Of a DNA stretch of 44,801 nucleotides, positions 1 through 44,801 are shown piece after piece. Source of the stretch: an uncultured Roseburia sp. (lineage in GTDB: Bacteria; Bacillota; Clostridia; Lachnospirales; Lachnospiraceae). The stretch covers positions 1-44,801 of the forward strand of contig CAMWKH010000027.1 in NCBI GenBank assembly GCA_947174805.1, given 5' to 3'. The translations under genes were made by a program, and so were the position numbers. The notes beneath the pieces were generated by a model. The model ran no database searches. It saw only the letters and a list, made by a program, of their open reading frames with translations, and was not told the DNA's origin. Position 1 is the stretch's first letter; each line of letters starts with the position of its first letter.

Positions 1-40
1 TATAAAAACTCATTTTAATCTCCATTATTATACACAATTT

Positions 41-436
41 TTACTCATTACTTAGCCAACATATTCCTTCATGAAATAGTACCCATATTTTCTTTTCTAT
101 AAGACTTATTATGATAATATCTGTTGAATAAAAAGCTTCTCCATACATAAATTGAAAATTTCTTACAAAACCATTCAATTCAGATGCATCCATTACAAAT
201 GGACCACAATTTTTCTCATAACAATAATCTGTAATTACAAAAAGTTGCCCACACATAATTGATAAATCTTGTAATAAAGTTAATGCTTGAATATCACTTA
301 ATTCCGTTTCTTCTCCAAATTTTACTTCTTTTTTTATATTAAAATACAGGTCATCCGCATCTACAAATGTTTTTCCAAACACTGCTTGCATGCTATGTTC
401 AAACTCTGCCCAGGCTATATTTTTAATAATAATCAC
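41..436 (-). CDS. Probable immunity protein of an orphan toxin tip
   Basis: Protein of 131 residues from a GTG start; no family was recognised with certainty. It is small, acidic and lacks a signal peptide, as expected for a cytosolic immunity protein. Its start overlaps by 14 nt the end of a start-less coding fragment (423-581) that looks like a toxin C-terminus, the usual toxin-immunity arrangement. The role therefore rests on context: it is the last gene of a run of toxin and immunity modules. The start is uncertain because the AGAAGGA ribosome site lies very close to the GTG. It could be an unrelated small protein, but nothing in it suggests an enzyme. Confidence 0.6.
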   Translation of the reverse strand: MIIIKNIAWAEFEHSMQAVFGKTFVDADDLYFNIKKEVKFGEETELSDIQALTLLQDLSIMCGQLFVITDYCYEKNCGPFVMDASELNGFVRNFQFMYGEAFYSTDIIIISLIEKKIWVLFHEGICWLSNE

Positions 437-581
437 ATCCTTCTATAAAATATTTTTCTACAACGCTCCATCCTCCACGTTCATTCCTATGCCGGATAGT
501 TACTTCTTCTTTTTGATGCCATCCTGGCTTTATTTCTTCAAAATTATCCGAGCTTCCACCTGCTGATCTTGAATTGTATAT
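423..581 (-). pseudogene. Orphan toxin C-terminal tip (no start codon)
   Basis: An open frame of 52 codons runs from just after an in-frame TGA (582-584) to a TAA at 423-425. It has no plausible start codon. The translation is hydrophilic with a glycine/serine-rich beginning (RSAGGSSDNF) and then a compact charged domain end (EEVTIRHRNERGGW), a composition typical of the end of a polymorphic toxin. It ends inside the start of the next immunity gene. It lies directly after the immunity gene at 600-1199, so it is probably a displaced or silent warhead left by recombination, as known for orphan tips in CDI and Rhs loci. The toxin activity is unknown. Confidence 0.55.
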
Positions 582-599
582 TCACAATCCCTCATAAAT

Positions 600-1199
600 T
601 TATAATACAAACATGCACTCCCCTTTTACATATTTTATTAGTATGTGTACTGGTCTGTTCCCGCTTAATATGTCCAGTATCTTCTCTATTTCTTCCTCTG
701 CACAAATCGCATCAATTTTATCTACATATAATGTGTTATACATATAAAATTCATCTATAGTTGGAAGTCCCGCCAATAAAGCCAATAGCTTCTCCATGCA
801 CATATCTTCGATTGAATTTGTATTACTGGAAATTTCCTGCAGTTCTTTTTCTATACTTTCATGTTCATCAAATGATATAACTTTTTTTTCTTTATAACAA
901 TTCAAAATTTTGTAATACCGACTTATCTCGAGTCTTTCTAAGCTCATCCAAAAATCGAAAAAAAAGGATTTTTCTCCATTTAATATACAAATCATTTCAC
1001 GTATTTCTTGTATCAAATTCTCATTATATATATCTTCATCTTGCAACTCAGAAATAAACGGATATATTTTTAACAATTCTAATTTCCTGAATGCATTGGT
1101 ATTAAGGCATTCTTCAAATGCTTTTTTAATATCCTGATAAAATCTTTTTTCCTCAATTTTTCCCGTCAAAAATTCTTCCAGCATTTCTTTAAAATTCAT
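600..1199 (-). CDS. Cognate immunity protein of toxin 1
   Basis: Protein of 199 residues, acidic, predicted mostly helical, cytosolic, with no signal or membrane segment. An AGGAAGG ribosome site precedes the ATG, and only 13 nt separate it from the toxin 1 stop, so the two are co-translated. The N-terminus (LEEFLTGKIEEK) and C-terminus (IKYVKGECMFVL) resemble the 231-residue protein at 2171-2866 (LNQYFKGELSREE; IAYIKGKPYLSL), so both appear to be members of one immunity family. The immunity function is inferred from position, as is usual for polymorphic toxin loci. The family itself was not recognised by name. Confidence 0.65.
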   Translation of the reverse strand: MNFKEMLEEFLTGKIEEKRFYQDIKKAFEECLNTNAFRKLELLKIYPFISELQDEDIYNENLIQEIREMICILNGEKSFFFDFWMSLERLEISRYYKILNCYKEKKVISFDEHESIEKELQEISSNTNSIEDMCMEKLLALLAGLPTIDEFYMYNTLYVDKIDAICAEEEIEKILDILSGNRPVHILIKYVKGECMFVL

Positions 1200-1212
1200 A
1201 AAATCATCCTTC

Positions 1213-1962
1213 CTACTTATGACTCCAAATATCCCCTGTCTTTATATTTTTCCAATAATGAACCTCTACATTTCTTCCATCTGGCGTTCTCCATGTTTCC
1301 ATTACTTTTTTCCATTCATTGCTTTTAAAAGATTTCCCTTGACTTCTGATAAAATCCTTAAAATCTTCACTTTTAACATTTCTGGTATCACGCCTTGTAC
1401 ATTCTGACCCTGCAGGTACTTCCTTTTTTCCTTTTTGATAATAATTTGATAAATCCCCTCCGCTCTTATCTTGTTTCCAAAACTCAATCCCTTTCTCAAC
1501 CTTTCCGCCTTCCCCTGACTTCATCGCAGCCGCAAGCAATGCGGCCATACTCCCAATACCCAGTACCGCCTCTCCCAAACCAGCTGCTTCCACTGCACCT
1601 GCCATTGTCCCGCCTGAAGTCCCTGCAGTCACAATAGACGGGATGCTGCTTGATATCCCGCCAGCCGCAGCTATCAAATCCGCTCCGGCAAGCAGCCCTG
1701 CAAATACCACGGCTCCCGCTGCTGCCCCCTGAAATTCCTTAACTGTTCTCTCCAGATAAAATTGACTCCAGCTCCTGTCACGTCCGGCAGACCTGTCACT
1801 GTCCAGCGTTTTCGTATAACTGTGTGACGAAATGGCGGCTCCTCCCAGGACACACCCCACCCCGGCAATAGGCAGTGTTGCTCCTGCTGTAAAAAAAGCT
1901 CCAACCACACCTACGACAATGCATATACCTCCCAATACTCCCAGTACCGCAGTATCCACCAT
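1213..1962 (-). CDS. Polymorphic toxin 1, shared hydrophobic body with unique C-terminal tip
   Basis: Protein of 249 residues from the ATG at 1962; the frame stays open to a GTG at 1995. Residues about 4-35 form a hydrophobic glycine/alanine segment. The next 120 residues include a conserved block (SYTKTLDSDR, SQFYLERT) and a second glycine/alanine-rich stretch ending MKSGEGG. This body is shared with toxin 2 at 3237-4223. The C-terminal 85 or so residues are different and hydrophilic, with a motif WRTPDGRNVEVHYWKN that recurs in bacterial toxin ends, although the activity could not be named. Immunity gene 600-1199 follows at once. Unlike toxin 2, its N-terminal leader is encoded by a separate, out-of-frame ORF (1970-2143). 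Likely cargo of the contractile apparatus upstream. Confidence 0.72.
   Translation of the reverse strand: MVDTAVLGVLGGICIVVGVVGAFFTAGATLPIAGVGCVLGGAAISSHSYTKTLDSDRSAGRDRSWSQFYLERTVKEFQGAAAGAVVFAGLLAGADLIAAAGGISSSIPSIVTAGTSGGTMAGAVEAAGLGEAVLGIGSMAALLAAAMKSGEGGKVEKGIEFWKQDKSGGDLSNYYQKGKKEVPAGSECTRRDTRNVKSEDFKDFIRSQGKSFKSNEWKKVMETWRTPDGRNVEVHYWKNIKTGDIWSHK
1507..1648. repeat. Toxin-body repeat, copy 1
   Basis: This stretch inside toxin 1 is almost identical to 3564-3705 inside toxin 2. By eye there is one mismatch in roughly 140 positions before the two copies start to diverge at each side. It encodes the end of the glycine/alanine-rich body, immediately before the point where the toxin tips become unrelated. 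The DNA identity is much higher than in flanking homologous parts, as expected for recent gene conversion or for a recombination site that allows tip exchange. Confidence 0.85.
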
Positions 1963-1969
1963 GCTTATA

Positions 1970-2143
1970 TTATTCCTCCGCCACACTATTTGCACTTTGC
2001 TTAACAGTTATTGATACCGGCTCTTCTGAATAAAAATCAAATTTATTCTCCAACCTTTTCATTATAATTTTTGTTTCCGAAATATTCGTTTGTTCTACAC
2101 TTATAGCATTTCCTTTTTCAACTAAGAGTTTATGTTCTGACAT
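1970..2143 (-). CDS. Small leader ORF upstream of toxin 1
   Basis: A 57-codon ORF with a strong ribosome site (TTGGAGGATTAA before the ATG). The product is charged and soluble, with no membrane segment, and starts MSEHKLLVEKGNAISVEQ. It ends at a TAA 7 nt before the ATG of toxin 1, and its last codons contain the GGAGG (1975-1979) that probably serves toxin 1. Toxin 2 has a leader of similar size fused in frame to the same body. This ORF may be the matching leader or adaptor domain of toxin 1, either a natural separate polypeptide or split by a frameshift. Similarity between the two leaders is not obvious by eye. Confidence 0.6.
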   Translation of the reverse strand: MSEHKLLVEKGNAISVEQTNISETKIIMKRLENKFDFYSEEPVSITVKQSANSVAEE

Positions 2144-2170
2144 TTAATCCTCCAATTTAGAAAACACATC

Positions 2171-2866
2171 CTATAAGAAAATCAAAGACAAATATGGTTT
2201 ACCTTTTATATATGCAATGGACACTCTAAAAAAAGAATCTCCCAAAATACAATCTAAAAGTTTTCTTAAATTGGGTAAAAAATTTTCCTTACTTATCGAT
2301 GTTCCTCCAACATAAATTCCAACACTTTGCCTAAAATCTGCAATTTCTTCCTCTATATTAATATTCTCAGCAATAATTCCTTTAATATGACATTCTAACA
2401 AGCCAATTAAAGTTTGCACATCTTTTATGTTCTTGTTTTTCTTATAATATGCTACTAACTCACTTATTACTTCTGGTGAAATATTATCTTTATCTACTTT
2501 TTCAATAGTATTCCTTAATTGTGCATATATTTTTTGACTGTTTATATATTGTTCCTTCTTGTACAAACCCTCGTATATTTTAATATTGAATGTGTAATAT
2601 ATATCCCTCTTTCCTTCTAGTATTTCCAAAATTTCTTGAACTTCCTTTTCAGTACAAGGATATTCTTCTGTTATATCATTGGGTATAACATGAAATGTGG
2701 AAATTGTTTTTAAAAAGTGATATACTTGCAATTTTTCTAGTTGAATATATTCACCTTTCATCAATTCATAGTATAACTTCATAGCCCATAGGCCCAACTC
2801 TTCCCTTGATAATTCTCCTTTAAAATACTGGTTTAGCTTTAATTCCAAATTTTTAGCATTCATCAT
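2171..2866 (-). CDS. Orphan immunity protein, paralogue of the toxin 1 immunity gene
   Basis: Protein of 231 residues, probably cytosolic, lysine- and glutamate-rich. It resembles the 199-residue immunity protein at 600-1199 at both ends (KGELSREELG near residue 16; IAYIKGKPYLSL at the end). It has no toxin gene of its own: the gene upstream (2916-3230) is already the immunity partner of toxin 2. Extra immunity genes of this sort are thought to protect against toxins of relatives or to be left after toxin replacement. Start could be 2866 or the next ATG at 2863; a GAGG lies about 9 nt upstream. Confidence 0.55.
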   Translation of the reverse strand: MMNAKNLELKLNQYFKGELSREELGLWAMKLYYELMKGEYIQLEKLQVYHFLKTISTFHVIPNDITEEYPCTEKEVQEILEILEGKRDIYYTFNIKIYEGLYKKEQYINSQKIYAQLRNTIEKVDKDNISPEVISELVAYYKKNKNIKDVQTLIGLLECHIKGIIAENINIEEEIADFRQSVGIYVGGTSISKENFLPNLRKLLDCILGDSFFRVSIAYIKGKPYLSLIFL

Positions 2867-2915
2867 ACTGAAAAAACCTCATCATCCCCTGTCTTTATTT
2901 TTAAAAATAAATTCC

Positions 2916-3230
2916 TTAAAAATCAGAATACTCTGCCCACTGAAAATCTGTTTCCTCCCAGTGTTCTTTCCAGGAAACCTTTTCTAAATATTCTTTTATT
3001 GTATCTTCTAACGCTTCCTCCTCCGTTTTGCCAAATCCTACTGCGCCTTCAAAGCTGCCAGATTCATCTATAACATGGATATTTGTATATCCCACATACA
3101 AATTTTCTTTCTCTTGAAATATTTTAATCTTAAATTTTCCATAAGGACTTTTTTCTAATTCCCAAATATCATATTCACCAACTAATTTTTCGATTTTTGC
3201 AATTCCTTCACACCTAATGTTTTTCCACAT
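2916..3230 (-). CDS. Cognate immunity protein of toxin 2
   Basis: Protein of 104 residues, small and acidic, with a central beta-rich part and a helical stretch (TEEEALEDTIKEYLEK), ending in an aromatic/acidic tail. The ribosome site GGAAAGG lies within the last codons of toxin 2, and only 6 nt separate the genes, so the pair is coupled. The acidic surface would suit binding to a basic nuclease-like toxin tip. Function is inferred from position, size and charge; the exact immunity family was not identified. Confidence 0.65.
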   Translation of the reverse strand: MWKNIRCEGIAKIEKLVGEYDIWELEKSPYGKFKIKIFQEKENLYVGYTNIHVIDESGSFEGAVGFGKTEEEALEDTIKEYLEKVSWKEHWEETDFQWAEYSDF

Positions 3231-3236
3231 ATTGCA

Positions 3237-4223
3237 TCACCTTTCCAATCCAAACGTTAGTATCTTTCCATCCGAATCAATTGTAATATATTTCCCGTTT
3301 TTTGTATATGTTTTTGCTCCAGGTGTTCCTTCTTTAGGATATGATACCCTGGCTCTTTTCAAATTTTTGCTAAACTCCTTGGCTTTTCTAACATATTGAT
3401 TAATATCCTTTGCACCAACCTCCTGTCCATGTTTATTAAAATGATATTTCAAAGAATCCTCTATGGAATCAAAAGTCCCTTTACTCCATATATCTTTACT
3501 AGCATCAGAAATATCAGCATTAGAATCTTTCTTTTCAATACCAACCCCTTCCTTACTCTCCCCGCCTTCCCCTGACTTCATCGCAGCCGCAAGCAATGCG
3601 GCCATACTCCCAATACCCAGTACCGCCTCTCCCAAACCAGCCGCTTCCACTGCACCTGCCATTGTCCCGCCTGAAGTCCCTGCAGTCACAATAGATGGAA
3701 TACTGCTTGATATCCCCCCGGCCATACCTATCAATTCATAACCGGAAAGCAGGCCCGCAAATACCACAGCTCCCGCTGCTGCACCTTTAAACTCCCCTGC
3801 CGTCCTCTCCAAATAAAATTGTGCCCAGCTACGTTCTCTCCCCGCTGCCCTGTCACTGTCAAGAGTTTTCGTATAACCATATGACGAAATGGCAGCTCCG
3901 GCCAACACACAACCCAGCCCTAAAAGGGGCGTTGCCGCACCAAATGACATAAAAGTAGCAACCACGCCTGCGACAATGGCTACGCCTGCCAATACCCCCA
4001 GTACGATAGTATCCGCCATGCTTATATAATACATGGTATCCGCTTTCTCTTCCACCAATTTTTCATGCAGGAAATCCTTAATAGGTTCAAAAAAATCTTC
4101 CGCTGAGGTTTTTATCACCATATGGCTTCCAAAAAGATGAATCTCACCGCCCTCCATACTAAGGACCGTAAGCCCGCACCCTGGTTCTGCCACTGTATAG
4201 GTTTTCCTAAAAATATCAGACAT
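3237..4223 (-). CDS. Polymorphic toxin 2 with leader, hydrophobic body and nuclease-like tip
   Basis: Protein of 328 residues in three parts. Residues 1-65 form a leader (MSDIFRKTYTVAEPGCGL). Residues about 66-225 are the glycine/alanine-rich body shared with toxin 1, with two hydrophobic segments. The last 100 residues are a unique basic tip. The tip carries a pattern often seen at toxin ends, YHFNKHGQEVGAKDINQYV followed by basic strands and ITIDSDGKILTFGL, suggesting a BECR-type RNase fold; this is inference. Immunity gene 2916-3230 follows. Upstream lies the tube gene with three hairpins between them. There is no Sec signal, consistent with loading into the contractile device rather than Sec export. 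Confidence 0.75.
   Translation of the reverse strand: MSDIFRKTYTVAEPGCGLTVLSMEGGEIHLFGSHMVIKTSAEDFFEPIKDFLHEKLVEEKADTMYYISMADTIVLGVLAGVAIVAGVVATFMSFGAATPLLGLGCVLAGAAISSYGYTKTLDSDRAAGRERSWAQFYLERTAGEFKGAAAGAVVFAGLLSGYELIGMAGGISSSIPSIVTAGTSGGTMAGAVEAAGLGEAVLGIGSMAALLAAAMKSGEGGESKEGVGIEKKDSNADISDASKDIWSKGTFDSIEDSLKYHFNKHGQEVGAKDINQYVRKAKEFSKNLKRARVSYPKEGTPGAKTYTKNGKYITIDSDGKILTFGLER
3564..3705. repeat. Toxin-body repeat, copy 2
   Basis: Partner of 1507-1648, at a constant offset of 2057 nt and in the same orientation. It encodes the part of the toxin body that directly precedes the variable tip. Direct repeats this close could recombine and delete everything between them, which would put the toxin 1 tip on the toxin 2 leader. 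Confidence 0.85.
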
Positions 4224-4230
4224 ATCTGCC

Positions 4231-4344
4231 GCCTTTCCTTTGTATTTATCCAGGCCATTTTCTGAAAAATAGCCTGGATAAATACAAATCCCTGGACAGG
4301 GATTTTATTTTCAGGGAAAGGCACGTCTACTGACATGCCTTTCC
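4231..4344 (-). promoter_or_regulatory. Triple hairpin between tube and toxin 2, with possible Shine-Dalgarno switch
   Basis: Three hairpins sit end to end in the tube-to-toxin gap. Hairpin 1 pairs 4315-4327 with 4332-4344 (13 bp, one G-U). Hairpin 2 pairs 4286-4294 with 4297-4305 (9 bp). Hairpin 3 pairs 4239-4255 with 4272-4288 (17 bp perfect). None is followed by a clear U-run. The presumed toxin ribosome site GGAAAGGC (4231-4238) is the same 8-mer as one arm of hairpin 1, so the other arm could instead pair with it and block translation. The structures may separate abundant tube synthesis from scarce effector synthesis. Confidence 0.7.
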
Positions 4345-4361
4345 TCTCCTGCATAAAACCC

Positions 4362-4790
4362 TTAAGCGCCGATATAGCCGCCCTCAATCTCGATTTTATC
4401 CAGCTTATCTTTTTTCTGTTTAATGGTAATGGTAAACTGTCCGATACCGTCGCTGTTAGAAAAATCTTCTTTATAATCCACTACGAAAGCCCGGGGGAAA
4501 CTGTACTTCCTCTCCACAAGCCCTGCATTTAATATCTCAACTTCCACCTGGCGGTAAGCCAAAGCTTCCTCCGCCGGAACCACTGACCACAGGGCAAGCT
4601 GCCTGGTGCTGTCAAAGGGATCCCCGTCTGTGGAAACAAGAATCTTTCCGGAAATTTCTAAGGTACTTCCCACGTCTTTTGTCCTGGCATTGGAATCCAA
4701 TGGGATATCCGTGCGGAATTTTATTTTCTGCACACACTCTTTTGCAATTTCAAAACTAGATGCTCCGTTTACTGTTACACGTAATGACAT
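4362..4790 (-). CDS. Hcp-like tube protein, second copy
   Basis: Protein of 142 residues, all-beta in appearance, of the family of small Clostridia proteins starting with an RVTVNG-type strand and containing IPLDSNAR, WSVVP and KQKKDK motifs. These resemble tail-tube/Hcp proteins of contractile injection systems; some databases carry the misleading name membrane-associated protease for this family. It is a clear paralogue of 4804-5229: the SNAR, ALWSVVP, AYRxVxV, FVxxY and IKQKKD positions match. Two tube-type subunits next to the sheath suggest a main tube protein and a variant for the tip or terminator end. The start lies 13 nt after the first copy. Confidence 0.72.
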   Translation of the reverse strand: MSLRVTVNGASSFEIAKECVQKIKFRTDIPLDSNARTKDVGSTLEISGKILVSTDGDPFDSTRQLALWSVVPAEEALAYRQVEVEILNAGLVERKYSFPRAFVVDYKEDFSNSDGIGQFTITIKQKKDKLDKIEIEGGYIGA

Positions 4791-4803
4791 ATGTACTCAC
4801 CTC

Positions 4804-5229
4804 CTATTCGCTGAATCCGCCTTCAATTTTTGTCATCTTGGTTAAATCTTTTTTCTGCTTCACATGGAGATAAAATGCTCCCACGCCTGTCTCGTCGTCG
4901 AGCTCCTCCTCATACTCCATCACAAATGCATTGGGAAGGGTAAACTGCCTTACAATCTGCCCTGCTGCAACCACATCCACTTTTACATTGCGGTAAGCGT
5001 CTGCGCTCTCACTGGGCACCACGCTCCATTTTGCCATGTTAATGGTGGCATCCTGTGCCTCTGCCCCAAGGGAAAAAAGAAGCTTGCCCCGGATTTTTAA
5101 GGCTGTGCCGTTATCTGTTGCCCTGGCATTGGAATCCTTTGGAATATCAGAAAAAAATTCCACACTGGTTACACACTGTTCTGTCAGGTTCACTGGACCT
5201 GAGCCGTCAATCGTTACTCGAAAACCCAT
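4804..5229 (-). CDS. Hcp-like tube protein, first copy
   Basis: Protein of 141 residues with the same layout as its neighbour 4362-4790: IPKDSNARATD near residue 30, KWSVVPSE near 68 and VKQKKDLTKM near the end. A strong AGGAGGG ribosome site precedes the ATG, in keeping with a protein needed in many copies. It lies between the sheath gene and the second tube gene, the normal sheath-then-tube order of contractile tails, T6SS and extracellular injection systems. There is no signal peptide. Assignment rests on family resemblance and order. Confidence 0.75.
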   Translation of the reverse strand: MGFRVTIDGSGPVNLTEQCVTSVEFFSDIPKDSNARATDNGTALKIRGKLLFSLGAEAQDATINMAKWSVVPSESADAYRNVKVDVVAAGQIVRQFTLPNAFVMEYEEELDDETGVGAFYLHVKQKKDLTKMTKIEGGFSE

Positions 5230-5264
5230 AAACTGTTCCCTCCTGTCATCTACCTGTTTTTTCT

Positions 5265-7448
5265 TTATACACCTGTCACACGGTTAATCTGGACTTCCAG
5301 ATTTCTCGGACTGCCGTTAAAGGACAATGTCAGCTCACAGATTCCATTGTCTTCGTTGATGTCATACTCTACGCTGTCCCCCTCTGCGATAATTGCATTG
5401 ATACAATCCTTTTTTGACAGCCACTTACTTTTCTGGCTCCTGGGGTTGTTGGAAAAGAAATCTTTGATATTATCTTCCTTGAAATCTCCCGTCACATACC
5501 TTAGAATCCGTTCCATGTAAGTTGTGACCTGTGTTTTATATACCGGCTCATAAGTGGAATGTTCGGAATCGTATAAAAGGTTCCTGGCCTTATAAACCGT
5601 TATATTCGTTATTGCCATCCCATTTGCGGATGCATTTTCGGAAGCAAAAACCCAGCCAAAATTCTTCTGGTTTATCTGGGTCTTAATTGTATTTGTAAAG
5701 CCGGTTATCTCCTTTGGCATTGTGGTGTAGGCCATCAGAGAATTATTTCCCGCCTCTATGTCAAACCTTACCCCCGGCAGTTCCAAATCTGTTTTTGCCT
5801 TTGTTGTAATAAAATGATTCTTTATATATTCGGGGCACTGGCATGCTGCCCGGAAACCTGCCGCCACATAGGCGCCGCTGATATAAACCCCTTCTATCCA
5901 AAGCCGGATGACATCCTCCTTGGCCTCGGAGAGTTCCACCCCATTGTCATCCGTGACATGCATTCTGCTGTCTAATACCACCCCGGATTTATTCTTGGGA
6001 AGTATGGTGAAATTCGGCAGCACAGGTATGGCAAACTCACTGTAGGGTTTCCCCATAAGGGGTGCGCACCGCTCCATGATTTTTTCCACGCCCTCCGCCG
6101 CTAAGGCGTTGAAAGTTGTCTCCTCCCGGTTCTCAAAGGAAAAAAATGTCTCCACCCGGTAATCCTTAAAGACGTTTAGCAGTATGCTTAAGGATTCCAT
6201 GCTGTACACATCGGTTCCCGCCTTTTTTACATTTCCCTGGAATCGCTCTCTGTGGATTTTGTTGGTCACATTCTGGCTCCAGGACACATTGGGATAAATA
6301 GCGTACCATATCGTATCATTAAAATTGTTCTTGCTGTTTGTGGTATTTAAGAATGTAATGAGCCGGGGAATATTTGGGCTCTTTGCCAATATGTCCGGGG
6401 AAATATTGGCCACAACAAGGGTGGGCGCCATGCCTTTTGTCTTTGTTTTATACTGGTCAAAAAACATGCGGATTCCCAACAGTTTTTCTACCAGGGGTTT
6501 TACCACTTTAATAAAGTTGTCTTTTGACGTGCGGTAAAATTCCAGATAGGAATTATAATTTGCCACTTCCGTCTCCACGTCGATTTCCGTTGGAGTGGTT
6601 GCCGTTAAGGGACAGAAGGTGCGCACTACCAGATTCTGCACGTAGTTGTTGGGAGATTCGTTCACCGACTGGTAATCCTCCGCCAACACTTCCACAAGGC
6701 CTGCTGTAACCTCATCATCTACCACCGCCAGACTTGTGGATTCCTCCTTGGGCGCTTCTAAAATTTTCAGTTCCCCATTCTCACCCATGGTGAGAAGACC
6801 TGCCACAACGCCTTTTCCCTTATCCTTCTCGCCGCCGCCTCCCAGCAAAAGCCTTGTCTTGATATCCTCGATTGCCAGGGGAAGCATGGCCATAATATTG
6901 TTATAATTCTTGCTGGCGTCCTCAAAAAGTAAATTCAGCTTGTCCCCCAAATCCAGTTTTGCAGGATCTCCGTCTTCCAGAGCTGCGTATTTACTGTAAT
7001 TGAACTGGATTTCTTTCCTTACCAGCTTGATATCCTCCATAACTTTCTTCGGCGATATCATTTCCAGCAGCTTTTCAAAATGAAACTCCACATTTAAAAG
7101 CCCCTGGGCTTTTCTGGAATCCATCACTGTTAAAATCGTCTTAAAAAAACTGTCATAGTCATTTAAATTGATCGGTGTCAGCATAGACGGTGGAATATTT
7201 TCCGGGCGCTCCAATGTATACTTCACCGACTGGGAACCCGCGTCAAAAAATGACCACACCGTAGGCTCAAACTTCCGCTCCATTTCCTCATAGCTGTGGC
7301 ACTCCAAATGCTGGTTGATTTCCCGCATCTGGTCGTCGCTTAAACTGTCCAGACCCTTTACATCCCCCACTAACGTGAGAAGATCCATTTTGTCCGGATT
7401 AATCATATCAAGGAGAAGCGTGCGGTTTGTCTGATTGATTATCTCCAT
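5265..7448 (-). CDS. Contractile sheath-like protein (T6SS TssB/TssC-type)
   Basis: Protein of 727 residues without signal peptide or membrane segment. The N-terminal 210 residues (LLLDMINPDKMDLLTLVGDV onward, then FFDAGSQSVKYTLERPENIP) resemble the part corresponding to TssB. A low-complexity acidic/glycine linker near residue 205 follows. From about residue 270 to the end it looks like a TssC-type large sheath subunit, with a C-terminal pair of beta strands (ELTLSFNGSPRNLEVQINRV) suited to the strand exchange that links sheath subunits. T6SS normally uses two sheath proteins; this looks like one fused polypeptide. It is followed by two tube genes and preceded by the VWA gene. The family assignment is by pattern and context. 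Confidence 0.7.
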   Translation of the reverse strand: MEIINQTNRTLLLDMINPDKMDLLTLVGDVKGLDSLSDDQMREINQHLECHSYEEMERKFEPTVWSFFDAGSQSVKYTLERPENIPPSMLTPINLNDYDSFFKTILTVMDSRKAQGLLNVEFHFEKLLEMISPKKVMEDIKLVRKEIQFNYSKYAALEDGDPAKLDLGDKLNLLFEDASKNYNNIMAMLPLAIEDIKTRLLLGGGGEKDKGKGVVAGLLTMGENGELKILEAPKEESTSLAVVDDEVTAGLVEVLAEDYQSVNESPNNYVQNLVVRTFCPLTATTPTEIDVETEVANYNSYLEFYRTSKDNFIKVVKPLVEKLLGIRMFFDQYKTKTKGMAPTLVVANISPDILAKSPNIPRLITFLNTTNSKNNFNDTIWYAIYPNVSWSQNVTNKIHRERFQGNVKKAGTDVYSMESLSILLNVFKDYRVETFFSFENREETTFNALAAEGVEKIMERCAPLMGKPYSEFAIPVLPNFTILPKNKSGVVLDSRMHVTDDNGVELSEAKEDVIRLWIEGVYISGAYVAAGFRAACQCPEYIKNHFITTKAKTDLELPGVRFDIEAGNNSLMAYTTMPKEITGFTNTIKTQINQKNFGWVFASENASANGMAITNITVYKARNLLYDSEHSTYEPVYKTQVTTYMERILRYVTGDFKEDNIKDFFSNNPRSQKSKWLSKKDCINAIIAEGDSVEYDINEDNGICELTLSFNGSPRNLEVQINRVTGV

Positions 7449-7498
7449 GTTCTTTCACTCCCTTGTACTGGTAATATTTACTTAAACCCGTCCAAATT

Positions 7499-9310
7499 CT
7501 AATACATCTCCGACGGTTTTAAATCTTTATACTGAAACGTCAGTTCACTAATCTCATCCTCAAAGGTAATATCCACTTTTGATTCTGTAAAAAGCTGGTA
7601 ACTCTTCTTTTTCATAAGTATCTCCCCGCTTTTCATAATGCAGCAATCCGACTGATTTGTTAAAATAATGCTCCTTCCCTGTCCGGAGCTTAAGTAGATA
7701 TTCTCCGCTCCCAAAAAATGCTCTTTAATGCCGCAGTTTTCCAGTATTTCCGCTATGGAAACCACCCGGTTAGCAGGCAGACGGAACAGGTCGTAGGCCA
7801 AAGGGCTTATGTCATAACCCGACTTTGTCCTGGTTATATATATGTTAAGCCTTCCCACATAACTGGAATTTGAGGATACAGGACGGTTTGGCTCTTCCGG
7901 TGCAAATCCTGTCCTGGGCTTCTTTCTCCTGCATAAAAGCAGAATTATCAATATGAGAAAAAGTGCCCCCAAAACAACTCCGCCATACAGCTCATATGGC
8001 GGAGGCTCCGGCTCTTCTACCGGAAGTAATTCCGGCCCTTTCAGTGAAACTTCCACACCCTCTATATCCAATACATTTGCAGGAAAAGCCTCAAAGGCAA
8101 AAGAGACATGTTTCACAGAATCCTCCCTCACCTTTTCCGTGACCAAAATCTCCCCTGCCTCCAATGCTTTTTCTTCCTCTCCCTTTTCTGTGAGAAAAGA
8201 CACTTTGCTGTGGTTAAAATATTCTTCTGTCCACAATCGAAGGCTTTCATTTTCTGCGTCGTAAAAGCCATAGGCAATCTCCGCCACTCTCTCGTAGTAA
8301 AGTGCCCCTTCCTCATTTGGAACACTGTCTTTATAAGTAACATCCGCCTTTGCCTTAACCTGATATTCCGGTATCAGCGTAATCCTCACCTGGTTTCCAG
8401 GCGTCCCCTCAAAACTGATATCTAATTTGTCCCCTTTGGGACGAGTTATCTCTATGAGGGAATAACGCTCCCCGCCTATCTGCCTGGCACTTTCCGCCGA
8501 AAAATTTGTCTTTAAATTGCCTATCGGGGAATCGCTGGTTAAAAGTACCCGTACAGTGCCTGCATGGGCAAAAGCCATGTCAATCGTTAGGTTTTCTTCT
8601 TTTTCCCCGGCATCCACGATAGCCGCCGTCATCTGTTTAATGTGCAGTTGTCCTTCTGTAATGGAATCAATAGATTTCTGTATATCCAACGCCTGAGGGG
8701 AATAGTAAACGCCGCCGCCGGTCTTTTTTGCTGCCTGAAAAATGGAATTTCCCGTATCTTCCATCTCTTCCCCGAGACCGATAACATGAATCCTGATTTT
8801 ATTTTCCGCCGCCTCTAAAACTGCCCTCTGATAGATTTCTTCTGACAGGGAGGTGGTTTCCTCATCCTCCATCAAAATCTCCCCGTCGGAAAGGAGTACA
8901 ATCTCTTTTTCCTCTGCATTGGAATTTTTCAGCATTAAAACTGCCTCATCAAGCCCTGCCCCTGCATTGCTGTAACCATTGTACGCAACAGCCTGTGCCG
9001 CCTCCATAATCCTGCTTCTCTGGGAATTGCCTAAAAAGCCCTGAAGCGCACAAATTTCAGAGCTGTATGCCGCAAAACCCACATCATAGTTTGTGGGCAG
9101 GGTATAGATAAGCTGTGCAATGCTGTCAATGGCATAACGGTTGGGGTCGTTGGTCTTCATGCTTCCGCTGACATCCAATACAAACACCACTGCTTTTTGT
9201 CCATATCCTTTTTCCTCAGATGCCTGTGCCGGGAAGGGTGCCAGGGCAAAAACATGGAAAATCAGTATAACCATAAGAAACTTGCCGAGAGTCTTTTTCT
9301 TGTTTTTCAC
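7499..9310 (-). CDS. Membrane-anchored von Willebrand A protein, first gene of the injection-system operon
   Basis: Protein of 603 residues from a GTG start with GGGAGGA upstream. Residues 1-30 are a signal peptide ending AQA. A VWA domain follows with a MIDAS motif DVSGS at 46-50 and LLSDGE near 140. A beta-rich region comes next, then one membrane segment near residue 445 (YGGVVLGALFLILIILLLC) with RRKK after it. The last 115 residues are therefore cytoplasmic and form an unrecognised beta-rich domain. It is the first gene before sheath and tube, so it may anchor the device in the membrane or sense surface contact. This role is inference. No clear promoter was found in 9311-9466. Confidence 0.8.
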   Translation of the reverse strand: MKNKKKTLGKFLMVILIFHVFALAPFPAQASEEKGYGQKAVVFVLDVSGSMKTNDPNRYAIDSIAQLIYTLPTNYDVGFAAYSSEICALQGFLGNSQRSRIMEAAQAVAYNGYSNAGAGLDEAVLMLKNSNAEEKEIVLLSDGEILMEDEETTSLSEEIYQRAVLEAAENKIRIHVIGLGEEMEDTGNSIFQAAKKTGGGVYYSPQALDIQKSIDSITEGQLHIKQMTAAIVDAGEKEENLTIDMAFAHAGTVRVLLTSDSPIGNLKTNFSAESARQIGGERYSLIEITRPKGDKLDISFEGTPGNQVRITLIPEYQVKAKADVTYKDSVPNEEGALYYERVAEIAYGFYDAENESLRLWTEEYFNHSKVSFLTEKGEEEKALEAGEILVTEKVREDSVKHVSFAFEAFPANVLDIEGVEVSLKGPELLPVEEPEPPPYELYGGVVLGALFLILIILLLCRRKKPRTGFAPEEPNRPVSSNSSYVGRLNIYITRTKSGYDISPLAYDLFRLPANRVVSIAEILENCGIKEHFLGAENIYLSSGQGRSIILTNQSDCCIMKSGEILMKKKSYQLFTESKVDITFEDEISELTFQYKDLKPSEMY

Positions 9311-9466
9311 CTAGAATTCCTCCCAAAAATAAACATTTGGAATATCTTTCCTTTTCTGAATAAAAAAAGCTTATCATTTTTCGTCGAAAATTTTCTTTTT
9401 GTGTCAAAAACAGGAAATAAGATGTAAAAATTACTTTATGGTCAGAACATAAATGAGAGAAGCGCA

Positions 9467-9509
9467 ATAAAAAAACCGGGGAAGAAACCAACGGTTTCTC
9501 TCCGGTTTT
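9467..9509 (-). terminator. Rho-independent terminator of the FNT-kinase-reductase operon
   Basis: On the minus strand an AACCGGAGAGAAACC arm, GTT loop and GGTTTCTTCCCCGGTT arm are followed by a run of T. It lies just after the stop of the aldo/keto reductase, separating that operon from the VWA gene. Confidence 0.85.
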
Positions 9510-9523
9510 GTCATAACCATCTT

Positions 9524-10666
9524 CTATTTTCCAGATACCTTCGCCAATGCATCCATCTCCCTCTGCACCCGCTTCAAATCCTTGCGGATACTGATTTTCT
9601 GGGGACATGCCGCCTCACATTTACCGCACTCCACGCAGTTTAAGGGCCTTAATTCTGCCCTCAGTTCATTGTTCCATCTGGACAGAGTATCCCTTACATT
9701 ATTGTACATATGATAGGCATTCCATATCTTAAAACTTCCCGGAATATCCACCCCCTTCGGACATGGCATACAATAACGGCAGGCGGTACAGCCGTTTTGA
9801 ACCCTGGCCCGGATGGCTGCAGAGACACGCTGCACAACCCCCTGCTCCTCCTGGCTTAAAGGCTGAAATTGTCCAAAGGTTTTTAAATTGTCCCTCACCT
9901 GGGACATATCTGACATCCCGCTTAGAATCACCTTCACATTGGGAAATGTCCCCACATAGCGAAGGGCCCAGGAAGATGCCGTATCCCCCGGCCGTCTTTC
10001 CTTAAAAATCCCTGTGATGTCCTCCGGAAGATTTGCCAGAGAGCCTCCCTTCACCGGCTCCATTACAATAACAGGAATCCCAAGCTCTTCTGCCAGGGCA
10101 ATCCCCTTATCCGTAGCCTGGGTATCCTTATCCATATAGTTAAACTGAATCTGGCAGAAATCCCAGCTATGGGATGTAATAATTTCCCGAAAAGTATCGT
10201 AATCGTCATGGAAAGAAAATCCCAGATAGCGAATCTTTCCCTGGGCCTTAAGGCTTTCAAAATATTCGAGAATTTTTAACTCTTTTACCTGCTTCCACCT
10301 GTGTCTGTCCAGGGCGTGCATGAGATAGAAATCCACATAATCTTTATCCAGGCGGCTTAACTGCTCCTGAAAAATTCTCTCTGCATCCTCTAAGGACGAC
10401 ACCGACCAAACCGGCAGCTTAGTGGCAAGATAGTAAGACTCTCTGGGATACCGGCTCAAAGCCTCCCCGGTAAGGGACTCACTTGTGCCCCCATGATAGG
10501 GATACGCCGTGTCAAAATAGTTCACCCCATTCTGATAAGCCTCCTCAATCATGGCGAATGCCTGTTCCCTGTCAATACCTCCGTCTGCACGCACAGGAAA
10601 ACGCATACAGCCAAATCCCAGCAGGGACACTTTGACCCCAATTTTTTCCATCCTGCGATACTCCAT
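9524..10666 (-). CDS. Aldo/keto reductase with C-terminal ferredoxin domain
   Basis: Protein of 380 residues, cytosolic. The N-terminal 270 residues are an aldo/keto reductase barrel with the catalytic set visible: FDTAYPYHG (Asp, Tyr), LATKLPVW (Lys) and FYLMHALD (His). The last 100 residues hold two cysteine clusters, CTACRYCMPCP and CVECGKCEAACP, typical of two 4Fe-4S sites. This architecture is common in anaerobes and suggests electron flow between ferredoxin-type clusters and a carbonyl substrate; the substrate cannot be read from the sequence. It is the last gene of an operon with a hybrid kinase and an FNT transporter, starting 27 nt after the kinase. Confidence 0.9.
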   Translation of the reverse strand: MEYRRMEKIGVKVSLLGFGCMRFPVRADGGIDREQAFAMIEEAYQNGVNYFDTAYPYHGGTSESLTGEALSRYPRESYYLATKLPVWSVSSLEDAERIFQEQLSRLDKDYVDFYLMHALDRHRWKQVKELKILEYFESLKAQGKIRYLGFSFHDDYDTFREIITSHSWDFCQIQFNYMDKDTQATDKGIALAEELGIPVIVMEPVKGGSLANLPEDITGIFKERRPGDTASSWALRYVGTFPNVKVILSGMSDMSQVRDNLKTFGQFQPLSQEEQGVVQRVSAAIRARVQNGCTACRYCMPCPKGVDIPGSFKIWNAYHMYNNVRDTLSRWNNELRAELRPLNCVECGKCEAACPQKISIRKDLKRVQREMDALAKVSGK

Positions 10667-10693
10667 AAAAATCCCTCCCGTCTAAGAATTAAC

Positions 10694-12493
10694 TCACTTT
10701 TTCTCCCCATTTATCCGAAGGTCTATTTTATCCTCCGGCAGATAATTCAGAATCATACGCTCCAGTTTATCCCCTCTCACTGGTTTGGAGAGGTAATCCA
10801 CAAAACCGTCCTTTAAGTACTCTTCCTTCACCCCGTTTATGGCATTGGCGGTAAGCATAATCACAGGAGTGTGGGCATTGGGGGAATCTTTCAGCTGCTG
10901 CATCTTTTTGTATGTCTCCACCCCGTCCATCCCCGGCATCATATGGTCCATAAAAATAATATCATATGCTTTGTTAGATACCATCTCGATGCAGGCTGCA
11001 CCGCTCTCCGCTGTATCCACTTGAATCTTTGTTTTCTTTAAAAGATTTGAAATCACTTTCAAATTCACCGGCACATCATCCACCACCAGAATCCTGGCAC
11101 TTCCTGCCTCAAAACTCTGCTGGTACTCACTGTTTTCCCGGGTGACATCATGGAAATGTTTTAAAAAGTCACCCACAGGGGAATCGTCCACAATCTGCTG
11201 GGGAATGGTTACGGTAAAAACAGATCCCTCCCCGTAAGTACTCTCCACCAAAATCTCCCCATGCATCAAATCCAAAAGCTGCTTGGTAATGGCAAGCCCC
11301 AATCCGGTGCCCTCGATATGCCTGTTTTTCTCCATATGAAACCGGGCAAACTGGGAGAATAAATCTTTCATATTTTCCTCCCGTATCCCCATTCCCGTAT
11401 CCTCCACGGAGATAACAAGGAAAAACTGTTCCTCACTCTGCCTGCTCTCCACGGAAAAGGTTACGCTGCCTCTCTCCGTATATTTTACCGCATTGGACAA
11501 AAGATTGGTGACAATCTGCCTTATGCGGTATTCATCCCCCATAAGGCGGCTGGGAAGATTAAAATCACAGGCAATGCGAAACTCCAGTCCCTTCTTTAAA
11601 GCCCTCTCCCCTATCATACTGCAGCTGTCGTGGAGAAAAGAGGAGGTCTCATAAGACGACTCTACAATATCCAGTTTCCCGGACTCCACTTTTGAAATGT
11701 CCAAAACATCATTAATCAATGACAGGAGAAGATTCCCGGCGGATTGAATATTCTTTGCATATTCCAAAATCTGGGGATTTTCATTCTCCCGGAGTATCAT
11801 TTCATTCATCCCCAAAACAGCATTGATGGGGGTCCTTATTTCATGGGACATATTAGCCAAAAATACACTTTTCGCCTCATTTGCAGCTTTCTCCCGCCTG
11901 TGGGCCTCCTTTGAAGTTTCCGCCAGGTCAATCAGCCGTCTTTTCTGCCCCTCCAGCATCTTTAAAAGTTTTAAAGCCACCTGTTCCACAATCACCACAA
12001 CTGTCACAGCCAGAAGACATTCCGGAAAATACCAAACCCGATCCTCTGGATTTCCCGCCGTAAAATAATGTTTCACCGTGGCCGCAATAATACTGCACAC
12101 ACTGATAATTGTAATTTTTCTGCACAGGTTCTTCTCCCCAAACACTGTGGTCATAAAGACGGGGATGCAGAAAATAGTTAAAGTATTAAAAAAAGCACAG
12201 TGTGTCACGCTGATAACCGTACAAATCAAGACAAGGGCCATAATTGCAATATCGTTCTGCCTCTTATCCTCCTGGGGAAGCCTTTTTCTGAAAATATTAG
12301 CCACCCCGATAATTGAAGCATTTAACACAGTGGGAATTACCAGAAACAGCATCAGATAAACCCCGGTGCTCTCTTTAATCAGGTTCATGTGATTTAAGAA
12401 AAAAAACATGATAACTTCCAATAAGAAAGTAGCCGCCGCAACTATGTAATCCACCTTAAAGTAAAGATCTCTCCACTTTTTTAAACCCGGCAT
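10694..12493 (-). CDS. Hybrid sensor histidine kinase / response regulator
   Basis: Protein of 599 residues. Residues about 10-190 form several membrane segments with little extracytoplasmic material. A HisKA domain follows (NMSHEIRTPINAVLG), then HATPase (NLLSNAVKY, EDTGMGI, GTGLGLAIT) and a C-terminal receiver (ILVVDDVPVN; phosphoacceptor in FMDHMMPG). There is no DNA-binding or other output domain, so it must pass phosphate to another protein. It starts 2 nt after the FNT transporter stop, so it may sense something linked to that transporter or its substrate. The signal is not identifiable. Confidence 0.9.
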   Translation of the reverse strand: MPGLKKWRDLYFKVDYIVAAATFLLEVIMFFFLNHMNLIKESTGVYLMLFLVIPTVLNASIIGVANIFRKRLPQEDKRQNDIAIMALVLICTVISVTHCAFFNTLTIFCIPVFMTTVFGEKNLCRKITIISVCSIIAATVKHYFTAGNPEDRVWYFPECLLAVTVVVIVEQVALKLLKMLEGQKRRLIDLAETSKEAHRREKAANEAKSVFLANMSHEIRTPINAVLGMNEMILRENENPQILEYAKNIQSAGNLLLSLINDVLDISKVESGKLDIVESSYETSSFLHDSCSMIGERALKKGLEFRIACDFNLPSRLMGDEYRIRQIVTNLLSNAVKYTERGSVTFSVESRQSEEQFFLVISVEDTGMGIREENMKDLFSQFARFHMEKNRHIEGTGLGLAITKQLLDLMHGEILVESTYGEGSVFTVTIPQQIVDDSPVGDFLKHFHDVTRENSEYQQSFEAGSARILVVDDVPVNLKVISNLLKKTKIQVDTAESGAACIEMVSNKAYDIIFMDHMMPGMDGVETYKKMQQLKDSPNAHTPVIMLTANAINGVKEEYLKDGFVDYLSKPVRGDKLERMILNYLPEDKIDLRINGEKK

Positions 12494-12495
12494 AT

Positions 12496-13257
12496 TTACT
12501 TCTCCCAGCTCATCAGATACAGGGGCAGAGCCAAAAGAACCGCTCCCCCCAGCATATTGCCCAGTGTTACAAACAGCATACTGGTAAATACCATTTTCAA
12601 CTCCAGTCCTCCCAACAAAAGATACCCTATGGTGTACGTACTCATATTGGCAATGGAGTGCTCAAACCCGGACTCCACAAAAGTCATAATCAGACAAAAG
12701 ATGATAATAAGCTTGCCGCTCTCGGATTTCATTTTTGCCCCTACCCAAACTGCAAGGCATACCAAAAAGTTACACAAAATCCCCCGAAGCATCATCTCCG
12801 CCGGAGTGATTTCCAATTTTCCATAAACAAAAGTTTTGTAATATTCCGTCAAAATAGATTTGGAAGCGCCGCTCTCCACCAGTATAAATGAGAGAAAAAA
12901 CGTTCCCACAAAATTTCCCAAATAACTCACAAGCCAGACTTTTCCCATATCCAAAAGCGTACACTTACTGTTGTAATACCCCATGGCCATGGTAAGGTTG
13001 TTTCCCGTAAACAATTCTCCGCCGATAAATACAATTAAAACCATCCCAATAGAAAACAGCAAAGATGAAATCACTTTCCCAAACTGAGGATAAGTGGAAT
13101 ATAAAACTGCCGCAGTGACGCTGGATAATATAGTTGCCACCGCTATGTAAAATCCTGCCATAATGGATCTGATAAAAAATTTTCCTGGACATTTACTGCA
13201 TACTTCGGCTTTGTTTACCGCCATCATAGATATTACGTTAATATCATCTGTCAACAT
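12496..13257 (-). CDS. Formate/nitrite transporter (FNT) family channel
   Basis: Protein of 253 residues with about six membrane segments. FNT signatures are visible: GGELFTGNN near residue 80, CNFLVCLAVW near 162, and the pore histidine region GFEHSIANM near 200. Family members carry formate, nitrite or hydrosulfide across the cytoplasmic membrane; which one applies here cannot be told from sequence. An AAAGGGG ribosome site precedes the ATG. It is the first gene of an operon with a hybrid kinase and an aldo/keto reductase. Formate transport would suit a fermenting anaerobe. Confidence 0.9.
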   Translation of the reverse strand: MLTDDINVISMMAVNKAEVCSKCPGKFFIRSIMAGFYIAVATILSSVTAAVLYSTYPQFGKVISSLLFSIGMVLIVFIGGELFTGNNLTMAMGYYNSKCTLLDMGKVWLVSYLGNFVGTFFLSFILVESGASKSILTEYYKTFVYGKLEITPAEMMLRGILCNFLVCLAVWVGAKMKSESGKLIIIFCLIMTFVESGFEHSIANMSTYTIGYLLLGGLELKMVFTSMLFVTLGNMLGGAVLLALPLYLMSWEK

Positions 13258-13310
13258 CGTGTTTCCCCTTTCTCGTTTACTTTCCTGTCCTTTTATGCGC
13301 TGTGAATTTT

Positions 13311-13316
13311 ATTATA
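13311..13316 (-). promoter_or_regulatory. Candidate -10 box for the FNT operon
   Basis: TATAAT in the context TTTGATATAATAAAA on the minus strand, about 54 nt upstream of the FNT start codon. No convincing -35 box was found at 17 nt, so this is tentative. Confidence 0.4.
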
Positions 13317-13382
13317 TCAAATTAGCATTGTGAAATAAATATCTATTTGGCATTTTTTCAGAGACTTAAAGGGAAATAAACC

Positions 13383-14070
13383 TTATTTGTTCTTCCACAT
13401 CCCTGCAAAAACCAGCAAGAATACTCCACAAAATGCAAGAATAACCGATAATCCCAAAACCTCCGCCAATCTCCCCGCCAAGGGGAACAGCACAATCATT
13501 GCCAGGGAAAAAAACATACTCTCCACAGAAATCAATGTCGCCCTCTGCGGGGAGGGAATCAGTTTGTGGAGCACTTCCGATTTCACAGGATATAACACGG
13601 AATTAAAAAATGCTGCCAGGATAAATACAAAAATGGAAATCCAGGCTTTATCAAACCCAAAACACACCAGAGAAAAGGCAATCACCAGGGCAGAAATCTG
13701 TCCTGTGCCCTTTCCCATTCTCTCTGAAATCCATTGGCTAAGCGCCGCTCCCCCACAGGAAGATATCCCTGCAAAGAACATAATCACGCTGATATGGATT
13801 TTACTGTAGCCCATATCCCAGAAATACTGCTGGCTGTAAAAAAACAAAAGGGTATAGGAAGCAAAAATCACAGAGTAGTACACCGTCAGCTTTATAAATT
13901 CCCTCTAAAAATCCAACCTGGGCAAGATTCAGCCCGCAGTACAAGAGATAAAGCACCCAGATAGAACTCTGCATATTTAAATTTACCAGAAAAGTTCCAA
14001 TATAGTCCAGCTTAATATTTCTCAACAATTTGTTCTTACTAATCTTATTTTCTATTTTTTTATCCATCAT
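13383..14070 (-). pseudogene. Decayed MFS efflux transporter
   Basis: The gene begins at an ATG at 14070 with AGGGGAATT upstream and encodes a normal MFS N-terminus (KLLRNIKLDYIGTFLVNLN, then LAQVGFLEGIYK). Near 13895-13905 the reading frame shifts, and the continuation in another frame is the second half of an MFS protein, starting YYSVIFASYTLLFFYSQQYF with about five membrane segments. Membrane segments 2-6 are missing. The total coding capacity is near 220 codons against about 400 for the family, so an internal deletion plus frame change has destroyed it. A leader ORF and terminator-like hairpin lie upstream. Confidence 0.8.
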
Positions 14071-14116
14071 AATTCCCCTTCTATGTTGATTTTCATTGCC
14101 GTTTCTTGGCAAATAA

Positions 14117-14152
14117 CAAAAAACAGCCCAATCCATCAAAGGACTGAACTGT
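14117..14152 (-). terminator. Terminator or attenuator hairpin upstream of the MFS remnant
   Basis: On the minus strand a 12-bp stem (14141-14152 pairing with 14123-14134, three G-U pairs, loop TTTGAT) is followed by TTTTTTG. It lies between the leader ORF at 14195-14299 and the MFS start at 14070. It could end kinase transcripts, or act as the terminator of an attenuator. Confidence 0.75.
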
Positions 14153-14194
14153 TGTGGGAATTACTAATACTACATTTATATATCAAGACTATAC

Positions 14195-14299
14195 TTATAC
14201 ATATATAAAAATAGACGCAGTAATCCCCTGGGAATACAAAGTGTATGTTTTTGACATAGCACTGCTGCTTAAGATTGGTGTATACCCCAGTGCGTTCAT
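14195..14299 (-). CDS. Putative 34-residue leader peptide
   Basis: A short ORF with an AGGAGG ribosome site six nt before its ATG, 13 nt after the cytidylate-kinase-like gene and about 40 nt before a terminator hairpin. The product starts MNALGYTPILSSS and ends ASIFIYV. The RNA can fold on itself: CGCAGTA at the start codon pairs with TACTGCG near the end of the ORF, and GGGGTATAC with GTATTCCC. Leader ORF, alternative pairing and terminator before an efflux-type gene match ribosome-mediated attenuation of drug-resistance genes. The regulated gene is now broken, so this is probably a relic. Confidence 0.5.
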   Translation of the reverse strand: MNALGYTPILSSSAMSKTYTLYSQGITASIFIYV

Positions 14300-14312
14300 A
14301 CTGCGCCTCCTG

Positions 14313-14909
14313 CTATTTCTCCATCCTTGCACGGATGTAATCTTCCAAAATATTAACCGTCCCCTGTACTCCTAACAGGCTGCTGTTAATGCACAAATCG
14401 TAAAAACGGGAATCCCCCCATCTTCCGTCGGAATGTCTGTTGTGGTACTGGCTTCTCTTCTTGTCATGGCGGGCCATTTTAATTAATGCCTCCGACTCAC
14501 TCAAGTCAAATTTGTCCATGACATGTTTCACCTTCGCCTCCTTGGTACCGATTACAAATATGGTAATCAGCCCCTCCATGCCCCGAAGCACAGAATCTGC
14601 GCACCGTCCTACAATTACAAAAGATTCGCCGGATTCCGCTTTTTCCTTTATAAAATCAAACTGCATATCCGCAACAATTTCTTCCATGGAGTTTGTATAC
14701 TTCCCCACTGTTCTTGTTAAAAAGAAATTTCTGGGCTTCTCATCGTGCTTTTCCAGCACTTCCACCTTAATGCCCATATTGTCAGCCATCTCGTCTAACA
14801 TGCTTCTGTCGTATAATTTAAGCCCTAAATCCTCTGCGATAATTCTGGCTATCTCATGGCCTTCGCTGCCGAATTCACGGCTGATTGCTATAATTGTCTG
14901 CTTTGCCAT
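14313..14909 (-). CDS. Cytidylate kinase-like protein
   Basis: Protein of 198 residues of the cytidylate-kinase-like family common in Clostridia. It begins TIIAISREFGSEGHEIAR, the family's nucleotide-binding opening, and contains GRCADSVLRG near residue 102. The later part has HDKKRSQYHNRHSDGRWGD, a family-typical segment. True Cmk is about 220 residues with a GxxGxGK P-loop; this variant loop makes a standard CMP kinase role uncertain. It is preceded by the NhaD/ArsB-type permease gene on the same strand. Confidence 0.85.
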   Translation of the reverse strand: MAKQTIIAISREFGSEGHEIARIIAEDLGLKLYDRSMLDEMADNMGIKVEVLEKHDEKPRNFFLTRTVGKYTNSMEEIVADMQFDFIKEKAESGESFVIVGRCADSVLRGMEGLITIFVIGTKEAKVKHVMDKFDLSESEALIKMARHDKKRSQYHNRHSDGRWGDSRFYDLCINSSLLGVQGTVNILEDYIRARMEK

Positions 14910-14938
14910 ATCAATTATCTCCTTCTTAAAATCCTATA

Positions 14939-14972
14939 ATAATGTAGCGCCCCCTCACCTCTGGTTCGGCGG
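14939..14972. repeat. Short intergenic repeat, copy A
   Basis: Shares ATAATGTA-R-CGCCCC-(C)-TCA, then a variable 6-7 nt, then TTCGGCGG with 17994-18025. In both cases it lies between a permease gene and the ribosome site of the next minus-strand gene, which points to a small dispersed element or a shared regulatory motif. Confidence 0.5.
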
Positions 14973-14978
14973 CATGTC

Positions 14979-15020
14979 GGCAGAAAGCATCCTAAAAATG
15001 CTTCGCATTTGCTTTCTGCC
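14979..15020. promoter_or_regulatory. Long palindrome just after the permease stop
   Basis: GGCAGAAAGCA (14979-14989) and TGCTTTCTGCC (15010-15020) are perfect inverted repeats, and within the loop AAATGC-TTC-GCATTT can also pair. It begins one base after the stop of the permease gene. There is no U-run, so it is more likely a 3' end stabiliser or a weak terminator than a classical terminator. Confidence 0.6.
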
Positions 15021-15021
15021 T

Positions 15022-16380
15022 CTAACAATACCTGACGAATATGAATACCATGGATACTGCAATTACCACTACTGTTGCCGGGATAGCCGTAACACAATAT
15101 TTGCCCCAGCCGATGACATGGCCGTTTTTCGCTGCCACAGATGTGCCGACAACATTTGCGGATGCACCGATAGGCGTAGCGCTTCCGCCGATATCCGTTC
15201 CCATGGACAGTGCCCACGCAAGAGTTGATAAGTCCACCCCCTGGGTAGCCGCTAAACTCTGAATTACAGGAACCATAGTAGCTGCAAAAGGAATATTATC
15301 CACAAAAGCACTTGCAATAGCGGATACCCAAATAATAATCGCTACCATAACCTTAAGATTACCCTGGCTCACATCACCGATAAAGCCTGCGATAAGCTCC
15401 AAAATTCCTGTCTGCTCCAAACCTCCCACAACGATGAAGAGACCGATAAAAAACAGAAGTGTTTTATAATCCAGCTTTTTGATAATCTCTAAGGCAAATT
15501 TCCCTGAGGTTATCAGCGTTACAAGGGCGATTACCCCGCCGATAAATGCCACTGTAAGCCCTGTCTGGGCATGGGTCACAAGCATCACTACGGCACAGGC
15601 AAAAATCACGCTGCTGATGGCAAAATCCCTCTTATTCGTTATCGTCTCCCTGGGGGTTGGCATAGAGGAAGTATCAATGTGATCCGGTGAACCTGCCAGG
15701 ATTTCCTTGCGGAAAGCAAAATAGAAATATATAACCACAAACACAAGGCTGATAAGTGCCATCACACCGGTATTGGTAATAAAATCACTGAATGAGTATC
15801 CCAGTGAAGTACCGATAATAATATTTGGCGGGTCGCCGCACATAGTTGCAGAGCCTCCCAGATTCGCACAGAAAATTTCTGAGAGAATCATTGGCACCGG
15901 ATTAAACTTCAGCAGCTTCGACAATTCGATTGTGACACTTGCCAAAAACAGAATAACTGTTATACTGTCGATAAACATAGCCAAAATAGAAGACATAATC
16001 ATAAATGCCACAAAAAGAGGAATCGGCTTATAGTTTACCATCTTTGCAAGGGTCATGCAAAGCCACCGGAAAAATCCGGCTTTCGCCATTCCTTCCACCA
16101 TTACCATCATTCCTGCAATAAAAATAATGGTAGCCCAGTTGATTCCGGCGGAAGACTCAGAAGAACTTCCCGCTTCATACCAGAAACCAAGGGTAAAAAT
16201 ACTTCGGATGTTCAAAGTCTCAAGAATTGCATCCATGCTGTGCATAGCTATGCCAAATACACCAACAAGGGTGAGCAGGCCGCAGCCTAAAGTGACATAC
16301 TGCCGTTCCACTTTGTCCATCACAATCATTAGAAACATCGCAATAAAAATAATTACTGCTAATACCTGAGCAACTAACAT
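15022..16380 (-). CDS. NhaD/ArsB-type (SLC13-like) membrane permease
   Basis: Protein of 452 residues with about 11-12 membrane segments, of the ion transporter superfamily. Characteristic parts are FAMIMSSILAMFIDSITVIL-like helices near residue 130, GGSATMCGDPPNIIIG near 175 and a second repeat with DIGGSATPIGASANVVGT near 410. The paired GGSAT/PxN motifs mark the two inverted repeats that form the ion site. Relatives export arsenite, exchange sodium for protons or import dicarboxylates; substrate is not decidable here, and there is no arsenic operon nearby. An AAGGGGAG ribosome site precedes the ATG. Confidence 0.85.
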   Translation of the reverse strand: MLVAQVLAVIIFIAMFLMIVMDKVERQYVTLGCGLLTLVGVFGIAMHSMDAILETLNIRSIFTLGFWYEAGSSSESSAGINWATIIFIAGMMVMVEGMAKAGFFRWLCMTLAKMVNYKPIPLFVAFMIMSSILAMFIDSITVILFLASVTIELSKLLKFNPVPMILSEIFCANLGGSATMCGDPPNIIIGTSLGYSFSDFITNTGVMALISLVFVVIYFYFAFRKEILAGSPDHIDTSSMPTPRETITNKRDFAISSVIFACAVVMLVTHAQTGLTVAFIGGVIALVTLITSGKFALEIIKKLDYKTLLFFIGLFIVVGGLEQTGILELIAGFIGDVSQGNLKVMVAIIIWVSAIASAFVDNIPFAATMVPVIQSLAATQGVDLSTLAWALSMGTDIGGSATPIGASANVVGTSVAAKNGHVIGWGKYCVTAIPATVVVIAVSMVFIFVRYC

Positions 16381-16485
16381 ATCTCTTTCTCCCCTTACTC
16401 TTTCTTATGTATTATTTTGTAATATTTGAACCTCCGTCACTTGTGCCGGAAGTTACATGCGCTGTAATCCTTTAATCCAACCATT

Positions 16486-16514
16486 ATTTAACAACTTTCT
16501 TATTCATTTGTCAA
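16486..16514 (-). promoter_or_regulatory. Candidate promoter of the NhaD/ArsB-type permease
   Basis: TTGACA (16509-16514), 17 nt spacer and TTAAAT (16486-16491) on the minus strand. The predicted leader of about 100 nt contains a stem AACTTCCG/CGGAGGTT. This suggests the permease is transcribed separately from the upstream adaptor gene. Confidence 0.55.
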
Positions 16515-16524
16515 TAGTTCTTTT

Positions 16525-17979
16525 TTACTCCTCTTCCCTCACCCTGGTTCCTGTCTCAAATTCCTTGTCAACCCCTACAATCAAAAGCTCATCCTCCGTA
16601 AAACTTCCCCGGTCCAATGCCGCAAACTTCTCATCCTTATCCAAAACCTTTACTTTCCGTTTCTTTGCCACAAGCTCAGTGCCAAGAATAGTCTCCTGCT
16701 TTTCAATATAGTATACAAAATTCTCCTGGTTTTCCGTATACACAGCGGATAGGGGAACACATTCCGGATAAGAATCCGTCTTCCTCACCAGGGAGAAGGT
16801 TCCGTTTTCCCCAATCATACGGTCCTGGGAAGATATCTCCGCCGTCACTTTGTACCCCCCGTCCTCCCCCTCCTCTATAGCTAAAACCGGAATATCCGAA
16901 AGATATCTCCCGCCAAAAGAAATGGTCATTAAATCACCCGGCGCCACATACTTCTTTTCCTCCTTTAAAATATTACCTGTAAAATAAAGGGTGTCCCCCA
17001 AGGTGGAGAGCACCACAGCCCCCGTCTCCCCTGTCATGCCCCCTGGTTCCACCAAAACAGCGCTGACGCAGGCCCTCTCGGGGGCAGTGACAACCCCCTC
17101 CTTATCCAGATATTCCTTATATATCCCCTGCTCCTCCTTAATATCCGAGATTAACTGGCGAAGTTCCACCTCTGCGGCCTCCTCCACCCGAAGGGGTTCT
17201 TTTGCATCCTCTAAGGCACGGCCTGCTGCCAGAATCTTTTCCCCCTGCTCCCTTTTTGCGCCGGAAAGTTCCGCCTCCCTCTGCGCCAGGGCATCGCTAA
17301 GGCCCTGCTTTTCTTCCTCATACCGGCTATTAAGGCTGCTTTCAAACTGGGCTGCGTAATCCTCAAAAGCACATTTCTCCTCATCCGAGGCATCCTTCTT
17401 CTCTGCCTCCTCCTTAAGCTTTTGATAAGTTTCGTCCCTCTCTTTCTCCTTCTCCTTATAATCTTTAAAAGAAGGGAAAGCATTTAAGGCGTCTTTTGCC
17501 CTTTGGTATGCCCCCTGGGCAGTATTCACAGCATCCCCTCCGCTGCTGTTCGCCTGGCCGTAATCTTCATTGGCACGGTCAATGGCCCTCTGACGGTTTT
17601 GTGCCTCCCTGGCAACCCCCGACTCATAGTCTTTCAGTCTGGTATCCGCCAACGCTAGTTCCTCCTGTTTTTTCTTGTAGAGCTTCTGAAGGCTTTCCAT
17701 ATCCAAGGTGAGAAGCATATCTCCCTCCTCCACCATCTGGCCCTTCCTCACATGAATGCCCGCCACCAAAAGTCCCGCCGGAAGCAAAAGAGGCTTCTCC
17801 TCCTTTGCCTCTAAGATTCCCTCTCCCTCAACCGTGTGGTCCAGTTCCCTCTCCACAATTTTTGCAGTTGCCACCCTTGGCATCTGCCTGGCATAAATCC
17901 CCCTGGAAATCATGCCGCACACAAACATAAGCACAAGAAACCATGCAAATCCTTTTAAAGCTTTTCCCTTCTGTTTCAT
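16525..17979 (-). CDS. HlyD-type membrane fusion (adaptor) protein
   Basis: Protein of 484 residues with one N-terminal membrane segment (about residues 9-27), then a lipoyl-half/hairpin/lipoyl-half layout. The first lipoyl half is near 55-95 (GLLVAGIHVRKGQMVEEGD), a long charged coiled coil runs from about 100 to 300, and the second half starts around residue 300 (CVSAVLVEPGG). It ends in beta-barrel domains. Such adaptors usually work with MacB-type exporters, but none is adjacent. Here it follows a sugar-type ABC importer by 60 nt with an AGGAGG ribosome site. Its partner is unknown. Confidence 0.85.
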   Translation of the reverse strand: MKQKGKALKGFAWFLVLMFVCGMISRGIYARQMPRVATAKIVERELDHTVEGEGILEAKEEKPLLLPAGLLVAGIHVRKGQMVEEGDMLLTLDMESLQKLYKKKQEELALADTRLKDYESGVAREAQNRQRAIDRANEDYGQANSSGGDAVNTAQGAYQRAKDALNAFPSFKDYKEKEKERDETYQKLKEEAEKKDASDEEKCAFEDYAAQFESSLNSRYEEEKQGLSDALAQREAELSGAKREQGEKILAAGRALEDAKEPLRVEEAAEVELRQLISDIKEEQGIYKEYLDKEGVVTAPERACVSAVLVEPGGMTGETGAVVLSTLGDTLYFTGNILKEEKKYVAPGDLMTISFGGRYLSDIPVLAIEEGEDGGYKVTAEISSQDRMIGENGTFSLVRKTDSYPECVPLSAVYTENQENFVYYIEKQETILGTELVAKKRKVKVLDKDEKFAALDRGSFTEDELLIVGVDKEFETGTRVREEE

Positions 17980-17993
17980 CCTATCCTCCTGTC

Positions 17994-18025
17994 ATAATGT
18001 AACGCCCCTCATGAAGATTCGGCGG
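17994..18025. repeat. Short intergenic repeat, copy B
   Basis: Second copy of the motif at 14939-14972, between the inner ABC permease gene and the ribosome site of the HlyD-type adaptor gene. One C is missing and the 6-7 nt centre differs. Confidence 0.5.
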
Positions 18026-18038
18026 AATTTGCCTCCCC

Positions 18039-18923
18039 CTACCCTTTCAGCCCGGACACAGCTATGCCCTGCTCCAAATAATCCTGTCCTGCAAAAAATA
18101 CAAACATGGCGGGCACCAGCATAATGAGGGAAGCCGCAAGCACCATCCCCGCCTGCTCCATACTGATTTGGGGAAGAAAAAGAGACAGAGGAAATTTTGC
18201 AGTCGTCTTTAAAAAGGTCATGGGCTGCTCTAACATATTCCAATATTCCAGGTATCCTAAAACCATGGCGGATAAAATTCCGCCGGAACCTAACGGCAAT
18301 CCCAAATGCATAAATACCTGCCAGTTATCTGCGCCGTCTATTTGGGCCGCCTCAATACATTCCTTCGGAATCGAGGCAAAGCCCTGGTACATGAGAAACA
18401 CAGGCAGAGTAGAACACATAGCCGGCAAAATTACCGCCATATGGGTATCCAAAATATCCATGGCATTAAGAATCAGATAGGATGGCAGCATCATCACCTG
18501 AAAAGGCATCAGCATTAAAATCACATACAGGGTAAATATCACCTTTTTCCCCGGAAAAGAAAACCGGGCGAATCCCCATGCCATAGGCGCAGCCAAAAAA
18601 AGCTGCCCTGCAAGGATGCACGCCGTAATTTTCATAGAGTTCCAGAACACCACATGAAACTGGGGCTTAAAAAGCAAGATATCCATCAAATGCTCCCCCG
18701 TGGGATATAAAGGCAGCAGATTCCAGTGAATCCTCCCTTCCCCTATCCCAAGAATAGGGGCAAGGCCATCCTTCAATTCTCCGGTACTTTTTACCACCCC
18801 GGTAAGCAGGAGGAGAATTGGAAAACACATAAGAAGCGCCGCCCCTAAAAGAATGATGTCCCCCAAATACCGCAGACAAATTTTTCTTATTTTTTTTCCT
18901 TTGATATATAAAAATTCTTTCAT
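18039..18923 (-). CDS. Sugar-type ABC transporter permease (MalG/CUT1-like)
   Basis: Protein of 294 residues with six membrane segments. The permease EAA loop is visible as ASIPKECIEAAQIDGADNWQ near residue 190, followed by LPLGSGG, typical of the MalG-like half of carbohydrate importers. A GAGGAG ribosome site precedes the ATG, 9 nt after the partner permease gene. Together with 18933-19784 and the binding protein 19744-22059 it forms an importer whose ATPase gene is absent, so a shared ATPase elsewhere is likely. The substrate is not identifiable. Confidence 0.88.
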   Translation of the reverse strand: MKEFLYIKGKKIRKICLRYLGDIILLGAALLMCFPILLLLTGVVKSTGELKDGLAPILGIGEGRIHWNLLPLYPTGEHLMDILLFKPQFHVVFWNSMKITACILAGQLFLAAPMAWGFARFSFPGKKVIFTLYVILMLMPFQVMMLPSYLILNAMDILDTHMAVILPAMCSTLPVFLMYQGFASIPKECIEAAQIDGADNWQVFMHLGLPLGSGGILSAMVLGYLEYWNMLEQPMTFLKTTAKFPLSLFLPQISMEQAGMVLAASLIMLVPAMFVFFAGQDYLEQGIAVSGLKG

Positions 18924-18932
18924 GCCGCTCCT

Positions 18933-19784
18933 CTATTCCGGTTTATCCCACATACGCTGCAAAAGCAAAGTTACAAACACAAATACCACTGCCATGGTCA
19001 CTCCCCCTGCAGAAATTTTCCCCAGCTCCAGATTGATAAACCAGTTGTTAAAGAGATGCTGGAGAAGATACATCGTCTTTGGGGGATAGGAGCCCGCCAC
19101 CAGGTAGGCCTCCCGAAACACTTTAAAGGAGTTTAAAAAAGACACAATGGTAATGGTGTAAAATGCAGGTTTTAATGATGGCAGCACCATAAAATGAATG
19201 CTCTGTATGCCGTTGCTGCCGTCCACCTTTGCCGCCTCTAACATTTCTTTTGGTATGGCTGCCATGGCCGCAAGCCAAAGCACCATAGTGTATCCCATAT
19301 TTTTCCAGATATAGCTGATAACCAGGACAAAAAATGCCGCCTCTCCCCCCAGCCAGTCCACAGGCTTTAGGGAAAATAACCCCAAAAACATATTTAAAAA
19401 TCCCTCTTTAAAAAATATCAATTTCCACACAAACACCACCACGGCGGTAGGCACTGCCATGGGCAGAAGAAGAGCGGATTTTAAAAACTTCATCCATCTG
19501 CTTTGAAAGAGTCCTAAGGCAAGGGCCAGAGATAAAACCAGAAGCAGGGGAATACACACCCCCACAAACTTTACCGTATTTTTTACCGCCAGCCGGTAGG
19601 CCTCGTTCTCCCACAGATTTGCGTAATTTACCACAGAAAAAAAATTCTTTTTCTCATCCCACAAGGAGCGCCGCAGCACTTCCAGAAACGGAAGCACTGC
19701 GAACACAAAAGTACCCGTAAGGCTTGGGACCATAAATGTCCATTTACTCTGCAAAATACAATTCCATTTTCTGCCCGATTTCAT
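18933..19784 (-). CDS. Sugar-type ABC transporter permease (MalF/CUT1-like)
   Basis: Protein of 283 residues with about six membrane segments. The EAA loop AAIPKEMLEAAKVDGSNGIQ near residue 185 is typical of MalF-like permeases. The start at 19784 is chosen because AGGAGG lies six nt upstream; it overlaps the end of the binding-protein gene by 41 nt, indicating tight coupling. It forms the channel with the neighbouring permease in the cytoplasmic membrane. Confidence 0.88.
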   Translation of the reverse strand: MKSGRKWNCILQSKWTFMVPSLTGTFVFAVLPFLEVLRRSLWDEKKNFFSVVNYANLWENEAYRLAVKNTVKFVGVCIPLLLVLSLALALGLFQSRWMKFLKSALLLPMAVPTAVVVFVWKLIFFKEGFLNMFLGLFSLKPVDWLGGEAAFFVLVISYIWKNMGYTMVLWLAAMAAIPKEMLEAAKVDGSNGIQSIHFMVLPSLKPAFYTITIVSFLNSFKVFREAYLVAGSYPPKTMYLLQHLFNNWFINLELGKISAGGVTMAVVFVFVTLLLQRMWDKPE

Positions 19785-22059
19785 CTGCGCCCTCCTGGGG
19801 ACTCATCTCCCCTGTCAAAACCTTCTCCCCGGCATCGGCTACGGCATCTTTTAAAATGCTTTCCACGTCCCCGGGACAGCTTAAGGTTCCAACCAGGTTT
19901 TTTAAGCTTTCAACTTCCTCTTTCGTGGGCCAGGAGATACTAAAGCTTACTATTTCTCCCCCCTCGCTTGAGGCTGAGAATCCTTCATTTTTTTCACCGC
20001 CGCTGGGGCCTGCAAAAAATTCGTCAAAGGCTTTCTCATTTACCGGATACCCGTCATTCAAATCATTTTTTAACACATCTTCGCTGAAAAGTGCAGTTAA
20101 AAATTCCAAAGCGGTTTCCTCGTTTTTTGTCCCTGCATTGATTCCCAAAATTCCCTTGGGACAAAATACCTTTTCCGACTGCCCCGGCATCAGGGTATAC
20201 TCCACTCCCTGGGCCTGTTTCATCAGAGAAACCAGCATTTTTACCCCATCAGCGCTGCTTAAGTTACCCACAATAAAACTTGCCTCTTTTCCCATAATAT
20301 TAAATGCCGCCGCCACATTCAGGTTGGAATTATACTCTGCATAGCTCATTCCAAAATCCACGGTTTCTATATACTGCGCCCTCATCTGCTCCTGTTCCGG
20401 GGTAATATTGGCATGTTCCGCCTCATATATCCTCAATGCCTGGGTAAGATAGGATTCCACCGCCCCTTTGTCAAATTTCCCATCCTTCATCCAGGCAGGG
20501 GCGCTGCCGTTTTGTAAAATGGCCAGAAGTTCTTCCGGGGTATAAGTGCCAAGAATGGTCTTCTGCGCCGGCTTCTTCTCCCTCTCGGACACCACGGCAT
20601 CCGCCAGATCCTCTAAAGTTTTCATATCCCCCAAAACATCTTTGGTTCCTGCCGCCACGGGAATGGTAAAACGGGTGGGCAGTGCATATAATCCCTCCTC
20701 ACTGTCATAGGCGTGGAGAATATTTTTAAAATAGGAGCCTTCCCCTTCCAGTTTCTCTGCAAACTCCTTTAAATCTTTTAGCTGCCCTTTCTCTATGTAA
20801 GCGTCCCTGGGCATCCCGTCTAAGACAATAATATCCGGCCCTTCCCCGGAGAGAAGGCTGGCATTTAAATTGCGGATGGCATCCTCCGCCACCATACTGG
20901 CCTCATCCATTAAACCGATTTCCTGTTTTACAAAAACATCCGGGTGGTTTTTCCGAAAAGTGCTTACCGCTTTGCTTATCGTGTCATTTTCCGTCAGGCT
21001 GTATATGGTAAGCTGCTGCTCCGGCACCGCCGGGGCATCTTTGTCATAGATATAGGAATCAATCTCCCCGTCACTGTATGCCACAAGGAAACCGCCGTCT
21101 TTCCCCTTTAAAAGACTAACCGCTTTTCTGGTGGGGTCTCCCATATTAGAGAGCTCTCCTGATAAAAGTTCATCCATAACGCTTCCCCCGGGGACATGGC
21201 CGTAAAGCCCGCTTCCTGAAGCTGTATAAATCTGTCCGTCAGCATCATCCACAAAAATGCCTATATTGTACACCGCAGCAATTTCTTTGGAATAAAAATC
21301 ATTTAACACAGAATCGGTTTCCAGTTTTTCACCTGTGGAAATCTTAAATAAACTTATCTCGTCCATATCTCCGCAGATAATATAGTCCCCGCTTGATGTA
21401 AAAACCGTTGACTGGCCTTTTATCTTCATCACACCGGTGAGTTCTCCCGTGTTTAAATCCGCCCGGTAAACCTGCCCGGTAAGATACACCAGATAAAGGT
21501 TTCCGTCCCCTCCAAATACGGCCTGCTCTAAAATATAGTCCTCCTGCTTGCTCTGGAGGGAAACTTCCCTTGACTGGCCCTGTGCGTCCATATACACATA
21601 CTGCTCCGCCACGTTTCCGTTCTCATCCACACCGCCGCTCCATAACACATAGGAAAAAAACAAACCTCCGTCCGGGGCCAATGCTATAGAAGTCACCTCC
21701 GCACTGTCCTGATTTATCACCTCTATCAGAGGAGAAATCTCCTTTGTCTCCCAGGTTTCCCCCTCGTCTTTTGACAGATGAAACACTCCGGACATTTTGT
21801 CAGCAATCCCAAGGCTTCCATCGGAAAGCCTCACCATACTTTCCAGATTTGTCAGTCCTTCCGGTATGGTTTTTGCACTTTCCATATAACGCCCTTTCGC
21901 TGTATTTTCTCCATAACTTTCCGTGTCCTCCCCGGATTCCCCCGGGCTTTCCCCAGGATTTCCACCGCAGCCTGAGAGGGCCAGCGCAAAAGCCATAGCG
22001 CAGGAAACCAACGAAACCTTCTTTCTTTTCCACCAATTTGTAACATTCCTTCTGTCCAT
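19744..22059 (-). CDS. Lipoprotein solute-binding protein with N-terminal propeller-like domain
   Basis: Protein of 771 residues. Residues 1-31 are a lipoprotein signal with lipobox LSGC. Residues about 60-340 look like a beta-propeller, with a BNR-type motif SKDEGETW near residue 95 and repeated GxLYxVYLTG-like strands. From about residue 350 to the end is a family 1 extracellular solute-binding protein (ITPEQEQM, SMAALL-free; typical GPDIIVLDG and YALPTRFTIPVA segments). Usual binding proteins have about 430 residues, so the N-terminal half is an addition. It lies first in an importer operon with two permeases. The propeller may contact substrate or cell wall; this is inference. Confidence 0.82.
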   Translation of the reverse strand: MDRRNVTNWWKRKKVSLVSCAMAFALALSGCGGNPGESPGESGEDTESYGENTAKGRYMESAKTIPEGLTNLESMVRLSDGSLGIADKMSGVFHLSKDEGETWETKEISPLIEVINQDSAEVTSIALAPDGGLFFSYVLWSGGVDENGNVAEQYVYMDAQGQSREVSLQSKQEDYILEQAVFGGDGNLYLVYLTGQVYRADLNTGELTGVMKIKGQSTVFTSSGDYIICGDMDEISLFKISTGEKLETDSVLNDFYSKEIAAVYNIGIFVDDADGQIYTASGSGLYGHVPGGSVMDELLSGELSNMGDPTRKAVSLLKGKDGGFLVAYSDGEIDSYIYDKDAPAVPEQQLTIYSLTENDTISKAVSTFRKNHPDVFVKQEIGLMDEASMVAEDAIRNLNASLLSGEGPDIIVLDGMPRDAYIEKGQLKDLKEFAEKLEGEGSYFKNILHAYDSEEGLYALPTRFTIPVAAGTKDVLGDMKTLEDLADAVVSEREKKPAQKTILGTYTPEELLAILQNGSAPAWMKDGKFDKGAVESYLTQALRIYEAEHANITPEQEQMRAQYIETVDFGMSYAEYNSNLNVAAAFNIMGKEASFIVGNLSSADGVKMLVSLMKQAQGVEYTLMPGQSEKVFCPKGILGINAGTKNEETALEFLTALFSEDVLKNDLNDGYPVNEKAFDEFFAGPSGGEKNEGFSASSEGGEIVSFSISWPTKEEVESLKNLVGTLSCPGDVESILKDAVADAGEKVLTGEMSPQEGADEIGQKMELYFAE

Positions 22060-22146
22060 ATCATTACCTCACATTCATTTTCTTTTCCATTAACATAGCA
22101 GAGATTTCTTTAAATTTTCTCTAATTTTTAAAGATTATTTCCAGAT

Positions 22147-22161
22147 AAGTGTGATACACTT
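22147..22161. promoter_or_regulatory. Palindrome in the divergent promoter region
   Basis: Perfect inverted repeat AAGTGT-GAT-ACACTT in the 129-nt gap between the importer operon (minus) and the response regulator gene (plus), 27 nt before the regulator start. It is a candidate operator for the adjacent OmpR-type regulator or another factor. Confidence 0.4.
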
Positions 22162-22188
22162 CTTATATCATAAAAAAAGGAGTATTCT

Positions 22189-22875
22189 ATGCGGATTTTA
22201 CTGATTGAAGATGATTGCAATTTAAAAATGACCTTGGCCTTCCAGTTAGAAAAAGAAGGTTTTACCGTTGATGCCTGCGGGAATGGGGAAGATGCCCTGT
22301 ACTATATGAATTCAAATACCCACGACTTAATTCTCTTAGACCGAATGCTGCCAAAAACAGACGGCATCACCCTCTTAAAAAAATTCAGGGAGGGCGGAAG
22401 CCAGACCCCGGTAATTATCCTTACCGCATTAGGAGAACTGGGGGATAAAGTCACAGGGCTTGACGCCGGGGCAGATGATTACCTGGTTAAGCCTTTTGAA
22501 TTTGAGGAACTTCTGGCCCGAATCCGCAGTATAAACAGACGTCCCAGGCAGTGGAATAAAGAGCCCTCCCTGTGTATCAAGGACATTGTCTACTCCTCTG
22601 CGGACAACCATCTTTCCGGTACTTTGGGAAGCTGTTCCCTGTCAAAAAAGGAAGGCATGCTCTTAGAGGTCTTTCTTTTAAACCCAAATCAGGTTCTCCC
22701 CAGAGACACCCTTTTATCCCGTGTCTGGGGAGTGGACGCAGAGGTGGAGGACGGAAATTTAGATAACTACATCCACTTTATCCGCCGCCGGTTAAATTGC
22801 GTAAGCCGCCAGGTTTGCATTCAGACTGTCCGCGGCGTTGGCTACCGTCTCGCAAGTAAGGATTCAGAAAACTAA
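22189..22875 (+). CDS. OmpR-family response regulator
   Basis: Protein of 228 residues. The receiver domain (1-120) has IEDD near the start, phosphoacceptor Asp in LILLDRMLP and the conserved Lys in YLVKPFEF. The C-terminal winged helix ends with the family-typical VRGVGYRL. AAAGGAG precedes the ATG. The kinase gene follows 18 nt later. Divergent placement from the ABC importer suggests it may control that operon, although no direct evidence is visible. Confidence 0.92.
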   Translation: MRILLIEDDCNLKMTLAFQLEKEGFTVDACGNGEDALYYMNSNTHDLILLDRMLPKTDGITLLKKFREGGSQTPVIILTALGELGDKVTGLDAGADDYLVKPFEFEELLARIRSINRRPRQWNKEPSLCIKDIVYSSADNHLSGTLGSCSLSKKEGMLLEVFLLNPNQVLPRDTLLSRVWGVDAEVEDGNLDNYIHFIRRRLNCVSRQVCIQTVRGVGYRLASKDSEN

Positions 22876-22893
22876 TCCTTAGGAGGAATCTTT

Positions 22894-24174
22894 ATGTACA
22901 AAAAACTGCACCGACGCCTTACCCTTATTTTTTCCGGAATTACAGCGGGCATTCTCATTACCATGTCACTTTTTTATCTCTATCTCTACGAGAAAGATGT
23001 GACGGAAAACAGCTTCCTCTCCTTTTCCCAGGAAGTCTCTTCCATTATTTTAAATTTACAGCAGCAGGAAAATTTTTCTTCCCTGTGGCAGGCATCCGTC
23101 TTTACCAACAGCTTATTTCTTCCGGCATTTTTTGACAGAGATGTGCTACTGCCCTCCTGCGCCCTGGTTTTAGACAAAGAGGAGAGAGAACTGGCAGAAG
23201 AAGCCTGCGCCTATGGATTTTCCCTCTATCCCTCCGTAAAAACATACAAAGGCCACACACCCTCCCACAAAGAATTTGTATACAAAACGGAAGGGAAACC
23301 GGATTTTTACGTCTCTGCCATAAATCTGCCCAAGAACTCCGGCAGCCTCACAGGGGTCATTCTCTATAACACCCTCCCCCTCCGCAGGCAGATTCTGCAC
23401 CAAAGACTGCGCTTTGCCATGCTGAATGTTTTAGGAATCTTTTGCCTGTGCCTGTTTTCCTGGTTTTACACGGGAAAACTTTTAGCCCCCATTCAGGCAT
23501 CCCATGAAAATCAAAATGCCTTTATCGCTGCGGCATCCCATGAGCTCCGCACCCCCCTGGCTGTGATTTTATCTGCGGTTTCCGCCACAAAAAAAGCTTC
23601 CCCTGGGGAGCGGGAAACATTCCTTGGCACCATAGAGACAGAATCCAGGCGCATGTCCCTTTTGGTAAACGACATGCTCACCCTCTCCCGTGCAGACAAC
23701 CACACATTCCTGCTGCATTCCGCACCGGCGGAACTTGACACCCTCCTTGTGGAAACCTGGGAAGCTTTCCGTCCCCTTGCCAGAGAACATCAAATGCATC
23801 TTGAAATACTCCTCCCGGAAAATTCGGTTTCCAAATGTCCCTGCGACCAAGACAGAATCCGTCAAGTTTTAGAAATTCTTATCTCCAACGCCTTAAGTTA
23901 CTGCAGCCAGGGTGGACGTATTTCCCTCACCCTGGAAGAGAAAACCTCCCGGTTTCTCTTAGGGGTGAGGGACACAGGAACAGGGATTCCAGACAAAGAC
24001 AAGCCTTATATTTTTGACCGCTTTTACAGAGGGGATGCCTCCCGTTCCGCAAAAGACCACTTCGGCCTTGGCCTATGCATTGCAAAGGAAATAATGGATG
24101 CCCACCTGGGAAAAATCTGGGTGGAAGACACCCCTGGCGGGGGCGCCTCCTTTTTTCTGGAACTAAAAAAATAG
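22894..24174 (+). CDS. Sensor histidine kinase
   Basis: Protein of 426 residues with a membrane segment near residues 12-32, an extracytoplasmic part of about 130 residues and a second membrane segment near 175-190. A HisKA domain (AAASHELRTPLAVIL) follows, then a HATPase domain with N-box (ISNALSYCS), DTGTGIPD, and FGLGLCIAKE. AGGAGG is placed before the ATG. It is the partner of the regulator just upstream. Ligand unknown. Confidence 0.92.
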   Translation: MYKKLHRRLTLIFSGITAGILITMSLFYLYLYEKDVTENSFLSFSQEVSSIILNLQQQENFSSLWQASVFTNSLFLPAFFDRDVLLPSCALVLDKEERELAEEACAYGFSLYPSVKTYKGHTPSHKEFVYKTEGKPDFYVSAINLPKNSGSLTGVILYNTLPLRRQILHQRLRFAMLNVLGIFCLCLFSWFYTGKLLAPIQASHENQNAFIAAASHELRTPLAVILSAVSATKKASPGERETFLGTIETESRRMSLLVNDMLTLSRADNHTFLLHSAPAELDTLLVETWEAFRPLAREHQMHLEILLPENSVSKCPCDQDRIRQVLEILISNALSYCSQGGRISLTLEEKTSRFLLGVRDTGTGIPDKDKPYIFDRFYRGDASRSAKDHFGLGLCIAKEIMDAHLGKIWVEDTPGGGASFFLELKK

Positions 24175-24209
24175 TACAAAAAATGCATAAAATTTGGTGC
24201 ATTACTCTC

Positions 24210-24238
24210 TTGCTAATTCCAGATGACTATGCTATAAT
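24210..24238 (+). promoter_or_regulatory. Strong sigma-A-type promoter of the hemerythrin gene
   Basis: TTGCTA (24210-24215), 17 nt spacer and perfect TATAAT (24233-24238), about 42 nt before the ATG at 24281. A GAGATGAGG ribosome site follows. Confidence 0.75.
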
Positions 24239-24280
24239 GCACACTTGAATATAATTACATGAGAGAGATGAGGTGGTTTC

Positions 24281-25096
24281 ATGCTACAGTTTACTGACGA
24301 CTGCCGTCTGGGCATTCCGGAAATCGACAGCGAACATGAACGGCTTTTTGCCCTGGTTAATAAAGGGTATGCCCTGCTGACTCAGGAAGAAAATATAAGG
24401 CCTGCGGCAAAAAATTTACTGAAACATCTTCGGGATTACGCCGATACCCATTTTATCCATGAAGAAGAATATATGAGAAAAATAGACGACCCGGAACTCT
24501 CCTCCCAAAAGCAGGAGCATGTGGATTTTACCAACCGGATGAACACCGTAGATTTTTCCAAACTCACAGACGACCAGCTTCGCCCAGTTCTGGAAAACCT
24601 TTTGGACTATCTGGCCCGCTGGCTCTTTGGACACGTTTTGGGCAGCGATATTTTAATCGGCAAATTTGAATCCCCCTTTACCTTTACCTCCAAGTACATG
24701 ACGGGAATCGATGAAATTGACGAGGAGCACCGCCAGTTATTTCGGATGGTAAAAGAGACCCAGGAAGTGATACAGGACAATCTTGTCTTTGACAAATACG
24801 ACCAGATTGTCTATGTGGTGAACCGTCTGAAAAGCTACACAAAAGAACATTTTAAACATGAGGAAGCTTACATGGAAAGAGTTGGATATCCCGGCCTTGA
24901 AAAGCAGAGAGAAGCCCACCAAGCTTTCTGTGACAAACTGGCAGAAATCCAGTTGGAGGATATGGATAACAACCAGCAGGAATATCTGGAAAACTTAATT
25001 GATTTTTTATTAAACTGGCTTTCCGTACATATTCTTCATATGGACAAGGAAATTGGAAATTATCTCTCCGACCTGACCCATGAGATAGATTTATAG
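24281..25096 (+). CDS. Tandem bacteriohemerythrin (two domains)
   Basis: Protein of 271 residues built of two hemerythrin domains, about 1-130 and 135-265. Each has the di-iron ligands: first EIDSEHERLF, HFIHEEEYM, QEHVDF and GHVLGSD; second EIDEEHRQLF, HFKHEEAYM, EAHQAF and HILHMD. Single-domain bacteriohemerythrins are about 130 residues. The domains bind oxygen and may scavenge or sense it, or store iron, in the cytosol of an anaerobe. It has its own promoter and a terminator shared with the convergent cupin gene, so it is monocistronic. Confidence 0.93.
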   Translation: MLQFTDDCRLGIPEIDSEHERLFALVNKGYALLTQEENIRPAAKNLLKHLRDYADTHFIHEEEYMRKIDDPELSSQKQEHVDFTNRMNTVDFSKLTDDQLRPVLENLLDYLARWLFGHVLGSDILIGKFESPFTFTSKYMTGIDEIDEEHRQLFRMVKETQEVIQDNLVFDKYDQIVYVVNRLKSYTKEHFKHEEAYMERVGYPGLEKQREAHQAFCDKLAEIQLEDMDNNQQEYLENLIDFLLNWLSVHILHMDKEIGNYLSDLTHEIDL

Positions 25097-25128
25097 AAAA
25101 AAAGAGGGAACACATCCCTCTTTTTTTT
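25097..25128. terminator. Bidirectional terminator between hemerythrin and cupin genes
   Basis: AAAGAGGGA, loop ACACA, TCCCTCTTT with T-runs on both strands. It directly follows the hemerythrin stop and overlaps the end of the convergent cupin gene. Confidence 0.9.
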
Positions 25129-25468
25129 ATACAAACTCTTCCCGCATGGGGGTAAAAAAATCCACTAAAATTCCTTTCTCAAGGCATACACAGCCATGTT
25201 CTGCGGACTCCCGCTTTAACAGCACGTCCCCTGTCTGAACCACTTTCTTTTCCCCCTCCACGGTAAATTCAAACTTTCCTGCCGCCACATAGGTAATCTG
25301 GGTGTGAGGGTGATGGTGCACCGCCCCCACGGCGCCTTTCTCAAAATGGTTTACCACACACATGGCCTCGTCGGCGTAAGCCATGATCCGGCGGCTTACC
25401 CCCTCCCCGCACTGTTCCAAATCCACATCATTTTCAAAATTCCAGATTCTGTTTTTCCTTGTTTTCAT
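25127..25468 (-). CDS. Small cupin-domain protein
   Basis: Protein of 113 residues comprising one cupin barrel. Metal-binding motif 1 is visible as VHHHPHTQITYVAAGKFEF around residue 50, and motif 2 follows near residue 80 (GDVLLKRESAEHGC). Relatives bind metals or sugars and act as small sugar-related enzymes or regulators. It is the last gene of an operon with an MFS carrier, a hybrid kinase and an EAL protein, so a link with the carrier's substrate is plausible but unproven. Confidence 0.88.
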   Translation of the reverse strand: MKTRKNRIWNFENDVDLEQCGEGVSRRIMAYADEAMCVVNHFEKGAVGAVHHHPHTQITYVAAGKFEFTVEGEKKVVQTGDVLLKRESAEHGCVCLEKGILVDFFTPMREEFV

Positions 25469-25480
25469 AGTAAAACCTCC

Positions 25481-26656
25481 CTAATCATTTTCCTTTTTTC
25501 CCTGCAGGATATACAATCCAATGATAAACGCCAGATCAATAATCACCACCGCCACAATAGAGCTCATCCCATAAAAAATTCCCGCCGTCTCCGCAATCTT
25601 TCCGATAATGGAGGGCATCACTATGGCCCCCAGGCTTGCCATGGTAAGCATAAAACTCCATGCCATATCATATTTTTTGATAATTATTCCTCCCACTGCC
25701 ACTGTGGTGGGATAAATCCCCGCCATACTGTAGCCAAACCCCATAATGGCAATAAAAATTACTGCTGTGGTTCTGCTAAAGAGCAGGATAAAGAAGAACA
25801 GGGTAAGTCCCGCTCCCATAACCATCAAAAGCTTTTCTTTTTTTACCCTTGTGGAAAGCCAGGCCGCCGTAAGCCTTCCCGCAAGAATCATAATCCACAG
25901 AACACTTGCCGTTATCTGGGACAGGGTTGCACTTAAAAGTCCCGTATCTTTAAAATAGGTAATCATCCATCCAATGACCCCCTGCTCTCCGCAGAGATAA
26001 AAGAAAAGGGTTCCGGTGCAAATCCAAAACAAGGGCTCTTTAAAAAACAAAAACCCTCCCTGGTTTCCCTGCTTCTTTTCCATCCTGTCGTTGGAAAGAG
26101 GGGTAAAGAAATATAAAAGCCAGCTCAAGATTCCCATAAACACCATAAACACACAGGCATATACCCAATTATCCGGGTTGTTGTTGGTCAGCACTATAAT
26201 TAAAATAGGAAACAGAAAGGCCCCCACTGCAAAAGTGGCATGCAGGGCGTTGATGGTCCAGGCCTTTCCCGGAGCCAGGTTATTGATTACCGTGTTGCAG
26301 AAATTGCTGGTTGCCCCCCTGGATAAACCGGTGAGGAAAAAAGCTGCCGCAATTATATATTTACTATCCCCAACCACAATCATGAAATAAGAAACCGCCG
26401 TAAATAGGTTAAAAAGAAGTATCGTCTTTTTTCTTCCAATAAGCACAGGCAGCGTACCCCCTGCAAAACTGGAAATCAAATTTCCCACAGAGTGAAGGCT
26501 TACGATAAACCCTCCAAAGGCATAGCTTAGCATTTTGGCGTCTTTTATAAAGGGCAGCAGAGAACCGATGGACAGGGCAAGCATACCGTTAATTAGAAAT
26601 GCCCCGTAGGTAAAATAAAACTGCTTCTTCTTTTCCGCCGTGTTCAAAAAATCCAT
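25481..26656 (-). CDS. MFS transporter
   Basis: Protein of 391 residues from the ATG at 26656, chosen over an upstream GTG because AAAGGAAG lies 8 nt before it. About 12 membrane segments are visible, and the first half carries the MFS loop GRKKTILLFNLF between segments 2 and 3. The style resembles sugar or organic-solute MFS carriers (FucP/TsgA-like) rather than drug pumps. It starts 4 nt after the hybrid kinase stop and is followed by the cupin gene. Confidence 0.85.
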   Translation of the reverse strand: MDFLNTAEKKKQFYFTYGAFLINGMLALSIGSLLPFIKDAKMLSYAFGGFIVSLHSVGNLISSFAGGTLPVLIGRKKTILLFNLFTAVSYFMIVVGDSKYIIAAAFFLTGLSRGATSNFCNTVINNLAPGKAWTINALHATFAVGAFLFPILIIVLTNNNPDNWVYACVFMVFMGILSWLLYFFTPLSNDRMEKKQGNQGGFLFFKEPLFWICTGTLFFYLCGEQGVIGWMITYFKDTGLLSATLSQITASVLWIMILAGRLTAAWLSTRVKKEKLLMVMGAGLTLFFFILLFSRTTAVIFIAIMGFGYSMAGIYPTTVAVGGIIIKKYDMAWSFMLTMASLGAIVMPSIIGKIAETAGIFYGMSSIVAVVIIDLAFIIGLYILQGKKEND

Positions 26657-26660
26657 TTTC

Positions 26661-28871
26661 TTATTCTTCCTTTCCACGTATCTTACCCTCAGGAATCCAA
26701 CGGCTCAGCGCAGCCGTGATATCCTTCATGGCAATAGGCTTTGACACAAAATCATTCATCCCCGCCGCTATAAACTCTTCCTTTACCCCCTGAACGGCAT
26801 CTGCCGTAAGGGCTAAAATAGGCAGGTTCTGATAATACTCTCCCTCAAGGCTTCTAATCCTTCTGGTGGCCTCCACCCCGTCCATCACCGGCATATAATG
26901 GTCCATAAACACCAAATCGTAATGGTTTTGCTGCACCAAATCAAGAGCCTCTTTTCCGTTTGACACCACGTCGATTTTCATCTCAAAGGGTTCTAACAGC
27001 GCCTGAGCCACCTCCCGGTTAATCTCATTGTCATCCACCAAAAGTATCGTTGCATCCGGCAGCGTAAAGGTAAACATATCTTTCCCAGCCTCCCCCGGCT
27101 GCTCCTTTACCTCCCCAAAATCCCCTATATTATCTTCACTCTCAATTCCTTCCCAAAGGGTAAAATAAAACTCACTGCCTTTTCCGTACTCACTTTCCAC
27201 CAAAAGGGTTCCCCCCATAAGTTCCACTAACTGACGGGAAATGGCAAGTCCAAGGCCCGTGCCCTCTTTTCCCCTGTTCTTCTTTAAATCCACCTGGGTA
27301 AAAGCGTTAAAAAGATGCTCTAAATCCTGCTTTTTAATACCCTGTCCCGTATCCTTTACCGAGAAGTCAAGCTGAACCCTCTTTCCGTCCCTCTGCTTTG
27401 CCTTCACCTGAACTGTGACAGACCCCTTGTCGGTAAATTTAATGGCATTGTTCATAATGTTGATAAGCACCTGACGGATACGCAGGGAGTCTCCGTATAA
27501 AATCCTGGGAATTTCTCTGTCCACATCCATCACAAGTTTTACATCTTTATCCCCGATTCTGGTATCCCCAATCACCTGAATATCCCGGAACATCTGGGCA
27601 ATATCATAGGTGTCTTTCGTAATTACAAATTTCCCGGCCTCAATCTTGGAGAAATCCAAAAGGTCATTGATAATATCCAAAAGCGCTTTCCCGGAGCTCT
27701 TAATATTCAGCAGATATTTTTTCTCCTCCACAGGCCAGTCTTTCCGCAAAAGAACCTCCGTAAGCCCCACAATGGCATTCATAGGGGTGCGAATCTCATG
27801 GGACATATTGGAGACAAAAAGGGATTTCGCCTGATTTGCCGCCTCCGCCTGCTCCTTAAGCTCCTTCATAATCTCCGCCTGCTCCTGTACCCGTTTGGTA
27901 TAGTGATAGCTGTCCGTCACATCCGTCAAAACATACATCTTTCCGTAATAAGTGCTCTCCTGCTCAACCATGTAGCTGCCCACGGCATAAATCTGTTTAT
28001 CCCGGATAATATTTTTCTGCTCCAAAATACAGTCATTCATATCCTCTAAGATGGGCTCCGCCCTCCCCAGAGATATTTTTTCATAAATCTGCTCCGCTTT
28101 CTGGTTAAAATAAATAATCTTCTCATCGTTGTCCACAACCACCAGCCCCTCAGCCAGGGAGTCCACTGCCAGCTCTTTTGCCAGCGTCAGGGTATCAAAA
28201 ATTCTGTGCCTGAAAATCAGCACGGACAGAAGTATGGTGTCGATCAGATAAGCCAACAAAGTGATGTCATACCCTTCTGTGATTCCGCTGATAAAAACTG
28301 CAAACCCCAAAAGCGCCACCATATTGATGATTAAAAGATTCCCAAACTGTTTTTTCTCAAAGGAGTAGTGGGCCCTCTGATAATTGGAAAAACATATGAC
28401 AATCATCACCGCCGCATAGGATACCAGCATCACGCAATTCAGTATGTACACTGTACTGTGCCCCAGCACCAGGTGGGGAAAATTTCCCTCCTGGGTAAAC
28501 TCTATGCTGCTGTAAAACAAGGTGTGCTTCTCGCAGTTCAGCACCAGAAAGATTACGAGAACATGCGCACAGGCCAGCATCCGCACCACCCATAAGGGAA
28601 TGTGGACTTTACAAATCTGCATCACAAACAAAAACAGGCTCAGCCCCAGAAAAGACTTTCCCAAATAGGAAAACTTCACCGTTGTCAATGCCTCCTCCAG
28701 GGAAGTGGCCTGGAGCTCTAAAAGATATCCCACAAAATTAATGCACAGGGATATAATGAGAAACAAGAGATACTGCTGGTGTTTGGAAGGTTTCTGCCCT
28801 ATGACATACAAAGCCTCCACCATTAAAATTATGATTCCTATGTATTGTATTACTATAAAAAACGTATGCAT
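26661..28871 (-). CDS. 7TM-type hybrid histidine kinase with PAS and receiver
   Basis: Protein of 736 residues. Residues 1-225 hold about seven membrane segments of the histidine kinase N-terminal 7TM type. A PAS-like domain follows (near 235-320, GLVVVDNDEKIIYFNQKAE), a short coiled coil, then HisKA (NMSHEIRTPMNAIVGL), HATPase (NNAIKFTDKG, GTGLGLAIS) and a receiver (LLVDDNEINR, FMDHYMPVMDG). There is no DNA-binding output. It lies between the EAL gene and the MFS carrier gene, so a chain from membrane signal to transporter activity or cyclic-di-GMP level is possible. Confidence 0.9.
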   Translation of the reverse strand: MHTFFIVIQYIGIIILMVEALYVIGQKPSKHQQYLLFLIISLCINFVGYLLELQATSLEEALTTVKFSYLGKSFLGLSLFLFVMQICKVHIPLWVVRMLACAHVLVIFLVLNCEKHTLFYSSIEFTQEGNFPHLVLGHSTVYILNCVMLVSYAAVMIVICFSNYQRAHYSFEKKQFGNLLIINMVALLGFAVFISGITEGYDITLLAYLIDTILLSVLIFRHRIFDTLTLAKELAVDSLAEGLVVVDNDEKIIYFNQKAEQIYEKISLGRAEPILEDMNDCILEQKNIIRDKQIYAVGSYMVEQESTYYGKMYVLTDVTDSYHYTKRVQEQAEIMKELKEQAEAANQAKSLFVSNMSHEIRTPMNAIVGLTEVLLRKDWPVEEKKYLLNIKSSGKALLDIINDLLDFSKIEAGKFVITKDTYDIAQMFRDIQVIGDTRIGDKDVKLVMDVDREIPRILYGDSLRIRQVLINIMNNAIKFTDKGSVTVQVKAKQRDGKRVQLDFSVKDTGQGIKKQDLEHLFNAFTQVDLKKNRGKEGTGLGLAISRQLVELMGGTLLVESEYGKGSEFYFTLWEGIESEDNIGDFGEVKEQPGEAGKDMFTFTLPDATILLVDDNEINREVAQALLEPFEMKIDVVSNGKEALDLVQQNHYDLVFMDHYMPVMDGVEATRRIRSLEGEYYQNLPILALTADAVQGVKEEFIAAGMNDFVSKPIAMKDITAALSRWIPEGKIRGKEE

Positions 28872-28898
28872 ATCATTCCCTCTCTCAAAAACATGCCT

Positions 28899-30929
28899 TT
28901 AACTGTCCCGCTCCGCTCTCCGGTCAAACTCCTGTATGGTCATTGGTTTTGCGTAATAGTATCCCTGAATCATATCACAGCCCTGCTCCGCCAAAAATTC
29001 CACCTGCTCCTTCCGCTCGATTCCCTCCGCCACAATCTTCATATTCAAATTTTTGGCAAGCTGTATGGTTTCCCTCACCACTATCTCTCCCCGTTTTTCC
29101 ACGTCCTCTCCCCGGAAAAACTCCATGTCCAGCTTCAACACATCTATGGGAAGGTCTTTTAAAGAATTCAGGGAAGAATACCCTGCCCCAAAATCATCCA
29201 TGGAAATAGAAAAACCGTACACTTTCAGCTCTTTGATAATTCTCTGCAGCATATCTTTATCCCCAAAGAACGCACTCTCCGTCACTTCCAGCTCAATGCT
29301 TCCGTGGTCTGCACCGTAACTGTCCACCAACTGGCAGATATGCTCCGCCAAGTCCTCCCTGGTAAAATGGGCTCTGGAGACATTTACGGAAACAGGGACA
29401 GCCTTTTTCCCCTGGAGTTTCCACTCCGACTGAAGTTTTGCCACGCCGGAAATCATATAATCGTCAAGCTGGGTGATAAACCCGTTTTCTTCAAATATAG
29501 GAATAAAACGTCCTGGGGTTATCAGGCCGTCTGTGGGAGAAATCCACCGGACCAAAGCCTCTGCCCCTACCAATTTTCCCGAAACGGGACTGTATTTAGG
29601 CTGAAGATAAATTTGGAACTCTTTATTTAACAGGGCGGATTCCATGGAATCCTCCACTTTTCGTTTCCAAAGCTGCTCCTCTAAAATCTGCTGGTCAAAA
29701 ACTTTGATATATTGACCTTCGTTTCCCATTACCTCCTGCCTTGCCGCACTGGCATAATGATAAATCTGGTCCACATCCACCTGTCTGCGGTAATGTTTTT
29801 TATCTCCCTTCTGATGGGTCAGAGGATCAATCATATAGATTCCCACATGGTAATTCAGCTTTTTGTCTTTTCTGATACCTTTCAGCTCAGCTAACATTTT
29901 CCGCAGCCGCATCTCACACTGTTCCCTGGACTGGCACTTTAACAAAAGGCCAAAATCAGCTGTGGCAAACCGGGCAAAGGTCTCCCCTTTTCCCACTTTT
30001 GCCTGTAAAAAGCCGGATATATGTTCCAGAAGCTCCTCCCCCGACTTGTTTCCGTAACAGGCACAAAAATCCTGATATCGGTCCATATGCAGGTTCACCA
30101 TGGCATATGTATTCTTACTGCCCGACACCCTGTTGAGAATCTTTTTACTGTGATGGATAAAATATGTCCAGTTCTTCCCCCCTGTGATGGTATCCAGATA
30201 CAACAGCTTTACCATACGCCTCTGTATCACTATGGAAGAGAGAACATTGATAAGGAGCAGAATAATAGGAAGACTCAGTGCCGATATGGCTATAATACCC
30301 ACTACAATAAGATACAGGATATCTTTTCGCACCAATCTCACACAGTCCCTGTAATACAGATGATACTCCTCAAAATTTAAGGGAACCTCCAGCCAGCAGT
30401 TTACGGTAAAAATTTCTTCCCTGAGCCACATCTCCCACATCTGCTTGGAATCGTTATTCAACCTTATGGGCCCATCCATAGTCCGCTCCCAAAGCTCCTG
30501 CACAGGAATCATCAGCATGTTGTCCCAATCCATCTGCTGTGCACCTTGGTCCGGCATCACCATATAGGTATCAAAAAGGTCTATCTCCTCCCTGCGGTTA
30601 AAGTCCGGCCGTGACTTTCCGTAAATTATTTTAATTTGATTGTCCCTGTCCGTAAGGCAGATGCCGTTTTCTTTTTTCAGATTCCTCCCCACAAAGGAGA
30701 GGGACTCCATTATATTTTCCTCCTTATTGGCCTTCACCAGCCTTCCCAAATCCTCCGCATCCTCATACACCCCGGCAATTTTTGAATCCATAATGTACTC
30801 TTCAAACACGCTCATTATCATCACAATGAGGCCAATACAAAACACGAGAAAAACAAAAAACAGTATTAGGGACGGCCAGATACTCTTCTTGCGAAATCCT
30901 TTTAAACTTTTTTCTTTGTATTTCTTCAT
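28899..30929 (-). CDS. EAL-domain cyclic-di-GMP phosphodiesterase with degenerate GGDEF
   Basis: Protein of 676 residues from the ATG at 30929, preceded by AAGGAG; the longer frame to 30983 would run into the promoter. Two membrane segments (about 15-40 and 205-235) flank a sensor region outside the cell. The GGDEF domain carries ATADF in place of GGDEF and should not make cyclic di-GMP. The EAL domain is complete: EALVRW, VNVSRAHF, ELEVTES, MDDFGAGYSS, LKLDME and AEGIE. It should therefore cleave cyclic di-GMP at the membrane. First gene of the EAL/kinase/MFS/cupin operon. Confidence 0.9.
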   Translation of the reverse strand: MKKYKEKSLKGFRKKSIWPSLILFFVFLVFCIGLIVMIMSVFEEYIMDSKIAGVYEDAEDLGRLVKANKEENIMESLSFVGRNLKKENGICLTDRDNQIKIIYGKSRPDFNRREEIDLFDTYMVMPDQGAQQMDWDNMLMIPVQELWERTMDGPIRLNNDSKQMWEMWLREEIFTVNCWLEVPLNFEEYHLYYRDCVRLVRKDILYLIVVGIIAISALSLPIILLLINVLSSIVIQRRMVKLLYLDTITGGKNWTYFIHHSKKILNRVSGSKNTYAMVNLHMDRYQDFCACYGNKSGEELLEHISGFLQAKVGKGETFARFATADFGLLLKCQSREQCEMRLRKMLAELKGIRKDKKLNYHVGIYMIDPLTHQKGDKKHYRRQVDVDQIYHYASAARQEVMGNEGQYIKVFDQQILEEQLWKRKVEDSMESALLNKEFQIYLQPKYSPVSGKLVGAEALVRWISPTDGLITPGRFIPIFEENGFITQLDDYMISGVAKLQSEWKLQGKKAVPVSVNVSRAHFTREDLAEHICQLVDSYGADHGSIELEVTESAFFGDKDMLQRIIKELKVYGFSISMDDFGAGYSSLNSLKDLPIDVLKLDMEFFRGEDVEKRGEIVVRETIQLAKNLNMKIVAEGIERKEQVEFLAEQGCDMIQGYYYAKPMTIQEFDRRAERDS

Positions 30930-30985
30930 AAAAATTCTCCTTATGCGCAGATATATAGTAACATGATATAATATAAATAGCACTA

Positions 30986-31015
30986 ATTATACCGATTTTA
31001 CCATATTTTTGTCAC
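30986..31015 (-). promoter_or_regulatory. Promoter of the EAL operon
   Basis: GTGACA (31010-31015), 18 nt spacer and TATAAT (30986-30991) on the minus strand, about 57 nt before the chosen ATG at 30929. This position supports the shorter start. Confidence 0.65.
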
Positions 31016-31046
31016 TTTTGTCATAAAATCAGAATTTTTTTCCTGT

Positions 31047-31880
31047 TTATCCCAATGCCACATCCAAAATCATCATAATTGCAAAACCCGCAGCAACCCC
31101 CAGTGTCGCCCCGTGGGACTCCTCCCCTGCCTGGGACTCCGGTATCAGTTCCTCCACAACCACATACATCATAGCCCCTGCTGCAAAAGCTAACAGAAAG
31201 GGGAGCACCGGCACCACAAGCTGGGCCAGTAGAATCGTAAAGACCGCACTTACAGGTTCCACCAGACCGGAGAGAACGCCGTAAAAAAAAGCTTTGGGCC
31301 TGCTGGTTCCCTGGCTTCGCAGAGGCATGGATATAATAGCCCCCTCCGGGAAGTTTTGTATCCCAATCCCCACTGCCAGAGCCAAAGCTCCTGCCAAAGC
31401 AATCCTGGGACTGTCTATCATAGCTCCCGCAAATGCCACCCCCACCGCCATTCCCTCAGGAATATTGTGCAGCGTCACGGCAAACACCAGCATAGCCGTC
31501 TTTTTTGCCCCATGCCCTGTCTCCTTAAATTTTCCCGAGAGCAAATCCAGGCAGGATGCCGTCCTCCCCAGCAGGAGAAGAAATGCCATACCAAACAAAA
31601 AGCCTGCCGAAGCCGGAAGCCACGGCGTTTGTCCCTGCTCCTCCGCCATCTCTATGGAGGGTAAAAGCAAAGACCAAACAGACGCAGCCACCATAACTCC
31701 GGAGGCAAACCCCAAAAGCAGTTTTTCAATTTTGCAATTCATCTGGCCCTTCATAAAGAAAACCATAGCAGAGCCTGACATAGTCCCCAAAAAAGGAACA
31801 CAAAGACCAACCATAATATCTTTGAACATATTAGAATTCAATTTCCAGCCTTTTGCCATCTTTCCATTCATCTTATGCAA
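31047..31880 (-). CDS. ZIP-family metal transporter
   Basis: Protein of up to 277 residues; the start is uncertain (TTG at 31880 or ATG at 31871, neither with a strong ribosome site). About eight membrane segments. The metal-site motifs of ZIP helices IV and V are visible as HNIPEGMAVG and QNFPEGAIIS, where the second replaces the usual histidine by glutamine. The family imports zinc, iron or other divalent metals. It is third in a group with two small membrane-protein genes (32159-32626, 31903-32106). Confidence 0.88.
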   Translation of the reverse strand: MHKMNGKMAKGWKLNSNMFKDIMVGLCVPFLGTMSGSAMVFFMKGQMNCKIEKLLLGFASGVMVAASVWSLLLPSIEMAEEQGQTPWLPASAGFLFGMAFLLLLGRTASCLDLLSGKFKETGHGAKKTAMLVFAVTLHNIPEGMAVGVAFAGAMIDSPRIALAGALALAVGIGIQNFPEGAIISMPLRSQGTSRPKAFFYGVLSGLVEPVSAVFTILLAQLVVPVLPFLLAFAAGAMMYVVVEELIPESQAGEESHGATLGVAAGFAIMMILDVALG

Positions 31881-31902
31881 AAGGCCAGTTAAGGGTTACT
31901 GG

Positions 31903-32106
31903 TTATTCTTCCTCTTCCTCCGGCAGAACGTTCCCCGAGTTATTTCCGTTGTTGCTCCCTATCGTAGTGTGTTTTTTCGGGCTGAAAAGAATCCCAAACA
32001 AAATACCTGCCATGGCGCAGACCATAATTCCCAATACCAGTTCTCTTTTGTTTACCAAAACAGGGACATTTAAATCCTTCCATAATTCACTGCATTTTTT
32101 TGTCAT
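31903..32106 (-). CDS. Small single-span membrane protein
   Basis: Protein of 67 residues from the ATG at 32106, preceded by AAGGAGGAAG. There is one membrane segment (about residues 22-42, ELVLGIMVCAMAGILFGILF), then a polar tail with an asparagine-rich part and five terminal glutamates. No family was recognised. It lies between a four-helix membrane protein and the ZIP transporter; the acidic tail could bind metal, but that is speculation. Confidence 0.7.
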   Translation of the reverse strand: MTKKCSELWKDLNVPVLVNKRELVLGIMVCAMAGILFGILFSPKKHTTIGSNNGNNSGNVLPEEEEE

Positions 32107-32158
32107 GTAACTTCCTCCTTCTGATCTGTTTTTCCATAACTTTATTTTACCCTCTTCC

Positions 32159-32626
32159 CTATACACGTCTCCAGATGTTTTTTATAGACGAATAACTTGC
32201 CCAGATAGACAAAATGTATCCAATCGCCAAATCCTTTGCCACCGCTCCCATCAGTTCCGGCTCTTTTAACAGTTCTGGAAGCAGGGAAAATGCATCTGCC
32301 ACAGTAAGGGAATAATATTCCCCAAGCTCCCTGTATGCCGTAATCCCTAAAGAAACCACTTCCGCCCCTATGATAGCCAGAAAAGAGAGGATAATGCAGA
32401 GAATAATCCCGGTTTTAGACAGTTCTTTTCCCAGTATCCCATAGCCTTTCATGCCGCAGAATACAATGGCATATCCGGCAATTCCGGCGATAAATCCAAT
32501 CTGTCCAATCAACACCCATAAAACCGACCCCAGTAAAATCCCAATCACTGCACCGATTAATCCAAGGGGCAGGTTTTCCTTCTTCTCCCAGTCATCCGAT
32601 ACCAAGTTTTCCATTTGTGTACTCAT
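32159..32626 (-). CDS. Hypothetical four-helix membrane protein
   Basis: Protein of 155 residues with a short polar N-terminus and about four membrane segments (roughly 22-45, 48-65, 72-95 and 125-145). Glycine-rich helices such as LGLIGAVIGILLGSVLW resemble small inner-membrane proteins of unknown function. It precedes the small acidic-tail protein and the ZIP transporter. No function can be assigned. Confidence 0.75.
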   Translation of the reverse strand: MSTQMENLVSDDWEKKENLPLGLIGAVIGILLGSVLWVLIGQIGFIAGIAGYAIVFCGMKGYGILGKELSKTGIILCIILSFLAIIGAEVVSLGITAYRELGEYYSLTVADAFSLLPELLKEPELMGAVAKDLAIGYILSIWASYSSIKNIWRRV

Positions 32627-32689
32627 TTTCTTCCTCCTATACGTGAATTCTTATACAATATCTGCCATAAAAGGCTTGACTCTATGATA

Positions 32690-32791
32690 TCACATATATT
32701 CTGCCGTATCAAATACCAATTTTCCGCCGGCACTAGAAACGTCCACCGCCTCCTTACTTCCCACGCTAAAAGCAATATGGTCAATACGCAT
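32690..32791 (-). pseudogene. Truncated VOC/glyoxalase-family remnant
   Basis: A 33-codon ORF with AGGAGG upstream begins MRIDHIAFSVGSKEAVD, the usual opening of a vicinal-oxygen-chelate domain protein. It then jumps to a glycine/lysine segment (AGGKLVFDTAEYM) and stops. Intact members have about 125 residues, so most of the gene has been deleted in frame. It sits between the exporter permease and the four-helix membrane protein gene. Confidence 0.6.
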
Positions 32792-32840
32792 CTTTTCTTC
32801 CTCCAAAGTCTTTGCTTCTATCTTTTCCTAATACATTCTT

Positions 32841-35060
32841 TTACATCATTGTATCATCTCTTAGCACTTCTGCCAAACTAATTTTGCGTACATTCCGCCA
32901 GGCCAGGTAATAGGCCAGTGCCACAGAGCCTAAAATAGCCAGCATAAAAAGAATGACTGGCCTAAACGGCGCCTCCGCCAGAAATACTCCCACTTCAAGA
33001 TAACTGTTCTGCAAAAGAAACCCCACTGTAATGATTACAAAGGGAAGACTGACCACAATCGGCCTAACCCCTATCACAAGCGCCTCGATGAAAAACATTT
33101 TCCTAAGTTCCTTCGGCGTCAGCCCAACCGACATATACCTTGCAAATTCCCTTTTCCTCTGGCGCACAAATCCCAATGTATTGGAAAATACATTGCCGAC
33201 ACCAATCATCCCAAGCAAAATGCAAAAGCCTCCAAATATTGCCATCATTCCCTGTATCTGCTTACTATTTGTTTCATATTCCTGGATACGGTTTTCATAC
33301 ACTGAGGTGTAGTTCTCACTGACAAGCCGTCTTATCTCATCCTGCAAGGCATTCAGCTCTTCCAATGTCACATTTTCTCTGCCTCGGACACAGATAAAGC
33401 TATCCTCTTCCGTTCCCCCTAACTGCCCTTTTATCTCTTTCCATAAAGATACCGGGATAAAATGCACCAGCTCATAATAATCCAGTTTTGCATACTCTTC
33501 TCTTAAAACAGGGGAGGCTTCTGTATAAGACAGAACCGGTATCTCTGCCGTGATTTCTTCATTCCCCCACTGTCTTAAGACACTCACGGTATTTTCTCCT
33601 CTCACATAAGGCATAAAACGAGGATGCCTGAAATCTGGATTTGTCACCTCGCGGATACGGTTTAAGATCACTGCTCCGTCAAGCCGGGGTGTCGCACCAA
33701 CCTGCTGGCAATAAGCCAGAAAACTATTATCATCCAGTATGACAATGGGGGCATTTACCAGCCAGCCTCCCTCAGCCTGCCGGACATAGCTGTGGGAGGC
33801 GTTGGAAAATCCGCCGAAGGATTTCATATCCTCACTCATTTCTTCCTCTGTAATAATTCTCTTTGCCCCTGCCTTTTGATATAGAATAGCGTTTTCCACT
33901 CCATGAAGTTCCTGTACAGCCCTTATCTCTTTAAAATTATCCACCTGGGTATCCTTAAGGGTAACCATTACATCCCATACCCCCTGATACCTTTCAAAAT
34001 AAGTTTCCCTTGTGCTGATATTGGACAGAGAGAAAAAGCACTGCATAACTGTAAAGGCCATGAATGAAAAAATAAGGGATAAAGACGCTGTGCGCAGCGC
34101 CTTTCTCTGGGCTTTTAACCCATTCCCGGCCAACTCTCCTTCCACGCCGAACAACCCTGTAAGCAAAAAAGAATTCTTCCTGCGTTTTAACTTTAATTCC
34201 CCGGTATTTTTAATTGCTTCAAGGGGGGTGAGCCTGCTTAATTTTCTTGCCGGCAGCCATGCGGAGAACCATATGGTTATAATGGTTACCAACAACGTGA
34301 GCGCCAGGACCAGCGGATGATAACCAAAAACCGCTTTATGACGTCCTTTTATACCGCTGCCCAACAAAGCATTTACCATCTCCAAGAGTCCCATGCTGCC
34401 TGCAATGCCTAACAGGTTTCCAAGGATTACCGGTAATGCGCAGAGAGCCGCTGCTTCCTGCAAAAGACACGCACGAATCTGCTTTGGCGTTGCACCAATA
34501 CTTGAGAAAATGCCAAACTGATGAATTCTTGCGTTCATGGATACCCCAAAAGAATTATGGATAACGATAATCAGGGAGGACGATGCCATGAACATGATCA
34601 GCATAAACATGGGAAATAACAGCCTTGGGGCTGTATCACCTGAATCGCGGATGAAATACATTGCCAAAAGTTCATAATTGTAAACAATTTTTTCCGGCGC
34701 AGCCCCGGCCAGTTCAGCAATACGGGGAGTGTCAGAAAAAACAGATCCCATATTATTGAAATAGATATCTAAAGCTGGTTCCCCTGCCTTATTTCCCTTT
34801 TCATTTACCGCTGCCTCCCTTACATTGGCGAAACTTTTTACAGCTTCTATCTCCTCCCTGGAAAATTCCCCAATCATCCGGCTGTGCCAGCCGCCTTCCT
34901 CCCTTTTAATCCTCTCAACCTCATATTTCCATGCATTATAAAACAGGCCGCACAATAAGGATAAAAGAAGAGCCGAAACAAACGCACCTATTATAACGGA
35001 CAAACTGGAAGAACGGTTGTTTTTCATATAACCCCATGAATAATCTTTCCACATATCCAT
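32841..35060 (-). CDS. FtsX-type ABC transporter permease
   Basis: Protein of 739 residues with an N-terminal membrane segment (about 18-42), an extracytoplasmic part, a first FtsX unit of three segments near 150-270 (FGIFSSIGATPKQIRACLLQE), a second large extracytoplasmic part near 340-600, and a C-terminal FtsX unit (EFARYMSVGLTPKELRKMFF). The start codon overlaps the ATPase stop (TAATG). With the ATPase and the neighbouring two-component system it looks like a peptide-sensing or peptide-export module (related to BceAB/MacB-like groups). The exact substrate is not known. Confidence 0.88.
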   Translation of the reverse strand: MDMWKDYSWGYMKNNRSSSLSVIIGAFVSALLLSLLCGLFYNAWKYEVERIKREEGGWHSRMIGEFSREEIEAVKSFANVREAAVNEKGNKAGEPALDIYFNNMGSVFSDTPRIAELAGAAPEKIVYNYELLAMYFIRDSGDTAPRLLFPMFMLIMFMASSSLIIVIHNSFGVSMNARIHQFGIFSSIGATPKQIRACLLQEAAALCALPVILGNLLGIAGSMGLLEMVNALLGSGIKGRHKAVFGYHPLVLALTLLVTIITIWFSAWLPARKLSRLTPLEAIKNTGELKLKRRKNSFLLTGLFGVEGELAGNGLKAQRKALRTASLSLIFSFMAFTVMQCFFSLSNISTRETYFERYQGVWDVMVTLKDTQVDNFKEIRAVQELHGVENAILYQKAGAKRIITEEEMSEDMKSFGGFSNASHSYVRQAEGGWLVNAPIVILDDNSFLAYCQQVGATPRLDGAVILNRIREVTNPDFRHPRFMPYVRGENTVSVLRQWGNEEITAEIPVLSYTEASPVLREEYAKLDYYELVHFIPVSLWKEIKGQLGGTEEDSFICVRGRENVTLEELNALQDEIRRLVSENYTSVYENRIQEYETNSKQIQGMMAIFGGFCILLGMIGVGNVFSNTLGFVRQRKREFARYMSVGLTPKELRKMFFIEALVIGVRPIVVSLPFVIITVGFLLQNSYLEVGVFLAEAPFRPVILFMLAILGSVALAYYLAWRNVRKISLAEVLRDDTMM

Positions 35061-35740
35061 TACCTCCGCTTCTCGTCCCTGACAATACGCCCATCTTCAA
35101 CTGTAATGATACGCTCTGCTTCCAGGGCCGCCTTTTCGTCATGGGTAATCAGCAGAATCGTCTGCCCCAGGTTGCGGTTGGAGAGCTTTAACATGTCGAT
35201 GATATCTCTGGAATTTTTCTGGTCCAGATTCCCGGTGGGCTCGTCTGCCAAAAGCAGAGCCGGGCGGTAGATTAATGAACGCGCAATGGCTGCCCTTTGC
35301 TGCTGTCCGCCGGACAACTGGTTTGGCAAAGCCTCCAGCTTCTCAGCTATGCCAAGAGAATTCACCACCTTGTCAAAATATTCCTGATTGGGCTTTTTCT
35401 TGTCAAGGGCAAGGGGCATAAGAATATTTTTCCCCACGGTGAGGGTGGGAATCAGGTTATAAAACTGATATACAAGCCCCACCTTTCTGCGGCGGAAAAT
35501 TGCTGACTGCGTCTGGTTCAGTTTGGAAAGGTCTGTCCCGTCTACCATAACTTTTCCTTCTGTGGGCTTATCCACACTGCCAAGGATATGCAGCAGAGTG
35601 GACTTGCCGCTGCCAGATGCTCCCACAATCGCCACAAATTCACCTTTGTTCACTGACAGGTCTATCCCATTAAGGGCTGTCACCTGATTTTGGCCAGAGC
35701 CGTATACCTTCCTGACTCCCTCACATTTCAAAATCTCCAT
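35060..35740 (-). CDS. ABC transporter ATP-binding protein (MacB/LolD type)
   Basis: Protein of 226 residues with all ATPase motifs: Walker A GASGSGKST near residue 40, Q-loop VYQFYNLIP, signature LSGGQQQRAAIARSL near 142, Walker B LLLADEPTGNLD and H-loop LITHD. The length and the PTGNLD form match the LolD/MacB/FtsE group that works with FtsX-type permeases. It lies directly before its permease and after the two-component genes. Confidence 0.95.
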   Translation of the reverse strand: MEILKCEGVRKVYGSGQNQVTALNGIDLSVNKGEFVAIVGASGSGKSTLLHILGSVDKPTEGKVMVDGTDLSKLNQTQSAIFRRRKVGLVYQFYNLIPTLTVGKNILMPLALDKKKPNQEYFDKVVNSLGIAEKLEALPNQLSGGQQQRAAIARSLIYRPALLLADEPTGNLDQKNSRDIIDMLKLSNRNLGQTILLITHDEKAALEAERIITVEDGRIVRDEKRR

Positions 35741-35850
35741 TCTGATTTTCTCCTTTCATCTACATGGCTGTTTCTGTGGTATTTCTGTTCTCCATAAACA
35801 CGAAGCCCACAGCTTTTACAATAAACAGTATAGCAAATGAAAATTACAAC

Positions 35851-37113
35851 TCAGTGACTGTAGAAGCGAACTTCAAAAAGAGCTCCGCCGCCAGGCTTAT
35901 TTTTTGCCTGTATAGTTCCGTTCTGACGCTCGATCATCTCTTTTGCCAGAGCAAGTCCAATCCCGATGCCGCCCTCACTTGCATTTTTCCCTCGATAAAA
36001 CCGTTCAAAGAGATGGGGCATGTCTTCTTTTGCAAACCCTTCGCCATCATCCCAGATCAAAATTTCTGTATAGAGTGGATTTTGTGCATAGGAACAATGT
36101 ACCATCCCCCCGGGACTGTGCTCCATACAGTTTTTCATCAGGTTCATCATCGCCTCCATGGTCCAGTCCAGGTCTGCAATGACCAGCATCTCACCCAGCT
36201 CCGGTATATCCATCGAAGTGCTGGAACAAAAAAACAGTTCCTGCAGGTTATCCGCCGCAAGGACAAGAAGGGTAAAAACATCTACCTCATCCCTCTGTAA
36301 ATGTAATGTCCCGGCATCAATCCGGGATAAGACCAACAGTGCCTCCTCCAGGTGGGTCAGCCGTAAAAGCTGTTTTCTCACCTTCTTTAGATGCCTGCCG
36401 TGAATACTTTCAACTTCCATAGCATGGGCATCCATAAGGCCCGCTGCCCTGCAGTCTGAGCAGAATGCAGGTTTATCTGCAGTGCTTTGCTCCATCATCT
36501 GAACAGAAAGGGAAATGGCAGTGATGGGGGTTTTTAACTGATGGGCAATATTGGACAGATTTTCCGCAAAGCCATTTTTTGCCTGCACCGCCCCGTCCCT
36601 CGTCTGATAGAGAAATGTAACCGTCTTATATATTTCATCTTCCAGTTTTGAAAATTCATCCTCCCCGGTAGTGGAAAGGATTACCGCCTTCCCGGTATTT
36701 ACCTGTTCCAGATACTCCGCTAATGCCCGGATACGCATGGTTTGCATTTTATTCCGATACAAAAAAGTAAATGTAAAAATCAAAACCCCTGTCATAAACC
36801 CTATTGCTGCAAATAGGACACTTTCCCCACAACCGGAACCTGAAAAATCCGATATACGGTATCCCAGTGCAGATAACACATCATCTTCCACCACGCCGTC
36901 AGGATTCCCCATTGTATATTCTTTTAATGCGGCAGATATTATTTTTTTTGCTGCCGGCTCCTGCTCCACCACTTCACAGCAAACCACATTTAACAGCTCA
37001 AACTGGCGCCGGCTGTAATGATAAGAGACAAGCAGGACAGAGACAGCGGAGGCAATCAGGCTAATGGATAATACAAATCCAAGGGTGCAGCACATATTTT
37101 TCTGTTCGTTCAT
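35851..37113 (-). CDS. Sensor histidine kinase of the exporter module
   Basis: Protein of 420 residues. The ATG at 37113 overlaps the regulator stop (ATGA), a better start than one 48 nt upstream. Two membrane segments (about 8-30 and 105-130) enclose an extracytoplasmic loop of about 75 residues. A HisKA domain (NIAHQLKTPITAISLS) follows, then HATPase (NLMKNCMEHSPGG, DDGEGF, GIGLALAKEM). The loop is larger than in intramembrane BceS-type kinases, so sensing may be direct. It pairs with the regulator upstream and likely controls the ABC exporter downstream. Confidence 0.9.
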   Translation of the reverse strand: MNEQKNMCCTLGFVLSISLIASAVSVLLVSYHYSRRQFELLNVVCCEVVEQEPAAKKIISAALKEYTMGNPDGVVEDDVLSALGYRISDFSGSGCGESVLFAAIGFMTGVLIFTFTFLYRNKMQTMRIRALAEYLEQVNTGKAVILSTTGEDEFSKLEDEIYKTVTFLYQTRDGAVQAKNGFAENLSNIAHQLKTPITAISLSVQMMEQSTADKPAFCSDCRAAGLMDAHAMEVESIHGRHLKKVRKQLLRLTHLEEALLVLSRIDAGTLHLQRDEVDVFTLLVLAADNLQELFFCSSTSMDIPELGEMLVIADLDWTMEAMMNLMKNCMEHSPGGMVHCSYAQNPLYTEILIWDDGEGFAKEDMPHLFERFYRGKNASEGGIGIGLALAKEMIERQNGTIQAKNKPGGGALFEVRFYSH

Positions 37114-37781
37114 ATGGTATCCTCCATGCGATAGCCTACACTTCTGACGGTTTTCAGACACTTTGGCTGGAAAAGCTTATCCCTCAGCCGTTTCATGGTA
37201 ACTGTCAATGTATTATTGTTTACATAATTTCCATTTACATCCCATACCTGCTCCAAAATCTTTTCTCTGGTCACGGTTTTTCCCTTGTTCTGCATCAGGT
37301 ACAAAAGCAGCTGATATTCCACTTCACTTAAGGGAATTTCCTCCGAATGAAAAGAAACGGTATGACGTCTTATATCAATCATAATTCCGTCGCAGGATAA
37401 GTATTGTTCTGCCACGTTACCGGACCTGCGCAATAATGCCAGAATCCGTGAATACAATACCTCCAACTCAAAGGGCTTCACCACATAATCATCTGCGCCG
37501 TTCTTAAAACCCGAAACAATATCTGCACAGTCTCCACGAACCGTAAGAAAAATAATGGGCAGTTCCTTCCAGTTACTGCGAATCCACTGACACAGACTGT
37601 CTCCGTGGCCGTCGGGCATATTCCAGTCTAATAAAACAAAGGTTGGAACATGCTCTTTTAATATTTTCCTGGCCTGTGCAAGTGTTACACAGATGGTTAC
37701 CTTAAAGTTTTTCTGTTCCAAATATTCTTTTACAGCCAATGCAATATTGGGATCATCCTCAATATAATATATCTCCACCAC
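37110..37781 (-). CDS. OmpR-family response regulator of the exporter module
   Basis: Protein of 223 residues. Receiver with YIEDDPN at the start, phosphoacceptor in FVLLDWNMPDG and Lys in YVVKPFELE; the winged helix ends TVRSVGYRMED. It is first of the regulator-kinase-ATPase-permease series on the minus strand, all with short or overlapping junctions apart from a 110-nt gap before the ATPase gene that may hold a regulated promoter. Confidence 0.92.
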   Translation of the reverse strand: MVEIYYIEDDPNIALAVKEYLEQKNFKVTICVTLAQARKILKEHVPTFVLLDWNMPDGHGDSLCQWIRSNWKELPIIFLTVRGDCADIVSGFKNGADDYVVKPFELEVLYSRILALLRRSGNVAEQYLSCDGIMIDIRRHTVSFHSEEIPLSEVEYQLLLYLMQNKGKTVTREKILEQVWDVNGNYVNNNTLTVTMKRLRDKLFQPKCLKTVRSVGYRMEDTI

Positions 37782-37860
37782 AGTTAATTTCCACCTTCCC
37801 CAGTCATTTCGTTTTTATGAGAACTTCCTAAAATAGCAAATACAATTCTTTCACTTATCA

Positions 37861-38499
37861 TCATTTCTCCCCGTTAGAAATAGAACAATACAGCATCTGA
37901 AAGCCATACTCTAAAAACTGGATTTTGGAAAATCCCATTGTTCTTTTAATATATTCCTCTTTATTTGCCGCAAGCTGAATAATCCCGGACAGCATACCCC
38001 AAAAATTAAAAATAGTCGGCATAATTTCCAAATTATGGCGAAAATCACCTTTCTCCATTCCAGATATTAAGAACTCCTTTATCTTTTCGTTGATATCTTC
38101 CCCTATTTGAAAAGTTTCTTTCTCTTCAGGCAGATAATCCTGACCCTCAAAATCAATATTGATTTTATCCAATACCATTTTGAAGTAATATGGAAATTCT
38201 TCTTGGTAGTGAATTAGCCCACGACAAATAAAATAGTATCTTTCTTCTGTGGTTTCCTGCTGCTCTAATGCAGAAGCTATATAATTGTAAAGTTTTTTCA
38301 TGCTATCCAGCACTAAAATACCAACAATTTCATCTTTGTTCTCAAAATACACATATAAAGTGGCTTTGCTATATCCGGCTGCCTTTGCTATATCGTCCAT
38401 AGATGTTGCCGCGATACCTCTTTCCATAAACAGTACCGATGCCGCAGAAGCAATTTTTTCCCGGTGTACGCTTTTTGGCTCTTTTTTTCTCCGTCCCAT
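37861..38499 (-). CDS. TetR-family transcription regulator
   Basis: Protein of 212 residues. The N-terminal helix-turn-helix is typical of the family: SMDDIAKAAGYSKATLYVYF around residue 33-52. The remainder is a helical ligand-binding domain. It precedes the exporter module's regulator by 79 nt on the same strand, so it may affect that module as well as itself. A palindrome lies at its own predicted transcription start (38517-38533), suggesting self-repression. Confidence 0.92.
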   Translation of the reverse strand: MGRRKKEPKSVHREKIASAASVLFMERGIAATSMDDIAKAAGYSKATLYVYFENKDEIVGILVLDSMKKLYNYIASALEQQETTEERYYFICRGLIHYQEEFPYYFKMVLDKINIDFEGQDYLPEEKETFQIGEDINEKIKEFLISGMEKGDFRHNLEIMPTIFNFWGMLSGIIQLAANKEEYIKRTMGFSKIQFLEYGFQMLYCSISNGEK

Positions 38500-38516
38500 T
38501 TCCTGTCTCCTTTTAA

Positions 38517-38561
38517 TTGAACTTAGAGTTTAATCATAGTGATTTCATGGCACTCTGTCAA
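38517..38561 (-). promoter_or_regulatory. TetR gene promoter with overlapping operator-like palindrome
   Basis: On the minus strand TTGACA (38556-38561), 17 nt spacer and TATGAT (38533-38538). From 38517 to 38533 lies TTGAACTTAGAGTTTAA, an inverted repeat of the form TTnAACTnnnAGTTnAA around the predicted start site. It is a good place for the TetR protein to bind and block its own gene. Confidence 0.65.
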
Positions 38562-38595
38562 CTGTTATTTGTTCCTACTGGGTAACATGAGGGCA

Positions 38596-38643
38596 TAAAA
38601 AGCGGCGTTCCTGTTCTCCCATGCAGGGATAGAGAAACGCCGC
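38596..38643 (-). terminator. Terminator after the Ntn-hydrolase gene
   Basis: GCGGCGTT (38602-38609) pairs with AACGCCGC (38636-38643), followed on the minus strand by TTTTTATG. It lies about 85 nt beyond the stop of 38729-39799. The inner loop can also pair partly (CCCTGCATGGGAG). Confidence 0.75.
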
Positions 38644-38728
38644 GTCTGCATCATATTCCGTTTTCTTTTTTCATACTGTGCTGGTATTGGGGTTTGCAGG
38701 ATTCCGGGGCATATCAAGGTTTTTTGAG

Positions 38729-39799
38729 CTAATCAACCATATTCATTCTAAAATCTATGATATTATTTTCATTTCTATGCGCCCATATTTTTCCTGACAT
38801 ATCTGTTAAATTATAAATAACAGACCATTGTAATTTATCAAAACCATCTTCTTCATAAACTCCTACTTCATTTAGCAAGTGAATCGTATCATTCGTATTA
38901 AGTGAATTGTTACTGTCTTCTATTTTATTTACAACTTTATCATATCGCTGGAATTCCGTGAATCCTTCACCAATATTCAAATCATTGTATGCAACAAAAT
39001 TAGAAGCAGCTTGATATTCTTTATCCGTTTCAACAACCTGTAAATCATGATCATAATATTCTACAATTACCGATTTCCCTGTGCTGTCTGCTATCAAATA
39101 ATGGCAGTAAATATCTCCGGAAAAATAGATATTATAATTTTTTAATAATTCTATTGCTTCATCAACATTGGAAGCCTTGTCCAAAACTAATCTTATAGCC
39201 GTTGTTGTATTAAGTGTTACTTTATTTTCATCTTTTCTAATTTGTACTTCTGGAACTGCAAGTAAAGCTATTGCCACACCTTTTTCATTCATTCCATCAA
39301 AGGGAAGATAAGGCCCAGCCAGCGTTAAAAAATTATTAAAACTGACACCATCCGTTGGTAAATTATCTTCTGAATAACCGGCAAAAGATAAATTTACAGT
39401 AGATACAGATGCATATCCATCTGGGGGATTTGTATATAATTGCATTGATGGTGCATAAGTAAAATCAAAGTTTCTGGCAAAAATAATATCTCCATTTTCA
39501 TTTTTTGTTACAAAAGCAGTACATCCACTCTCTGTAACATTAAATTTAATTGGAATGCCTTTCAATAATCTTTTCGTAACAAATTCTTCTATGTCTTTAT
39601 CACTTGCAGCACCTTGTTCTAAAAAGTCATCAAAACCATAATCACCATAATAAGTCATTCTATACATTCCATAGTTATCAATTTGTTTTATCGTTTTTAA
39701 AGTTTTAAGTTCATTAACAAATAAAACAAATAACATAATGATGATACAAGCCAATAAGGATAAAACAATAATCAGACTTATCTTTCGTTTCTTTTTCAT
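38729..39799 (-). CDS. Membrane-anchored N-terminal-nucleophile amide hydrolase (choloylglycine hydrolase superfamily)
   Basis: Protein of 356 residues from the ATG at 39799. One membrane segment (about 8-28) is followed by a helical part, then the Ntn domain beginning at Cys93 in ESGCTAFVT. RNFDFTYAP follows about 17 residues later, the Arg/Asp pair of the family. Bile salt hydrolases and penicillin V acylases are near relatives, but the N-terminal extension and anchor match the linear amide C-N hydrolase group (acid ceramidase-like). Self-cleavage before Cys93 would free the catalytic domain outside the cell; this is inference. Substrate unknown. Its own promoter is at 39850-39878. Confidence 0.82.
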   Translation of the reverse strand: MKKKRKISLIIVLSLLACIIIMLFVLFVNELKTLKTIKQIDNYGMYRMTYYGDYGFDDFLEQGAASDKDIEEFVTKRLLKGIPIKFNVTESGCTAFVTKNENGDIIFARNFDFTYAPSMQLYTNPPDGYASVSTVNLSFAGYSEDNLPTDGVSFNNFLTLAGPYLPFDGMNEKGVAIALLAVPEVQIRKDENKVTLNTTTAIRLVLDKASNVDEAIELLKNYNIYFSGDIYCHYLIADSTGKSVIVEYYDHDLQVVETDKEYQAASNFVAYNDLNIGEGFTEFQRYDKVVNKIEDSNNSLNTNDTIHLLNEVGVYEEDGFDKLQWSVIYNLTDMSGKIWAHRNENNIIDFRMNMVD

Positions 39800-39849
39800 A
39801 TACCACACCCCTGCAAATACCCGCTCTCTCGACCTGATTTTATTCCTCC

Positions 39850-39878
39850 ATTATACACGGAACCATAGATTTTTTCAA
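39850..39878 (-). promoter_or_regulatory. Promoter of the Ntn-hydrolase gene
   Basis: TTGAAA (39873-39878), 17 nt spacer and perfect TATAAT (39850-39855) on the minus strand, about 50 nt before the start codon at 39799. Confidence 0.75.
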
Positions 39879-39993
39879 TGATTAGCTTATCCCCGCTCCT
39901 GCTTATATCTTCAAATCCAGCTTTACACCAACTTATCCTTTCCGAGATTGGAAATCAGACAGCACAACGCCGATAGCGCCGGACAGTAAAAAC

Positions 39994-40527
39994 CTATTTC
40001 TGCTTTATCTCCTGAATAAAATTATGAATCACTCGTTTCTTCATCATCAGAGCAACACCCATTCCAACGAGAACTACTGCCGCCACACTCACAATCAACG
40101 GATGATAATTCTCACAAAAAACAGTCAAAAATTTAGTTACATCATCATTTATTGGTGCATTCCCCTGTAAATAAGCAAACGGGATGATTACCCATGCAAG
40201 CATTGAAACGATCGGGATAAGAACAAACACATAAGAAAAAATTCGATAGAATACTTTTGTACTATCCTTTTGGTACAACAAAATGTATAAGTAAGAAATA
40301 ATTAACGGAAATAAAGCACCGTTTGCATTCATACACATATCTGATAAATTCGTGTAACCGCCGCCAACTGCACTCACATGGGCTGTAAATATACTAAAAT
40401 CTGTTATTGTTCCTCCTACTGACAGTATCACTATCATATGACCAATTTCATGCAAAAGAATATATAAAAAAATTCCAATTCCTGCTGACAACAAAATATA
40501 TCCTATACTTTTGATTTTTTTATTCAT
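39994..40527 (-). CDS. M50-like membrane metallopeptidase
   Basis: Protein of 177 residues with about five membrane segments. The zinc-binding motif HEIGH lies within the first helix (LLHEIGHMIVILSVGG, near residue 26), as in site-2-protease relatives. It is shorter than typical S2P enzymes (about 350 residues) and lacks a visible PDZ domain. A second DG-type motif is not obvious, so activity is uncertain. It is at the end of the acetyltransferase operon, 57 nt after the preceding GNAT gene. Confidence 0.75.
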   Translation of the reverse strand: MNKKIKSIGYILLSAGIGIFLYILLHEIGHMIVILSVGGTITDFSIFTAHVSAVGGGYTNLSDMCMNANGALFPLIISYLYILLYQKDSTKVFYRIFSYVFVLIPIVSMLAWVIIPFAYLQGNAPINDDVTKFLTVFCENYHPLIVSVAAVVLVGMGVALMMKKRVIHNFIQEIKQK

Positions 40528-40584
40528 TGATTCCCACTTTCACAATCCCGGCTTTTTATATGCACTTTCCGTTAAAAAGAATTT

Positions 40585-41106
40585 TCACTTTAATTTTTTC
40601 CATTCTTCACGGGTTATGGCATATGCATATGAGATACCGTTCTTTTCATCCGGATATTCTTTTACTTTCTTCATACCGTTTGCAACTGCGGTAGAATAAG
40701 ACCCTACATTTGTATATTTCATGTAGGAATAGATTGTATCATACTGGGTGTTACGAAACACCCAATCTCTTACTGCACCAGCTGCTTCTTTTGCAAATCC
40801 TCTTCGCCAATATTTTTTGTGAATGTGGTATCCAATCTCTGGAAGCATTTCGTTATCTATATTCTGTATGGTAATACCACAATCTCCAATAAATTCTCCG
40901 CTTTCTTTTCGCACAACTGCCCAAAGACCAAATCCATACCTTTCGTAATTCTCTAAATTCCATGCAATCCACTCTTTTGTTCTTTGTTCGTCAAAGGGAG
41001 CAGGATAATGCTGCATAGTTTCCGGATCAGAAACGATTTCAAATAATGCATTAAAATCATCACGATTGTATTCTCTTAAAATAAGCCTTTCTGTTTCAAT
41101 TACCAT
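40585..41106 (-). CDS. GNAT acetyltransferase (RimJ/RimL type)
   Basis: Protein of 173 residues from the ATG at 41106, chosen because the RimJ/RimL opening ETERLILREYNRDD follows directly. The acetyl-CoA binding region is visible as RRGFAKEAAGAV near residue 105, and the C-terminus ends with NVGSYSTAVANGMKKV, typical of this subfamily. The start overlaps the end of the previous GNAT gene by 11 nt. Substrate could be a protein N-terminus, a small amine or an antibiotic; this is not decidable. Confidence 0.9.
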   Translation of the reverse strand: MVIETERLILREYNRDDFNALFEIVSDPETMQHYPAPFDEQRTKEWIAWNLENYERYGFGLWAVVRKESGEFIGDCGITIQNIDNEMLPEIGYHIHKKYWRRGFAKEAAGAVRDWVFRNTQYDTIYSYMKYTNVGSYSTAVANGMKKVKEYPDEKNGISYAYAITREEWKKLK

Positions 41107-41962
41107 TTTGTTTCTTCGCATCCTGTACCAGTAAATCCAAGGTATGAAATGCAATTCCCTGTCTGCGGTATTCCGGCGCCGTATACATATTCATAATATA
41201 AGCCTTTTTACCAGTTGGATTATGGTAGGTAGGCATAACCTGATAAAAACTCACGCCCCCTGCTCCAATAAACTTTTCGTTATCATATACTAGATATGCA
41301 ATATGCTCAAAGTTTTTCAAAGCCCGGTTATAATATGCATAAGATTCTTGCTCCACTACATTCATATCCTCATCATCTGACAACTTATTTGCTGCACGAA
41401 GGACAATAATTCTTGTTCTTACCAGTTCTTCAATATCTCCCAATGCTGCTTTTCTATATATAAATTTTCCTAATCTTCCATCATAATCAATATCTGCCGA
41501 GATTTTATGAAGTTCCTTTTCCATAATCTCATACGCAAGTATCACTTCATTATTTACCGGATAACGCTCATGCTTTACAGTAGCAAATCCCAGCTTTTCA
41601 TAAAGTGCTGCCGCAGGCAATGAGGCATCCAGGTATGCCTTATGGTATTTTTTGCTAATCTGAGCTTCAATATTTTTCATAATGAATGTGCCATAACCCT
41701 TTTTCTGGTATCTCGGCAATACATATACCCTTGTAATGTGATTGTCTGCAAAACAACCTGTTGCTACGATATTTCCATCTATCTTCAGCACGCTTACATA
41801 ACCATTTTTAATATCCTTTTCTATAGAATCCCCGCTGTGAAGCTCACAGAAAAAGTCAACTACTTCCCTTGGATAATACTTTGGGTATATTGATTTTATG
41901 GTGTGCTGCACGACATCGTACACAGCCTTCAAATCTTCTATTGTTGCTAATTCATATTCCAT
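41096..41962 (-). CDS. Tandem GNAT protein with incomplete second domain
   Basis: Protein of 288 residues from the ATG at 41962 (GGAGA upstream). Residues 1-145 are a complete GNAT domain with VYVLPRYQKKGYGTFIMKNI and an end near LYEKLGFATV. The second domain starts near residue 165 (FIYRKAALGDIEELV), has the acetyl-CoA loop MYTAPEYRRQGIA, and ends about 20 residues later without the last strands and the YEKxGF part. The C-terminus is thus cut, and the next GNAT gene begins within its final codons. This may be a deletion-fusion product. Confidence 0.82.
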   Translation of the reverse strand: MEYELATIEDLKAVYDVVQHTIKSIYPKYYPREVVDFFCELHSGDSIEKDIKNGYVSVLKIDGNIVATGCFADNHITRVYVLPRYQKKGYGTFIMKNIEAQISKKYHKAYLDASLPAAALYEKLGFATVKHERYPVNNEVILAYEIMEKELHKISADIDYDGRLGKFIYRKAALGDIEELVRTRIIVLRAANKLSDDEDMNVVEQESYAYYNRALKNFEHIAYLVYDNEKFIGAGGVSFYQVMPTYHNPTGKKAYIMNMYTAPEYRRQGIAFHTLDLLVQDAKKQNGN

Positions 41963-41978
41963 AATCTTTCTCCAAATC

Positions 41979-42422
41979 TTATAGATCAATCCACTGGATA
42001 AAAGCCGTCTTATCCGAACTGTTATACCCTGCTCTTCGGTAGAAGTTTAATGTACTTTCTTCCTTTGAACCTGTAAGCAGCATCATCTTGTAACAATGAT
42101 TCTCTTCTGCAATCTTCTTAGCAAAATTTAGACACTCGGAAGCATAACCTTTCTTTCGATACTCCCCATGCGTTACCACATTTTCAACAAATGCATATGG
42201 GCGAACATTTCTTGTAAGGTTTGGGATAATCACACATACGCAGGATGCTACAATCTTACCATCCACTTCAACAACAATCAGATGATGATTTGCATCATTT
42301 ATAATATTTTCCCATGTGTCTTGTAAATGCTCTGTATTTTCTGGAACGCTGTCCTCGTGTAAATACAGATATAAATGCAGTATTTCAGTTAAATCGTTTT
42401 TATTTGCTTCTCTGATTGTCAT
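41979..42422 (-). CDS. GNAT acetyltransferase
   Basis: Protein of 147 residues from the ATG at 42422, chosen because the GNAT opening MTIREANKNDL starts there. The acetyl-CoA loop is VVTHGEYRKKGYASECL near residue 80 and the end has LNFYRRAGY. It lies between the carbamoyltransferase gene and the tandem GNAT gene, with short gaps, so it is part of one operon. Substrate unknown. Confidence 0.9.
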   Translation of the reverse strand: MTIREANKNDLTEILHLYLYLHEDSVPENTEHLQDTWENIINDANHHLIVVEVDGKIVASCVCVIIPNLTRNVRPYAFVENVVTHGEYRKKGYASECLNFAKKIAEENHCYKMMLLTGSKEESTLNFYRRAGYNSSDKTAFIQWIDL

Positions 42423-42454
42423 ATATCCAAAACATCTCCTTGTGGAAAATTCAT

Positions 42455-43297
42455 CTATAACTGCTGATCCAACAAATAACACAAAATTGCCTGCTGTACC
42501 GGAACCAAATCTTTCTTGAACCCGTAACCCACAAAGTAATCACTATTTATTACATCCTGTGAAACCTCCTCTCCTCTAAAGAAAGGCGGACACGGATTCA
42601 AAACCGCTCCCCGATTTGCCTTTTCCATATGTTGGAAGGTAATTTGATACTCCTTAAAATCTTCCTTCGCCTTGTCCGGTATAGAGTCTGTACATATAAT
42701 GTCTTTGCCTAAAATTGCATCATCAATGTTTGTATGAAACTTAATATTATCCAACTCATATCCAAGGGGACAACATTGCTCTAACTCAAATCCTATTAAT
42801 TCAGATGCCGCTTTCCATGAATTCCCGATATTGCCTTTTGCCCCCACAAATAAAAATTTCTTCTTTTCCAGATCCTTATAAATCTTTGACAATGCATACA
42901 AGTCTGTAATAATTTCACAGGGATGATTTTCTGAAGTCATCGCATTAATCACAGGAATCCCCCCATGTTCCGCCATACTTTTTACAACCTCAATATCGCT
43001 GTGGCGTACCACAACAGCATCCACCCAGTTCTCCAAATATCCTATTACATCTTCTATCTTCTCTTTTTTATCCAGTGCTGACGGTGGAAAAAGAATTGTA
43101 TTCCCTCCCAAATCCTGAATCCCTTTTTCAAACGTTACTCTTGTACGGATGCTGCTCTCCGGAAAGAATAATACAACACTCTTTCCTTCTAACGGTTTTG
43201 CTTGACCTGCAGCTTTCACAAGCTTGTCTGCTCGTTTGAATATTTCATATATTTCTTCTTTAGAAAAATCATTTATAAAAATAAGTTTTTTACTCAT
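42455..43297 (-). CDS. Ornithine/aspartate carbamoyltransferase-like protein
   Basis: Protein of 280 residues, a little short for the family (305-335). The carbamoyl-phosphate loop is present as SSIRTR (48-53) and the second site as HPCE (125-128) where HPxQ is usual. The amino-acid binding part is NPCPPFFRGEEV (234-245), unlike both HCLP of ornithine and HPLPR of aspartate enzymes. It is therefore probably a specialised transcarbamylase with a different acceptor. Its start overlaps the upstream GNAT gene by 8 nt, and three other GNAT genes follow, unlike an arginine or pyrimidine operon. Confidence 0.82.
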   Translation of the reverse strand: MSKKLIFINDFSKEEIYEIFKRADKLVKAAGQAKPLEGKSVVLFFPESSIRTRVTFEKGIQDLGGNTILFPPSALDKKEKIEDVIGYLENWVDAVVVRHSDIEVVKSMAEHGGIPVINAMTSENHPCEIITDLYALSKIYKDLEKKKFLFVGAKGNIGNSWKAASELIGFELEQCCPLGYELDNIKFHTNIDDAILGKDIICTDSIPDKAKEDFKEYQITFQHMEKANRGAVLNPCPPFFRGEEVSQDVINSDYFVGYGFKKDLVPVQQAILCYLLDQQL

Positions 43298-44066
43298 GCT
43301 TTTGGCTCCTTATTACAAGTTTATCCTTTACCTCGTACGCTGCATATTCATGACTAAAATGATATCCCAACTTTTCTGCTAAAGCCACTGACCATTTATT
43401 TTGCGCATCCCAGCTAGGATATAAGCCTTTCTTTAAACACTCCAGAATCAGCTTTGCACCACACACATATGCCAATCCTTTTCTTCGATGATCTTCCCTT
43501 GTGTCAATTTCTATTTCTATACCTTTATCGTATGTACTATAAGATGAGGCACCAGCTACCAATTCTCCATCCTTTAAAACAGCTGCACCCAACCCCAACT
43601 CATTATAGGTATTATAATCCTTATACTGGGATACCAAATCATTCGCCCAGCCATTTTCCCGGCACATATGATATTCTGCATCTCCTATTACCTTTAGTTC
43701 ATAACCAACCGGCAGGCTAACTACTGCCTGCTTCAATTTTTCCACATCAAATATATCCGTTTCTTTCTTAATTGCATACCTTATCACTTTCTTCGCTTTT
43801 TCCCCGTAACACTTCTCAATCAAATCACCCCACATGGCATTCTGTGGAACCATGATAATAAAGTCCTGTCTGCAGCTTTCAGGTTTAAATCGAATTAATT
43901 CCTCACTTGGATTTCCAGCGAAAAATGCAAAATCTCCTAATATTGCCATTGCAGCATCCCCGGACAAATTAGTGTGTATTTCTCCCATTATCCCTCCCAA
44001 ACATGACCATATCATTGTTTCATCCCAATTTTCAAATAATTTATTTATATTCTCTTTCACATCCAT
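43290..44066 (-). CDS. GNAT acetyltransferase of the larger (ZmaR/YdfB-like) type
   Basis: Protein of 258 residues. The N-terminal 110 residues are a helper domain (GGIMGEIHTNLSGD, then RYAIKKETD), and the C-terminal GNAT core begins about residue 130 with the acetyl-CoA loop IDTREDHRRKGLAYVCGAKL near 200. Length and layout resemble the family that includes a zwittermicin A resistance acetyltransferase; that link is tentative. GGAGG precedes the ATG. First gene of the operon with a clear promoter upstream. Confidence 0.85.
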   Translation of the reverse strand: MDVKENINKLFENWDETMIWSCLGGIMGEIHTNLSGDAAMAILGDFAFFAGNPSEELIRFKPESCRQDFIIMVPQNAMWGDLIEKCYGEKAKKVIRYAIKKETDIFDVEKLKQAVVSLPVGYELKVIGDAEYHMCRENGWANDLVSQYKDYNTYNELGLGAAVLKDGELVAGASSYSTYDKGIEIEIDTREDHRRKGLAYVCGAKLILECLKKGLYPSWDAQNKWSVALAEKLGYHFSHEYAAYEVKDKLVIRSQKHE

Positions 44067-44103
44067 CCTCCAAAATATTTAAAAAATAAACTCCACCCCC
44101 TGT

Positions 44104-44132
44104 AGAATACCACAACACGTGTTCCTTTTCAA
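44104..44132 (-). promoter_or_regulatory. Promoter of the GNAT-carbamoyltransferase operon with internal palindrome
   Basis: TTGAAA (44127-44132), 17 nt spacer and TATTCT (44104-44109) with an extended TG on the minus strand, 38 nt before the first ATG. Between the boxes lies the perfect palindrome AACACGTGTT (44114-44123), well placed for a repressor. Confidence 0.65.
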
Positions 44133-44750
44133 CAAACCTCCCAGTTTCTTACGACTGTTTCCCAAAGTGCACCATCGTACCGATCTCTTCCAAAAACAAT
44201 ACTCTATCCCCTTTGACCAGGCTAACGTTTTGGGATTGGGAAAAATAGTCTTTTTGGATACGTTTACACTATTCTATTGATCAGCAAAAAAATGACATAT
44301 TATTACACAGAGAGCCTCTCTTTTATTCGTCTAACCGTATATAATTATAGCTGATAAAAGTAGTGGAAAGAAACTCATTGAAATGTAGGATTCCACGCTT
44401 TTGAATATTCTTAAGCCTACCATAGGCACTGTAAAAGAAGATAAAATAATTACTGCTTTATCAAAGACAGAGAAAAACTTTATCTATTATAGGGTACAGG
44501 CAGCTTTTATTTTGAGAATAAAAAAATAATAGAAAAAGGGAAATCTCAGATATTATCTTTCACTGTTATATTTTTTCATATCGCTTCACGAATTGTTTTA
44601 TCCACAACAACCACCGACGAAATTTTGTCACCATTTCTCAATCTAGGATTTTTCCCCACACGGAGATTTAGCATTTCTAATACGTTTTTATTTCTATATA
44701 ATTTAAATTATGCTAAAATGTATGGAGAACACACAATTTGGAGGTCAGCT
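44133..44750. other. AT-rich intergenic region without a recognisable gene
   Basis: About 620 nt between divergent genes. All frames are short and lack ribosome sites, except a 33-codon stretch on the plus strand around 44430-44530 (TVKEDKIITALSKTEKNF) that may be a fragment. Weak -10-like boxes for the plus-strand gene are TATAAT at 44697-44702 and TAAAAT at 44714-44719 with a TG before it. No tRNA, inverted repeat ends or transposase was seen. Confidence 0.4.
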
Positions 44751-44801
44751 ATGGATGTAACGATACGTGAAATACAAAAACAGGAATATCCCTTACTGGA
44801 T
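44751..44801 (+). CDS. Start of a probable GNAT acetyltransferase gene (cut by the window end)
   Basis: An ATG with TTGGAGG seven nt upstream opens a frame of 17 codons to the end of the window, beginning MDVTIREIQKQEYPLLD. This resembles the first strand and helix of many GNAT proteins. The rest lies outside the window. It is divergent from the GNAT operon on the minus strand. Confidence 0.55.
   Translation, partial: MDVTIREIQKQEYPLLD

Follow-up and report, generated by a model that had tools for sequence, protein, structure and literature searches.

A probable cell-anchored contractile injection system with a T6SS-like build in Roseburia and other Firmicutes

Gene content of the locus

The window, meaning the whole 44,801-nucleotide stretch of DNA analysed here, is contig C27 of the 3.1-Mb genome of an uncultured Roseburia sp., which comprises 68 contigs and is 91.8% complete. 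The original prediction described a contractile injection system core of four genes, encoding a membrane VWA protein, a 727-aa fused sheath and two paralogous tube proteins of 141 and 142 aa, and all four were recovered at their predicted positions on the minus strand. Together with the putative effector and immunity genes next to them, they are arranged as follows:

7499..9310, minus strand: VWA membrane protein with a signal peptide (by eye), a VWA domain, one transmembrane (TM) segment and a C-terminal domain of ~135 aa
5265..7448, minus strand: predicted single-chain contractile sheath protein, 727 aa (structural matches)
4804..5229, minus strand: putative tube protein A (Hcp/TssD-like), 141 aa; relatives match TssD, tube A itself has no match
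4362..4790, minus strand: putative tube protein B (Hcp/TssD-like), 142 aa; TssD E 0.0053, below the cut-off; 43% identical to A
3237..4223, minus strand: putative polymorphic effector with a conserved N-terminal part and a variable C-terminal tip (comparison with locus L047; no Pfam family above cut-off)
2916..3230, minus strand: gene for a 104-aa protein, candidate for immunity, downstream of the first effector (by position; no Pfam family above cut-off)
2171..2866, minus strand: 231-aa protein of the effector cassette, candidate immunity or accessory protein (by position and low G+C; no Pfam family above cut-off)
1213..1995, minus strand: second putative effector, with the N domain of the first and a different tip (N-domain HMM; DNA identity to L047)
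600..1199, minus strand: gene for a 199-aa protein, candidate for immunity, downstream of the second effector (by position; no Pfam family above cut-off)
41..436, minus strand: gene nearest the contig end, for a 131-aa protein, candidate for immunity (by position; 0 Pfam families)

Gene calls were naive (longest open reading frame), and opposite-strand genes are often spurious; flank counts were therefore taken from six-frame HMM searches instead. Base 1 is the contig end and the operon reads toward low coordinates, so the operon is cut there. The G+C content is ~36% at positions 1-4000 versus ~45% at 4001-10000. At the other contig end, positions 38001-44801 have 34-38% G+C and several acetyltransferase-like genes (as read), and may be a separate acquired region.

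Sheath and tube proteins

Structure prediction of the 727-aa protein gave a model of moderate confidence, and the first 16 of 50 entries in the structural search were contractile-tail, CIS or T6SS entries (Foldseek E 0.047). The protein thus models as a single-chain contractile sheath, in agreement with the original prediction. As for the fusion that had been proposed, the single chain stands, and an origin by joining TssB to TssC does not as stated, a phage-like single chain being the alternative. Phage, pyocin and Anabaena entries covered the sheath from residue 1-7 to 539-720, while T6SS entries covered residues 289-317 to 542-563 only. None of the 50 entries was a TssB/VipA-sized chain; one may belong to a family outside them. 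Sequence-only searches against Pfam and PDB returned nothing useful, and a PDB profile match of residues ~570-613 to parvovirus NS1 (E 0.0043) was taken as chance. VipB (PF05943) had no match in the genome up to an E value of 10; it matched 4 of 14 control genomes, one of them above the cut-off. In place of the separate TssB and TssC of T6SS i-iii, the locus encodes one 727-aa chain.

The 141- and 142-aa proteins can be assigned, weakly, as TssD-like tubes. TssD (PF17642) matched 16 of 37 aligned tube relatives with a sub-threshold best E value of 0.001; tube B (17.1 bits) and a Pelosinus tube-like protein (19.6 bits) both fell below its cut-off of 25.8 bits, and tube A of the window had no match. 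A tube profile searched against PDB found no Hcp, only PmgG at an E value of 1.5. Beyond these weak matches, the assignment draws on position and conservation: in the flanks of the best 80 sheath matches (see below), a tube gene was found at 74 of 75 loci, L109 being the exception, and two or more at 70 of 75. A single tube is found at each of the four Paenibacillus loci and at the diverged locus of G068, so the two tubes that had been put forward as the mark of the lineage are common, not universal, and that definition was dropped. The tube domain is also seen in longer proteins of Pelosinus (219 aa, L147:4827-5483) and Selenomonas (241 and 248 aa, L114:18566-19288 and L123:18845-19588), which may be evolved, cargo-carrying tubes.

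Continuation of the operon and spike genes

As judged from sequence, the operon resumes on contig C41 of the same genome, beyond the end of C27. A sheath identical to that of the window is encoded on NZ_RAZG01000017 (L047) of Roseburia sp. 1XD42-69. This one contig holds the genes from VWA to C11 as well as a Hsp70-like match, and it aligns with C41:592-8039 at 99.5%. The match and the identical sheath tie C27 and C41 together, though the assembly does not join them. Contig C41 encodes DnaJ, two FHA proteins, two PP2C-like proteins, a TssF-like protein, a Hsp70-like protein, VgrG and a DUF4280 PAAR-like tip. The order is that of the family operon, which, with variations, runs VWA, sheath, tubes, DnaJ, FHA, FHA, PP2C, PP2C-like with TM, C12, C11, Hsp70-like, C10 and spike modules. 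The C41 proteins from DnaJ to C10 are 54 to 89% identical to those of the closest relative, G184, and its C13, VgrG, C20 and C9 proteins are 24 to 32% identical to relatives. A DUF4279 protein (1.2e-9) lies at the start of the contig.

Pfam assignments in G184 were DnaJ (6.3e-26), FHA (6.9e-11), YscD-type FHA (7.7e-9) and PP2C (1.2e-9); scores for the second PP2C-like protein, and for the TPR-like part within it, remained below the cut-off. Spike proteins of relatives matched Phage_base_V (1.4e-7, above the cut-off) and Phage_GPD (1.5e-6) and DUF2345 (4.2e-4), both below it, and DUF4280 was found in three relatives (1.3e-14 to 8.2e-18); one VgrG-cluster member, from G088, matched no spike family. 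An HMM search for spike genes elsewhere in the genome, suggested along with the original prediction, found both VgrG and DUF4280, and spike and baseplate genes are present in relatives as well. VgrG matches lie on contigs C41 (two), C5 and C18, the last with Phage_GPD above the cut-off (7e-9), and DUF4280 matches at C41:21365-21724 and on C5, a third being below the cut-off. Sheath, inner tube (with sub-threshold HMM support), spike with tip and baseplate wedge (TssF/gp6), the features of a contractile injection system, were thus all found. TssE (gp25, PF04965) was not found in the genome, and its P. tyrfis and Pelosinus matches lay outside the stretches read. As to TssG and TssK, 13 C11 and three C10 proteins matched no T6SS Pfam family, and C12 and C11 gave scattered sub-threshold Pfam matches only.

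Further VgrG modules lie off the main operon at G000:C5 100000-119999 and G000:C18 1-12000, with C13-, C9- or C20-like genes; the C5 module also has DUF4280 and effectors with the N domain described below.

Membrane, phosphorylation and chaperone proteins

The VWA domain was matched by Pfam (3.6e-11). Hydropathy gave one TM segment in the window protein and two hydrophobic segments in 53 of 74 VWA relatives. Among the named loci of the best 80 sheath matches with at least 2 kb upstream, VWA was present in 71 of 74, being missing in L089, L117 and L121. FHA1 has one or two TM segments in 55 of 56 proteins and PP2C one in 101 of 104. The role of membrane anchor given to the VWA protein in the original prediction is plausible in view of its signal peptide and TM segment, but the operon has four genes for membrane proteins, of which this is one, and it is lacking in the three loci named and in G068.

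Other operon genes recur in the flanks of the same 80 loci: DnaJ in 64 of 65, FHA1 in 60 of 65, FHA2 and PP2C each in 57 of 65, C12 in at least 42, C11 in at least 36 and the Hsp70-like gene in at least 40 of 60. The last three counts are minimum values, since the loci stop at the edge of the flank and insertions displace these genes beyond it. The HPD motif of DnaJ was intact in 57 of 57 proteins. The Hsp70-like protein (~870 aa) has DCGGGTTD in 17 of 17 members and the first and third phosphate motifs each in 12 of 17, shapes that we take to be those of the Hsp70 family; HMM support was weak (PF00012 in 3 of 17 members, best E 0.08; BiP in PDB at 0.048). SrfB, another protein of unclear role, weakly matched 2 of 17 members (best E 0.07), a possible family link. 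No AAA+ or ClpV-like match was found among the operon proteins scanned. IcmF/TssM (PF06761) had no match in the genome up to an E value of 10 and matched 4 of 14 controls, one above the cut-off; the genome is incomplete as stated above, and a diverged protein could escape this search, as the sheath escaped VipB.

The 28%-identical variant G068 carries sheath, one tube, a VgrG-cluster protein, C12, C11, the Hsp70-like protein, C10, a C9-sized neighbour and a DUF4280 protein, and the stretch read has no VWA, FHA, PP2C or DnaJ. This gene set suggests that the Hsp70-like protein is a core part and that the membrane and phosphorylation module has been added or lost. G068 (L034/L035, 12765-35292 of the joined stretch) is a smaller variant flanked, by eye, by GTPase-like and large surface-protein-like genes.

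Conservation of the membrane proteins (VWA and FHA1 at the frequencies given) helps to set these loci apart from eCIS (Afp/PVC, AlgoCIS) and the Streptomyces CIS, with which they share a contractile syringe. It also makes it unlikely that the operon encodes a free syringe released by lysis, eCIS- or tailocin-like, with VWA, FHA and PP2C merely as regulators. The eCIS marks AAA+ (Cis15), LysM, tape measure and fibre, as well as holin, had no Pfam match among the operon proteins scanned, which covered the cassette genes in part. A released particle would fit the phage-like sheath alignment and the presence in the family of another DUF4280 cluster without this sheath, and a Streptomyces CIS and a contractile bacteriocin against a Gram-positive have been reported (PMC10066040, PMC10996793). 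Effector genes and viral contigs, considered below, speak against it as well.

Effector cassettes

The first gene after the tubes (3237-4223) and the second putative effector (1213-1995) share an N-terminal domain. An HMM of this domain, built partly from the 1213..1995 sequence, also picked up one protein of L049 (1.3e-14) and, next to the C5 VgrG module, two more (4.6e-6 and 4.9e-4). The L047 locus combines this N domain with another tip and another neighbour: the DNA of the two loci ceases to match at window position 3532, inside the effector gene, and the shared stretch of the second effector is 81% identical. The tips matched no Pfam family above the cut-off, and a sub-threshold holin match to the N domain (E 0.25) was taken as chance. 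A constant N domain, an exchangeable C-terminal tip and a neighbouring gene, with immunity assigned by position only, make up the polymorphic-toxin pattern, which these putative effector cassettes follow.

Cargo at the P. tyrfis locus includes a phage lysozyme (1.1e-19) and a C39 peptidase (1.8e-11) near lipoprotein-like genes (as read), and sub-threshold matches were seen to Lipase_3 (0.034) on a Pelosinus DUF4280 protein and to AHH nuclease (0.0044) on that of G068. Tip-swapped cassettes and recognisable cargo together make antagonism against other bacteria the likeliest use of the system. Cassettes of this kind beside the tube fit contact-dependent antagonism better than a released particle.

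A cytoplasmic CIS that mediates cell death is reported from Streptomyces (PMC10066040), and a comparable self-directed device, triggered by stress so as to kill its own cell or alter differentiation, could make use of the PP2C/FHA set for stress signalling. Variable effectors with adjacent candidate immunity genes, the lysozyme-domain cargo of P. tyrfis and the several VgrG modules all point to foreign targets instead, and we consider this explanation quite improbable.

Distribution and phylogeny

Sheath relatives were found in 15 of 299 genomes of the family and in 13 of 398 genomes of the phylum, across nine families. In a named genome collection there were at least 347 sheath stretches, of which the best 80 were taken; carriers among these included Roseburia, Lachnotalea, Lacrimispora, Anaerotruncus, Clostridium, Paenibacillus, Pelosinus and Selenomonas, many of the 80 being metagenome-assembled. 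Lachnospiraceae, other Clostridia, Paenibacillus and Negativicutes all have members with the gene set. A tree of 44 sheaths placed the seven Negativicutes in one group (95/92) and the three Paenibacillus together by the midpoint root; the branch of G068 was too long for good placement. Pelosinus and Selenomonas, which we take to be diderm, carry the same operon. The system is therefore not monoderm-specific, and the proposed adaptation to another (monoderm) envelope was not borne out.

No sheath relative occurred among 128 candidate stretches of viral contigs; this argues against a released particle and against a degenerate or domesticated prophage remnant that forms no machine. The phage-like folds, the window holding by itself no more of a machine than sheath and tubes, and a stop in one of two sheath pieces of G675 would suit such a remnant. 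However, none of the 17 sheath matches in the family has an internal stop, gene order is conserved in the named loci and two isolates carry full or nearly full sets, which makes a remnant extremely improbable. The system is real and widespread and, on the sequence evidence, probably functional.

DUF4280 was present in 6 of 6 named genomes tested versus 0 of 14 controls, and in the family sample in 14 of 15 sheath-positive genomes (the exception being G084) versus 21 of 284 sheath-negative ones (Fisher p 8e-14). The system was rejected as the source of all DUF4280 genes of the family, 21 of 35 DUF4280-positive genomes being without a sheath match.

Comparison with known systems and proposed function

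T6SS i-iii and the present system share a contractile sheath, a Hcp/TssD-like tube, VgrG, a PAAR-like tip, a TssF-like baseplate protein, FHA/PP2C/VWA signalling parts and polymorphic effectors with adjacent candidate immunity genes. In T6SS, these signalling parts are those of PpkA-PppA-Fha. The present system differs in its one-chain sheath in place of TssB and TssC, in the absence of VipB and IcmF/TssM matches from the genome and of a ClpV-like gene from the operon proteins scanned, in the presence of a Hsp70-like protein and DnaJ, and in its Firmicutes host. Francisella T6SS has a DUF4280 PAAR-like tip (IglG), according to a published excerpt (PMC5014421), and is distinguished by host group, gene content and the single-chain sheath here.

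The "fascinating possibility" that Gram-positives have a phage-like translocation system was put forward, from DUF4280 alone, in a 2016 commentary (PMC5349215). Passages of a 2021 survey report Phage_GPD beside DUF4280 in Firmicutes and speculate similarly (PMC8651086); the clusters described there have no T6SS or eCIS genes nearby, whereas sheath, tube, baseplate and membrane genes are present here. In the main text of a 2025 metagenome CIS survey, lachnospir, firmicutes, bacillota and clostridi are all absent (PMC12210884). No published description of the operon was found in titles or abstract openings, subscription papers and preprints being outside this scope, and one may be in print. The machine is apparently uncharacterised, although two papers had speculated that such a system exists.

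Sequence or model identifies a sheath, a tube, a VgrG spike, a DUF4280 PAAR-like tip, a TssF-like protein, two FHA proteins, PP2C and PP2C-like proteins, VWA, DnaJ, a Hsp70-like protein and variable effector cassettes. The original prediction that a Gram-positive genome holds the core of a contractile injection system, of a distinct lineage, is thereby upheld, and identity as a contractile injection system is nearly certain. We assign a probability of about 0.8 to a cell-anchored contractile injection system of Firmicutes, of T6SS-like build and its own lineage, with an operon of ~15 kinds of gene. Antibacterial use of a cell-anchored machine is likely, and the best reading is a system separate from T6SS i-iii and eCIS and turned on neighbouring cells.

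In such a system, VWA, FHA and PP2C-TM proteins would form a membrane platform that takes the place of TssJLM, and a baseplate docked there would be the site of sheath and tube polymerisation in the cytoplasm. The outside may be sensed or gripped by the VWA domain, and FHA and PP2C may control assembly or firing through protein phosphorylation, for which the threonine-phosphorylation pathway of T6SS is a precedent. On contraction, the tube would be pushed into a neighbouring cell together with the VgrG/DUF4280 tip and its load of polymorphic toxins. Assembly of parts or recycling of spent sheath could be the task of DnaJ and the Hsp70-like protein; that they do so in place of ClpV is a tentative suggestion. 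Somewhat short of even odds, the operon may represent a further cell-anchored contractile architecture of monoderm and diderm Firmicutes, in which a VWA/FHA/PP2C platform stands for TssJLM, firing is linked to phosphorylation and an outside VWA sensor, and a Hsp70-like ATPase with a dedicated DnaJ stands for ClpV.

If the machine works, antagonism by injection would extend to gut and soil Gram-positives, and a Hsp70-type chaperone pair would be a new answer to sheath turnover. For some DUF4280 genes, this operon provides the sheath, tube, baseplate and membrane parts, along with named isolates for tests, and it could account for a share of the orphan spike-tip genes reported from Gram-positives since 2016.

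A DUF4280 cluster without the sheath studied here lies at L152:8359-10071 (G278), where the gene two upstream presumably resembles Pvc16/DUF4255; it hints at a separate eCIS-like system in Lachnospiraceae.
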